Both the position numbers and the translations under genes were made by a program. DNA of 64,000 nt. Source: Branchiostoma floridae (lineage: Eukaryota; Chordata; Leptocardii; Amphioxiformes; Branchiostomatidae). The DNA is taken from contig NC_049990.1 in assembly GCF_000003815.2 (NCBI RefSeq), positions 19,511,258 to 19,575,257 on the forward strand. The letters are read 5' to 3'. The first letter of the stretch is position 1, and each line of letters begins with the position of its first letter. Under the pieces are notes generated by a model, which was given only the letters and a program-made list of their open reading frames with translations, made no database searches and was not told where the DNA came from. Positions 1 through 64,000 of the stretch are shown here, in pieces.

Positions 1-3000
1 ATATATAATTTACTACAGGTTAATGGAGCAGCTAGCCCAGCCAGATCTGTCACTTAAACAGCCAAATTAGCTCCTCCCCCTAACTGCCTCAAGCATCATT
101 AACAGTGTTTTGTCGTCCACAGCGTAACTAAATGTCATTTCACCAGGAGCGACGTGAACAGTAGTTAAGTCAGGCATGTTTTGACATCTTCTTCAAATTC
201 TAATTGGAATCGAATTCATCGTAAACAATTCATATCTGTGAGCAAAAATATCTTTCTATGTCTGCTCCAAAAGTGCTATAGCACTCAGGGTATTAAAATA
301 CGCTTTTCAAAATATGTTTTCATCTGTGAAACATGAATAAAGACAAGCCGAGAATATCTGACAGATTTACGATTTTGTTTTTCACAGGGACTGATGACGA
401 AACCATATACAACTCCTGTGACGTTACACAATTTCAAATCATTATAATCCTATGTATTGTGCATTTTCCTAACGATTTATGTGCCATTTATGCCCAGTTT
501 TTGAGAATTGTTGTTATCAAGACTATCTTTACGAATTCATTGTAGACTTTTTAGGGGGGTGCGGTGTTTAATACCCTTGACACCTGATTGACGAGATGAA
601 CTGGGCTCTACGACAGTCGCCATTTTGACACTTTTCATACTTCTGAGTTACTGCTATGGTCATAGCTACACTCTCTCAGCTTAAAACTTTACATCATGGA
701 ATAAAAGATACAAGAGGTATTTTAGCGGCAAGCTACCTTCTCTTTTGAGTATAACTGGGCAACTACTGTTGCAAAGAGACGACGCCGGGAAAGTAGAGCG
801 TTGATGCAAGCGAAGCGCTAAAAGCGCCTTCACGATTAGGGTGCCATAAAACATCATTTTTATTCCCGTCACAAAGAACCTAAGCTTATGTTGAAAATAT
901 CGAAACAACGACACCGCACCACCATCGATATCCCCAACCCCACAAAATAAACGTCGCCGCTTCCGAAGGTGGAGGCTATGGCAATGAACGGTCAATTTGT
1001 AACGTAAAATTTGAAGATAACTACCAGCAAACGACTTTACAAAAGGGATCGAGAATGCGCCCCTCCCTCTTCTGGTTGACTTATCACAAAACTGGAATAT
1101 TAGATAGTCTATGAGAACCGCCAAAAACGACCCCACAAAAGTGATCGAGAATGCGCCCCCCACCCTCTTCTGACTGACTTATCACAAAACTGAAAAATTA
1201 GGTAGTCTTACATACTACTCTATATTCGTTAAATGATTTCCTGACAAACAGCGAGCGCAAACCGTAGTTGTAGAATGACACAGCACTCACATTATCGTCG
1301 GGTTACCACAAGCAACTTTCATTAAACAATTACTCTTCTTTCTGTGCATAAATGATCTAACAAATCAGCTTGGTTCAAATGTGAAATCTATGGTTTAGCG
1401 CATGATATAACTGATTTCACGTCCGCCAAATTATATGAAATCATCAAGAAATGGCTAAGAAAATGACAAAAATAGGTCAATCCCCATAGTACTTTTATTA
1501 GCAATGTGAAAATATCATAATGGCTTACAGCGTGTCACGTTGTGTCTTCCACATGTACAAACAAACATACTGACATAGGAAAAGGACAGTGAACACGAAA
1601 GTTTTTTTTTTTAAACAAACGGATCTAGGTGCAACTTTCTTCAAGTTTTGTGGTCAGAGTTGATCAACATGAAACCAACCGGTATCTTGACGTTAAATTG
1701 GTAACTGACCAAAGATTGGGTGTATAGCTTATTCAATAAATAGGTAAGTCTGAGTTGACACTATTAGTAATCAAACATAGCTAAAACCTTAATCCACCTA
1801 CATACTTGTTCAAAATTCCAAGACTGTTTAGAATATGATGTTTGTATTACTCCGTGGTGTCTTTAGCTGCCAGGCATTTTGAATTTGATTTCTTTTGTGT
1901 AGCAGATAAATATGGATGTTTGTAGATGTAATCACATTTTTCAGCAATAACTATTACAAGTATAAAAAGCAATCAAAGCGATTGGTACCTCTTCTATATT
2001 CATTGGATTTTGATGCCTAAATTTGCATAAACATATCCTAGTTTGTGGTCATACAAAATCATATGCATTGTATAAATGGGGTTAATTTGCTTTTTTTGTG
2101 GAGAGTGCTAGACGTCAAGTGGGACAATTAAATGCTTTATCGTCGTCCAAGAATACAGTTCTACAAATGAGTTATGTCTTCTACATTATGCTTTAATCTT
2201 TAGATTTTCCTTTAAAGTATGTTTGATGATTTCGGGCATTACTGATTATTTTGGTGTTTACTTTCTGTCACAAATAGCAGACCACGGCCTCCCGTCGTTC
2301 CCAGACGGTTCCTTAATAGATAAGAATTGTTGTCAGTCATAAGAAGGACTCTTATTCCCTGTCAAATGTTGTCCTCTGGTTGGCTGCGCACAGCCAGCCG
2401 AAAGTTATTTTCTTTAATAGCTTATTGGTGGTTGAAATATTGATTGTGGAAGGGTTGGGCTGTTAAGAAGGGTTTGTAAGATGGTTTAGAATTTGTAGGA
2501 AGAAAGTATTTGTGTAATTAGGAGTCAAATTCGTTTCCCACCTACGCCATGACCATTGCTAAATTTGGTTACAACTATTTTCAAACCTACTATAACTCAC
2601 CCCAGGCCCTTCGTCTCATTTCCAAGTTGCAACTCTTATAGAAAATGCTGTTATTACAAACTCAAAAGTCACTTAGCAAGGGTTCAGCAAAGGTTGGTCA
2701 CTGGCGGACGAGAAAGGTGACTGCATTATGTTGCAGACAACTAAAGCAAAATAGTTCACATGCCATTTTACTAGAATAGGCGTGTACAGTTTTCGTACAA
2801 TTTTTGCACCAGTTTTTGTCAGACAAATTCATCCGTTTCAAAACATATTTGTGAGTACCTATATTAGTACTAGCTAGTAATTTATATTGACGGGCGAAAT
2901 TGGAAAATTAAAGATAGTTCGATATGTACCCATCTGTTAAACATGGCAAAACATAAACAGGGCAATTTTTGGCAGATTTGCGACTTTGTTTTTTTTTACG

Positions 3001-5468
3001 GGACTAGACGAGGAACCCGTGTCTTAAACTTATATTCTGTTGTGTCTATGTAGCTATCTTTGGGTTTCTTTCGTACAAATCATTTTGTCGCGTGCTATCC
3101 TCGGACCTTTTGTGAATTATTCTCAAATTGAATGCGTTTTTACACCTGTGTTATTATAGTATCTGCGCTATGTATCCATTTTTACACGCTTAAGACTTTT
3201 TGGTTAATGCCATGATCTTAACTCCATTGTCCCTGGTTCAAAACAGTTTAATTGTATGGGGCTATCTTTTGTAACCAAGTTACCTAATGTGTCGCAGGTA
3301 AGAAATAGTTGTTGTGGTAAATAGGCATGGCTTAGGGCTTACTATCCACCCCCTACCTACATTAGCTGTGTGGTGACCGGGAAGGAGAACGGGAAAGTCT
3401 CAAATGTGCGGCAGGGACGTAAACAGCAATAGCGACGGCAATATTCTGATGTAGACGATTTTCAAATTAGCCCATGCAGGTATCAACTAAAAGGAATTTC
3501 ATTGTAAAACCATATGGTATTCGAAAGGATAGTTTGTTTTTATTCTTGTCTAACTGGAACATCACAGCTGCAACATTTGAGAAACTCCTCATTTTTAGAT
3601 GCAAATATAGTGTGTCAACCGTGGAAGCCCAGCGTAGACACGAAAACAAACTAAAATTTGATCTATCTTAAGTTAGTTATACCTACATGCAGCATACGGA
3701 CTGTGCAACACAATTTATTATTCCTGGCAATCAGCCAGTCACTGAATCTGGGCGTTAGTACGCATGCGCACGACAAGAAGTATTTGGATCCCAAATTCAA
3801 TTGATGGGAGCTACACCAACCAGATCTGTCGCTTAAACAGCCAAATTAGCCCCTCCCCCTAACTGTCTCAAGCATCATAAACTGTGTTTTTGTCGTCCAC
3901 AGCGTAACTAAATGTCATTTCGACGTGAACAGTAGTTAAGTCAGGAATGTTTTGACATCTCCTTCAAATTCTAATTGGAGTCGAATTCATCGGATACATA
4001 TCTGTGAGTACAAATATCTTTCTATGTCCGCTCAGAAAGTGCTTTAGCACTCAGGGTATTAAAATGCGCTTTTCAAAATATGTTTTCATCTGTGAACATG
4101 AACAAAGACAAGCCGAGAATGTCTGACAGATTTACGATTTTGTTTTTCACGGGGACTGATGACAAATTAATATTAAGTATCTATGTATTGTGCATTTTCC
4201 TAACGATTTACGTGCCACTTTGTGGCCAGTTTTTGAGAACTGTTATCATTAAGACTATATTTACGAATCCACTGTAGACCTTTTTTGTGGGTATGTGGTG
4301 TTTAATAATTCTTACACCTGATTGACGAGATGATAAGTTTGAACCGTGTTCAACGACGGTCTCCACTTTGACACTGAGTTGCTGCTATAGTCACAGTTAC
4401 ATTGACTCTCTCAGCTTAAAACTTTACATCATAAAATAAAAGATACAAGATGTATTTTAACGGCAAGCAAAGAGACGACGGCTGGAAAGTAGCGCGTTGA
4501 TGAAAGCAAATCGCAAAAAAGTGCAGACAAGATTGGGGTGCCATAAAACATCATTTCTATTCTATTGTTTTCATACTAGTTATATCATGCAACATGTAAA
4601 AGTGATACTGAGAGAACAACAAAATACTCAAAATGTGAAGAAAAGTCGTTTCTTTTCTTTATGATTCGTTGGGAAATCTATAAAATTTCAGGTCACATAG
4701 AGTTTGGCGAGAGCGCCGTCCCAGTGGAAAGGGGGCATAACAAACTCAAAAGTCACTTACCAAGGGTCAACAAAGGTCGGTTACTGGCGGACGAGAAAGG
4801 TGAATTAGGGACCCTGTCTAACTGCCTGGAGCATTCTTAACAACAGATTGCATCATGTTGCAGACAACTAAAAGTGATTTATGCCACATGCCTTACACTA
4901 CAATAGGCGCGTACAGTTTTCGTATAAAACTGGCTTTAGTTTTTGCCAGACAAATTCATCAGCTGCAAAACATACCAGTTAGACGTATATACAGTAGTAC
5001 TAGTACTTTGTCTGAATGAACAGAATGGGAAAATTAAAGATAATTCCATATGTTCCAATCTGTTAAACATGAACAAAAGACAAACAGGGGAAACTTTGGC
5101 AGATTTACGACTTTGTTTTTCACGGGAACAGACGAGGAACCCGTGTCTCATAATTATATTCTGTTGTTTCTATTCACTTTTTTTCGAGTTCCTTTCATAC
5201 GAATCATTTTGTCATGCGTGCTACGGTTTCCACGGACCTGTTGTAAATTATTCTCAAATTAAGCGCGTTTTTACACCTGTGTAATCATACTATCTGCGCT
5301 CAATAGCTTTGTTTGCACGCTTAAGACTTTTTGGTTAATTTCATGATTTCTAACTACATTGTCCCAGCTTTAAAACAGCAGTATTGTAAATTGGGCTATT
5401 TTTGTAAATAAGCCACCTAATGTGTCGCAGGGCCACGATAGTTGTTGCGGTAAATATGCGTGGCTTTG

Positions 5469-5721
5469 TACCCCTTTCCAGTAGGCCGGCGCTCGAACCG
5501 CACTCTCCCTGCGACCTAAAATTTGACATTTTACCCAACGAATTGTATCGAAAAGAATCGAATCTTGTTACACTTTGTGCGTTTTGTTGTCTTCTCAGTC
5601 ACATTTTTACGTTTTGTATGTTATTCTCAGTGAAGTTGAAGGAGTTGAAGGATAGACATATCCTATGTAGGTCGCAGTGAGAGCGCAGCATGATCGCCGT
5701 CCTAGTGGAAATGGGAACTTA
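5469..5721. mobile_element. MITE-like element with TCCACTAGG-type ends, copy 1
   Basis: The left end (ACCCCTTTCCAGTAGGCC...) and right end (...CGCCGTCCTAGTGGAAATGG) are imperfect inverted repeats of about 50 bases, both running into CTGCGACCTA. No open frame is present. The interior stretch near 5566-5640 resembles interiors of the elements at 21071 and 27937, so they appear to belong to one non-autonomous family. Confidence 0.6.
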
Positions 5722-7204
5722 TACCCCCGTCACATTATATACGATCTTCGGACTTACTTCGCAATCGCAGGAAGGTCGGCTGATGTTAAAATCTTAGGAT
5801 TGTCTTGCGTATTTTTCGCCCCAAAACTGTCCCTGTCACATATACGCGAGGCTCGTGCGATAGTCTGTGAATAAAATATAAATCTTTGATAATGAACCTC
5901 CCATGGACTCTTGCCCTCGGACAAGGTAACACAAATCGTTCCTCACAGAAAGGTAAGATATCAATAAATGTTGTTTCTTTGCTGTCGTAATCTTTTTAAC
6001 CAATGGATGGAATGCGCGGGCATAATAGAAATGACGAAAGAAAAGAAATTGTGTCACAAAGGCAGCCTACATACTACCACAGGGGCCACAATGTTAGAAT
6101 TACCCTCACATTCCTAGGCATTCAATATTTGTAAACGAACGGAAGTCGGGCGAATGTCGTCTGAAGGTCGCCCGACTGACGGGCGTTCGCCATCGGATTT
6201 GCGCTCGATGATTTTGTTTTTAAATCTGGGCTTCATCTAAGCAGTTAATGTAGAAAAGGAATGTAACAGTTTAACCTCAGATGTTGATTTTTTTGATAAC
6301 TCTAGATATTACTTTGGGTAGCAGCTGTTCTGCAGAAGGCTGCACTTTGCCCCAGGTTTGTTATTTTGCCTGTCAGAATTTTTATTTGTTTGCGGGTGAG
6401 AAGGGCCATTATGTTTTCTCCCAGTCTCATTATCACCATGAAGTCAAATTTTTGGAGAGTTTTATCCTAGAAACATGTGCAAAGTTGTTCCTGCCTCGAG
6501 GTCTTATTAATGTATTAAGTACCTACCAGAATTAAACGGCTACATGAAACTGCGCATATAGCGGTTAAAAATTCCCTTTTATACATCCCAACTGACTTCG
6601 AGTGTCAAAGGGATAAAAGCTTATTCATCAACAAGGCCAAACCACCACGCTTTCACTTTTCCATGCCAAGTAAGGATCAACAAAATGAGGAAAACACCCA
6701 TTCACGGAGGTACCTTAATAAGACCTTAAAGTCTTTAAGAGTGAATGTCTGTAAGGGTCAAACAATGGTGGCAGGGGTCAAAAAATAGATTTGGCTCGTA
6801 TTTTGCACAGTGATAGTACTTGGTACACAACCCCTCAAAATAGCTTTCTTTCTGCTCAGAACCTCTCGTTGCTATGGCAACAGGCCAAAGAAGTTTATGG
6901 GCCATTTTTCCAGATTTTGGCATGTAAAAAACATGAAAATTGGCCAACTTTAGGGCACTAATACTGATCAATGCTTTAACTTACAAACAAAAGCAGAATG
7001 TCCTGATTAGAGCAATGCCTGAACTTGCATTAAATAGCAGAAAAGTTAATCTTCTGTAAAATCTATGGTCATGGGCAACCTGAATGCAATACACTGTTTT
7101 CACGTTGTGAAAAAACTGAAATTTTGCCCAACTTTGAAGCACTGAAAGTCCGTAAGTGTAAAGATTTTTCGCTTGCAATTCACACCAAATAATAACCCAC
7201 TAAA

Positions 7205-8400
7205 GAGCTATTAGATGAATGCTTGCAAAGTTTGGGTTCTTGTTTTGTTGCTACGCAATTATCCTTTAAAGTGGGTCAATTTTCATGATTTTGAGAAAAT
7301 GTCATTTTTTGCTATCTTTGAACTACTGTAAGTTCTAAACCAAACTTGTTCTGTTATTGGAATTTATTTGAAAGATAAACCAATATATTGTCTATTAAAT
7401 GCATGCTTGTAAAGTTTGCGTTCATGTTTTGTTGCTAGGCAAACTGTCCTTTAAAGTGGGTCAATTTTCATGATTTTGATATGTCATTTTTGCCATTTGT
7501 GCACAATCATAACTTCCAAACCAAACTTGTTCTGTTATTGAAACTTACATCAAATATAAACCAATATATTGTCTATGAAACTCATGCTTATTAAAGTTGT
7601 GTTCTTATTTCGTTGCTCCGTAATTGTCCTTTAAAGTAGGTCATTTTTTATGATTTTGACAAAATGTCAATTTGTGCCATATTTGAGCTATTGTAAGTTC
7701 TAAACCAAACTTGTTCTGTTATTGGAATTTATTTGAAAGATAAACCAATATATTGTCTATTAAATGCATGCTTGTAAAGTTTGCGTTCTTGTTTTGTTGC
7801 TATGCAATTGTCCTTTAAAGTGGGTCAGTTTTCATGATTCTGATAATATGTCATTTTGTGCCATCTTTGCACAATCATAACTTCCAAACCAAACTTGTTA
7901 TGTTATTGGAATTTACTTGGAATGTAAACCAATATATTGTTTATCAAAGGCACGCATGTAAAGTTTGGGTACTTGTTTTGTTGGTACACATTTCCCCTTT
8001 GAAGTGGGCTGATTTTCATGACTTTGATGATATGTCATTTTTGCTATATTTGAACTATCATAAATTCTAAACCAAAATTTTTGTGTAATTGAAATAACCA
8101 ATATATTGTTTATCAGATATATGCTTATATTTGAGTTCTTGTTTTGTTGATACACAATTGTCCTTTCAAGTAGTTCAATTTTCGTGACTTTGATAGTTAT
8201 TTTGTGCTATATTTGCACAGTGATAAATTCCAAACCAAACTTGTTCTGTAACGGAAATTTGCTTGAAATATAAACCAATACATTGTCTATCAAATGCATG
8301 ACTATGCACAGTTGGGGTTCTTGTATTCTAGCAGAATACGTACATGTCCCTATAAGTAGGTCGTTTTTCGCACTTATCCTAAAACATGTTTTTGACAATG
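7205..8400 (+). repeat. About seven tandem ~180-bp units in the left transposon arm
   Basis: A unit with the phrases AAACCAATATATTGTCTAT, TGCTTGTAAAGTTTG, TGTCCTTTAAAGT and CAATTTTCATGATTTTGA recurs roughly every 175-185 bases, at about 7214, 7401, 7582, 7765, 7945, 8115 and 8290. Divergence between units grows toward the centre of the element. The same unit occurs inverted in the right arm. Confidence 0.8.
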
Positions 8401-9469
8401 GCGATACACCAGACATGGTAGTCTTCATTTTTATAGAATTAATGTAACACTAACAATGTGTAACCAAACTAAAGAAAAACAAACATTTAAAGGGATTCTA
8501 TACAGTCATGCTCGTTGTTAAAGTCAGATGCATCTACTCTGAACTTCTGAACATTCTACTAGATTTGCAGTTGAACCTCCTTGTCTACAGTGACTTAAGT
8601 TAAACATGCTTGCGTCCCCACAAATATTGACTCCCGAAGACTTAACTTGTGTTTTTCATCAAACTCTGTGCATCTTTCCACTTACAGTGCCATGCTCATG
8701 TGAACAATATGTACACCCTCTGCTATTTCTGTGTACTTATTTTGACCATGGACAGGAACTTATATAGGTAATCTTGAAGATTGAACTGTGAGCCCTGAAA
8801 TGTGAGCACTTTTATGTAGATGTGTCGTCAATAATCACTGCCGGTGTATAGTCAGCATTTGTGGAAAAACCTTAAGAGTACCCAAGTTCCTGCCATTGTT
8901 CAAAATGAATACTGGCCACAGACATTGCAGAAGTTGACCAAACGCATGTTTGTCTTATATGCATGCTACTGTGAATAGAAAGACACACTGATATTGGTGA
9001 TATTTGTTCAAAGTAGAAACAAGTTAAGTCTTTGAGATTCAATATTGTGGGAAGCAAACATAAGACTGTAGACTGTAGTCATACACGAGTATACGTAGCG
9101 TGCGTAGCTGCAGAGATATCAGAATGTTTGGAAGTTCTGAGTGGATGCATCTGACACACCCTCCTATGACTAGGGCTAATCCCACGGCATACGCAAAAGC
9201 CTTACGGTATCAGTGAGACATTTGTTTGTGCCACTGGATTATGATTTATCCCTGCATGAAAGAGGGGATGAGGGACATTGAAGACGAGTATTACTTTGTG
9301 TAGAATCTCTACAACTTTTTTTTTTCTTTATGGTGATAGCGTGTTTGTTACATTGTTTCTATAAAAAAACAAAGACTGTGACATGTGTATTACAGTAACT
9401 GTTTTTTTTTCAACAACAAGATTAGTGGAATACGACCTACTTCAGATATGTGCATACTCTGCTAGAATA

Positions 9470-10060
9470 CAAGAACCTGAAATGTGCAGGCATGCGTCTG
9501 ATGGACAATATATTGGTTTATATTCCATGTGAATTTCAATTACAGAACAAGTTTGGTTTGGAAGTTATGATTGTGCAAAGATGGCACAAAATGACATATT
9601 ATCAAAATCATGAAAATTGACCTACTTTAAAGGACAATTGCGTAGCAACAAAACAAGAACACAAACTTTACAAGCATGCATTTGATAGACAATTAATTGG
9701 TTCATCTTTCAAATAAATTCCAATAACAGAACAAGTTTGGTTTGGAACTTACAATAGTTCAAAGATAGCAAAAAATGACATTTTCTCAAAATCATGAAAA
9801 TTGACCTACTTTAAAGGACAGTTGCGTAGCAACAAAACATGAACGCAAACTTTACAAGCATGCATTTGATAGACAATATATTGGTTTATCTTTCAAATAA
9901 ATTCCAATAACAGAACAAGTTTGGTTTAGAACTTACAGTAGTTCAAAGATAGCAAAAAATGACATTTTCTCAAAATCATGAAAATTGACCCACTTTAAAG
10001 GATAATTGCGTAGCAACAAAACAAGAACCCAAACTTTGCAAGCATTCATCTAGAAGCTCT
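9470..10060 (-). repeat. Inverted ~180-bp units in the right transposon arm
   Basis: Three to four copies of the left-arm unit lie here in reverse orientation, recognised by ATAGACAATATATTGGTTTA, CAAACTTTACAAGCATGCA and CTTTAAAGGACAATTGCG. The arm has fewer units than the left one, so the arms are unequal. The centre (about 8420-9460) is single-copy and shows no coding potential. Confidence 0.75.
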
Positions 10061-10904
10061 TTAGTGGGTTATTATTTGGTGTGAATTGCAAGCGAAAAAT
10101 CTTTACACTTACGGACTTTCAGTGCTTCAAAGTTGGGCAAAATTTCAGTTTTTTCACAACGTGAAAACAGTGTATTGCATTCAGGTTGCCCGTGACCATA
10201 GATTTTACAGAAGATTAACTCTACTGCTATTTAATGCAAGTTCAGGCATTGCTCTAATCAGGACATTCTGCTTTTGTTTGTAAGTTAAAGCATTGACCAG
10301 TATTAGTGCCCTAAAGTTGGCCAATTTTCATGTTTTTTACATGCCAAAATCTGGAAAAATGGCCCATAAACTTCTTTGGCCTGTTGCCATAGCAACGAGA
10401 GGTTCTGAGCAGAAAGAAAGCTATTTTGAGGGGTTGTGTACCAAGTACTATCACTGTGCAAAATATGAGCCAAATCTATTTTTTGACCCCTGCCACCATT
10501 GTTTGACCCTTACAGACATTCGCTCTTAATAAGGTCATTCTCCATAATAAGCCTTGATTGTTTGGCGAAGGTATTTGTTTGTGGAACTCTAGTTTTTAGA
10601 TGAAAATATAGTGTGTCAACCGTTCAAGCTCAGCGTAGACACGAAAACAAACCAACTCAAATTTGATCTATCTTAAGTTAAATATACATACAGGCAGAAT
10701 ACGGAATGTGCAACACAACTTATCATTAAAATAATATAGTATGGTAATGAATTTCAAACTTAGTTTCCTGTCCAGAATAATATATATTGGTAAATATAAA
10801 TCCATGCACAAATTTACAACAACTAGAGAGATTAATACGAACTAAGTGATTATCAATATTATAAGAGCGGATTAAGAACGACAATATCTTATACCACATC
10901 TTTC

Positions 10905-11150
10905 TTACATGAAAAGCTATCTGCCATCACAAAATGCCAAGACCATGGCGCGTCAAGGGCAAAAGATTAAGGAAAATAAACTGCAGGATTTGCTGCAGTA
11001 CGAAGGTCAGGAAGCATATAATTGACTTTGACCTTCGGCTCTCCACATGCCAAAGCTCATTGCAGTCTATCCAGTAGTTAAGCTATGTTGACAACATATA
11101 TCTGGTAACACAAACAATCAAACAAACCTAAATACACACACACACATGGG
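10905..11150 (+). repeat. Dispersed repeat ending in a CA microsatellite
   Basis: A stretch with AAAAGCTATCTGCCATCAC, TTGACTTTGACCTTCGGCT and GTAGTTAAGCTATG ends in a short (CA)n run. Relatives lie at 19505-19750, at 12250-12545 inside another insertion, and at 28785-29095 in an intron of gene 1. Each ends in a CA-rich tract, which points to a transposable element that carries or seeds a microsatellite at one end. Confidence 0.55.
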
Positions 11151-11484
11151 ATCAATAAACAAAGAATACAATCTACGGCTATAAGTCAGGATGTTTAAGA
11201 GTGTTTCGGGGGTAGATGCAATACTTCTGGGGTCTGATCTGGCTGTAGGTCACGAGGAGAACTTTATTGCGAGACAACTGTACATGAACAATGTTTGGTA
11301 TCTTGTAAACTACCATATATTTCTATAACAATCCTAAAAAAATAATCATAGGAAAGTCACGCTTCTATTTTGTCGGAGAGAAGAAATGTTAAAGTTTCTG
11401 GACGTAAATCATCGCCGTCAGAAATATTTCTTGCTAAAAGTATTCACCCTTTTGTGTTTTAAACAGGTGGGGATTACCAAACTA

Positions 11485-12571
11485 ACTAGAGTTCGGCGAC
11501 CTCATACCTCCATGAAAATTTAGAGCTTTTGTAAATTTCATGCAACTGACTAAGACATTAACATAATTTATGCATGGTGTTGTTCATCATTGACAAACGT
11601 ACACATGTCACAATTATAAAATTCCCATTATTAATCATAAAGCGGTTTTGCAATGTCTACATAAATTATGCAAATAAGTTCCTCATTATCATATTTGGTA
11701 TCTGCTTATATTCCACCTATCATATTAACATGTGTTACATTTATTGAAGTCCAGTTATTGAAAACAATGGAATTATACAATTTCCTCATTAATTATGCAA
11801 ATTAACTCCTCATTTGCATAACATGTATATCATTATGAACATCTTTGCCTAAGGTACTTGCATGCATAATATGATGCCAATCCGTCAATCCTTTCTGCAG
11901 TTATCCTCTTTGGAATGTCTTGACAAAAACGCCCCTGCAGTTCCCAAATTAAATGTTAGGGGGCTGAAACTTACCCCACTTTGTCATGACACTAAAAGCT
12001 ATCTACCACCTAAATGCCACGACCATATCACGTACGGGACAAGAGATACATTGAAAAAATTGCTATGATAGAATATTCTCATTAATTATGCAAATATACT
12101 TCTATTTTGCATAATTAGTATTTAATCTTGTACAACATTGTCTAAGGTACCTACATACCAAAAATCATGAAAATCCGTTGTTCCCTTCTTGAGTTATCCT
12201 CGTCAGAAGGTTTTGACAAAAATGCCCCTGCTATCCCAAAACTAGACGCTAGGGGGCCAAAACTTACGTCATTTTTTCCTGAGCACAAGAGCTATCTAAT
12301 ACTTAAAAATCTTGACCATAGCATGTTCAGAACACCGAGATAGCAAAACCGAAAGTTGCGCTGCAGTACCAAGGTCACACACCAGGGGGCCCAAAATTGA
12401 CCTTGACCTTCGTCTTCCCAACTCCTACCCACATATTAAATATCATCGTAGTCCATCAAGAGGTTCTCAAGTTATGATGACCACAAATATGCGGACACAC
12501 AGACAGACACACACACAGACACACACACACACAGACACACTCAAAACTATACCTCCATTTTTTCATGGAGG
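11485..12571 (+). mobile_element. 1.1-kb insertion absent from array copy 2
   Basis: Copy 2 reads ACCAAACTGAAAAACAC where copy 1 has ACCAAAC-TA, then 1087 bases, then TA-AAAAACA, so the insert is flanked by TA (11483-11484 and 12572-12573). Near the ends lie inverted TACCTCCATGAAAA and TTTTCATGGAGGTA. Inside are two diverged tandem copies of about 300 bases (about 11785-12010 and 12076-12300), sharing ATTAATTATGCAAAT and TTTTGACAAAAATGCCCCTG-like phrases, then a CA/CAGA microsatellite. No transposase is visible. Confidence 0.65.
12497..12543. repeat. CA/CAGA microsatellite
   Basis: The tract runs as alternating ACAC and AGAC steps at the right end of the 1.1-kb insertion. The Thr/His-rich open frame crossing it is a repeat artefact. 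Confidence 0.85.
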
Positions 12572-14944
12572 TAAAAAACATTTTCATCATTTTCTATTGT
12601 TTCTAAAGAAACGTTTATCTAATAGTTTGCCTCTCATGAATCATTGATGAGTCACCGCCGATCTCCATGTACGTTCCACCAATGACGTGTCGCCTTCGAC
12701 AGGTACCATATATAATTTACTACAGGTTAATGGAACAGCTAGCCCAGCCAGATCTGTCACTTAAACAGCCAAATTAGCTCCTCCCCCTAACTGCCTCAAG
12801 CATCATTAACAGTGTTTTTGCCGTCCACAGCGTAACTAAATGTCATTTCACCAGGAGCGACGTGAACAGTAGTTAAGTCAGGCATGTTTTGACATCTTCT
12901 TCAAATTCTAATTGGAATCGAATTCATCGTAAACAATTCATATCTGTGAGCAAAAATATATTTCTAAGTCTGCTCCAAAAGTGCTATAGTACTCAGAGTA
13001 TTAAAATACGCTTTTTAAAATATGTTTTCATCTGTGAACATGAACAAAGACAAGCCGAGAATGTCTGACAGATTTACGATTTTGTTTTTCACAGGGACTG
13101 ATGACGAAACCATATACAACTCCTGTGACGTTACACAATTTCAAATCATTATAATCCTATGTATTGTGCATTTTCCTAACGATTTATGTGCCATTTATGC
13201 CCAGTTTTTGAGAATTGTTGTTATCAAGACTATTTTTACGAATTCATTGTAGACTTTTTAGGGGGGTGCGGTGTTTAATACCCTTGACACCTGATTGACG
13301 AGATGAACTGGGCTCTACGACAGTCGCCATTTTGACACTTTTCATACTTCTGAGTTACTGCTATGGTCATAGCTACACTCTCTCAGCTTAAAACTTTACA
13401 TCATGGAATAAAAGATACAAGAGGTATTTTAGCGGCAAGCTACCTTCTCTTTTGAGTATAACTGGGCAACTACTGTTGCAAAGAGACGACGCCGGGAAAG
13501 TAGAGCGTTGATGCAAGCGAAGCGCGAAAAGCGCCTTCACGATTAGGGTGCCATTTTTATTCCCGTCACAAAGAACCTAAGCTTATATTGAAAATATCGA
13601 AACAACGACACCGCACCACCATCCCCAACCCCACAAAATAAACGTCGCCGCTTCCGAAGGTGGAGGCTATGGCAATGAACGGTCAATTTGTAACGTAAAA
13701 TTTGAAGATAACTACCAGCAAACGACTTTACAAAAGGGATCGAGAATGCGCCCCACCCTCTTCTGGTTGACATATCACAAAACTGGAATATTAGATAGTC
13801 TATGAGAACCACCAAAAACGACCCCACAAAAGTGATCGAGAATGCGCCCCCCACCCTCTTCTGACTGACTTATCACAAAACTGGAATATTAGGTAGTCTT
13901 ACATACTACTCTATATTCGTTAAATGATTTCCTGACAAACAGCGAGCGCAAACCGTAGTTGTAGAATGATACAGCACTCACATTATCCTCGGGTTACAAC
14001 AAGCAACTTTCATTAAACAATTACTCTTCTTTCTGTGCATAAATGAATTAACAATTTAGCTTGGCTCAAATGTGAAATCTATGGTTTAGCGCATGATATA
14101 TCTGATTTCACGTCCGCCAAATTATCTGAAATCATCAAGAAATGGCTAAGAAAATGACAAAAATAGGTCAATCCCCATAGTACTTTTATTAGCAATGTGA
14201 AAATACCATAATGGCTTACAGCGTGTCACGTTGTGTCTTCCACATGTACAAACAAAACACTGACATAGGAAAAGGACAGTGAACACGAAAGTTTTTTTTT
14301 TTAAACAAACGGATCTAGGTGCAACTTTCTTCAAGTTTTGTGGTCAGAGTTGATCAACATGAAACCAACCGGTATCTTGACGTTAAATTGGTAACTGACC
14401 AAAGATTGGGTGTATAGCTTATTCAATGAATAGGTAAGTCTGAGTTGACACTATTAGTAATCAAACATAGCTAAAACCTTAATCCACCTACATACTTGTT
14501 CAAAATTCCAAGACTGTTTAGAATATGATGTTTGTATTACTCCGTGGTGTCTTTAGCTGCCAGGCATTTTGAATTTGATTTCTTTTGTGTATCAGATAAA
14601 TATGGATGTTTTTAGATGTACATGTGTACTCACATTTTTCAGCAATAACTATTACAAGTATAAAAAGCAATCAAATCGCTGGGTACCTCTTCTATATTCA
14701 TTGGATTTTGATGCCCAAATTTGAATAAACATATCCTAGTTTGTGGTCATACAAAGTTATATGCATTGTATAAATGGGAGTTAATATGCTTTTTTGTGGA
14801 GAGTGCTAGACGTCAAGTGGGACAATTAAATGCTTTATCATCGTCCAAGAATATAGTTCTACAAATGAGTTATGTCTTCTACATTATGCTTTAATCTTTA
14901 GAATTAAATAATTTCGTTTAATTTATGTTTGCTCTATGGGAAAT

Positions 14945-15006
14945 CTATAAAATTTTAGGTCACGGGGAGTTTGGCGAGAGCGCCGTCCAAGTGGAAAGGG
15001 GGCATA
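14945..15006 (+). repeat. Solo MITE-like right end in array copy 2
   Basis: The segment reads GTTTGGCGAGAGCGCCGTCC then AGTGGAAAGGGGG, the right terminus seen on the complete elements at 5469-5721 and 21071-22302. No matching left end lies nearby. Equivalents occur at about 4693-4739, 17095-17141 and 23705-23754, so these ends were already in the unit before it was duplicated. Confidence 0.5.
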
Positions 15007-17870
15007 ACAAACTCAAAAGTCGCTTAGCAAGGGTTCAGCGAAGGTTGGTCACTGGCGGACAAGAAAGGTGAATTAGGTCCCCTCTCTAACTGCCTGGAGC
15101 ATTCTTAGCAACAGACTGCATTATGTTGCAGACAGCTAATGCAAAATATTACACATGCCATTTCACTAGAATAGGCACGTACAGTTTTCGTACAAAACTG
15201 GCACCAGTTTTTTTGTCAGACAAATTCATCAGTTCAAAACATACTTGAGAGTACATACATTAGTACTAGCTAGTACTTTATATTGACGGGCAAAATTGGA
15301 AAATTAAAAATAATTCGATATGTTCCCATCTGTTAAAGATGACAAAAGACAAACATGGTAATCTTTGGCAGATTTACGACTTTGTTTTTCACGGGAACAG
15401 GCGAGGAACCCGTGTCTTAAACTTATATTCTGTTGTGTCTATGTAGCTATCTTTGAGTTTCTTCGTACAAATCATTTTGTCGTGTGTTATATGGTTTCCT
15501 CGGACCTTTTGTGAATTATTCTCAAATTGAATGCGTTTTTACACCTGTGTTATTATAATATCTGCGCTAAGTAGCTATGTTTGCACGCTTAAGACTTTTT
15601 GGTTAATGTCATGATCTTAACTCCATTGTCCCTGGTTCAAAACAGTTTATTTGTACGGGGCTATCTTTTGTAACCAAGTTACCTAATGTGTCGCAGGTAA
15701 GAAATAGTTGTTGTGGTAAATAGGCATGGCTTAGGGCTTACAATCCACCCCCTACCTACATTAGCTGTGTGGTGACCGGGAAGGAGAACGGGAAAGTCTC
15801 AAATGTGCGGCAGGGACGTAAACAGCAATAGCGACGGCAATATTCTGATGTAGACGATTTTCAAATTAGCCCATGCAGGCATCAACTAAAAGGAATTTCA
15901 TTGTAAAACCATATGGTATTCGAAAGGATAGTTTGTTTTTATTCTGGTCTAACTGGAACATCACAGCTGCAACATTTGAGAAACTCCTCATTTTTAGATG
16001 CAAATATAGTGTGTCAACCGTGGAAGCCCAGCGTAGACACGAAAACAAACCAACTAAAATTTGATCTATCTTAAGTTAGTTATACCTACAGATAGCATAC
16101 GAACTGTGCAACACAATTTGTTATTCCTGGCAATCAGCCAGTCACTGAATCTGGGCGTTAGTACGCATGCGCACAGCAAGAAGTATTTGGATCCCAAATT
16201 CAATTGATGGGAGCTACACCAACCAGATCTGTCGCTTAAACAGCCAAATTAGCCCCTCCCCCTAACTGTCTCAAGCATCATAAACTGTGTTTTTGTCGTC
16301 CACAGCGTAACTAAATGTCATTTCGACGTGAACAGTAGTTAAGTCAGGAATGTTTTGACATCTCCTTCAAATTCTAATTGGAGTCGAATTCGTTGGATAC
16401 ATATCTGTGAGTACAAATATCTTTCTATGTCCGCTCAGAAAGTGCTTTAGCACTCAGGGTATTAAAATGCGCTTTTTAAAATATGTTTTCATCTGTGAAC
16501 ATGAACAAAGACAAGCCGAGAATGTCTGACAGATTTACGATTTTGTTTTTCACGGGGACTGATGGCAAATTAATATTAAGTATCTATGTATTGTGCATTT
16601 TCCTAACGATTAACGTGCCACTTTGTGGCCAGTTTTTGAGAACTGTTATCATTAAGACTATATTTACGAATCCACTGTAGACCTTTTTTGTGGGTATGTG
16701 GTGTTTAATAATTCTTACACCTGATTGACGAGATGATAAGTTTGAACCGTGTTCAACGACGGTCTCCACTTTGACACTGAGTTGCTGCTATAGTCACAGT
16801 TACATTGACTCTCTCAGCTTAAAACTTTACATCATAAAATAAAAGATACAAGATGTATTTTAACGGCAAGCAAAGAGACGACGGCTGGAAAGTAGCGCGT
16901 TGATGAAAGCAAATCGCAAAAAAGTGCAGACAAGATTGGGGTGCCATAAAACATCATTTCTATTCTATTGTTTTCATACTAGTTATATCATGAAACATGT
17001 AAAAGTGATACTGAGAGAACAACAAAATACTCAAAATGTGAAGAAAAGTCGTTTCTTTTCTTTATAATTCGTTGGGAAATCTATAAAATTTCAGGTCACA
17101 TAGAGTTTGGCGAGAGCGCCGTCCCAGTGGAAAGGGGGCATAACAAACTCAAAAGTCACTTACCAAGGGTCAACAAAGGTCGGTTACTGGCGGACGAGAA
17201 AGGTGAATTAGGGACCCTGTCTAACTGCCTGGAACATTCTTAACAACAGATTGCATCATGTTGCAGACAACTAAAAGTGATTTATGCCACATGCCTTACA
17301 CTACAATAGGCGCGTACAGTTTTCGTATAAAACTGGCATCAGTTTTTGCCAGACAAATTCATCAGCTGCAAAACATACCAATTAGACGTATATACAGTAG
17401 TACTAGTACTTTGTCTGAATGAGCAGAATGGGAAAATTAAAGATAATTCCATATGTTCCAATCTGTTAAACATGAACAAAAGACAAACAGGGGAAACTTT
17501 GGCAGATTTACGACTTTGTTTTTCACGGGAACAGACGAGGAACCCGTGTCTCATAATTATATTCTGTTGTGTCTATTCACTTTTTTTCAAGTTCCTTTCA
17601 TACGAATCATTTTGTCATGCGTGCTACGGTTTCCACGGACCTGTTGTAAATTATTCTCAAATTAATCGCGTTTTTACACCTGTGTAATAATACTATCTGC
17701 GCTCAATAACTTTGTTTGCACGCTTAAGACTTTTTGGTTAATTTCATGATTTCTAACTACATTGTCCCAGCTTTAAAGCAGCTGTATTGTAAATTGGGCT
17801 ATTTTTGTAAATAAGCCACCTAATGTGTCGCAGGGACACGATAGTTGTCGCGGTAAATATTCGTGGCTTA

Positions 17871-18117
17871 GTACCCCTTTCCACTAGGCCGGCGCTCGAA
17901 CCGCACTCTCCCTGCGACCTAAAATTTGACATTTTGATCAACAAATTGTATCGAAAAGAATCGAATCTTGTTACACTTTGTGCGTTTTGTTGTCTTCTCA
18001 GTCACATATTTACGTTTTGTATGTTATTCTCAGTGTGGAGTTGAAGGATAGACATATCCTATGTAGGTCTCATTGAGAGCACAGCACGATCGCCGTCCTA
18101 GTGGAAAGGGGGACTTA
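17871..18117. mobile_element. MITE-like element with TCCACTAGG-type ends, copy 2
   Basis: This is the array copy 2 counterpart of the element at 5469-5721, with the same flanks, so it was inherited by duplication rather than inserted independently. The left end reads TACCCCTTTCCACTAGGCCG and the right end GCCGTCCTAGTGGAAAGGGG. Confidence 0.6.
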
Positions 18118-21070
18118 TACCCCCGTCACATTATATACGATCTTCGGACTTACTTCGCAATCGCAGGAAGGTCGGCTGATGTTAAAATCTTAGGATTGTC
18201 TTGCGTGTTTTTCGCCCCAAAACTGTCCCTGTCACATATACGCGAGGCTCGTGCGATAGTCTGTGAATAAAATATAAATCTATGATAATGAACCTCCCAT
18301 GGACTCTTGCCCTCGGACAAGGTAACACAAATCGTTCCTCACAGAAAGGTAAGATATCAATAAATGTTGTTTCTTTGCTGTCGTAATCTTTTTAACCAAT
18401 GGATGGAATGCGCGGGCATAATAGAAATGACGAAAGAAAAGAAATTGTGTCACAAAGGCAGCCTACATACTACCACAGGGGCCACAATGTTAGAATTACC
18501 CTCACATTCCTAGGCATTCAATATTTGTAAACGAACGGAAGTCGGGCGAATGTCGTCTGAAGGTCGCCCGACTGACGGGCGTTCGCCATCCGATTTGCGC
18601 TCGATGATTTTGTTTTTAAATCTGGGCTTCATCTAAGCAGTTAATGTAGAAAAGGAAACAGTTTAACCTCAGATGTTGATTTTTTTTATAACTCTATTAC
18701 TTTGGGTAGCAGCTGTTCTGCAGATGGCTACACTTTGCCCCAGGTTTGTTATTTTGCCTGCCAGAATTTTTATTTGTTTGCGGGTGAGAAGGGCCATTAT
18801 GTTTTCTCCCAGTCTCATTATCACCATGAAGTCAAATTTTTGGAGAGTTTTATCCTAGAAACATGTGCAAAGTTGTTCCTGCCTCGAGGTCTTATTAATG
18901 TATTAAGTACCTACCAGAAGTAAACGGCTGCATGAAACTGCGCATATAGCGGTTAAAAATTCCCTTTTATACATCCCAACTGACTTCGAGTGTAAAAGTG
19001 ATAAAAGCTTATTCATCAACAAGGCCAAGGCTTTCACTTTTCCATGCCAAGTAAGGATCAACAAAATGAGGAAAACACCCATTCACGGAGGTACATTAAT
19101 AAGACCTTAAAGTCTTTAATAAGGTCATTCTCCATAATAAGCCTTGATTGTTTGGCGAAGGTATGTGTTTGTGGAACTCTAGTTTTTAGATGAAAATATA
19201 GTGTGTCAACCGTTCAAGCTCAGCGTAGACACGAAAACAAACCAACTCAAATTTGATCTATCTTAAGTTAAATATACATACAGGCAGAATACGGAATGTG
19301 CAACACAACTTATCATTAAAATAATATAGTATGGTTAGGAATTTCAAACTTAGTTGCCTGTCCAGAATAATATATTGGTAAATATAAATCCATGCACAAA
19401 TTTACAACAACAACTAGGGAGATTAATACGAACTAAGTGATTATCAATATTATAAGAGCGGATAAAGAGCGACAATATCTTATACATGTACCATATCTTT
19501 CTTACATGAAAAGCTATCTGCCATCACAAAAAGCCACGAATATGCATGGCGCGTCCAGGACAAAGGATTAAATAAAGTAGGTTTTGCTGCAGAACGAAGG
19601 TCAGGAAGCATATGTATAATCGACTTTGACCTTCGGCTTCCCACATACCAAATCTCATTGCAGTCTATCCAGTAGTTAAGCTATGCTGACAACATATATC
19701 TGGAAACACAAACAAGCAAACAAACCTAAAGACACACACACACACACGTGGGGTCAATAAACAAAGACTACAATCTACGGCTATAAGTCAGGATGTTTGA
19801 GAGTGTTTCGGGGGTAGATGCAAATGCTTTTGGGGTCTGATCCGGATGTAGGTCACGAGAAGAACTTTATTTGCGAGACAACTGTAACATGAACAATGTT
19901 TGGTATCTTGTAAACTACCATATATTTCTATAACAATCCTAAAAAACTAATCATAAGAAAGTCACGCTTCTATTTTGTCGGAGAGAAGAAATGTTAAAGT
20001 TTCTGGACGTAAATCATCGCCGTCAGAAATATCCCTTGCTAAAAGTATTCACCCTTTTGTGTTTTAAACAGGTGGGGATTACCAAACTGAAAAACACTTT
20101 CATCGTATTCTATTGTTTCTAAAGAAACGTTTATCTAATAGTTTGCCTCTCATGAATCATTGATGAGTCACCGCCGATCTCCATGTACGTTTCACCAATG
20201 ACGTGTCGCCTTCGACAGGTACCATATATAATTTACTACAGGTTAATGGAGCAGCTAGCCCAGCCAGATCTGTCACTTAAACAGCCAAATTAGCTCCTCC
20301 CCCTAACTGTCTCAAGCATCGTTAACAGTGTTTTTGCTGTCCACAGCGTAACTAAATGTCATTTCACCAGGAGCGACGTGAACAGTAGTAAAGTCAGGCA
20401 TGTTTTGACATCTTCTTCAAATTCTAATTGGAATCGAATTCATCGTAAACAATTCATATCTGTGAGCAAAATATCTTTCTAAGTCTGCTCCAAAAGTGCT
20501 ATAGCACTCAGGGTATTAAAATACGCTTTTCAAAATATGTTTTCATCTGTGAAACATGAACAAAGACAAGCCGAGAATGTCTGACAGATTTACGATTTTG
20601 TTTTTCACAGGGACTGATGACGAAACCATATACAACTCCTGTGACGTTACACAATTTAAAATCATTATAATCCTATGTATTGTGCATTTTCCTAACGATT
20701 TATGTGCCATTTATGCCCAGTTTTTGAGAATTGTTGTTATCAAGACTATCTTTACGAATTCATTGTAGATTTTTTAGGGGGGGTGCGGTGTTTAATACCC
20801 TTGACACCTGATTGACGAGATGAACTGGGCTCTACGACAGTCGCCATTTTGACACTTTTCATACTTCTGAGTTACTGCTATGGTCATAGCTACACTCTCT
20901 CAGCTGAAAACTTTACATCATAAAATAAAAGATACAAGAGGTATTTTAGCGGCAAGCTACCTTCTCTTTTGAGTATAACTGGGCAACTACTGTTGCAAAG
21001 AGACGACGCCGGGAAAGTAGAGCGTTGATGCAAGCGAAGCGCTAAAAGCGCCTTCACGATTAGGGTGCCT

Positions 21071-21986
21071 TAGGCCCCCATTCCACTTGACGGCGCTCTC
21101 ACGGCGCTCTCACGGCGATGGAAAATTCGCCCCATCGCCGTGAGAGCGCCGCGATGGCAGAAAAAGCTGCTCTAGTGGAATCTCTCTTGCGACGCCAGCG
21201 CGCTCTCAGCGCGACGGAAAACTCAAAGGTCAGCAATTTTTATGAGCTGCCAAAGACTTTAAAGATTACTTAACGAATGTCAGAGATAAAGAACGAATTT
21301 TCTTACGTTTTGTGTATTCTATTGTCTACTAAGTCATACCTTTTTGTCTCACGCAATTTTAAATTACAAACTAGAGGCTGTAAACAAATCCAATTTTGTT
21401 CACTGCACAGGGCTCAGCGTGAGTCTAAGATAACCCATACGTTTGAATTGCTGTTTTTTTTAAATCAAATTTGACGTGTAACTTGTTCAAAATGAATATC
21501 ATTATCATGGCACGTTATTATCGAAAATTAAACAATAGTGAAACGATTTGATCTATTGACAATAAGTCTTCCATAATCTCAATCTACAGGTTAAGAACAT
21601 GAAAACTAAAATGTTATTCTCTTGAAATTTAAAAATAAGTCAAGACATAATAAACCTTTGTGTTCTTGATTATTCCATCTCAGGTTAATTCATTGTACAT
21701 CATTGGCACGTTTTGAACATTTCTCCGAGTTCTTTCTCGTGAATTTGTGTTATATCTAATATGGAGAAATCATGTGATTCGAAACGCTGAATAAAAGCAT
21801 TGTATGTGTAGTTTTCCAAATTGTATTACCCATGATTTTAATTAGGAAGTGATTCATGACACAAAAGTATGATTTGACCAAAAAAATCATAAAAATATAC
21901 TTCTTCAAGAATAAAGATTGCATGAACTATATATGAGAGCGCAGCGAGAGCGCGGTGAGATCGCCGTCCTAGTGGAATGGGGCCTA
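21071..21986. mobile_element. GC-ended DNA transposon with TAGGCCCC inverted ends
   Basis: The left end TAGGCCCCCATTCCACTTGA and right end AGTGGAATGGGGCCTA are inverted repeats, continued inward by GCGCTCTC-rich sequence. The interior (21240-21930) is AT-rich, so only the ends are GC-rich. The insert is missing at the matching place in copies 1 and 2 (about 847 and 13551), although the exact target duplication is unclear. The 65-codon frame at 21277 shows no domain. Part of the interior (21285-21350) resembles the small elements at 5469 and 27937. Confidence 0.7.
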
Positions 21987-22302
21987 TCATATACCATTGT
22001 TTAGCCCTATTTGCGCTCTCCGCGCTCTCTCTGCGCTCTCATGGCGCTCTCATGGCGATCATTGTTGCATCGCCATCCTCGGCGCTCTCATGGCGATGGT
22101 ATGGCAGGGCTCCATACCATCGCCGTGATGACGGCGCTCTCGCGGCGATGGCACTCCCACCGCGCTCTCACGGCGCTCTCACCGCGCTCTCACCGCGCTC
22201 CCATGGCGACCATGGCGATTTCACAGCGCTCTCACCGCGATGGTCAAATTTGCCATCGCCGTGAGAGCGCCGCGAGAGCGCCGTCCCAGTGGAATGGGGG
22301 TA
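21987..22302. repeat. GC-rich degenerate GCGCTCTCACGGCGATGG repeat block
   Basis: Imperfect repetition of GCGCTCTC and GGCGATGG in both orientations covers about 300 bases and ends in CCCAGTGGAATGGGGG, the same terminus as the neighbouring element. It is probably a second, left-truncated family member that inserted beside or into the first. The overlapping Ala/Arg/Ser-rich frames of 95 and 129 codons follow from the repeat and are not genes. Confidence 0.65.
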
Positions 22303-25300
22303 TAAAACATCATTTTTATTCCCGTCACAAAGAACCTAAGCTTATGTTGAAAATATCGAAACAACGACACCGCACCACCATCCCCAACCCCACAAAATAA
22401 ACGTCGCCGCTTCCGAAGGTGGAGGCTATGGCAATGAACGGTCAATTTGTAACGTAAAATTTGAAGATAACTACTAGCAAACGACTTTACAAAAGGGATC
22501 GAGAATGCATCCCACCCTCCTCTGGTTGACTTATCACAAAACTGGAATATTAGATAGTCTATGAGAACCACCAAAAACGACCCCACAAAAGTGACCGAGA
22601 ATGCGCCCCCCACCCTCTTCTGACTGATTTATCACAAAACTGGAATATTAGGTAGTCTTACATACTACTCTATATTCGTTAAATGATTTCCTGACAAACA
22701 GCGAGCGCAAACCGTAGTTGTAGAATGATACAGCACTCACATTATCGTCGGGTTCCACAAGCAACTTTCATTAAACAATTACTCTTCTTTCTGTGCATAA
22801 ATGATCTAACAAATCAGCTTGGCTCAAATGTGAAATCTATGGTTTAGCGCATGATATAACTGATTTCACGTCCGCCAAATTATCTGAAATCATCAAGAAA
22901 TGGCTAAGAAAATGACAAAAATAGGTCAATCCCCATAGTACTTTTATTAGCAATGTGAAAATATCATAATGGCTTACAGCGTGTCACGTTGTGTCTTCCA
23001 CATGTACAAACAAAACACTGACATAGGAAAAGGACAGTGAACACGAAAGTTTTTTTTTTTTAAACAAACGGATCTAGGTGCAACTTTCTTCAAGTTTTGT
23101 GGTCAGAGTTGATCAACATGAAACCAACCGGTATCTTGACATTAAATTGGTAACTGACCAAAGATTGGGTGTATAGCTTATTCAATGAATATGTAAGTCT
23201 GAGTTGACACTATAAGTGATCAAACATAGCTAAAACCTTAATCCACCTACATACTTATTCAAAATTCCAAGACTGTTTAGAATATGATGTTTGTATTACT
23301 CCGTGGTGTCTTTAGCTGCCAGGCATTTTGAATTTGATTTCTTTTGTGTAGCAGATAAATATGGATGTTTGTAGATGTAATCACATTTTTCAGCAATAAT
23401 TATTACAAGTATAAAAAGCAATCAAAGCGATTGGTACCTCTTCTATATTCATTGGATTTTGATGCCCAAATTTGGATAAACATATCCTAGTTTGTGGTCA
23501 TACAAAATTATATGCATTGTATAAATGGGGGTTAATATGCTTTTTTGTGGAGAGTGCTAGACGTCAAGTGGGACAATTAAATGCTTTATCATCGTCCAAG
23601 AATATAGTTCTACAAATGAGTTATGTCTTCTACATTATGCTTTAATCTTTAGAATTAAATAATTTCGTTTAAATTATGTTTGCTCTTTGGGAAATCTATA
23701 AAATTTTAGGTCACGGAGAGTTTGGCGAGAGCGCCGTCCCAGTGGAAAGGGGGCATAACAAGCAAGGGTTCAGCGAAGGTTGGTCACTGGCGGACGAGAA
23801 AGGTGAATTAGGTCCCCTCTCTAACCGCCTGGAGCATTCTTAGCAACAGAGTGCATTATGTTGCAGACAGCTAATGCAAAATATTTCACATGCCATTTCA
23901 CTAGAATAGGCACGTATAGTTTTCGTACAAAACTGGCGCCAGTTTTTTGTCAGACAAATTCATCAGTTCAAAACATACTTGAGAGTACATACATTAGTAC
24001 TAGCTAGTACTTTATATTGACGGGCGAAATTGGAAAATTAAAGATAATTCGATATGTTCCCATCTGTTAAAGATGACAGAAGACAAACATGGTAATCTTT
24101 GGCAGATTTACGACTTTGTTTTTCACGGGAACAGGCGAGGAACCCCCGTCTTAAACTTATATTCTGTTGTGTCTTTGTAGCTATCTTTGAGTTTCTTCGT
24201 ACAAATCATTTTGTCGTGTGTTATATGGTTTCCTCGGACCTTTTGTAAATTATTCTCAAATTGAATGCGTTTTTACACCTGTTTTATTATAGTATCTGCG
24301 CTAAGTATCCATTTTTACACGCTTAAGACTTTTTGGTTAATGTCTTGACCTTAACTCCATTGTCCCTGGTTCAAAACAGTTTAATTGTATGGGGCTATCT
24401 TTTATAACCAAGTTACCTAATGTGTCGCAGGTAAGAAATAGTTGTTGTGGTAAATAGGCATGGCTTAGGGCTTACTATCCGCCCCCTACCTACATTAGCT
24501 GTGTGGTGACCGGGAAGGAGAACGGGAAAGTCTCAAATGTGCGGCAGGGACGTAAACAGCAATAGCGACGGCAATATGCTGATGTAGACGATTTTCAAAT
24601 TAGCCCATACAGGTATCAACTGAAAAGAATTTTATTGTAAAACCATATGGTATTCGAAAGGATAGTTTGTTTTTATTCTTGTCTAACTGGAACATCACAG
24701 CTGCAACATTTGAGAAACTCCTCATTTCAGATTCAAATATAGTATGTCAACCGTTGAAGCCCAGCGTAGACACGAAACAAACCAACTAAAATTTGATCTT
24801 AAGTTAGTTATACCTACAGATAGCATACGCACTGTGCAACACAATTTATTATTCCTGGCAATCAGCCAGTCACTGAATCTGGACGTTAGCACACATGCGC
24901 ACGGCAAGAAGTATTTGGATCCCAAATTCAATTGATGGGAGCTACACCAACCAGATCTGTCGCTTAAACAGCCAAATTAGCCCCTCCCCCTAACTGTCTC
25001 AAGCATCATAAACTGTGTTTTTGTCGTCCACAGCGTAAGTAACTGTCATTTCGACATGAACAGTAGTTAAGTCAGGAATGTTTTGACATCTCCTTCAAAT
25101 TCTAATTGGAGTCGAATTCGTTGGATACATATCTGTGAGTACAAATATCTTTCTATGTCTGATCAGAAAGTGCTTTGCACTCAGGGTATAAAAATGCGCT
25201 TTTCAAAATATGTTTTCATCTGTGAACATGAACAAAGACAAGCCGAGAATGTCTGACAGATTTACGATTTTGTTTTTCACGGGGACTGACCATATTACGG

Positions 25301-25740
25301 ACCTATGTATTGTGTATTTTTCCTAACGATTTACGTGCCACTTTGTGCCCAGTTTTTTAGAACTGTTATCATTAAGACTATCTTTACGAATTCACTTCAG
25401 ACTTTTTAGCGGGTATGTGGTGTTTAATAATTTTTACACCTGATTGACGAGATGATAAGTTTGAACCGTGTTCTACGACAGTTGGCAATTTGACACTTTT
25501 GATACTACTAAGTTACGGCTATGGTCACAGCTACACTCTTTTAGCTTAAAACTTTACATCATAAAATAAAAGATACAAGAGGTATTTTAACTGCAAGCAA
25601 AGAGACGACGGCTGGAAAGTAGCGCATTGATGAAAGCAAATCGCAAAAAAAGTGCATACACGATTAGGGTGCCATAAAACATCCTTTCTATCCCCGTCAC
25701 AGAGGACCTAAACTTATGTTGAAAATTTAGAAACAACGCC

Positions 25741-26542
25741 TCATCACCATTGACACCACACCAACATCCAAACCAGACCCGAAGTGGGCACACGTCGGTT
25801 CGTGAAAATACCGTAAGGTTTTTGACAATGAACAGAGGTCAACAAACTGAAAAGAAACTTCATCACTCGAATGTTTGCGAGGAACGTTGGTTGTTTGCTA
25901 GTGTTGTATATGCCATACATACCTTCAATGCACATGTCTCCAATAACTTGGTTTAGTCGACAGATGCAATATATCATTAACTGCATGTGAGGAATAACTC
26001 GTGTAAGGTACTCATGTCACAATGCCCTGAAATAAACATGTTTTTGCCATGTATTGTTCACGTCCCATTTCATACGATAAAATAACTGCAAAATATAAAA
26101 CAGACATCAACTAAGGGTTTAGCCTTGTTTTGGTAAGTGGTGAGCTAAAAAGGGTGATTCAGCCCTTGCCTGTTACCGCCTGAGGCCTTATAATTAGACA
26201 ATAGTCTCTGTTGCGCCGTCGACAACTAAAATATATTTACCACTTGCCAAGAAAAAGGGCTAAGGGATATTAAAGACGCTTCTTCATTTTTCCTTCTTTT
26301 GAACATGACAAATCACATCCAATGAATGTCTGACAGATTTATGATTTTGTTTTTAGTCGGAACTGATAAACATAACCATGTTATGAGCCTTATACTGTTT
26401 CTGTTAGTCTCTTTGACACCACTCCTGCAAATTTGTACACTCTTACCTTTACCAACACTTTTTTCTTATGACCTATGCAGTTAATACTCCAACTCGTGTT
26501 GTTCGTTTTCAAGGGGCAAACTGTATTTCTTAAGGTCAAAAA
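25741..26542. other. Intergenic, upstream of gene 1
   Basis: The stretch holds a lone diverged copy of the array core block (about 26325-26370: GTCTGACAGATTTATGATT...), an outlying trace of the array. An in-frame TAA at 26531-26533 precedes the first possible Met of gene 1. I could not identify a TATA box or other promoter element with confidence. Confidence 0.5.
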
Positions 26543-26687
26543 ATGACGTCGTTTTGCAAACATGTATTGTGTTCAGGGGGTGCAGTGGGCGCTGACATGA
26601 TGACGGGTGAGTGCACACTCGGTTTCTTGGGTATGCTGTCCCTTTGGCTGATGGTGATGACTGCGACAGTGGCTGCTCAGCGGCAAG
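26543..26687 (+). CDS. Gene 1 exon 1: signal peptide
   Basis: The first Met after an in-frame stop is at 26543, but Met codons at 26597, 26600 and 26633 follow. A hydrophobic run, LGFLGMLSLWLMVMTATVAA, precedes AQRQ and looks like a signal peptide. It fits better near the N-terminus, so initiation at 26597 or 26600 is likelier than at 26543. The donor CAAG/GTAATT leaves one base that joins AG at 27678 to make Glu. Confidence 0.7.
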
Positions 26688-29034
26688 GTAATTCAATTGT
26701 AGTATACCGTAACATAAAGGCATGATATATCGTGCAATGTCCAAATTACTAGTAATTAGTTAGACATTTATCTTGTCGAGGCTGAGCAAAGTAGATAGCC
26801 ATTATTATCGCCATGAATAAGGGGACTGACGAACGTAATGTTTATGGCTATTAGTGTGTTTGTACCTGTGACTCAACATCCTGCTGATGCATTTTGTTCC
26901 ATTTTGCATATTTGTAGCTGTTGACACGTGGCACATGCTTATTTTCACTTTTGAAGTCCAATCAGTTTTTTTTGGATTCTGGGGTGAAGTGAGGTATGAA
27001 GGCGGTCATCAGGTTCGGTCATCAGGGGTACGGGTGGACATATATTTTCGTAGTTGACTTTTTTTATCAGGAATAAAACTTAGCACACGTCTTGGTCTTT
27101 GGATAGTTAAAGATTTTGCCAAGGTTAGTATCTTTTGGTTGATGAAGAAGCAGTCTACACAAACCTTTAATCAACAAGTCACGTATTGGCTATAATTTAA
27201 ACCGCCTGTAATGTAACAACTTACTCCATTCTAGCAGCTGTAAAATAAGAACCATTGGCATTAGGAGTTCAGACATTTAAAAAATGGCATCTAATCTATA
27301 GCGACACTGACTATTATACAGGTATCCTCCAAGTACCATACCATCACCCTTTTTGACGGAGGTTTCCGAACGCTTGTTGTCTTTATCTTTAGTGTATTCA
27401 CTCACCGTCTTGTTTTGACTATCATTTTGCGATTACATGTCTTTTGACGGAATATTTCAAGCTACTAGTATTAGGGGCGTCTGCCTTGAAAAAAGATTCA
27501 CTAATCCTGTTGCCCATACCTTTCAGATCTCAATCTGTGAAATTTGATAGATAAAAGATTGTGCCTCTAGTGAATTTTAAACCTCTATACTCCGAATCAT
27601 ATGAAAATGAACTTCGCCATTAATAGATGAATCAATCAGAATCTCTACAATCTTGTTGTTCTTTGTCATATTTACAGAGTGCGATGCTGGTTGGCAAGTC
27701 TTTGGAAAAAGCTGCTATAAGATGTTTGTGGAAAAGCAAAATTGGACGTATGCCCAATATGACTGTCAAAGCAAGAATGCAGACCTAGTTGCCCTAGGAA
27801 CTGCAGAGGAAAGGGTAAGGAGTATTGTTCCCCACCTAGTAGCTCACCTGATTATTTTTCAACACGGTATAGTGGGACGTTAAGTTCTAATATTAAATAT
27901 CCGATCCCGGTTATTTCAACCTCACATCAAACTTAAGGTGCACTCTCACTGTAGTTGCTTCACGCTTGCGTCACTGCGGGGTTCAAACGATACTCAATTT
28001 CAGTGATAAAGAACTAATTTTTATTCTTTTTGTGCATTTTTCGTCTTCTAAGTCATACTTTTACATATTACGCAGTATCTACCATTTAAGAAATCGGAGA
28101 AAATAACGAACAGTGACACAGTGACCGAACCCCGCAGTGACGCAAGCTGGACGCAAGTGCAGTGAGAGGGGACCTTAAGGTGGTTGATAGATATATATTT
28201 TGTCATACAACGCTATAACATGTTCAGAAGTTTTATATTTGGAACAAATTTAAAACATAGTACTAGTTTTGATCAGACTAAATAAACTATTTCATTTTCC
28301 GTTTGCAGGACTTTGTGCACTCCCTTCTTCCAGAAGGAGCAACTTGGTTAGGCTTGTCAGACAATGGAGGTCCTGGCCAATGGTTGTGGGTGGATGGGAC
28401 CAGCCTGGATGTATCCATTGCGTGAATATTTAGCCTTACACATTTTCCTGTTTTCCTGATACCTTTCAACTACAAAGTCAAAGTTATTACCATGTCATAT
28501 GAAGTGTGTAGGGTGGTACCCATTCTCGTTTCAAAAACCATTGCCCCAGAATATGTGCTAGCAGTGGAGAAATGGGCTGGTACATACAGTATCGTAGCGT
28601 CAATCTTCATACATTTACCCATAAATCATTATTAACAATCAACAGTTCACCATTTATGCATATGGTTTTTTTGGCATAGTTCGTTTTATTAAGTTACACT
28701 CTGACAAAATGCCACTGTGGTTCTAAAACATGCTGTTGTACATGAGGAGTCCAGACGTACACTCCTTTCTGACATCAACAGCTGTTGGCCACCCAAAATC
28801 AAGATCATAGTAACGCAAGGACAAAAGATACAAAACCTGGAATTTTCGCTTCAGCATTAAGGGAAGCCGCCAGGACGCCCATTATTGATCTTTACCTTCG
28901 TCTACCTGAAAGCTACCTAGAAATACTAAGTATCGTAACAAGCCATCAATATGTTCTTAAGTTATGCAGACGTAAAATGTACCGAAACACAGACAAATGC
29001 GCACGCACACACACAAAATTTAACGCACACACAA

Positions 29035-29068
<34 letters not shown>

Positions 29069-32000
29069 ACACACATACACATACACACACACTCGCAATG
29101 TAGGTAATGTAGTGATTTCATTAGTCATACCCAAAGGCCCCATTTCTTCGTTTTTTCCTTCACAGAAAGGATTGGGGTCCATACAGCATGCGTCAAGATG
29201 GAGTAGACTACAATGGTGAACACTTTGGCTACATTTGGAATGATCCCCAAAGCTCCCCACCAATCATTACCTGGCGTGCTGCCCATCCTGCCGAGACATA
29301 TTACTACATGTGCGAGCGAATCACCGGTGAGTAGGTTAATATTATGTTGTCAATTGCTTTCCTGCAAATTTCATCACCTTCATCATCAAAGCAAGGGGCA
29401 GGTGAACTCAAAGGCTATTCTTGTGATGTATAGAGACCAAAGTTTCTAGTGGGATTTCTTAGCAATGGTAGACTCGTTCAGCAGGTGCACGGGGCTATAG
29501 GAACCGACACGCACTATAATGCACGCAAATGGTTCTCGTTACCTTCAAGAAATTCTGACAGCTCTCTCTATATGGAGATCTTGGGAAAAAAAAAATCTCG
29601 AGGATGAAAGCTACATGAGCAGCTCCAGACACTATGAATGCATACATTTACATGGTCTTAGTATAAGTGTATTTATTGAATTCTGCCAGAGCAATGTCGT
29701 ATATTAAAGCAACTTTATTTTACATTTTAGCGTTTTTTTTTTAAATTGACTTCCCAAGGTTGCAAGGATAATATACACCTTTTGTGGCCAGTGGGATATC
29801 ATTTTAACATTGTACAGATATCGACCTTTGGGCATACTTGTCTTCTTGTACGTGTTTTACAAAAAAATTAATCTAACTCCTGTCATTTTCGAAATGTAGC
29901 GGGCTGCCCAGGAGGGCAGTATGAATGCTCTGATTCTGGAAAGTGCATTGGATCATGGGAATTCTGCGATGGAAAGCAGGACTGCATACGTAACGATGAC
30001 GAAAAGGAAGAAGTTTGCAGATCTTGTGAGTAAAGAACATTTTGAATTGAGCGATATTATGGAAAATATGCGCTGTGTATTTGTTAACGCAGACAGAATA
30101 TCTTATTAGTCAGCACCATGTTAAAGGGTGATGGTTGTTATGACATTTATGTTACTTAAGTAATTTTGTTTCATAGAACTTTATGTATGATTAATATGTT
30201 ATTGAAGTTAATTTGGTTTTGTTGAACTTTATATATGATTTATGTTCAAGTTCTCCTCCAGGCGATATGCTCTTACCCTGGTAAAATAAAGAATAAAGAA
30301 ACAAACAAACAAATGTTTAGGATCTAGATTTTATTGCTTAACAGTTTGAATTCAATATCGGTGTATTATATATAGGGAAATCCTATTTCTTGTCACTATT
30401 TTAAAGGTGTTGTTTTTTCGAAGAATGTTTTTCATTATTTTTCAGACAAGTGTATGCCAGTAGACTTTGCATTCTGTCGGGATATGCTCAGCTACCCCAA
30501 GTATTTCCGCCGAGGAAACGCCAGCGTGACCGAAACATCTCGATCTTACCAGCTTGCGCTGAAATTTGCGAATACATCTTGTCATCCCAATATCGCTTTA
30601 TTCTATTGCCACTTGGTATGATTTTATGTTGGATTCTTTAGGTATGGAAGTTAGGCGTATGTAAAACATGAAAATGACGCAAGCTACCCAGATAAGTGTG
30701 TTTTTCGCAAATTTTGCAAAGAAGTCTATGGCCTCCAACATTAACATTACTGCCATGGATGCCTTTTGTATTAAATTGTTGCCTTTTGTATTGAATTGTT
30801 GAATTTTCAACAAAATAAGATAAAATCCAAAAAACTAAAGTACTCACAATGAGGGTGATAAGCTCATAGTTAGTGTAAAGGATAAAGTCTGAGCTGGTAA
30901 GAGGGAAAATGAGGGAATGGTCAGAGTGTAAATGGGCTTAGCATCATGGTGGGGGGTATGTTCAGCCGACAATGTATATAATATCTATGGCCCTTCTCAT
31001 GTAGATCCTTCCTGAATGCATCGAAGATGGCATTCGAGGCAAACCACTTTGTAGCGCAACGTGCGAGGAATTGCGGCAAGAGTGTCTGCACGAGATCAGC
31101 TCTTTGTGGCTCTCCCTTACAAGAGACTTCTGCTTTGGATGGTTCCCCGACTCTGTTCGAAGTGACATATGCACACTGTTTAGGGGTAAGATCTAAATTC
31201 TTGTCTCATCATTATAGATTTAAACAAATATCTGGAACTGCCCAAACTCGTTTGTGTGAAAATGGATACCTTACTTTGGTCTGGGAGATAAAAGACTTTG
31301 TAAGACTGTTAAAACTAGAGTCCCACGACCCGATACTTTCGTCGAAACATTTTAACCTTTACAACTGGTGTAATAGTTGTGTTTGTCATTAGTCATGCAA
31401 ATGAGGTCACCATTTGCATAAATCATATTAGTTGATCATCCCCTCCAACCAAATAACCGATGTACGCAATCTATGCCAAGTAAGAATGCTTCCATCGCAT
31501 CTCTGATAATGTATGCACATGAGGTCTTCAGTGTACAATTAATGTTTAATGATGTTCAACTTAGCATTTTCTCAGTGACTATGCAAATTAGTTACTAACT
31601 TGATTGCATCGCCATACTGTCCTTGTCGGTAAAAAGCAAATGAAAATAAAAACCATTGACATCATGCATACACATGCTCGACATTATGCATCCCATGTAG
31701 AATGATGCCCGGAACAAGTCGCCATTTTGGTCTTTGTCGTCGACACTTTTACCTTACAATAGAACTTTAAAAGTAAAAGACAGGAATCATAAAGCCCGCA
31801 ATTTAGCAAGAGTGGAAAGTAATATCAATGCGTAAAGACTACCTTTTTAAGCCTCATCGTGTAAATGGACGTGTAGGAACAAGCGAGTAAATAAAACAAA
31901 TACATTTCTGTAGGACTCAATTGTTCTTTCGACAATGGCCTGTGTGACTGGAAGCAAGTAGCACCTGGAGGTGCAAGTCAACCATGGGTAGAGGTGCTGA

Positions 32001-34998
32001 CCTCTCCAAAACCAGGTAAACATATACAGACTCAATTTACAAAACAAGCTATTACATTACTGTTTTAACTTAATAACCTCATTTCTCTTTACTTTGAAAT
32101 GTTATCAAATGATTCCTTCGCTCCAGAAAGGGGGTGTTATTTTCCAATAGATATCCAATTTAGAAAGTAAAGAATGCATACTACTTCGTATCATATAAGC
32201 ATTAAGCACCCACTAGTCCCGTGCGTATCAAAAGCATTTAGTATGCTGTAGGGTTACTATTTAAATGAATCTAAGTGTGGCTTTGATAAGTTTAGTAAGC
32301 GTCAACAACAATTCTGCAAATGTCGACTGATTCATGAATGCATTATCTATTGAGTAATAACGCAATCTGGCAATCTATAAGTCTAGGAACGGTTTCACAG
32401 ACTATAAGTATGGGACTGGTTAGACAAATCATTAAAACACGATTGGATCCTTTCCGAAAATACATTATTATTTCTTGAAAGATTTCTGGAGTGTTTTTAA
32501 CAGTATCGATTCGTAACAAAGTGATGGTACTTCAGTTATATCTGGTCATGTCATTTCAGGAAAGCATATGTCATCCCGTGCTCCGTCCTCTGAACTACTA
32601 GTCAGCCCAAGGCTTTATACTGATGACAAATGCCTGAAGTTCCAGTATCGTCTGAGTGGAGATAAGAGCAGGGCTCTTCTGAACATGACGGGGTCGGATG
32701 GTGTCTCATGGACCGCCTGGTCTACCACCACCCCTACCGACTGGACCACGACTAGCATCAAAATCAAGACGGCCTTGGACTCAGTCCAGGTGACCTGTTT
32801 GTAAACTCTTTGTTAATACAACTATGCTATGACGATGGAAAAGTGATAGCAGCAGCTAAACCATTTAATTCTAAATTCTACCTCTTATACGTTTTTACAC
32901 CATTCAACACCAAATGATAGCATTTTCAACATTATTCAACTGAAATGGCATAATTCATTGAACATCGTATATGCGTGCTAAGTATACACCCCTCTGTTAC
33001 TTAACATATCAGCATCCAAAAAAATATCGCCAGTTCTTCACTGCGGCAGGCAATGGGAACTAACCTTTTATTATATGAATGTAGCTAAATTGATCACAGT
33101 TGTCGTTTCGATGCATGCCGCCACGGCTTCCAAAAAAAAAATGATTTCAGTAGGCAGAGAAAGAATATCGCAGCATCTTGCAATTGTATGTTATTACGAT
33201 AAATAAGCACTATTAACTTTTCAAGTAGTTTTAGCAAGCTCCGGTGTGCAATTCTGAGCCAGCTGCTGTGATTACTGCCATTGAATTAATAACATATGTT
33301 TAATATAATTACCTTGCTGTAGGAATCTAATTTGCAGGAGGCAAAAAATATTGGAGTGTATAATAATACTGTGAAAAAGTCAATTTTCATTGAAATATAG
33401 TATCACTACCGAAGCCGACCAGAAAATACTGTATTCTAATGCAACATCCGCTTGGCGGCTGAAAGGGATGGTACATTAAAAAAAGTTGAAAAAAACATTG
33501 CCACCAGGGTGGATTAAAGAATGCTAGGGATGAAAGTAAATAGCACAGCCAATAAAATCTTGTCAGAAACACAATTTAGCATGCATTGCAGTATACATCA
33601 TTGCACAAATGTGCGGTCAACTCTAAACATAGCAAAGTGCTTTCTAGATTAATTCATAGTTTAATTGAACTTTATCACCTAAGACTTCTTTCCGCAGGCA
33701 TTAATCAATGTTGGATGTATGACACTACATAAACACGTTTATATTACTTGCATGAAACTGTTAAGTGCTCATGAACAAGCCTTGGGATAGTTCTCTGATC
33801 CTTCTCAAGTTGAAATGAGTTAAATCTTAATTTAAATCAGTTCTAATTTAGACGAGTCAGAAAACTCACGAAAGTTCGCTTATTTAGAGCGTTTCAGAGT
33901 AATGTGTAGGATCCGTTCGGGAGTACAAGATCACCACAATGCTATTTTATAGATTTTTTTCATCTTCTTAGGTGTCAATCCAGGCATTTGTAGAGGGTGA
34001 TGGCGAATTCAGCATCGATGACATAAGCCTGACTGATGGCCCATGCGATCAAGAAGGTATTTTACACCTACTTCTTTATAATGGCACATTAAACATTGAT
34101 ATCATATGGCATATGTGTATGCATCATAAAAGTAATATTAACATTTTAATTGATTTAAAACGAATACTTCATTTGCAGGAAGATCGTATCAATAAAAGAT
34201 TTGTTCTTTCTCTCTGTAAAGATTTTAAAAAAAGAACTGTATGGGTATATACGATGCAGGGAATGTAAGTCTGCATGTTCGTGTGTTCGCATGTTTATGC
34301 ATGCATGCATATGTGTATGTTCGTGTGCATGCCTATGTTGATACAGATCTCTATTAGTGACCGATATGTCACTTTTCTTCTTGGAGTTCAAGTGATTTGT
34401 AGAGAATCATCAACTCGAGACGGAAGGATTTATAGGCTTTATAGCAATATATGATAACTGCAGTTATTCTATTAGTAGTATTTATAGAATTCTGCGATAT
34501 CCTAATAAAACAAAACTCTCTCTGAATGTTTTTTATACAAAGGGAAACCTGGCTTTCCTTGGCGAACTGTGGTGGGAGTGGTAGTTGGACTTGTTGGGGT
34601 AATCATCCTTCTGACTGCAGCCTTCCTCCTGTACAAGAAATATGGTGGTTCAAGGAGAAAGCAGGAGTAAGCCATTGGTATTTAACTACATTCTCCCTGT
34701 GTAACAAATAATATTAAACAAATCTGCTATCATTGCATTTGAGGTCACAAAACAGTCTTAAAGCGGAGTGAGTCCAATGAAGCTATCTTACTTGACATGA
34801 CTTGCTACTGTCACAAAAAATTAATCAATTCAATCTTCTCTGATCTAGAAATGACGAACCCAATGGTAAGATAGAAAACATAGTTAATGAAAGAAACGTA
34901 GCATAGCATTCTTTCATGAGAATATATTTCCTTTGATAGACATGGACGAGCTGTCGAGTTGGACAACCGTGACTGATATTGCTACCACAACGACATAG
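26543..34998 (+). CDS. Gene 1: CTLD-LDLa-Frizzled CRD-MAM single-pass receptor-like protein
   Basis: Thirteen exons join in frame: 26543-26687, 27678-27814, 28309-28421, 29166-29326, 29900-30025, 30446-30615, 31005-31185, 31914-32015, 32560-32789, 33972-34056, 34543-34666, 34849-34865 and 34940-34998. They sum to 1650 bases, exactly 549 codons plus TAG. The order is signal peptide, C-type lectin-like domain (about residues 50-183), LDLa (187-226), Frizzled CRD (229-342), MAM (346-480), membrane helix (493-514) and a 35-residue cytoplasmic tail. The four domains are extracellular adhesion or ligand-binding modules, so a cell-surface receptor role is inferred; no enzyme domain is present. All introns start GT and end AG. 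The 28421 donor and the start codon are the least certain boundaries. I recognise no orthologue by name. Confidence 0.85.
27678..29326 (+). CDS. Gene 1 exons 2-4: C-type lectin-like domain
   Basis: Three exons (27678-27814, 28309-28421, 29166-29326) encode a long-form CTLD. It opens with CDAGWQVFGKSCYKMF, continues through DCQSKNADLVAL and WLGLSDNGGPGQWLWVDGTS, and ends with WNDP and YYYMCER. The WLGL core, WND and the final Cys are typical of the family. Two usual Cys of the long-loop region are absent, and I see no EPN or QPD calcium/sugar-specificity motif. Classical calcium-dependent sugar binding is therefore unlikely; a protein ligand is plausible. The intron between exons 3 and 4 carries a CA-tailed repeat. 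Confidence 0.82.
27937..28174. mobile_element. 238-bp MITE in gene 1 intron, TTAA flanks
   Basis: Terminal inverted repeats of about 54 bases (GGTGCACTCTCACTG... and ...CAGTGAGAGGGGACC, both reaching GCTTGCGTCACTGCGGGGTTC-like sequence) lie between TTAA at 27933-27936 and TTAA at 28175-28178. No coding frame is present. The interior phrase around 28018-28075 resembles that of the elements at 5469 and 21071. Confidence 0.75.
28785..29095 (+). repeat. CA-tailed dispersed repeat in gene 1 intron
   Basis: The segment contains TTTACCTTCGTCTACCTGA and TATGTTCTTAAGTTATGC, then a long CA-rich tract (about 29000-29095). It is a relative of 10905-11150, 12250-12545 and 19505-19750. The 144-codon frame over it is Thr/His-rich repeat translation, not an exon. 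Confidence 0.55.
29900..30025 (+). CDS. Gene 1 exon 5: LDL receptor class A domain
   Basis: A single phase 1-1 exon encodes one LDLa module with six Cys: GCPGGQYEC, GKCI, FCDGKQDC and the DDEKEEVC end. The acidic residues that hold calcium in this family are mostly kept (CDG, QDC, DDE), so the module probably folds around calcium as in LDL receptors. The symmetrical exon phase is the usual state of a shuffled domain. Confidence 0.9.
30120..30312 (+). repeat. Retroposon-like 3' tail in gene 1 intron
   Basis: The sequence ends TCTTACCCTGGTAAAATAAA followed by GAATAAAGAAACAAACAAAC, a polyadenylation-like signal and short A-rich tandem tail. This resembles the 3' end of a non-LTR retroposon or SINE. 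No coding remnant is visible. Confidence 0.4.
30446..31185 (+). CDS. Gene 1 exons 6-7: Frizzled cysteine-rich domain
   Basis: Two exons (30446-30615, 31005-31185) encode about 114 residues with exactly ten Cys in the Frizzled-CRD spacing: YKCMPVDFAFC, the SYQLALKFANTSC helix region, FYCHLILPEC, PLCSATCEEL, QEC, DFC and DIC. In Frizzled, MFRP, corin and collagen XVIII this fold binds Wnt or lipid ligands. Here it follows an LDLa module, as in corin-like proteins, but no protease follows. Wnt binding is possible and not shown. Exon 6 ends in phase 0 and exon 7 in phase 1. Confidence 0.88.
31305..31720 (+). repeat. Diverged AT-rich repeat in gene 1 intron
   Basis: AAACTAGAGTCCCACGACCC followed by ATGCAAATGAGG-type phrases recalls the 1.1-kb element at 11485-12571 (ACTAGAGTTCGGCGACCTC, ATTAATTATGCAAAT). 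It is probably an old fragment of the same family. No frame or structure of note is seen. Confidence 0.35.
31914..34056 (+). CDS. Gene 1 exons 8-10: MAM domain
   Basis: Exons 31914-32015, 32560-32789 and 33972-34056 encode a compact MAM domain. It begins NCSFDNGLCDWKQ, continues through DDKCLKFQYRLSG and ends FSIDDISLTDGPC, with the four conserved Cys in order. MAM domains mediate adhesion or dimerisation in receptor phosphatases, meprins and neuropilins. At about 135 residues it is a little shorter than typical. The long intron at 32790-33971 contains nothing I can identify. Confidence 0.88.
34543..34998 (+). CDS. Gene 1 exons 11-13: membrane helix and short tail
   Basis: Exon 11 (34543-34666) gives WRT followed by a helix VVGVVVGLVGVIILLTAAFL and the stop-transfer KKYGGSRRKQ. 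The helix carries a GxxxG spacing that could support helix pairing. Exon 12 (34849-34865) is a 17-base micro-exon and exon 13 (34940-34998) ends in TTVTDIATTTT then TAG. The tail has no kinase, ITAM or NPxY motif that I see. Skipping the splice at 34667 gives an immediate TAA, so intron retention would end the protein right after KQE. Confidence 0.8.
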
Positions 34999-37267
34999 TT
35001 TTTCTCTCTCATCTGCACAGTTCTTCAGAAACAAGTTCTGGAAGAAGTCCTTAGCATGAAGCCCATTCAAAATACTTGGATCTATGCTTCAAATAGGTTA
35101 AATTCTATTCCAAACACTTGCAGCTTTACATTTGAAATTTATTCTGTTTAACATTTCATCTAAAGGAAGATGCAAAGGAGATCAATGGATGATACACCAT
35201 TAAGGTTTCGAGCATTCTTATATGTTTTAAAGAGCTTAGGATGTGTACTAATTACTTCTTTAATACAAAGGGATCATAAAACGTATACTATATGTATGAT
35301 AACACGTATCATTCGTTCACATGTTGATTTGAAGGTAAAAATTCCGGTAATAAGCCAGTCAACTTGACTTCAGAACTCTTTGCGTCAACGACTAGGAAGT
35401 TAAGCACCTTAAAAGTATCATCATCAAATACCCTAATATTTTGCGACAAAACTGGCCGAAAAAAAGACGTAAAGGACTGTTAGGACATATGCTCTGTATT
35501 TTTTTCCACATTTTTGCGGTGATAATTGCAAATTGATTACTTTGTTTCTGTAATAGAAATCTATTGACGTAATTAGGTAAAAAATAATTCTTGATTTGTG
35601 ATAATATGTGCAACAAAAAATTAGGACACGCTTTGTCCTGGCTGTAACTGTAGCTACAATTTTTGCAAATAATAACAAACTACATGATATCAAAGTCATA
35701 ATGCTTAATTAGCGCTTCAAAGAATACATATCGGGGACAATTGGAAAGTTTGCTGGGGCCAGTTTCATTACTTGGCATTGCCAGAGATTTTCATTATTAA
35801 GCCTTCACAGTATTTTCCCGATCTCCATAAAATGGTGCATTTACAGTAGATGTTTACTGACAGAACCATTGAACCTGAACTCTTTCGTATGAAAAATCAT
35901 AGGCAATTTAAAAAAAAGGATAAAAACTAGCCCCTTGGGGATGTTTAATGTTAACGATGGGAAAGAGGCGGAGTAAAAAGGCCATTGAGGGATGGCTCAG
36001 CTTTTGCAGTATAAAGACGTTGCTTTTGTCTTTGCAATCTAGTTCCGAACCACAGTGATCAGGAAGCCTTTACCTTTGATCAGGAAGCAATGGTCTGTGG
36101 TCTTTTTTGCTCTCCACAAGTTTTTCGCAGCAGCGAAGCGTAGTGACCTGGTAACCAAGCTTTGAGAAAACTGGGCACACATGTTTAGCATATAATGCCG
36201 TCGTCACATCGGTCATGATTAGATGGGGCTAGATGAGCGTGCCTGGGTGGATTGCACGTCGATCGCAGTTAAGTCGTATAAATCGCAAGTACATAAAGAA
36301 CTTTGAAGAGCTTTATTGCACGACAAGTGTACATGATACAATGTATGGCAACAACTACAAAGTACAAAATCTATAGGTATAAATAAGTCAACATATTGGG
36401 TCTAGCATGTTATTTACACTATTGGTTCTAAGGTATAACCATTCCTGAATTTGTTTGCCTACTTTTTTTTAACACAGTTAGGGTTATCGCCTCCCAGAAT
36501 GTAACATTTAATTTAGCTATCGTTAAGCGTTGCATTACGAAGAATGGATTTTGATTTTTTTCTTCAAAATTATTTACTCCTAACATATAGTATGATGCCA
36601 CTTAAGAACTTAGCACTTACCACATTTAAGGGTGACTTTGTCAGTTTTTATTAATTACACGGTGTTTATAGTTGTAAATGCACGTACTGAAGTTAACGAC
36701 CTTTACGCCTGAATGATTTTTATCACTTCATTATAAAAGCCATTAATGTCATAGTTTGGATGAACTTAACTCATTGTAATAGCTTCAGTATAATAACGGA
36801 TAATCTAGCATCTTTTTAGATATATGAATTAATGATATGTTTAATACATGCTATTGTATTAAACTAGTTAAAATATATTTAGGATGAAAAATTTGCTTGG
36901 TGGATACAAATCAATTAATGTGTCATTGGCTCCTACATATTAGAGTCATCCTTTGCAAAGTCCAAACTGTAGCAAAAGAGAAGAAACACACAGCATTATT
37001 AAAGCTTTACTACTTATGGTGTATTAATACCTAGTGCGTTTGTTTTAGTTTGTAATATGTTATGTCTTAATGGGCAGCCGCCAACAAAGCTACTGCCGTC
37101 AGATTCTAAGTATCTTATCGTCAGATTCAATAAATGCTATATTCTAAGGGTGACTAAACTGTGTTGGCCGAGTGTTCTCCTGTCTCTCTATTTACGAGTG
37201 TCTCCTCTCTGATCTATAAAAAAAATGTCTGTGGTACTGTACAATATCCAGACACAGGTGCATACCG
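34999..37267. other. Intergenic, between the 3' ends of genes 1 and 2
   Basis: No gene is seen. The stretch is AT-rich, and scattered frames of 65-88 codons lack domains or codon structure. I found no AATAAA within about 500 bases of the gene 1 stop, so its 3' end is not placed. Confidence 0.5.
36298..36395. repeat. Retroelement-like end shared with the array
   Basis: GAGCTTTATTGCACGACAAG then TGTACATGATACAATGTATG matches, with mismatches, 11270-11320 and 19860-19905 (ACTTTATTGCGAGACAACTG...). Read on the minus strand it ends in CAATAAAGCTC, like a retroposon 3' end. Confidence 0.4.
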
Positions 37268-37778
37268 CTATCCCTGGTGCTAAACACCACACACACACAT
37301 GCAGGTAAACACCCTATCCCTGGTGCTGAACACCATCCACACACAGGTAAAAACCCTGTCTCTGGTGCTGCACACCACCCACACACAGGTAAACACACTG
37401 TTCCTGGTGCTGCACAGCATCCACACACAGGTAAACACACTGTTCCTGGTGCTGAATACCACCCACACACAGGTAAACACCCTGTCCTGGTGCCGAACAC
37501 CATCCACACACAGGCAAGCACACCTGTCCCTGGTGCCAAACACTATCCACACACAGCTAAATACCCTGTCCCTGGTGCTGAACACCATCCACACATAGGC
37601 AAATACTCTGTCCCTGGTGCTAAATACCATCCACACACAGGTAAATACACTGTCCCTGGTGCCAAACACCATCCACACATAGGTAAATACCCTGTCCCTA
37701 ATGCTGAACACAGGTAATCACAGCTGTTAGTGGTGCTAAACGCCATCCACACACAGGTAAATACCCTGTCCCTGAACC
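37268..37778 (+). repeat. 42-bp minisatellite, about 12 units
   Basis: The unit is close to CACCATCCACACACAGGTAA + ACACCCTGTCCCTGGTGCTGAA. Ten units are near full length; the eleventh is shortened and the last trails off at about 37778. Because 42 is a multiple of three, several frames on both strands stay open for 100-146 codons as a 14-residue period (HTGKHPVPGAEHHP). No initiation context, splice signals or homology support translation. Confidence 0.92.
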
Positions 37779-39660
37779 GGATTTATATATACAAAATGAA
37801 TGCACATTTTTACTCTGTGACACTGGAGGGTAACCTCCAGTAACAGGGTATTGTAATCACTTTGTGCGTTGAGTGTTCGCACCTATATCTCTATGTTCCG
37901 TATGCCGCAATCGCATGTGGATTGACATGTCGTCTGTACTCGGTTGGGGAATGATGCACGTTATTTTTTTTTCGCCGTAGCTGTTTTTATTATGGATGTA
38001 ATAATTTTAGTTTTCACCCCTACGCCGTCCGGTATAGTGGTTCAGGTCTTCCTTATGATTGTGCATTAAGCCTTGTAGTAGTTTGATACCGTCAAGCAGA
38101 TGTTGTCCTCGTCGGAATATGTCATCGCGTTCGGGCTTTGCGTTTCCAATATTGAGGTTGGTTTGACATAGCATACTGTTAACATTTTGCGCGGTTGCTA
38201 GTCAAATGCATTTTATGGTTAGAACGTGTTTGATCATTGGGATCATTTTTTTTCGCGGCAGCTGTTTTCTTTATCGATGTAAAAATTTGAGATATCACCC
38301 CTATTTCCCTGGTATTGTAGAACAGCTGGCCTATAGACGTTGAGGTGTGGCAATTACTTATCTCCAAGCAGATGTGGGGTCGTGTGGGCAGCTGTCCACA
38401 GCTGTTATTGACCCACTTTTTAAAATGGTGTGCGTTGTTGTTTTCATTTGGTGTCGTTCGATTGAGACGCTGATTCCGCTGTTAATGCGTACAGGACTGT
38501 TTTAAATTTGGCAGTGATAGGTATGTTAGCTTTTAAGTATTTTTTTGGTATAAGCTGTAAGGCAGACGAAGATGTTATTGATTAATCCAATAACCTGTCA
38601 ACAATGTAGCACGAAATATGGTTATAATGACGTCGGTAAAAAGTCATTATAAATCTCCAGATTAGTCTTACCGATTACTTTCACATTTTTAGTTACAAGA
38701 GAGTATACGCAGTAGTGTCAATCAAAGGGTTGAAGGGCGTTTTTGGACCACCGTATTTTTTTCTACGTCGTCAAGGGCGTAGTAGGGGCCCCGTATGGGT
38801 GACACTCGTAAGTGCAAAAGAAATCGAAATTACAACATCGAAATGTAAATAGAAACGCATGAAACGATATTTAACAATGTCAATATTTGTTTAATGACAA
38901 TTGCTAAAATGTAGATTTGACTGTGCATTATTTCCGCATTCAGTTTTGGATATGCGAATCGAGTAAGTGTTGCCACATTGTGATAATAGTAAGGAGCTAG
39001 AAGCAAACTCAACTTTTAATGATTTTACCATTTAATGCAAAATTCACAACAAGCACAAAAGACTCGCAACCTTAGCCTGTAACTTCTATGATGTCCAGAA
39101 TCAGTCAGAAGAAGCGTTTTTGACACCTTATTAATTCGGGTGATTATAACATATGGAAATACAGTAAAACGGCAACAGCCTCAAAATACTTTTAACAAAT
39201 ATACCCCTGTCTTTGTAAAGCACAGAATTATGTATTCTAAAGTTAACGCATTCTTTATAGAGATCTAATATACAGTTACGAAGTATAAACATTGCCAGTA
39301 CAAAGTTTCGAAAATACATATCTTCAGATGGTAGTTATTATAGCTTTTTTTTCAGGAATAGGAAAAAGATTTTAGCAGCATAATAGCAAAGCAACAATCT
39401 TAAACACGATTAATGATATGATATTGAAATACGAAACACTCTTCTATTCTAGCGTAAGTAGTCTATATTGATTCACCAATACCATACACAAAAAAATTAG
39501 GTCTTAAAAATCAATTGGTAATATGTTTACATATTTTCGTTATGCTAGATTTATCTTCCATCAGATTCTAGATCTGGCACTTGTATTGTGGCTGTTACCA
39601 TGTTTTTCTTACCAGGAATATCTATCAAATTTTGTGCTATTTGCACAAGACACCAAAGCA
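37779..39660. other. Intergenic, with a diverged ~275-bp tandem duplication
   Basis: The phrase TTTTTTTCGCCGTAGCTGTT (near 37966) followed by TCACCCCTACGCC recurs, diverged, near 38243 as TTTTTTTTCGCGGCAGCTGT followed by ATCACCCCTATTTCCC. This is an old tandem duplication. I see no gene or RNA in the rest. Confidence 0.45.
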
Positions 39661-39666
39661 TTTATT
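39661..39666 (-). promoter_or_regulatory. Candidate polyadenylation signal of gene 2
   Basis: TTTATT on the plus strand reads AATAAA on the minus strand, about 390 bases past the gene 2 stop codon. It is the first AATAAA I find downstream of the stop. Only position supports it. Confidence 0.35.
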
Positions 39667-40051
39667 TCCCATCGGATATGATGTTGTAAAATTACGTGCT
39701 AACATTACGTCTTTAGTTAGTAATTCACTAAATATAGGCACATGGTAGTTAATATAAATCTTACTCACTTGTCAATATATGAAATATAGATTTCTTGATA
39801 CGATGATAATATCCGTCATTGAAAACATTAAAACCAATACGAAATGTACCATAATTTGTCAAGCAACGACCTACTTTGACTGTAAACTATTAAATGTAGT
39901 TTACCTCAGCAAGTCTAAATCTTGTACATCTTGTACAATCTTTAAAATGTACATCAAGGTGACACAACATTTTCAATCTTGTTTTAAAAAGCACATCAAC
40001 ATTATATCTCTTTCTCATTGACAAAACTTCTTGACAAATTTGGTTCACATT

Positions 40052-40336
40052 TTACGCATTTCCTTGTCCCTTGGAGGCATACATAGGGTTGCTTATACCT
40101 CCCGGTTCGGTGTAATCGCCCGGAGTCTCGGTCTCCAGCTCTTGTTGGGCGGCGGCAGCTTCCTTTGCCAGCTTGTCGTCTTCAAATGTCTCCCAGTCGT
40201 TGGGAGATACGTCCGCGGGATCGGTACCGAGCTGTTGTGCCGAGGGTGCACCGGGAACAGCACCCTCGTACTCCGGTGGAGATGGAGCCTCGGAGAGCGG
40301 CTTACCGTCATTGAAAGTTTCCCAGTTGGCGATTTT
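40052..40336 (-). CDS. Gene 2 exon 35: C-terminal cytoplasmic tail
   Basis: The last exon (94 residues and TAA) opens [20 protein letters not shown]. It has a PPEY motif, a second [14 protein letters not shown] repeat, an acidic Gln/Glu stretch and ends [17 protein letters not shown] fits the NPxY signal that recruits PTB-domain endocytic adaptors, and PPEY fits a WW-domain ligand such as those used by Nedd4 ligases. These roles are family knowledge applied by motif, not shown here. The acceptor TTTTAG/AAA is in phase 0 with exon 34. Confidence 0.85.
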   Translation of the reverse strand, partial: KIANWETFNDGKPLSEAPSPPEYEGAVPGAPSAQQLGTDPADVSPNDWETFEDDKLAKEAAAAQQELETETPGDYTEPGGISNPMYASKGQGNA

Positions 40337-43300
40337 CTAAAAGAAAAAGAAAAAAAAAAGCTTGAGAGATATCGATCAAGTTTAGTTCACTGAAAAGCTA
40401 CAATTCCAATGGTCGTGGCAAGAGAAGACGCTATGTACAGTACAGTAATTACTGGTTCGTTCGAAGATCTTCGAATACGATTCAATCTGTACATCTGGAT
40501 ATAAACGGAGACTAACTTCCAGAAGTTTCAAGTGACGACCATTACTCTTTTTCAGTATCAGTAGAGTGAACTGGTAGAACCTGACAGGACGCTGTTGTCA
40601 ACATGGATGTCTAACCTTCATATATAAACGTATACCAGTCCGTTGTACCGGATAAATTTTTCTAGCTCTTTCCCGGATCCACAAGCACAAAGGACAATGG
40701 ACCACGGCTTAGTATATTGTCATAGGGACTGCGATCCTTTACGGTAGCTTGCATGTAGGGTAAGCGACACAGCCGGGATCAAACTCACGGCTTCTAGCTA
40801 GTTCCAAATGCGGGCCCGCTAGCCTATGCATGTTTATACTACAATGGACTACACACCCTACCTTCAATCCGTCAACTGAGAGATTGGCGACGCCGTTCAC
40901 AGCGATTGGTGCACTTGGAGCGGGCGCCACGTGCTCGTCTTGTGCCGCATCTTCTTTGGAAAGCTTGCCGTCATCAAATCCGCCCTCCATATCGGGTGAA
41001 GACAGAGCAAGCTTCTCGGGCAAAGCTTCTATTTCCACGACGTTTTCGGGTTGAGCTTTGGTCAGGTCTAGGAACCCACCATCGGCACCTTCTTCAAGCC
41101 TTAGACCTTTGTGCAAGAAAGTTTTGGAACATTTTGAAATATTCTAAGTATCTAAAATCAAAAACTTTTGTTCCAAACGGTTACATGTTGTGTAGTTTTA
41201 TCTGCTACAATCATAAATAGTGTTGAAGATTGGCTTATGTCTTTTTGCTTGTGTACATGTATATTTTAAGCGTAACATGAAAGTTTATCTGTGTTGGTAG
41301 AAGTCATTCTTGAATAAGTTTAACTGTGGGCGTCATAGACTTCCTGCAACTTATGACCCACTGCTCACTGAGTCACGTGTTCTATTTGCATAACATGACG
41401 TCACGGCAGAATTGGATCGTTCATTCCTGGACAAAGAATAGTGCTGTTCAGTCGAAAATTTGGTAGAGTCCAATTTTTGTGTTGGATATTACAGTCGAGC
41501 TCGTCCAAGTATGTTTAAAGCGTTTGACGTCAAAAGAAAATAAACTGCACGGACTATTTTGAAACACATAAAAGAATTAAAGTATGTAAGCACTTACCTG
41601 TGTTGTAGGGAAGGGATTCGCCCATGCCATATACTGGATTCTCCTGCGTCTCCAAGTCTTTGAGTCGGACGTTTTGTCCTGGTAGCTTGCGCTGCTGTCT
41701 GCGGTAGTATATGTAGCCACCTAGCGAGATGGCACCTAAAAGCAGCAAGGCCACGATGACACCAACTGCCACAGCTGCGGTATTGGTTCCGTCTTTCTGT
41801 GGTACTGACCCTATGTGATTAATGATAAAAGATTCATCGATTATTTTTAGATTCTGTTTATTTGAACGACTACATTACATTGGAGATCACTGTCTAGCAC
41901 TGAAAAGGGACGGGGGATGACACAGGTTATCTATCACCTATGATCCATTACTGCAGTCACGTGGCTTCAACGTCACGTTCTTGAAGCTGCATTATACCGG
42001 TCCATTCTGTGAACAAGTCTGAAAACTTGAGGAAGTCTAAGCCACTCCTAGTGTTGGTAAAGTAATGCTTATCAAATCTACCAACACCAATTAATTTTCC
42101 TGCTTATTTATCACTGTTACTGTTAGTACAATGTGAATTAAGTGTATACGAAGGTGCGAATTATCTTCCATTAAAGCGCGTCACCAAACAGCTGTACAGT
42201 AGTTTTGTATTCCAGAATAACCTTATGAAACTCACCACAGCCTCCATCTATTTCCACGGTTCCGCTTGGACATTCATACTTCAAAGCCTTTGCCGTGAAT
42301 GAGTTTTGATCTGCCGGGTAGGTCTGCCCATCTACATTTACGGCAACGTTCCCTGACGTCACCTCCATCCTGATCTCATCTACAACATCCTGTACTTTGG
42401 CCTGAGCTTTGCTGATGCTGTCCTCAACGTTTCCGTCCGACGTGTCCGGAGTAGCCTTGACCTCAATGTCCACGTCCAAACCGTTGCTGGCTCGTTTGAC
42501 CCTGTCTGACCAGATTCTGCTTTCTCCGACTCCGACCACATCTTTCTTGACCAAATGCATCACTACGTCATCGTTGTTACCCACTGTCAATGATGAAGCA
42601 ATGTCTTTCTCTTCGAGACCTAATTCTCGCTTCTTTCTATATGCTTCCTTATATTGTAGGATGGATTCTTTAGCCTCATTCATCAATGTTATTTTAGCCG
42701 AAGGCTTACGACTGTGACTATCTTTTGACATTGCTGCCAACAGTTGGAGAACACCAACGTGTTCTGGTGCTCTTCGCTTTCGTGTACTGCTGTCAGAACA
42801 TGACACTGCTATTTGATCAGCATTGCACAAGTCAACGTTAGTTTGCAAAGCTGTTTGGCAGATTCCTTGCCGTCGAAAGTTGTTGATGAGACTTATCCTT
42901 GCTGAGCGTAGCGTTGAGACGTCATTGGTACAAGGGACGTTTGGAATGTTGAAGGACACGGGGATGGAAACTGCATCCGGTGTTTCAGCTCCTTGACAGA
43001 TATTGATAAAATATATAATGATTAATATATAGAATGAGTAGTAAAATGCAACATTGAGGAATATTACTATATGCTACCATACTCACATCTAGTCATTTTA
43101 ATGTGATATGTGCATGTGGTACATCAGAATCTGTAATGTATGATTGGTATGATATTCACTTACACACTATATGTACAAATGTAAATACTGTAGGATATGA
43201 TAAATCTTTATTAAGTAGACGCAACCAAAGTCCAATTTTACTACCCAATACACACATGTCGTCAGCAGATTAGCCTACTTACAAGTACATGTATTTCAAT

Positions 43301-44896
43301 GAACAAACATGTTGTGATGATTAAATGCATCACTATTAATTCCATGGTCTAAACATTCGTTGATGTATATGATGCCTGTCTGTACGCAATATGAAATATA
43401 AAATATATTACTAGATACATGTCATGACACCAGTGTAAGTGTAAGTACATCTATTGAACAGATCTTACTTGCACAGGCGTACTCCGTAGTTATGTTCCAG
43501 TTGCCATCTGGTAGACATGTGATGGTCCTGGCGGTTGGTCTGTAGTTAGGCCGACAGACGACATAGCACTTCATGACGTTTGCTGTGACTGGACAGCGGC
43601 CGAATTCACCGTTAGTGACCGGCGGTAGGGTGTCCTTCGTGCAGGACGTGGCTGAAAATGGTTCACAGATATTCAGTTTTAATATAAACTTAGTGGTAGA
43701 AATGTCCCTTTGGCTTAATTGATTGCCCGGTTTTAATGGTAGTTTATTTTCGTCTGTTTGGATCGCATTCAATACGCTTTGGGAAAGTTTATGATCGAAC
43801 AGCAGGGCTTGACGAACTCAGCCTGTACTGAGCTGACCTCCAAACGGGGGCTTTTGATTTGAGCCACGCGTGAAGTCACACGTCGAGGCCGCTTATTAAC
43901 TAATTTAATCTGCGCTCAAATGCTACCACCTGTTAAACCTGTAAACTCTGATTCTACTCTCGGGGTCAGCACATCTCGGATTGGAATTCAATGTTTTGAG
44001 AGCGGACGTAAAATGGGGTCCAATGTCCTTGTGCTTATCATATTTTGTTCCTGTACAGTTGTTTATATTGAAGGGATACTAGATTATAAGTGTACCTCGT
44101 ACTGGTGATGCAACTGTTGTTGTTCTTGCTTGGGTTGTAACTGCAGGTGTTGCTGTGGAAATCATAAAATATTTGGTTATTTTCTAAATCTTCATTTGTA
44201 AGTAGGAGTAGAAGTCATCTTTCCACTTGGAGAGATGATGGTGACAATCTTGAATTAGGTCCTTACCAGCATCTTGTATAGCTTTCCTAGCGTGGCATCC
44301 ACGGGCCACAGTATAGACATATAAATGTACAAAAGTTCAAAACTTTCATTTGTAGTGATATGAGTACTCATAATCATTATGAATATTACCGTAGTAACTT
44401 GTACCACATATGTAATGTTTCAAAGTCATGTAACGGTGGCTCATGCTAATATTTCTGCTTTCTTGGTTTCCTCAAACCCTATCTGCAAGGAACTTCTCCA
44501 TTTTGAAACATTGCATGAAGAAGGAACCTAAACCAGCCGCCTTACTTTTCGGTACATTGGCAGGGTTGATGCAGGTTAAACCGTCTGGCTTCAACTGATG
44601 ACCCTCTGCGCAGGCGCAGACTTTACGGTCCGTGGTTGTCGGCAGGCACAACTCGTTACAGCCGCCATTTTGAAGATCACATGGACCTGTAAATACATAT
44701 TATTATTTAAAAAACGCATACTCTTAAATATTTTTTCTGTATTCGTATCGGTTTTATACCAGTTACGTTGATCCTCTGCATGAGGAGTCCTCTTATAAGA
44801 GTAGATATGTCGGAGGGAAAAATATAGTACCTTTTTACCTTCACCAAAAATGTTCTTTTTTCGGCGTGTGTGTGTGCGTGCGTTACGGTGCGTGTG

Positions 44897-44936
<40 letters not shown>

Positions 44937-47900
44937 TGTCTGTGTTTGAACAGCATAATTCGAAACTCCAGAAGCCTTGTAATGATGCTAGTGGTAGGTA
45001 AGTTTAGGTAGTGAAACCGAAGGTTAAGTACGATAATCCCCCACACCAGCGGCTTTCTATGGTACTGCAGATGAACTTGCATAGTTTATATCCCATGTTT
45101 TGGACATGCTGTGGTTGTCTGCACATTTCCTTGAATGCTAGCCACAAGTGGACATTTTCTTTTTCAGATTAGAGACAAAGCATACCTCTAGAGAGTGGCT
45201 GTTCACTGCCGTCGAACACGCGGACGCTGTGAGGAGTTGTCTGAAGCTGGACCGTCTTTTCTAACGTGCTCCTCAACCCGATACTGACGGTCCGGTTCGT
45301 ACGATCCGTCCAGAAATTAAAGTCCTTGAAGAGACAAAACAATCAATAAGTAATGTGCGTGTGAAACAATTGTTAACGGAAAATAACGCATTTTGTGAGT
45401 TTCTCACGAGTTCATTCTGTTCCTGGCTAATGTGCTTTCGAACTGGACTCAAATGTTTTTATCTTAAACCAAGTAGGTTCCTTGCAGCCCTGTGATATGT
45501 CCCTCTATTTATGAATGGTGTTATCAACGTATTGATAGACAAATAAATTACCTTGTAGACGGCTATTCCGAAGAGTTCTCCGCCGTTGCTTGACCAGTGT
45601 TGTTGGGGTTCCTTACCGCGAAGGTTTGACGACATGACGGTGCCTGTGTCACTGTCAGCCCAGTAAACTCTGCATTGGAGAGAAAATATTAATAGTGAGC
45701 GATAAATACAGCACAGCATTTTGATACAGCAATTCTAACATAACCTTGGTTCGTATAACCCTAAACATTTGTTCAGATCATTGATTTACCCAGAGGCACA
45801 CATGAAGCACGCTTTCCTGCTGTTTTTTAGTAGCATGCCAAGAAGTGTTGCTAGTCCTTAAGCTTCCTCTTTAACGTGCCGGAGGCATCCCTTCAAACAC
45901 TGGGCCCCAGTTACGGTCCCTTAAAAAAATGTGTGCAGCCCCAACCGAGATGTCTTGACCCAGGATTTAAATTGGATTCCAAGATACCAACTAATTCGAA
46001 CTAAGAGCTCAGCTGGGATTCTGCTACCAATTGAGTTATTTTATTTTCATTAGCTTTAAGCATTATAAATGACGACTGTGTATGTTACACCTACCTGCTA
46101 TTAAGGAAGTCGATGGAGAGAGCAGTCGGCTTGCTTATGGCTATTCCAAGATTTGACGAAATGATGACTTCCTGTTCGGTTCCAGCGAGAGTAGAACGGG
46201 AAATACGAGGGGTGGAACCACCAACTTCCGTCCAATAAAGCAATCTAAAAACGCATCAGAAGCACTAATGTATTTCTCTATGTGATATCTTCACCAAAAC
46301 ACATAACATCAGATACAGTAGCTACTACATAGTTATTTCAAAACCTTATCTATAGATAGCAACAACGGTATCGTTAGAGTATCGTTACGGTATCGTTACT
46401 GTCGTTCATGTACAAGTATAACTACTGTAATTATGCCCTGTTGGCATAAAATGAAATGTCCTATTAAATGAATAGTTACTTCAGTCCTGGATGTACAGCG
46501 ATCCCTCTTGGGTCATTCAGATGTTCCTTTAGAATTTTCCTAGAACTTCCATCCAGTCGAGCAACAGAGATCGAGCCATTAGTACTACCCTCCGTCCAGT
46601 ATACGTTAGACGTAACCCAGTCAACGGCTATTCCTGGAATCGTAGGATATTGTTCACATAAATCACAAGTAGATAAGAGCGAAACAAGTAGCCGTGTTCA
46701 ATTGTGTTCTCATTGACGTGAACTACTTACTACATAAATGTAGATATATACTCAAATGGACAAGTTGCCTGCAAATACATACTGTTTATCTGAAACTCCT
46801 GCTCTGCTTAAAAGTCTTACTCAAACATATTCATATACATAATTTTTATATAGTGACCACTTCCTCCAGCTTTATCCTGCCATATACATTAAATAGACTT
46901 AACAATAGTCCAGGTCATTGACATTATTCTTCCCTGAGTAAAAACGAGTAGAAAGTAAAAAGAAAACAAACAAACAATTGTAACAGCTAATATCCGAACT
47001 AAGCTCCTATTGGCTACAGGCGGAAGAAGAAGAAAGAAAATTGACACCTCAACAAAAACTCCCTTCCTCGGAAAATACAAATACCTGCTATTCCTTGTCC
47101 TCCCGAGTAGATTTCAACAGAGCTACTTCTTGCCAGTTCGAACTTTTTGATGTTCTGCATTTGACCGTTGACGTCTTCTGCGTAGTAGATGGCTTTCTCT
47201 GATAATAATAAATGTAGGGGATGTAAGAAGATAGATGAACTGCATTATCTTTTGTGATTAATCATGCCATCGCATCATCCATTATGCACATCCATATATT
47301 TAAACAATTAGCTCAATAGCAATTCTTTTTCTTTACATGTACATGGATTAGATTACCCTCGTTATACTTAAAATAATATAGAATTTCATATACTGACGTA
47401 AACCTTGCCATATATCTAATAAAATTACGTAATAATGTGTATTTTGACGTTTTACCGACGTCAGAGGCAATATCAATACAACAATTCTGTAACTCTTTTC
47501 TGTGATTTCACATCATTTGTCTGTACGTTGTAAACTGTACAATGTCAAGTAAGTATAATGTTCTGTATTTTTGCCTTAAAAGTTTGTCAATCACTTTAAT
47601 AACACTTAAAGAAAGTATTCAGCATTGCAAATTAGCGATGATGGTAGTAATGTTTTTAAAGACTTTAATGCAGTCAAAACACTATTATAAACCTGTACTG
47701 AACACCAACCGTTGAAATTGAAATCCATAGCAACAGTCTTCCCTCCCGTCACCAAGACAGTCGATGTAGAGTCCGCAGTTTTAGGAAGGTCGACTAGATT
47801 GTGTGGGAACCGCAGTATGCCCTCATCCGTGGACACAAGGAGAGCCTTGTCGAAGAGGTGACCATCTGAGAAAAATCCATTTGCTTTAGAAATTTAAAGA

Positions 47901-50900
47901 ATTTTGCTTGTTTTTATATATAATTATTTGTGAATTTTAGGGTGGTCCCTTCAGTAGTTAAACTCAGTTTCATGATGTTGAAAGAATCAACTTTTTTAAA
48001 ATAAAAGGTGTTTCCGATATATGTATATCTTCTCATGCACAGAATAGGTTCATATATATTTCGAGGTGGTTTATATTCGCGGTGACCACTTTGCCTCCAA
48101 CTGAAAGCTGTGGTTTCCATTATTGTATAGTATGTGGCTATAGCGCTACCACGAACCTAAAGCCACCGCCAATATGACATCTTTTCCCTACCCCGATAAG
48201 AAATCGCTGCGATCTTAAGGGCAATTAAAGTAGTAGATATGTTTGCGGTATTAGACTTACATGTAATATGTTATGCATGATTCATGATAATCATATATAT
48301 TTGCATTAATCACTATTATTATTGTTATTAGCAGTATGGAGCAATATAGTTTCTGCATTTTCATTTGCATAGCGAGGTACGAAAATTATTTTAAGATCAG
48401 CCGGCTTGAAGAGGAAAAAAAGGTTTGGCTTATGCTGTTGTTACCATGTCATCACACTAACACTTTGTCTCTTAAAAACTGATATACGTACTTTCCACAC
48501 AAAATAATTTGATAAGCATTTACATTTGCATGGCTAAGTAAGGCATGTCTTATTGTGATCAATTTGCTTGAAGAGGGGGACTTCTCGCCTCATCATATTG
48601 TGATTACCATGTCATTTCACTAACACTTTGTAGAGGTTGCTACAAAGAGTGACATACTTACTTTGCACACACGTCTTCTGATCTTCCGCCAGGTTGTAGT
48701 CAGGTAGACAGAGACACTTGTGTCCACTTTGATCCCCGACACAGGTGTGCTGACAGCCGCCATTGTTAACCTGGCAGTCAGCTGTTTATAAAAAGAAAAG
48801 AAACAAAATGACGGTTTGTCTGTAACAATGCTAATATTAGTAAGATATGACATTTAAGGATAGTGAAATCCTATTAAACATTGCTTATTTATTACTGTCA
48901 ACTGTCTCCCGAGACGACAAGATCCAAAGAGATTTATGTAAATAATACAATATAATATTAGGAAAATAAGATTGCTAATCAACGGATCGCTGTCTCAAAC
49001 TTCAGATACTATTCAACCGTTCTATCTATTTCTTTCGCCAAGAAGATACTGGTTGCGTTGTGCTATGATGCAATGGTTGTGCGTGTATGTGTGCATAACT
49101 CATTGATAATTTGATGATAGATGTTCATGATATTTGGTAGGTATGTAGGTGTGGCGAAGACGCAGACAAATTTTGACAATGCCAATGTGCGTCGTAACTG
49201 CTTCCTATTACGTTACAGTTGAGCTTGTATGTTTTGTTTTTTTTCTTCCGTTTTTGAGGCTACCAACTTCAATTTGCTGAAGATTTTTGTAGCCTATATA
49301 GGAAAGTCGTGTAAAGTGTCTTTCCCAAAGGCACAAGACCGGTGACACGTCGGGGTTTGAACTCAGGACCTTCTGGACCTGAGTCAAACGTGCTGACGAT
49401 TGTGCCACGCGGCCCCACTTTTTGTTGTAATATAGCGATAGTCGCATAAGTATTATTACATTACAGGTGTATTACATTACAGTTCGCATTACAGATGCAA
49501 TACGAGAGCTGATCTCATAGACATGCTGACTATCTTATTGACGAAAAGTACATTTGAGATTACGATCATAAAAACGTAACATTTACACAACATTTTCAAG
49601 ATTTCAAATACATATTAGATATGGCTCACATTGTCCACTTGGCTGTCTGCTCTCGTGGTAGAACTCTACCCCCAACACCCTATTGACAGACCCGGCACCG
49701 TAGGCTAGGATGTTCCGTGAGTTGTGGATGAAGTTGATGGTACTGTCAGACCAATCAGTGGCCATTATCTCTTCCTGCAGTAGAAGTGAAATCAAAGCAA
49801 TCAGATTAAGTCCATGTCAACGTTGTAGCCAGCCTGAAATCATTTTCAGTCCCCTTGATTTTGAATGGGAATCCTATCGAGCACCGAAGGCATGGCCTGA
49901 CGTTGCGCGTCATTTCTAGGGCGTCTGGGTCCCAAAAAAGTTTTGAATCAAGACCCTCTGAAACACTATTTCCTGTATTTTGAGGTGCAAATTTTGCTTG
50001 TAGACTAAGATGTTCAATGGCATCTGTTTTGGTGAAGAAAAACACATGGGTTTCAGTTGTTTTTTTACTATTTGGCTGTCAATAGTTCGCAGGTCAATAT
50101 ATAATAAAACAAAATAGATATTCATCAGGTACTGGGAACCGTTTTGAAAAAAAAAAGTTGCATAGTTTTCCAGAATATGCACATCGCTTTTGCATTTTTG
50201 GAATTAAGTGACTGAGGTATAGTTTTTGATGATACGGGTACTAAGATTCATTGTACGCTGTAGAGGTACAAACAATACCTGTGTTGTGTTCGTTCGCGCT
50301 TTATCTCTTTTTAATGAATGAAATTTTATTTGTAAGTTCATTTCTGAAGGCTCATACAAGTAGGCAGTTAGACACCTAGGATGCAGACATGGAACAATGG
50401 ACAGTTAATCGGCATTACCGCTACAAAAGGCAAAACGAGTAATAACAAAATGTTGCCATATCTAGACAAATTGCGTTTTAATTCTTTGCAAGCAGAGTAT
50501 GCAGCCAATTAACACGGTCAAATGTTTGTACTTTGACTAAGATGGTTTACTTACACCGTCAAAAGTGATGTCGTAGAAATGTGTCCCGGACAGAGAGTAA
50601 AACTCTTCCCGATTGCCGCCATCAAAGTCACATGAAGAGATGGTGTCCAACTCGGTGTCGGCAAAATACAATCTGTAGGAAAACATCAAAATTGATTATA
50701 CAATGATTAACGTAAAAGCCGAACCACCTGACATTCGCACAACCCAAACTTTGGCTTCTCTAAGAGACTCTTAAGGTAACAGAAAGGAACGAAACGAATG
50801 GACTCAAATCATGTNNNNNNNNNNNNNNNNNNNNNNNNNNNNNNNNNNNNNNNNNNNNNNNNNNNNNNNNNNNNNNNNNNNNNNNNNNNNNNNNNNNNNN

Positions 50901-53900
50901 NNNNNNNNNNNNNNATACTTATGATCGTACTAATCAAGGTTTGCAGTTTACGCCTTTGCGTATAATTTAACAAGATTAGTTGTAACAATTAAAAACAAAA
51001 ACTAGTTTTGCTAATTTTAGTTTATATGACACAGGCAGAAATGCATTATATAAGATGCATCCTAATCAATTGTTAACACTAAGAGTAACAAACGTACCCT
51101 GCTGTTGGGTCCACGGTGATACCTCTTGGTTTATCCAGACCTGTTTCAGAGATGATGTGACTGTTACCGTTGCTGCTGTCTGAGCTATATGAGATCATGA
51201 CTATCCTATTGTAGTTGAAGTCGGTGTAGTAGAGATTTTGGTTGACCCAATCGGTAGCGAGAACCTCTGCTCCAGTCGAAATCTCAGTCTTCAGTGCTGT
51301 TACCTTTCCAGTCCTGACATTAACCTAAAAGGGAAAGAATATGGATTGCAAAAGTTACAGATGAATATCGGTCATACGCTCGTATATCCGTTACTTTTTT
51401 CCGTGCTGTTGGAAAATTGCCACGGTAAAATATGATTATCCCTACATTACTTTATCTACAGATATGAGTACTATAAACAAGTAGCCTACTGACAATGTTG
51501 AGATTACAATATTGAACATTGTTTGTTATATTTTAATATTTATAGAAAGATCTTCCACGTTTGTTGAAGACTCCGACAGGTGTCTGAATAGATCTCTTGC
51601 CATTGACGGCGGCCATTTTGAATTTCCTGTGATCATGCACCAAAACGAGGCTGGAGTTGGTTCTACCTACTTATTAGCCTATATTGCGGTATGTGTATGC
51701 CATCTTCGGTGTTGAAGTTTAGAACTTCTCACAAATAGGTATATATGACGATTTTGCAGTAAAGATCAAGATTTACCTGTTGTATTTCCTTCAGTCCGAC
51801 ATCAATCCAGAAAACAAGACCCTGACGTATGTCGTAGTCAAGGGACACAACGATTGACGGAGACTTTGCAGCCAGCAGGTTGGTGACCGTGACGGTTTGT
51901 TGTGCTAGCGCTCTAATGCTGCTGCTGTTCCCTTCAAACATACGGACCACTGTCGTGCCTCCCTCCAAAAGACTGATCCAAAGGTAGCTCGGGGCCTTTA
52001 TTTCTGCGGCGAAAAGAAACAATGACGCTATTTATTGAACATATGAACTTGGCAAATCTACATAGAATTCGTAATAGGCTTTTAGAAGTACGAATTCTTG
52101 ACTAGATGTAATGCGTCTTGTCCAAGATGACTTGCGTCAACTGTCCACCACTGTTGACGCCTTGAAGCGCGACCAAGACGACATGCGCCAGTTGTCTAAA
52201 GATGAAAGTAATGAATAAACAAATGGATTTGCAAGAGAGAATTGTGTTCAAGTTGACTGGCGAACGATTATTGTATCTGCTACTTTTCCATGTAAATAAA
52301 ATTCTTCCAAACTCCATTAGGTACTTGAGGCCGAGTACTTACAATATTTTAGAAGACAATGAATCAATTTTCATCAGGGCTCATCACCCTACTATGAGCC
52401 GGGACGGGGGCAGATACCGACTTCTAACAACTTTTGACCCCCTCTGCTATGTCACAATTCCGAAAGGTCACCTGTTCTGAGCAATTATATGTTCCTTAGC
52501 TAAAGAAGAAAAGAGGCCCGGTTAAATTTTTGTTTATTTTACTCTTTTTAGTTATCATATGTTAATGTTATAATCAAATCCTTTTACATTGTAAAAAAAA
52601 AAAAAAATATCAGACTTACCAGGAGGAGCACACGTGGTGTTATCGCTCTGTAGGACGAAGTATGCTCTACAGATGCAAGTTCTTCCTCCGGGGCGAGCTA
52701 GACACATGTCCATGCAACCGCTATCTGTGCAAGCTAATGTGTTCAAAGAAGGTAATAAAGTTTATAATGTATTTTTCGTATCGAATAATAGAGCATTGTA
52801 GTGATGGACAAGACTTTCTGAAGTCCAACCGCTAGTTTAAGATTCAGTATTTTTTGGTTGATGAAATGCCTGTCTACTTTGTGTTAAAATCATACTGACA
52901 GTTAAATCTTATGAATGACCTATGTCAACATTGCATTATCCATGTTTCTGTTTCCGAATTTTTCTTCCTATGATTCATCATTGTTAGATTGTACAAGGAC
53001 AGCAATCCTTTATTAGATTCAATGGGCTCCTCACCGTTCGTAACGTCGGTCCGTAAGCCAGCCCCATACATGGCTATGCCTCTTAGATTCGAGAAACCGT
53101 CGGCAAGAATTCGGTTAGACCCCTGGCTCTCTTGTGATTTTGCGTTTCTGTGGTAAAATAAAACTTATTATGGTAAAAACGCCATTGCATTTTGTTTGAT
53201 AAAATTAACCATAGCAATCAGAGATATCAGAAAAGAAAATACTATGCAAGTTCTAAACGGACTTCAAAAGGATATTTGTGTATAAGAGTATTTTTACGTG
53301 ACGTCATCGCTAAGTCCACCATGCTGGTGTCCTTATTTTCATATCAGTGAATAAAAGCTCACAAATTTCCATATCTAAGTTCCTACTGCTCATAGAAGAT
53401 CATGACGAGAATATTTAAAGATAGAATATAAAAGTGTTTCAGCTACTTTATATTCGACATGCAAATTGGACACCAATATGGCGAACAGCGGCTATCTGCT
53501 TCTTTAGTGAAACAAAAAGTGGAAACCGCGGGATTAATGTACTCACATTCCTATGAAGTCGGACCGGCTGGTCCAAAACAAGTCATGGACATGGAGGCTG
53601 AGACCGAAGAAACGAGTGTTGGAACGGATGACCAAGGTTCGCCGATTGAACCCGTACAGGTCCGAGCTCTGAATGTTGTGTGCCGCTAAATCACCCGATA
53701 AAAGGGGCGTCCTATGGAAAAAATATAATATCATGGGACATCTCGAAGTGTTGTCCATATGTAAAAAAGGAATATCGGAAAACCGACGTTAAACATAGAG
53801 ACTATATCAAAATTTGAAACCAAACTCACGACAGAGACTTTCACCCTAACATAATAACATGCTAGCCTCCACCATGCCTTCCTACAGGCTTCTACGCTTA

Positions 53901-56900
53901 AGTTAACATTTCGCCACCCAATTTTTACCCCTGGCAAATTATTACCCCTATTAGCCAGCGCAGTCAGTCTTGTAGAGAGTAACAACATGCACTATTCACT
54001 GAATATATGAAGTCGACATGATTATCTACATAGCATTCGCTAACAGCTTTTGGAGTTTGAAAGTGGGTAACTATACGTTATAGGAGACATTTTGCCAGTA
54101 ACTCAAGTGCCAAACTAGTCAACTATTTTCTTAAAAATCAACGTATTGGATTGAATTACCGTTGAAGTCTATGGCGATTCCAATAGGGGTGGCCAGACCG
54201 CTACTGATCAGTATGTTCCTCTCACTGCCGTCCATAGCAGCCCGCTCAATTCTTGGTTTCAAATAGTCCGAATCCGTCCAGTACATGTACCTAAGGGGTT
54301 AGAAAGATGATTGATAAATTTATCTAACAAACAAAAGATATCTACCTACTAAAATTTCGGTAGTCCCATTTCTCACTGCAATATTGATTGATTGTACTTC
54401 CAACTGCAGCTGCTAGTCGGCGCTGCAATGAGGATGATGCGGTCTCAAAGTGACTCGTCAATAAGCATGCCCCCCCCCCCCCATCACGGTTACATATCAT
54501 TAGAGTAGATGTTCTGATATACAGTCTCGGAAAAGGTATTTAAAAAAAAACTATCCCGCTTAAATAAAACTGTTGAAATACAAGATAAGATAAATGCAGT
54601 TTCAACGGAGGTGAAAGGGCTCACACAAAGCCTCAAAGGCAAGAAAATCAAGCCTTTCTTGCCCAGTTATGCAAAGAGAAAACTTATAATTCGAACGCAT
54701 TACCCCTCTTTTGGATCCAGCACAATGCCTTGAGGATAGTCTAAGTTCTGGGAGAAAACGGCCCGTGCGTTGCTTCCGTCCATCGCTGCAACGCCAATAA
54801 TCTCTGTGCCCCAGTCGGTCCAGTAGATGTTCTGTCCAGCGAAGTCAAGCGCTAGTCCGAATATTCCGTAGATACCTATAGTAGGTTATAAATAATAATT
54901 GCAGTCAGATATACAAACGTAAGGTGTGACAGGTCGTTCAGTGTAATATATTCGGCTGCCTGCAAAGCTGATGTGTTACGCCGAAAGGCAGTTATACCGG
55001 CCATATTCAGATACAGAAGCCGGTGTGAACAAAAAGTTCACTGTATGGCAATACAGATACAGAAGCTGTTGACTTATGCCTAAGGGCAGTTATATCGGCT
55101 AGCTATACAGATACATGTATTGTATACAGTCGCTGTGTTACGAAGAAGGGCAGTTACAAAATACCGGCATTACAGATACAAAGGCTGGCGTGTTACACCG
55201 AAGTGCGGTCATACCGGCCATACAGATAGAGATACAGAATTACTTTATACGTTATAAACTAATAGTAAACTTTTTAGAAATTTCAGTTCTGTCAAACAGT
55301 TTTCCACCATTAGTTTTTAGCTACGATGACAAAAGGATAGCAACGAGACCTTATCGTGAATTCCGTTACCCTGACGAAAAAATCTGGCGTTTGTTGTCAC
55401 ATTCACTAAAGTTAAAGAACTTCATATTCCACATCGACATAGCTTGTTATTTATAAAGCCAGGGATTGTACATCATGCAAGAAATAAGACTTACCTATTA
55501 CACTTTTGTCGACGATCGCCTCAAAATCGGAGCCATCTCTTTTAGCCCGATAGATCTTCTCGTCATAATAATCGGACCAATAGACATAGTCTGTTGCTAC
55601 GTCATAGTCGAGTGCAACCGGATAGGCGGATCGTAGCGGAAGTGTGACGTTTGAACCGGAAGTGATGTTGACCTGCGAGATGTTGCCTGTATCACTGTCG
55701 GCTACCAGAACGAAGTCTTCTGGGGAGTACCCACCTAGTCAAATAGAATAGGTTTGATTGATCAACATTACAAACATAGGAAAGCTAACATGTTCTAATT
55801 TGACACAACTTAAATGTTACCTGGCCAAAGATTTGGGCCTGAAAGGCCACTACCACTTCTAACCGCACGATGGCAGTGCAGTGTAACTGAGTCAGGTGTA
55901 ACTGAGTCAGGTGTAACTGACCCTTGTTGCCTACATGATTGACTTGACTTTGACTTCAATCAAATTGCAACAGGGATAATGCAATGTGAACCGTACGGTC
56001 TTAATAAAAGCAATTTAAGTACAGATGCGTCTTCTCGTGGAAGAGACTCATTGTTGGACTCTGCACAACACGCCATTTTGAAGCCTGTAACCTGTAACTT
56101 GATGATCCTCGCAAACCTCGCTTTCACACAAGATCACGTGAAACACATTACGCGGGAGCACATTTCAAAATTGCCGCCGGAATTGGAAATGGGTTTATTG
56201 TGTCTAATACACCTTTCTCACGTGGCGGCCATGATAGATCTAAAACGAGTTCAATGAGGCAAACAAAAGACTGTCCATCACAATTAGCAGTTCAACCAAC
56301 GATAGCCCACCTGTTAGGAAAGCGACCAATAAGAGATTTGGCTGCATGCCCGTCAAATATTTGCATTATTATGTTTTTATTTTGCACCTCTTAAGGGACT
56401 ATGGGGTCAGTCTTCGCTACTCTAAATTGCTACATCTATTAGTGCATAACACTAGTTATAATATTTATTATTTGATCTTACATTGTAAAAATTTGTGTGG
56501 CTTGGGGGGAATCTAAATGGGAGCTGATTTTAGAAATACGTTTTGTCTGTTTGCCTCATTGACCTCGTCTTCGATCTATCATGGCCACCGCGTGAGAAAG
56601 GTGTATGAATGCATGGCGTACTGCATACTTTCATGTACATCTCATGTTATGAACTTCTCACCTGTCGGTACGGTTGGTGATGGGGTGGTGGGAAGGATCG
56701 AAGGCACGTCAGAACAGCTCACTCTGTCTGCTTGGATATATCGTCCTTCCGCGCAGGCACAGACACGATTTTCTCCTTTGGGAATACATAGCTCCGTACA
56801 CAAGCCGTTCCTATCGTCACAAGCACCTGGTGGGATGATAGGAAATAATGTAGTAAAACAGAGGTCACACACTGAGACAGACACATACATACATACATAC

Positions 56901-59900
56901 ATACACCACACACATACACACACAGACACACACACACGCACAGACACATATCAAAACATGCACACTGCACACACAGAGACAAACGTGCACACACGGACGG
57001 ACATACATACATACAAAGACAAGCACCCACGTGCATACGCACGCACATAGAGGAACACACACATAATATATGAACACAGAGAGCGAGAGAGAGAAACACA
57101 CACACACAAACACACACACAAACAACACACATACACACAGAGGAACATAGATCATAGCATTCTACACAAACAGGGTTACAATAACACACAAAATCATACA
57201 TACAAAGAGGGACACACACACGCACAAGCACAATTTTAATCAAGACTGCACGTATCTTTTTTTATTTTTTATTTTTTTCAGTTCAGTTTAGTTTTAATTA
57301 ATTGTGCATTTGCCATATTTCTTATATTCTGTTTCGCATATTTTCCCACTTCTACGCTTTGTACGTTCTATTTTTCCTTACTTGTGAACACTGGCTGCTC
57401 TGTGTCGTCGTACACTTTGATGTTGTATGCTGCTGTCGACAAATTAGTCGTCTTTTCGCTCAAGATCCCAAAGAAGACTGACGGTCGACCAAAGCTCAGA
57501 CTTTGTGTACTGTTATCCGTCCATAGCACATAATCCTTTTCAAAGTAAACAAAAAATGTTAAATACAAAATTAGGCATATTTGCTCCATTTTTCATATTT
57601 ATCGAACTGATGGATACATAGTAGACCAGTTCAGTTCAGTCATCCATAAGGTGACACTATGAAGTCCCTCCAGATGACTCTGTCGGGCATAGTAGAACAT
57701 CAAAGGAAAATCATGAATCCATGTTCAGTGTTGTATTTTGTAAACATCCATCTGTCTTTGTACCATAACTATTTTCGTACTCTATTTCAGAAAAGTAATA
57801 TTGTAAAAGTGATAATTGTCTATCGACAAAGCAACCAACATGAAAATTGTGATACCTTGTATATGGCAACACCGAATGGGTTAGCAGTAGTCGATGACCA
57901 TAAGGTCGTCACATCACCACCATGAAGGTTGGAGGACTGCACATTACCAGGGTCACTGGTTACCCAGTATAATCTGCAATATGGCGGACAAACGGTTTAT
58001 ATCATCGTGTAAGTACGCAGTGAATGTTGACCAATCGCAAGCCTCTAAATATTGCTATTAGGTCTACAGCTATTACGGCACAAGCTTGGGTAAATGAAGA
58101 TTAAGGCATCGGATTGATGACCAGTCAATACCGTATAATGGGATCTCTTCTTTATGACAGTGTCAGACTAACTTGGCTATATGATGATAACGTCAATGAT
58201 TCGCTTGCTCGATTCGCTTGCCCGATGGTGCATTCGGTGGCTATCGGTCACTGGACAGCTAGGCGTTAAGTCGACGTAATTTCCGAGGGAGCAGCGGGTA
58301 ACTTACCCTCAGTATCCGAGAATTATGTTAATTTTTAACGTTTAAATACCTCAAAAATTGTTTATCTTTTATTGTGGTATGTATTTGCCGTTTATGCCAT
58401 TAAAAATATCGATCAGCTCAAGTACCATAGTCTTTTTGTTAGTGCTTCTCACTGTGATCACATATAGCTGTTATTTCTACTGTCATTAGTTATAAATATT
58501 GTGCTACATATTACAGCACATAGGGTGTACATACCTATCTTGTAAGTAATCAATAGCCAAAGCAGTGGGTTTGCCCACTATATCTTCTGCTTGGGAGGAG
58601 ACGAGTAGTTGTCTGTTGCTACCATCTGGGGATGCACGGGAAATCTTTGGATCCGAGCCAACCTCGGTCCAGAACACGTACCTGTGATGTAATAAGAAAT
58701 ATCCAACATGATACATTGCTAACATTAAAGCTAAGGCACAACTCGCCGTACGTGCAATTTGTCCGTACGTTTTTTTTTGGGGGGGGGGGGGGCGTCCGCC
58801 ACGTATTTCTGAAAACCTTCAGGCTGTACAGGGCAGGCGCGTCGCCCATACTGGCACGTACGGGGGGTGAATCCGCAGCCCGATGGCACACAAAGTTTTG
58901 CTTGCACGTAAAGTTCTACGGCGTGTCTGCGTGCTCCAAAATCCGTCGGATTCCCTACGAGTTTGTACGGAGGCGGTACGTACCACTTACGGATCCCAAA
59001 AGATTTCCCACGTTTTGGCACGTAGATAGCACGTATTTGCATATACGGCGGGTTATGCCCTTAGTTACATTAAGACATGTGCATTTTCTTTTGTGAAAAT
59101 ACATACAACACTGTTAGTACTAGTGTCAACTGAACATTTTTGTTTGTTTGACATAGATACATTATACTATCGATTCAGACCAAAGATAATGCGCTTACGA
59201 ACGTCCAGGGTGCACTGCGATAGCACTTGGCTGGTCCAGGTTGGATATCAGCACCCTCCGCAGTGATCCGTCCAGCTTAGACACGTGGATCCGTCCAAGT
59301 CGGCGCTCTGTCCAGTACAGGTTAGATGCCACCCAGTCAACAGCAATGCCTACAGGTATACAATATAAATGTATGTAAATGCATTTGAGTTGGCGGGGAT
59401 TTACTTTCGCGGTAGCGGGAAATGTAATAGTGTTCGCAGTTGAGCCATAGACTGCGGTCTCATACTATATGGAAAAATGTTCGGTGTGGTTTGAAGTTAG
59501 TTTTGCGCTTTTACAGTAGTCCTAGACAGATCAACTGAAGGCTCGTTACTAAAACCCAACCAGTAGATTTCTAGCGAGGACACGATTCCTTCACATGCAA
59601 AGTACCCAATTACCACGTACTGATCTAGTGGCATGGCAGGGACAGGGATGAATAGTTCACACCTATTGTCTGTTGATTAACGATTTTCGTCGAGCTTTCT
59701 TTTAATAGCTTGCTAGTTATTTGGAGTCGAACGTTATATTTCATAATGCAGTAAAGTCGCATTTTACCTTGTACTGAGTTAGAACTGCGTACCATGATTA
59801 TTTTACGTTCAATCTTCGAAATACAGATAACGCTATAAAGTATGTATGAAGACTGTATATTGTGCCCATTTAACTAGGATTGTCTACAAGGTCTCTCTTC

Positions 59901-62900
59901 CATTTGTTTCCTTCCACAGACTAGTTGCGAAGACATGCTTGTAAACCACACCGCCAGATCTGTAATGTTTCGACAATAAACTACCAGTATCACTTCAATA
60001 TATTTCAATGAATACACACTGTGATAGCGCAAATAGATAGTATCAAGAAGGTTATTATGAAATGAACACAAGAAGCAAACCCTTATAAAAGCAAAATTTC
60101 AATATGAACGACCGTATAAGTGATATATAGCGAATTATATATTATCGAAAAAAAAAGAAAGTACACCAACTTGGATTCGAACCCGAGACCATAAGTTTAA
60201 AAAGTCTACTCGTTAATCCACTACGCCACGATACATTACTATGTGTATAGGAGTGCTAATACAACTGAAGTGACGGAGCGCGTGATAATACGAGACAAAA
60301 ATTGTTGCAGGTCCATCATTTCAAAAGTCGTAAGATCTCTGTAGTCTTTTCACCTTTTGGTCATCAAGTAAACTTTTTAAACCGTTATAAATAGAACAGG
60401 GAGGTTAATATATAGATTAACTGTTTGTGTGAACTCCCGCACAGTGCCTGCTTGGTGTGTGTTTATGACATTTGCATGATAGACAGGGTGAGAATGGCCC
60501 GCCACTCATTCAGGCTATTCACACCCTAGTAATTGTCGTTGACCTGCCCTCGCTAGAAAGTTACTGGGTGTGTTTTAGTGTACACGGGGGGGCTCCCACC
60601 CACCCTCACCCCCCACTGCACTCTTGGACCCCATAGTATTGGAAGAAAGTACGTCAGATGTTTGACTTCGTCAGATTAGCATACAATCAGACACAATAAA
60701 TATGCTGTTGATAATCAAAATTTTTCTCTGTTTTTCTTCACCGCGACGGAATCATATGTGATGCTGCAAATGTGGCAAGATGAAACAATAGCTTTGTACA
60801 AAGAGGTGTTACCTTCAATTCCTTGTCCGTTTTCGAAGATTGTCATCGTATCACCTTCGCCGATTATCGAGAGCCTTTCGATGTTTTGGGTTCCATCATC
60901 TTGTTGCTGTGTGTAGAATACCATCTTTCCTGTAGAAAGGTAGGTTGTTGAGACAAATTAATGTCATGTTGTAAGTCTATGTGTCAGTGAAGTATTGACA
61001 AAGTAAACGAGAAACTGGGACGGTCGGTGGTACCGACTTCTGACAAACTGCGACCCAGTGCTGACGCCATACGTGAGAAAATTATGTGTGTACGACACTC
61101 AGGTCAGAAACATGTAGCTGAAGAAAATACTATTAGGTTAAGATTCGTTCGAAAACTCCAGTGATTGAAATTTATTCAGTTAATTTTCTCATTACAGTAA
61201 CGCAGTTTAGTAGTTGAAAGGACGCACCTGCGTAATTAAATTCCATCGCAAAGGCTTCTGTCCCTCGTACGATGTACGAATCTGTCCAGTCGCCGGCTTC
61301 AGGCAGTCCAAGGAAGTTGTGCGGCAGCTGGAGGATGCCGGAATCGCTTCCGACAAAGAGGGCCTTGGAGAAGGAATGTTCATCTGTACAAAGCAAATGC
61401 ACAAAAGAAAATCAGACACTTTCACCAAATTGTAAGGGCCGTCGGTTGCAGTTATACATTTTCCAACTTATTGGTGATTTGCAAACTTACCTTGATTTAC
61501 TTACTTGTGGAGTTTATTTAGTAGTAGTAGTAGTAGTAGCTAGTATTCAAATAAACATTAAGTGATACTTAAGTAAACACGGGATACATCAATATGAAAG
61601 AAATTAAGCTTTAAGAAATAAAATATTAACATTATAACTTTTATACTCTACCATTAGGTGGCAATATAACGTTAAAGGATGATCGATTATACTTATTAAA
61701 GATTTCCGTACTTGCAATGCATCCTTGGTTGTCATCCGCCAGGTGGAAGTTAGGTAAACACAAACACTTGTGTCCATCTGGGTCTCCCACACAGGTATGG
61801 CTGCAGCCGCCATTGTTGACCTGACACTCCGCTGGACAATGAACAAACAACATCAAATGGTTAAAGTACATTTGTTTTGAAAAGCATGCCTAGAAACGCA
61901 AATATCATTACGCACAGGGGTTCTATATTTAATGTAGTCCTTATATACTTTGCCTGCTCTGCAAAGTAAAATACAAAACATGACATGTAATTCAATAGTA
62001 AAAACACTACAAAAATAAAACTATGGCATTCATACTAAATCTGTCTGGTTTCTATAATCTCAGATATCATATCATAACCGTAACTATACATATCATAGCC
62101 GTCATAATGGATAAATGTAGCTATTTTAGAATGCAAAGTTTCTTGTTTGAATCCCTAGCATGCCTTGAATGTCGTGTCCTTGGGAAAGTGAGAAAGACAC
62201 CTAACGTATTTTCCTATCTCGACTTAGGTGGAAACGAATACCTAGCAGAGGTCCAGTTTTGAATGAAAAACACACATCGAGCAGGTTAAAGAACCCACCA
62301 CACTTGTCGATAAAAGTTACCAGTTATAAATCTAGAGATTATGAAGCCTATCATTTTGGTTTATGCAGCGCAGCTTGTGTGCACTGTACACAACTTGTGT
62401 TTTAAGACTTACTTGGACCTGGTTGCTGCCGGCTCTGGTCGAAGAACTCCACGCCATAGACATAACCCTCGCCCTTGAAGTATAGAGTTCTTTCCCCATC
62501 GATGAAGTTGATTGAGTCATCGGACCAGTCACTTGCCATAATCTCCTCCTGTGAAGTACACAGAACAATGAATAGTTGCATAGTTCAAAGGCAATTGTTG
62601 GCGATTGATGTATTTTGTTGTTGACGACTCTTTTGGAAGAATTTAACGTGTTCTTAAAATTAAATCAACAGTATTTTCTGCTTGCCAGATGAAAGTCCTC
62701 AACCATTACAAAACAGATCTTGAACAATGAATAGTCTCTTCCATTTTGTAGAAAAAAACAACAACCAAAGACTGTTTATGTCAAATATAATACTGCTGTG
62801 TTTGTTCTTTTTCCAACAGACGTACTTGTCCTTAGATGAATAAGCAGCAAATAAGCATGGAAACGATTTAGCTCTTGGAAAGAAGCTCTCAGTGTGGAAG

Positions 62901-64000
62901 TTCCTCATAATATGTCAATTTTGTAGAAAAAAAAATGCTTTGCTTTGGCGGAAGTGGCAAAACGGGTTCTTGCAGAGAAAGTTCGTATTTGGGGCCCAAA
63001 TGAGTGAAGGTCTACTGAGCATTTACCATGGAAGTAGAGATAGACTAAATCCAGACTTACAGCAAAGGTTCAAGCAAAAATAAACCGTTGCAAATTCTTA
63101 TGGCCTATTTTACATAACTTCGATTGTAAAGAAAATGTGTACAAATGTGTATGGTTCTCTTACCCCGTCAAATGTGATGTCATAGAAATGTGTTCCTCGA
63201 AGTGTATAAAACACTTCCCTGTTGTTGCCATCTAGGTCACATGATTCGATAGTGTCACGGAAGGTGTCGGCCCAGTACAGCCTGTGGACATTCAGAAAGG
63301 AATTAAATGATGGCAAACACATATTAGATACAATTATAATTTCAACATTTTTTATATTATGATTACTGTGCGAAAAGCTGCTTCGCGACTATCTTACACA
63401 TTTGGCATTATCATTGTTTAATCGGAATCAACTCCCTACGTTTGACGGTATGTAAAGCAATATATACAAACTTTGTATTTTATCAATAGTCCCCATTCCA
63501 GTTACGGCGGCCATGTTGGATTCGCAGTATTTCAAGTGAGAGGGGAGAAACTACCACTGAAAATGGCCTACCTATACATGCTTTCAATCAGGCCTCGTTT
63601 TTGTGCAATGACCCCGTATGACTCCGGAAAATACAAAATGGCAGCCGTAACTGGACTGGGGTGTATTGGAACTCAATACATGAAAAAAATGCTCCCACCT
63701 GTTTTCACCTATCACAAGACCACTAGGTTGACCAATGTCGGTATTTACTAATTCCGTCCGTTGCTCTCCTGACAGCACTGCCCGCTCTATCCTCGGCTTC
63801 TGCCTACTCCAGTCACTCCAGAACAAAAATCTTGACAGAAAAAACAACAATCATTGAATACGCCGATGAAGGTTAGACATCCAGGTAATAAGATACGCCA
63901 AAATGGATAACTGGATATGATTTTGGAAACGGACAGAAAATTTTTCGTCAGTGAAACTGAAGTGATCTGGGAGAAAACGTTATTTGTTAACCTAACTATA
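40052..64000 (-). CDS. Gene 2: LRP-like YWTD/EGF receptor with sushi domain (5' end outside window)
   Basis: Thirty-five exons are placed from 63699-63830 down to 40052-40336; every junction has GT/AG and matching phase. They give 1989 residues after the first split codon, ending in TAA at 40052-40054. The order is part of a YWTD propeller (A), EGF, propeller B, EGF plus Pro/Thr linker, propeller C, EGF, propeller D, EGF, propeller E, EGF, Thr linker, sushi, an unrecognised region, membrane helix and a 211-residue tail. YWTD-EGF tandems are the ligand-binding and pH-release core of LDL receptor-related proteins such as LRP4, LRP5 and LRP6. Those have LDLa repeats near the membrane; none is seen here, and a sushi domain sits there instead. 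Endocytic or signalling receptor is the inferred role. The start codon lies upstream of 64000 on this strand. Confidence 0.88.
40740..40835 (-). repeat. tRNA-derived repeat fragment in gene 2 intron
   Basis: Read on the minus strand, CCGTGAGTTTGATCCCGGCT resembles a polymerase III B box with flanks, preceded by GCTAGCGGGCCCGC. The stretch lies just past the exon 34 donor. It looks like a decayed SINE head; no complete tRNA fold is evident. Confidence 0.4.
40862..41106 (-). CDS. Gene 2 exon 34: cytoplasmic tail, acidic segment
   Basis: The exon continues [15 protein letters not shown] through [15 protein letters not shown] and [20 protein letters not shown], then a Pro/Ala run, and ends VDGLK before the donor [18 protein letters not shown] resembles the two WETF-type repeats in exon 35, so the tail carries three related acidic repeats. 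It is joined in phase 1 to exon 33 and phase 0 to exon 35. Confidence 0.85.
41598..41810 (-). CDS. Gene 2 exon 33: membrane helix and first NPxY
   Basis: [16 protein letters not shown] leads into the helix [19 protein letters not shown], then the basic stop-transfer RRQQRK. The tail continues [20 protein letters not shown], where NPVY is the first NPxY-type signal about 20 residues inside the membrane, close to its place in the LDL receptor tail. The orientation is type I by family and by the basic residues on the inner side. Confidence 0.9.
42236..42991 (-). CDS. Gene 2 exon 32: unrecognised juxtamembrane region with furin-type sites
   Basis: This one large exon encodes about 252 residues, far larger than the 57-285-base exons around it. 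The N-terminal part has four Cys (VPCTND, GICQ, DLCN, VSCSD) and then [10 protein letters not shown], a furin-type RKRR site. A charged helical stretch ([17 protein letters not shown]) follows, then a second candidate site, DRVKRASN, a helix-like acidic segment, and [15 protein letters not shown] just before the membrane helix. Cleavage at either site would leave a short membrane-bound stub and a shed or non-covalently held ectodomain; that is inference. I do not recognise the fold. Confidence 0.8.
43469..43651 (-). CDS. Gene 2 exon 31: sushi (CCP) domain
   Basis: The exon encodes about 61 residues with four Cys in the CCP pattern: [44 protein letters not shown] and YACA. The conserved Gly, Tyr and Trp are present. 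CCP modules are common in complement regulators and adhesion receptors. The phase 1-1 exon is the usual shuffling unit. Confidence 0.9.
44096..44152 (-). CDS. Gene 2 exon 30: Thr-rich linker
   Basis: The 57-base phase 1-1 exon encodes [18 protein letters not shown], a Thr/Val/Pro-rich spacer likely O-glycosylated, between the last EGF and the sushi domain. Its small size makes it less certain than its neighbours, but both phases and both splice signals fit. Confidence 0.65.
44546..44686 (-). CDS. Gene 2 exon 29: EGF-like domain closing propeller E
   Basis: [32 protein letters not shown] is a six-Cys EGF module of the LDL receptor propeller-associated type, phase 1-1. It is the counterpart of exon 11. 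Confidence 0.9.
44862..44940. repeat. GT microsatellite in gene 2 intron
   Basis: A GTGTGTGTGCGTGCG stretch is followed by a pure (GT)n run up to about 44931. Confidence 0.9.
45186..47865 (-). CDS. Gene 2 exons 23-28: YWTD propeller E
   Basis: Exons 47710-47865, 47085-47198, 46480-46633, 46095-46244, 45552-45669 and 45186-45324 encode one six-bladed YWTD propeller. Blade signatures are [32 protein letters not shown] and NFWTDR, with the usual GIAVDW and RGIAVHP strands between them. The first exon opens [19 protein letters not shown]. Donor GTTGGT at 47709 is weak but is required by phase. This set matches exons 5-10 one for one in order and phase, with similar lengths. Confidence 0.88.
45870..46030 (-). 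repeat. Possible tRNA-derived repeat fragment in intron
   Basis: The stretch GGGATTCTGCTACCAATTGA and upstream Cys-poor, A/C-rich text resemble a decayed SINE head on the minus strand. The match is weak. Confidence 0.25.
48662..48781 (-). CDS. Gene 2 exon 22: EGF-like domain between propellers D and E
   Basis: [33 protein letters not shown] shows six Cys in EGF spacing. The exon is 120 bases, phase 1-1, and nearly identical in layout to exon 4 ([19 protein letters not shown]), its duplicate. Confidence 0.92.
49245..49418 (-). mobile_element. tRNA-derived SINE in gene 2 intron
   Basis: On the minus strand a tRNA-like head GCCGCGTGGCACAATCGTC carries a polymerase III A box. It is followed about 40 bases on by GAGTTCAAACCCCGACG (B box), then CTTGTGCCTTTGGGAAAGAC and ACTTTACACGACTTTCC, a body seen in several invertebrate SINEs. 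Related fragments are at 40740-40835 and 62130-62262. Confidence 0.6.
49630..52003 (-). CDS. Gene 2 exons 18-21: YWTD propeller D
   Basis: Exons 51777-52003, 51098-51324, 50555-50672 and 49630-49774 encode a propeller. Signatures are [60 protein letters not shown] and [16 protein letters not shown]. Several blades use variant tetrads (FWID, YYTD, YFAD), which is common in YWTD domains. The last two exons match exons 2-3 closely, including FYDITFDG before the splice. Confidence 0.85.
50815..50914. other. Assembly gap of 100 N
   Basis: A run of exactly 100 Ns lies inside the intron between exons 20 and 19, so the true size is unknown. The flanking exons join in phase, so the gap is not needed to complete the coding sequence, though it could hide an alternative exon. 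Confidence 0.99.
52620..52733 (-). CDS. Gene 2 exon 17: EGF-like domain closing propeller C
   Basis: [19 protein letters not shown] and [14 protein letters not shown] form a short six-Cys EGF module with phase 1-1 splice sites. It lacks the NGGC phrase of the other EGF exons. Confidence 0.85.
53035..55734 (-). CDS. Gene 2 exons 12-16: YWTD propeller C, with one degenerate blade
   Basis: Exons 55495-55734, 54704-54875, 54160-54290, 53547-53685 and 53035-53147 encode [85 protein letters not shown] and the closing strand [18 protein letters not shown]. At the exon 14-15 junction the expected YWxD core, about nine residues, is missing from the only phase-compatible splice (TTTAG/CG). Another acceptor at 53727, with the better pyrimidine tract, would add residues but breaks phase with the visible exon 14 donor. 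That boundary is uncertain. Confidence 0.75.
54958..55245 (+). repeat. Imperfect ~50-65-bp minisatellite in intron
   Basis: Phrases such as TGTTACGCCGAAAGGCAGTT, ATACCGGCCATACAGATAC and AGATACAGAAGC recur about five times with drift. No coding or RNA structure is seen. Confidence 0.65.
56207..56606. mobile_element. MITE-like inverted-repeat element in gene 2 intron
   Basis: ATACACCTTTCTCACG at the left and CGTGAGAAAGGTGTAT at the right begin inverted repeats of about 65 bases (left arm to ACGAGTTCAATGAGGCAAAC, right arm mirrored at GTTTGCCTCATTGACCTCGT). The interior is non-coding. A target duplication is not clear. Confidence 0.7.
56662..56826 (-). CDS. Gene 2 exon 11: EGF-like domain and Pro/Thr linker
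   Basis: [37 protein letters not shown] is an EGF module, followed by a Pro/Thr/Ser linker ([13 protein letters not shown]) before propeller C. It is the counterpart of exon 29, which also precedes a Thr-rich segment. Phase 1-1. Confidence 0.88.
56870..57235. repeat. CA-rich microsatellite tract in gene 2 intron
   Basis: About 360 bases of mixed (CA)n, (CATA)n and (GAGA)n runs. Frames of 65-177 codons on both strands here are Thr/His- or Val/Cys-rich repeat translations, not exons. Confidence 0.92.
57382..61383 (-). CDS. Gene 2 exons 5-10: YWTD propeller B
   Basis: Exons 61228-61383, 60813-60929, 59199-59349, 58535-58681, 57856-57973 and 57382-57535 encode a full propeller. Signatures are [78 protein letters not shown] and YVLWTDNS. 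All introns are phase-consistent. The set mirrors exons 23-28, so propellers B and E are internal duplicates. Donor TTC/GTAAGC at 59198 was chosen over an upstream GT because only it keeps phase. Confidence 0.88.
58731..59064. mobile_element. 334-bp MITE with CTAAG ends in gene 2 intron
   Basis: CTAAGGCACAACTCGCCGTA at the left and TACGGCGGGTTATGCCCTTAG (last 20: ACGGCGGGTTATGCCCTTAG) at the right are inverted repeats. The interior is GC-richer than its surroundings, holds a poly-G run near 58779-58792 and many CGTAC or ACGTA words, and has no real gene. The 154-codon plus-strand frame over it is an artefact. Confidence 0.7.
60162..60232 (-). repeat. tRNA-like sequence in gene 2 intron
   Basis: On the minus strand TGGCGTAGTGG (A-box-like) and GGTTCGAATCC (B box) are separated by about 35 bases. 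The T stem around TTCGAAT pairs poorly and no clean acceptor or anticodon stem forms. It is more likely a SINE head or tRNA relic than a working tRNA gene. Confidence 0.35.
61524..61546. repeat. TAG trinucleotide microsatellite
   Basis: Seven or so TAG units occur in the intron between exons 4 and 5. Confidence 0.85.
61712..61831 (-). CDS. Gene 2 exon 4: EGF-like domain between propellers A and B
   Basis: [36 protein letters not shown] is an EGF module, 120 bases, phase 1-1. It is the duplicate partner of exon 22. Confidence 0.92.
62130..62262 (+). repeat. SINE fragment in gene 2 intron
   Basis: TTGAATCCCTAGCATGCC resembles a B box, followed by GTGTCCTTGGGAAAG and AGACACCTAACG, the same kind of body as at 49245-49418 in opposite orientation. 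Confidence 0.45.
62413..63830 (-). CDS. Gene 2 exons 1-3 in window: C-terminal blades of YWTD propeller A
   Basis: Exons 63699-63830, 63164-63281 and 62413-62548 encode [49 protein letters not shown] and [16 protein letters not shown], the last blades of a propeller whose first part lies beyond 64000. The first exon is entered in phase 2, so at least one more coding exon lies upstream. FYDITFDG and [10 protein letters not shown] closely match exons 20-21 of propeller D. Confidence 0.88.

Follow-up and report, generated by a model that had tools for sequence, protein, structure and literature searches.

Positions 26543–34998 on the forward strand of the window, a 64,000-nucleotide stretch of lancelet DNA, very probably hold one real gene, and its product is best read as a lineage-specific, single-pass ligand-binding co-receptor that may have been made by phase-1 exon shuffling. 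The reading as a whole, in which a functional lancelet gene encodes a type I single-pass ligand-capturing surface protein and in which an LDLa–Frizzled–MAM cassette has been joined to a C-type lectin-like domain (CTLD), is given a rough probability of 0.55.

Gene model and membrane anchor

The 13 phase-consistent exons and single 549-residue frame proposed in the initial annotation were recovered when the model was rebuilt from raw DNA, giving 549 residues plus a stop (1650 nt) with GT–AG ends in all 12 introns. The intron phases are, in order, 1, 0, 2, 1, 1, 0, 1, 1, 0, 1, 2 and 1, and all five introns between modules are in phase 1. The predicted protein consists of a signal peptide, a CTLD, an LDLa, a Frizzled CRD, a MAM, one transmembrane helix and a short tail, encoded as follows (phase in/phase out; basis in brackets):

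26543–26687, +, exon 1, signal peptide, start at Met1 or Met19/20, phase 1 out (splice model, hydropathy)
27678–27814, +, exon 2, CTLD part 1, 1/0 (splice model, Pfam, PDB)
28309–28421, +, exon 3, CTLD part 2 with the WLGL and WLWVDG stretch, 0/2 (splice model, Pfam, PDB)
29166–29326, +, exon 4, CTLD part 3, divergent, 2/1 (splice model, PDB, Cys positions)
29900–30025, +, exon 5, LDLa with six Cys, opens the cassette, 1/1 (splice model, cassette match, Pfam)
30446–30615, +, exon 6, Frizzled CRD first half, 1/0 (splice model, Pfam, cassette match)
31005–31185, +, exon 7, Frizzled CRD second half, 0/1 (splice model, cassette match)
31914–32015, +, exon 8, MAM part 1, 1/1 (splice model, Pfam, cassette match)
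32560–32789, +, exon 9, MAM part 2, 1/0 (splice model, Pfam, cassette match)
33972–34056, +, exon 10, MAM part 3, closes the cassette, 0/1 (splice model, Pfam, cassette match)
34543–34666, +, exon 11, transmembrane helix and basic stop-transfer (splice model, hydropathy)
34849–34865, +, exon 12 (17 nt), putative tail (splice sites and phase only)
34940–34998, +, exon 13, putative acidic/Thr-rich tail and stop (splice site and phase only)

The model goes beyond chance because exons 5–10 match the cassette of a second locus exon for exon at a dN/dS of 0.26, because PDB alignments cross both splice junctions of the CTLD, and because G+C is approximately 0.50 in exons versus 0.36 in introns. A search for paralogous exons within the window returned nothing above chance-level matches.

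Hydrophobic stretches were identified from a 19-residue Kyte–Doolittle mean with a cut-off of 1.4, which was exceeded by residues 23–46 (signal peptide) and 486–519 (transmembrane helix). Together with the single frame, the one signal peptide and one transmembrane helix support the earlier proposal of one membrane-anchored gene. An acceptor-like AG lies within exon 1 at 26575–26576, so that a start at Met19/20 is a fair alternative; residues 1–18 of the predicted protein are without support. No signal-peptide-like frame occurs among the 10 ATG frames of introns 4, 5 and 7, and intron 10, just before the transmembrane exon, contains four signal-peptide-like frames.

Extracellular domains

Pfam was run on the spliced protein and on 20 of the 37 other open frames of at least 100 residues in the window. 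The order CTLD–LDLa–Frizzled CRD–MAM–transmembrane helix reported previously holds, with the CTLD (Lectin_C, PF00059; 2e-11, 45 bits versus a cut-off of 22.6; residues 68–142, profile positions 2–72 of 107), the Frizzled CRD (PF01392; 7.9e-11) and the MAM (PF00629; 8.9e-12) above their cut-offs and the LDLa below its own, both in the whole spliced protein (0.038, 14.6 bits versus 24.1) and when scanned alone (PF00057; 6.8e-4, 20.2 bits). The six, ten and four cysteines ascribed earlier to the LDLa, Frizzled CRD and MAM are correct by position.

The final 40 residues of the CTLD lie outside the Pfam match, and the domain has four cysteines (50, 61, 78 and 181), not six. In C-type lectin-like domains, C2–C3 is the inner disulphide pair; the lancelet domain is without the inner pair and has the last cysteine and WND, both in exon 4. 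C-type lectins that bind sugars in a Ca-dependent manner carry an EPN or QPD motif plus WND. Neither EPN nor QPD is present within CTLD residues 49–183, so canonical Ca-dependent sugar binding by this domain appears unlikely. Its matches among PDB sequences are the phospholipase A2 receptor, DC-SIGNR and NKG2D. Those of the Frizzled CRD are FZD10, FZD6 and FZD8, all weak (best 4.4e-6), and exon 6 encodes five residues fewer than the copies on contig C4, a deletion just before the Pro of the conserved FPN stretch. Against PDB sequences, the MAM alone gave nothing convincing: the best match, at 0.009, was to a module of a hyaluronate lyase, and RPTP-kappa scored 0.089.

Some of these domains are combined in other membrane proteins. 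For example, corin (atrial natriuretic peptide-converting enzyme) is membrane-bound and contains LDLa and Frizzled CRD modules, with a type II anchor, two Frizzled domains, several LDLa, SRCR and trypsin, while MFRP carries LDLa and Frizzled modules on a type II membrane anchor with CUB domains and neither CTLD nor MAM. In contrast, the lancelet protein is predicted to be type I, with its transmembrane helix within residues 486–519, after the MAM, in place of an N-terminal type II anchor; it has a CTLD and a MAM, and no protease (no trypsin domain by Pfam). MALRD1-type MAM/LDLa proteins and enteropeptidase are membrane proteins that carry both MAM and LDLa, to our knowledge without Frizzled or CTLD. 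No named protein with the order CTLD–LDLa–Frizzled–MAM was found in the accessible portions of the literature, mostly outside subscription journals (including PMC4284660, PMC3927612, PMC12373286 and PMC6747125).

The LDLa–Frizzled–MAM cassette and its copies

Exons 5–10 form a six-exon cassette (LDLa, two Frizzled exons, MAM-1, MAM-2 and MAM-3; phases 1-1-0-1-1-0-1) that, judging from sequence, is almost certainly shared between the lancelet gene and mosaic multi-Frizzled loci on other contigs of the same genome. The second Frizzled exon has at least 11 other matches in the genome (five on C4, three on C290, two on C3 and one on C413), and cassette-type second Frizzled exons occur at at least 12 places, the lancelet gene's own counted. 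At these other loci the cassette sits among further Frizzled exons, and the cassettes on C4 also lie near exons for SRCR, trypsin, EGF, thyroglobulin-1, NIDO and AMOP. Individual copies show irregularities: copy B1 has TT in the donor place of its first Frizzled exon, and copy A5 is without the first LDLa cysteine.

The closest fully read copy, B2 on C4, has the exon order and phases of the lancelet gene, with exon lengths of 126/185/181/102/242/88 nt versus 126/170/181/102/230/85 nt. The two cassettes are identical at 170 of 294 residues (58%) and keep all 20 cysteines, and with a dN of 0.26 versus a dS of 1.01 (dN/dS 0.26) the cassette exons code and stand under purifying selection. This six-exon comparison was made with B2, where all six exons were read, the A copies being read in part for MAM-2 and MAM-3. 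Against B2, blastn returned four matches, each following a single exon to within 25 nt of its edges, and none for the LDLa and MAM-1 exons at 0.01; as the matches are bounded by single exons, the introns of the two loci are not alike. A tree was built from LDLa to MAM-1 for 10 of the 12 cassettes known; it leaves out two A-type copies on C290, and its C413 row has no LDLa. It separated the lancelet gene and the B copies from the A copies (100/100), with the lancelet gene on a long branch (1.01). The C290 MAM-3 copy entered neither the tree nor the dN/dS estimate.

A CTLD before this cassette appears, as far as searched, only in the lancelet gene. With the whole model as query, 60.9 kb of C4 contained no match at the CTLD residues at E up to 1. 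The CTLD alone, searched against 38 of 43 loci (276 kb; the window's own five loci left out, and C3, C290 and C413 covered in part), gave three matches at E 1.1–2.5. One of these, at locus L029 on C4, is an 18-residue stretch taken as chance. The other two fall at locus L019 on C17, where one was confirmed as a CTLD by Pfam and where CTLD, LDLa and Frizzled modules lie on one strand within approximately 3.3 kb, as combined in the lancelet gene. However, their order is Frizzled–CTLD–LDLa–Frizzled, the last Frizzled being weak, and MAM was not found there.

The exon shuffling invoked in the initial annotation is supported by the phase-1 boundaries and by the sharing of the cassette between contigs. 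A domain-by-domain assembly in this gene has to be corrected, since LDLa–Frizzled–MAM is a cassette of six exons whose second Frizzled exon is matched at at least 11 other places, and since CTLD, LDLa and Frizzled also co-occur on C17. One B-type cassette may have been joined to CTLD, signal-peptide and transmembrane exons; in the alternative direction, the lancelet gene itself could be the source of the B-type cassette. Exon shuffling in lancelets is reported as extreme and the fastest among animals (PMC4284660), and the gene would illustrate cleanly how a block of exons for three domains is shuffled in such animals.

Alternative readings and predicted function

The extent of the gene can be drawn differently on either side of the cassette. 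A division into a CTLD gene (exons 1–4) and an adjacent LDLa–Frizzled–MAM–transmembrane gene (exons 5–13) would agree with the occurrence of the cassette elsewhere without a CTLD, with an ATTAAA at 29703 in the CTLD/LDLa intron and with AATAAA at 30285 and 30292 in the LDLa/Frizzled intron. However, such motifs are common in the region (many in 26000–36500), exons 1–4 end without a stop at an exact phase-1 junction, the model has a single signal peptide and a single transmembrane helix, and none of the three ATG frames (at least 20 aa) in the 573-nt intron between exons 4 and 5 is signal-peptide-like, which makes two genes very unlikely. At the 3' end, exons 12 and 13 contribute 25 residues that have splice sites and phase behind them and no homology support, and an unspliced reading past exon 11 meets a TAA at once, after KQE (34668–34670), followed 43 nt later by an ATTAAA at 34713, with no AATAAA or ATTAAA from the exon 13 stop to 36500. 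It is a real, if tentative, possibility that the protein ends after exon 11 with a tail of approximately 12 residues and that exons 12–13 are chance, a variant of the preferred reading. Against it, the donor (GTAAGC) and the two acceptors fit exons 12–13, as do the phases, and exon 13 has a G+C of 0.49. Because the cassette is clearly related to C4, the gene might also be taken for a copy of the mosaic gene there that has decayed or been mis-assembled, but this is extremely improbable given the lack of stops, the retention of every splice site, the dN/dS of 0.26, the gene's own signal peptide, CTLD and transmembrane helix, and the position of the sole N run of the window (50815–50914).

As a ligand-capturing surface protein, the lancelet product might act as a co-receptor or as an adhesion/scavenger receptor, and a co-receptor or adhesion role is proposed tentatively. 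The CTLD would form the membrane-distal head, binding via a protein-type or otherwise non-canonical surface, the LDLa and Frizzled modules would act as a pair stabilised by Ca, with a protein or a lipid-bearing molecule as their ligand, and the membrane-near MAM would support self-association. As a search of the tail for NPxY, YxxPhi, dileucine, ITIM and PDZ motifs found none, the ligand would be handed to a partner or retained at the surface. The initial annotation suggested a receptor for Wnt, lipid or glycoprotein. Of these, a role as a Wnt receptor, co-receptor or decoy, with the Frizzled CRD engaging the lipid of Wnt and the protein modulating Wnt signalling, seems unlikely. All ten Frizzled cysteines are present and the best PDB matches are Frizzled CRDs, but these matches are weak, the deletion relative to the C4 copies falls just before the Pro of the FPN stretch, and the tail has no recognised signalling motif. 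In PMC6747125, some Wnts are predicted ligands of the MuSK, MFRP, ROR and corin CRDs, and the CRD of COL18A1 is cited as sequestering Wnt3a, although no high-affinity Wnt is predicted for COL18A1.

A broader and rather doubtful proposal is that LDLa–Frizzled–MAM is a supra-domain inherited as one exon unit, copied in tandem inside mosaic multi-Frizzled genes and across chromosomes, with the lancelet gene as a stand-alone, membrane-anchored user or donor. If so, the three domains would be one fixed ligand-binding device with a swappable head, in this case the CTLD. The lancelet gene is compact and free of the long mosaic loci, and would suit tests for the LDLa–Frizzled–MAM ligand.

Gene model and continuity

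Rebuilt from raw sequence, the gene comprises 13 exons on the plus strand (26543-34998) that splice into a single frame of 549 residues plus a stop, bearing out the initial annotation's claim of 13 phase-consistent exons. All 12 introns are bounded by GT-AG, with phases, in order, of 1,0,2,1,1,0,1,1,0,1,2,1, and the five that separate modules (signal peptide/CTLD, CTLD/LDLa, LDLa/Fz, Fz/MAM and MAM/TM) are all phase 1. In the spliced protein, Pfam recovered MAM (8.9e-12), C-type lectin-like (CTLD; Lectin_C, 2e-11) and Frizzled CRD (Fz; 7.9e-11) domains above cut-off. The LDLa domain was sub-threshold (0.038 in the whole protein, 6.8e-4 alone), and its six cysteines are all present, as previously claimed. 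The MAM part alone had no convincing match among PDB sequences (best 0.009), and hydropathy identified one signal peptide, one transmembrane helix (TM) and nothing further. The model is a surface protein with four ligand-type modules and a modular phase-1 build. The frame exceeds chance, since CTLD alignments to PDB sequences span both CTLD splice junctions, G+C differs between exons (about 0.50) and introns (0.36), and exons 5-10 are matched exon for exon at another locus in the genome. The gene is real and probably functional, a new arrangement of known parts.

Division into two genes at the CTLD/LDLa intron would be consistent with the single ATTAAA (29703) in its 573 nt. However, none of the three ATG frames of at least 20 aa in this intron is signal-peptide-like, nor is any frame in introns 5 and 7, and the exact phase-1 junction, single signal peptide and single TM likewise make one gene appear by far the better reading.

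The ends of this one-gene model are less firm. Met1 lies 18 residues ahead of MMTGEC, and Met19/20 is a fair alternative start given an acceptor-like AG at 26575-26576. Exons 12-13, modelled from splice sites and phase only, may be wrong, as unspliced read-through past the TM exon meets a stop (34668-34670) directly after KQE, the next 3' signal is an ATTAAA at 34713, and neither AATAAA nor ATTAAA occurs 3' of exon 13 up to 36500. The modelled tail contains no NPxY, YxxPhi, dileucine, ITIM or PDZ motif.

The LDLa-Fz-MAM cassette

A whole-protein search of the 513-Mb genome (window at C12:19511258-19575257; 79 of 1011 candidates scored) found strong off-locus LDLa, Fz and MAM matches on contigs C4 (10.19-10.21 Mb) and C290. 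In B2, the C4 copy in which all six exons were read, exon lengths are 126/185/181/102/242/88 nt versus 126/170/181/102/230/85 nt in exons 5-10 of the gene, with the same phases, 170 of 294 aligned residues identical, all 20 cysteines in common, and dN and dS of 0.26 and 1.01. Comparing the two by blastn gave four matches, each ending within 25 nt of the edges of one exon; the LDLa and MAM-1 exons had no match at 0.01. Together, these comparisons argue that the six exons share ancestry as one unit, and that this unit is old and has evolved under purifying selection. The unexpected point is that three parts of the protein move as one six-exon unit.

On the minus strand, C4:10179001-10239900 carries EGF, Fz, SRCR, LDLa and trypsin exons, then a long Fz-exon array containing five LDLa-Fz-MAM blocks (A1-A3, B1 and B2, of two types), then EGF, thyroglobulin-1, NIDO and AMOP exons; the stretch contains 368 N, its exon calls are mechanical and imply no gene limits, and Pfam was run on samples, with AMOP below cut-off. 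This mosaic locus (L029, L009-L011, L030, L012 and L031) has 23 listed Fz matches, mostly part-domain exons, and C3 too carries Fz clusters. A search with B2 located cassette-type second Fz exons in at least 12 places (five on C4, three on C290, two on C3, one on C413 and one in the window), a lower bound from 129 of 181 candidates scored. C290 may be another haplotype, being an unplaced contig (26.5 kb) that carries a B copy with 99% identity to B2 over the tree region. In a 10-row unrooted tree (LDLa to MAM-1), the gene's cassette, on a long branch (1.01), groups with B versus A copies with support of 100/100.

The cassette loci that were read (C3, C290 and C413 in part) showed no credible CTLD. 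CTLD, LDLa and Fz nevertheless lie together in at least one other place, a separate locus on contig C17:

L019 1135-4448 (C17:1.69 Mb), minus strand: Fz (6.8e-14), then CTLD (9.1e-5), then LDLa (9.1e-7), then a weak Fz (0.0057), all on one strand

CTLD and possible role

The closest solved relatives of the CTLD in a PDB sequence search are phospholipase A2 receptor, DC-SIGNR and NKG2D. WND, EPN and QPD are CTLD motifs; the gene's CTLD keeps WND without EPN/QPD, and its only cysteines are 50, 61, 78 and 181, so that both sides of the classical inner pair are absent. Canonical Ca-dependent sugar binding is thus unlikely. Its best relatives in the genome are about 34% identical (4.1e-13, C6; 150 of 847 candidates scored), and it is therefore not a recent copy of any scored relative.

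Corin and MFRP combine LDLa and Fz on a type II anchor and are not known to have a CTLD or MAM. The gene shares LDLa and Fz with them but adds CTLD and MAM, and the corin/MFRP features tested (trypsin, anchor side) are not found in its protein. We infer a co-receptor, adhesion or scavenger protein, in which the CTLD would act as head through a non-canonical surface, LDLa and Fz would together bind a protein ligand or one that carries lipid, MAM would mediate self-association, and the protein itself would lack a signalling motif. A Wnt role for its Fz CRD is possible but unsupported: a PDB sequence search shows this CRD to be no more than a distant relative of Frizzleds, it has a 5-residue deletion beside its FPN stretch relative to the C4 copies, and predicted Wnt binding differs among Fz-type CRDs outside Frizzleds (PMC6747125). 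The gene is a good example of, and no exception to, the extreme lancelet exon shuffling reported in PMC4284660.

Other features of the window

Upstream, five 300-nt pieces are each present three times, at spacings of 12.4-12.7 and 7.5-8.8 kb; identity between copies is mostly 93-100%, with one copy at 81%. They form a tandem segmental duplication, which stops shortly before the gene and contains none of its exons. The 60-nt inverted repeat in intron 2 resembles a small mobile element. The mir-2060 microRNA family may belong to a minisatellite, as both precursor matches (Rfam RF03662) lie inside a 42-bp tandem repeat. These matches also support the lancelet assignment of the DNA, the family being of Branchiostoma origin. 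The features are:

330-25074: tandem segmental duplication
6735-7442 / 9822-10529: inverted repeat with 708-nt arms, 99% complementary and separated by 2379 nt
27925-27984 / 28127-28186: 60-nt inverted repeat, 83% complementary
37229-37739: 42-bp tandem repeat, at least 9 units
37303-37394 and 37471-37562, minus strand: mir-2060 precursor matches (80 and 76.8 bits)
41557-43817, minus strand: open frames of the downstream neighbour, one part resembling a sushi domain at a Pfam value of 0.0015 (below cut-off) and another resembling a TM
56645-58818, minus strand: possible LRP-like gene, with Pfam matches to an LDL-receptor class B repeat (1.9e-8) and an EGF-like/FXa-inhibition domain (2.5e-8)
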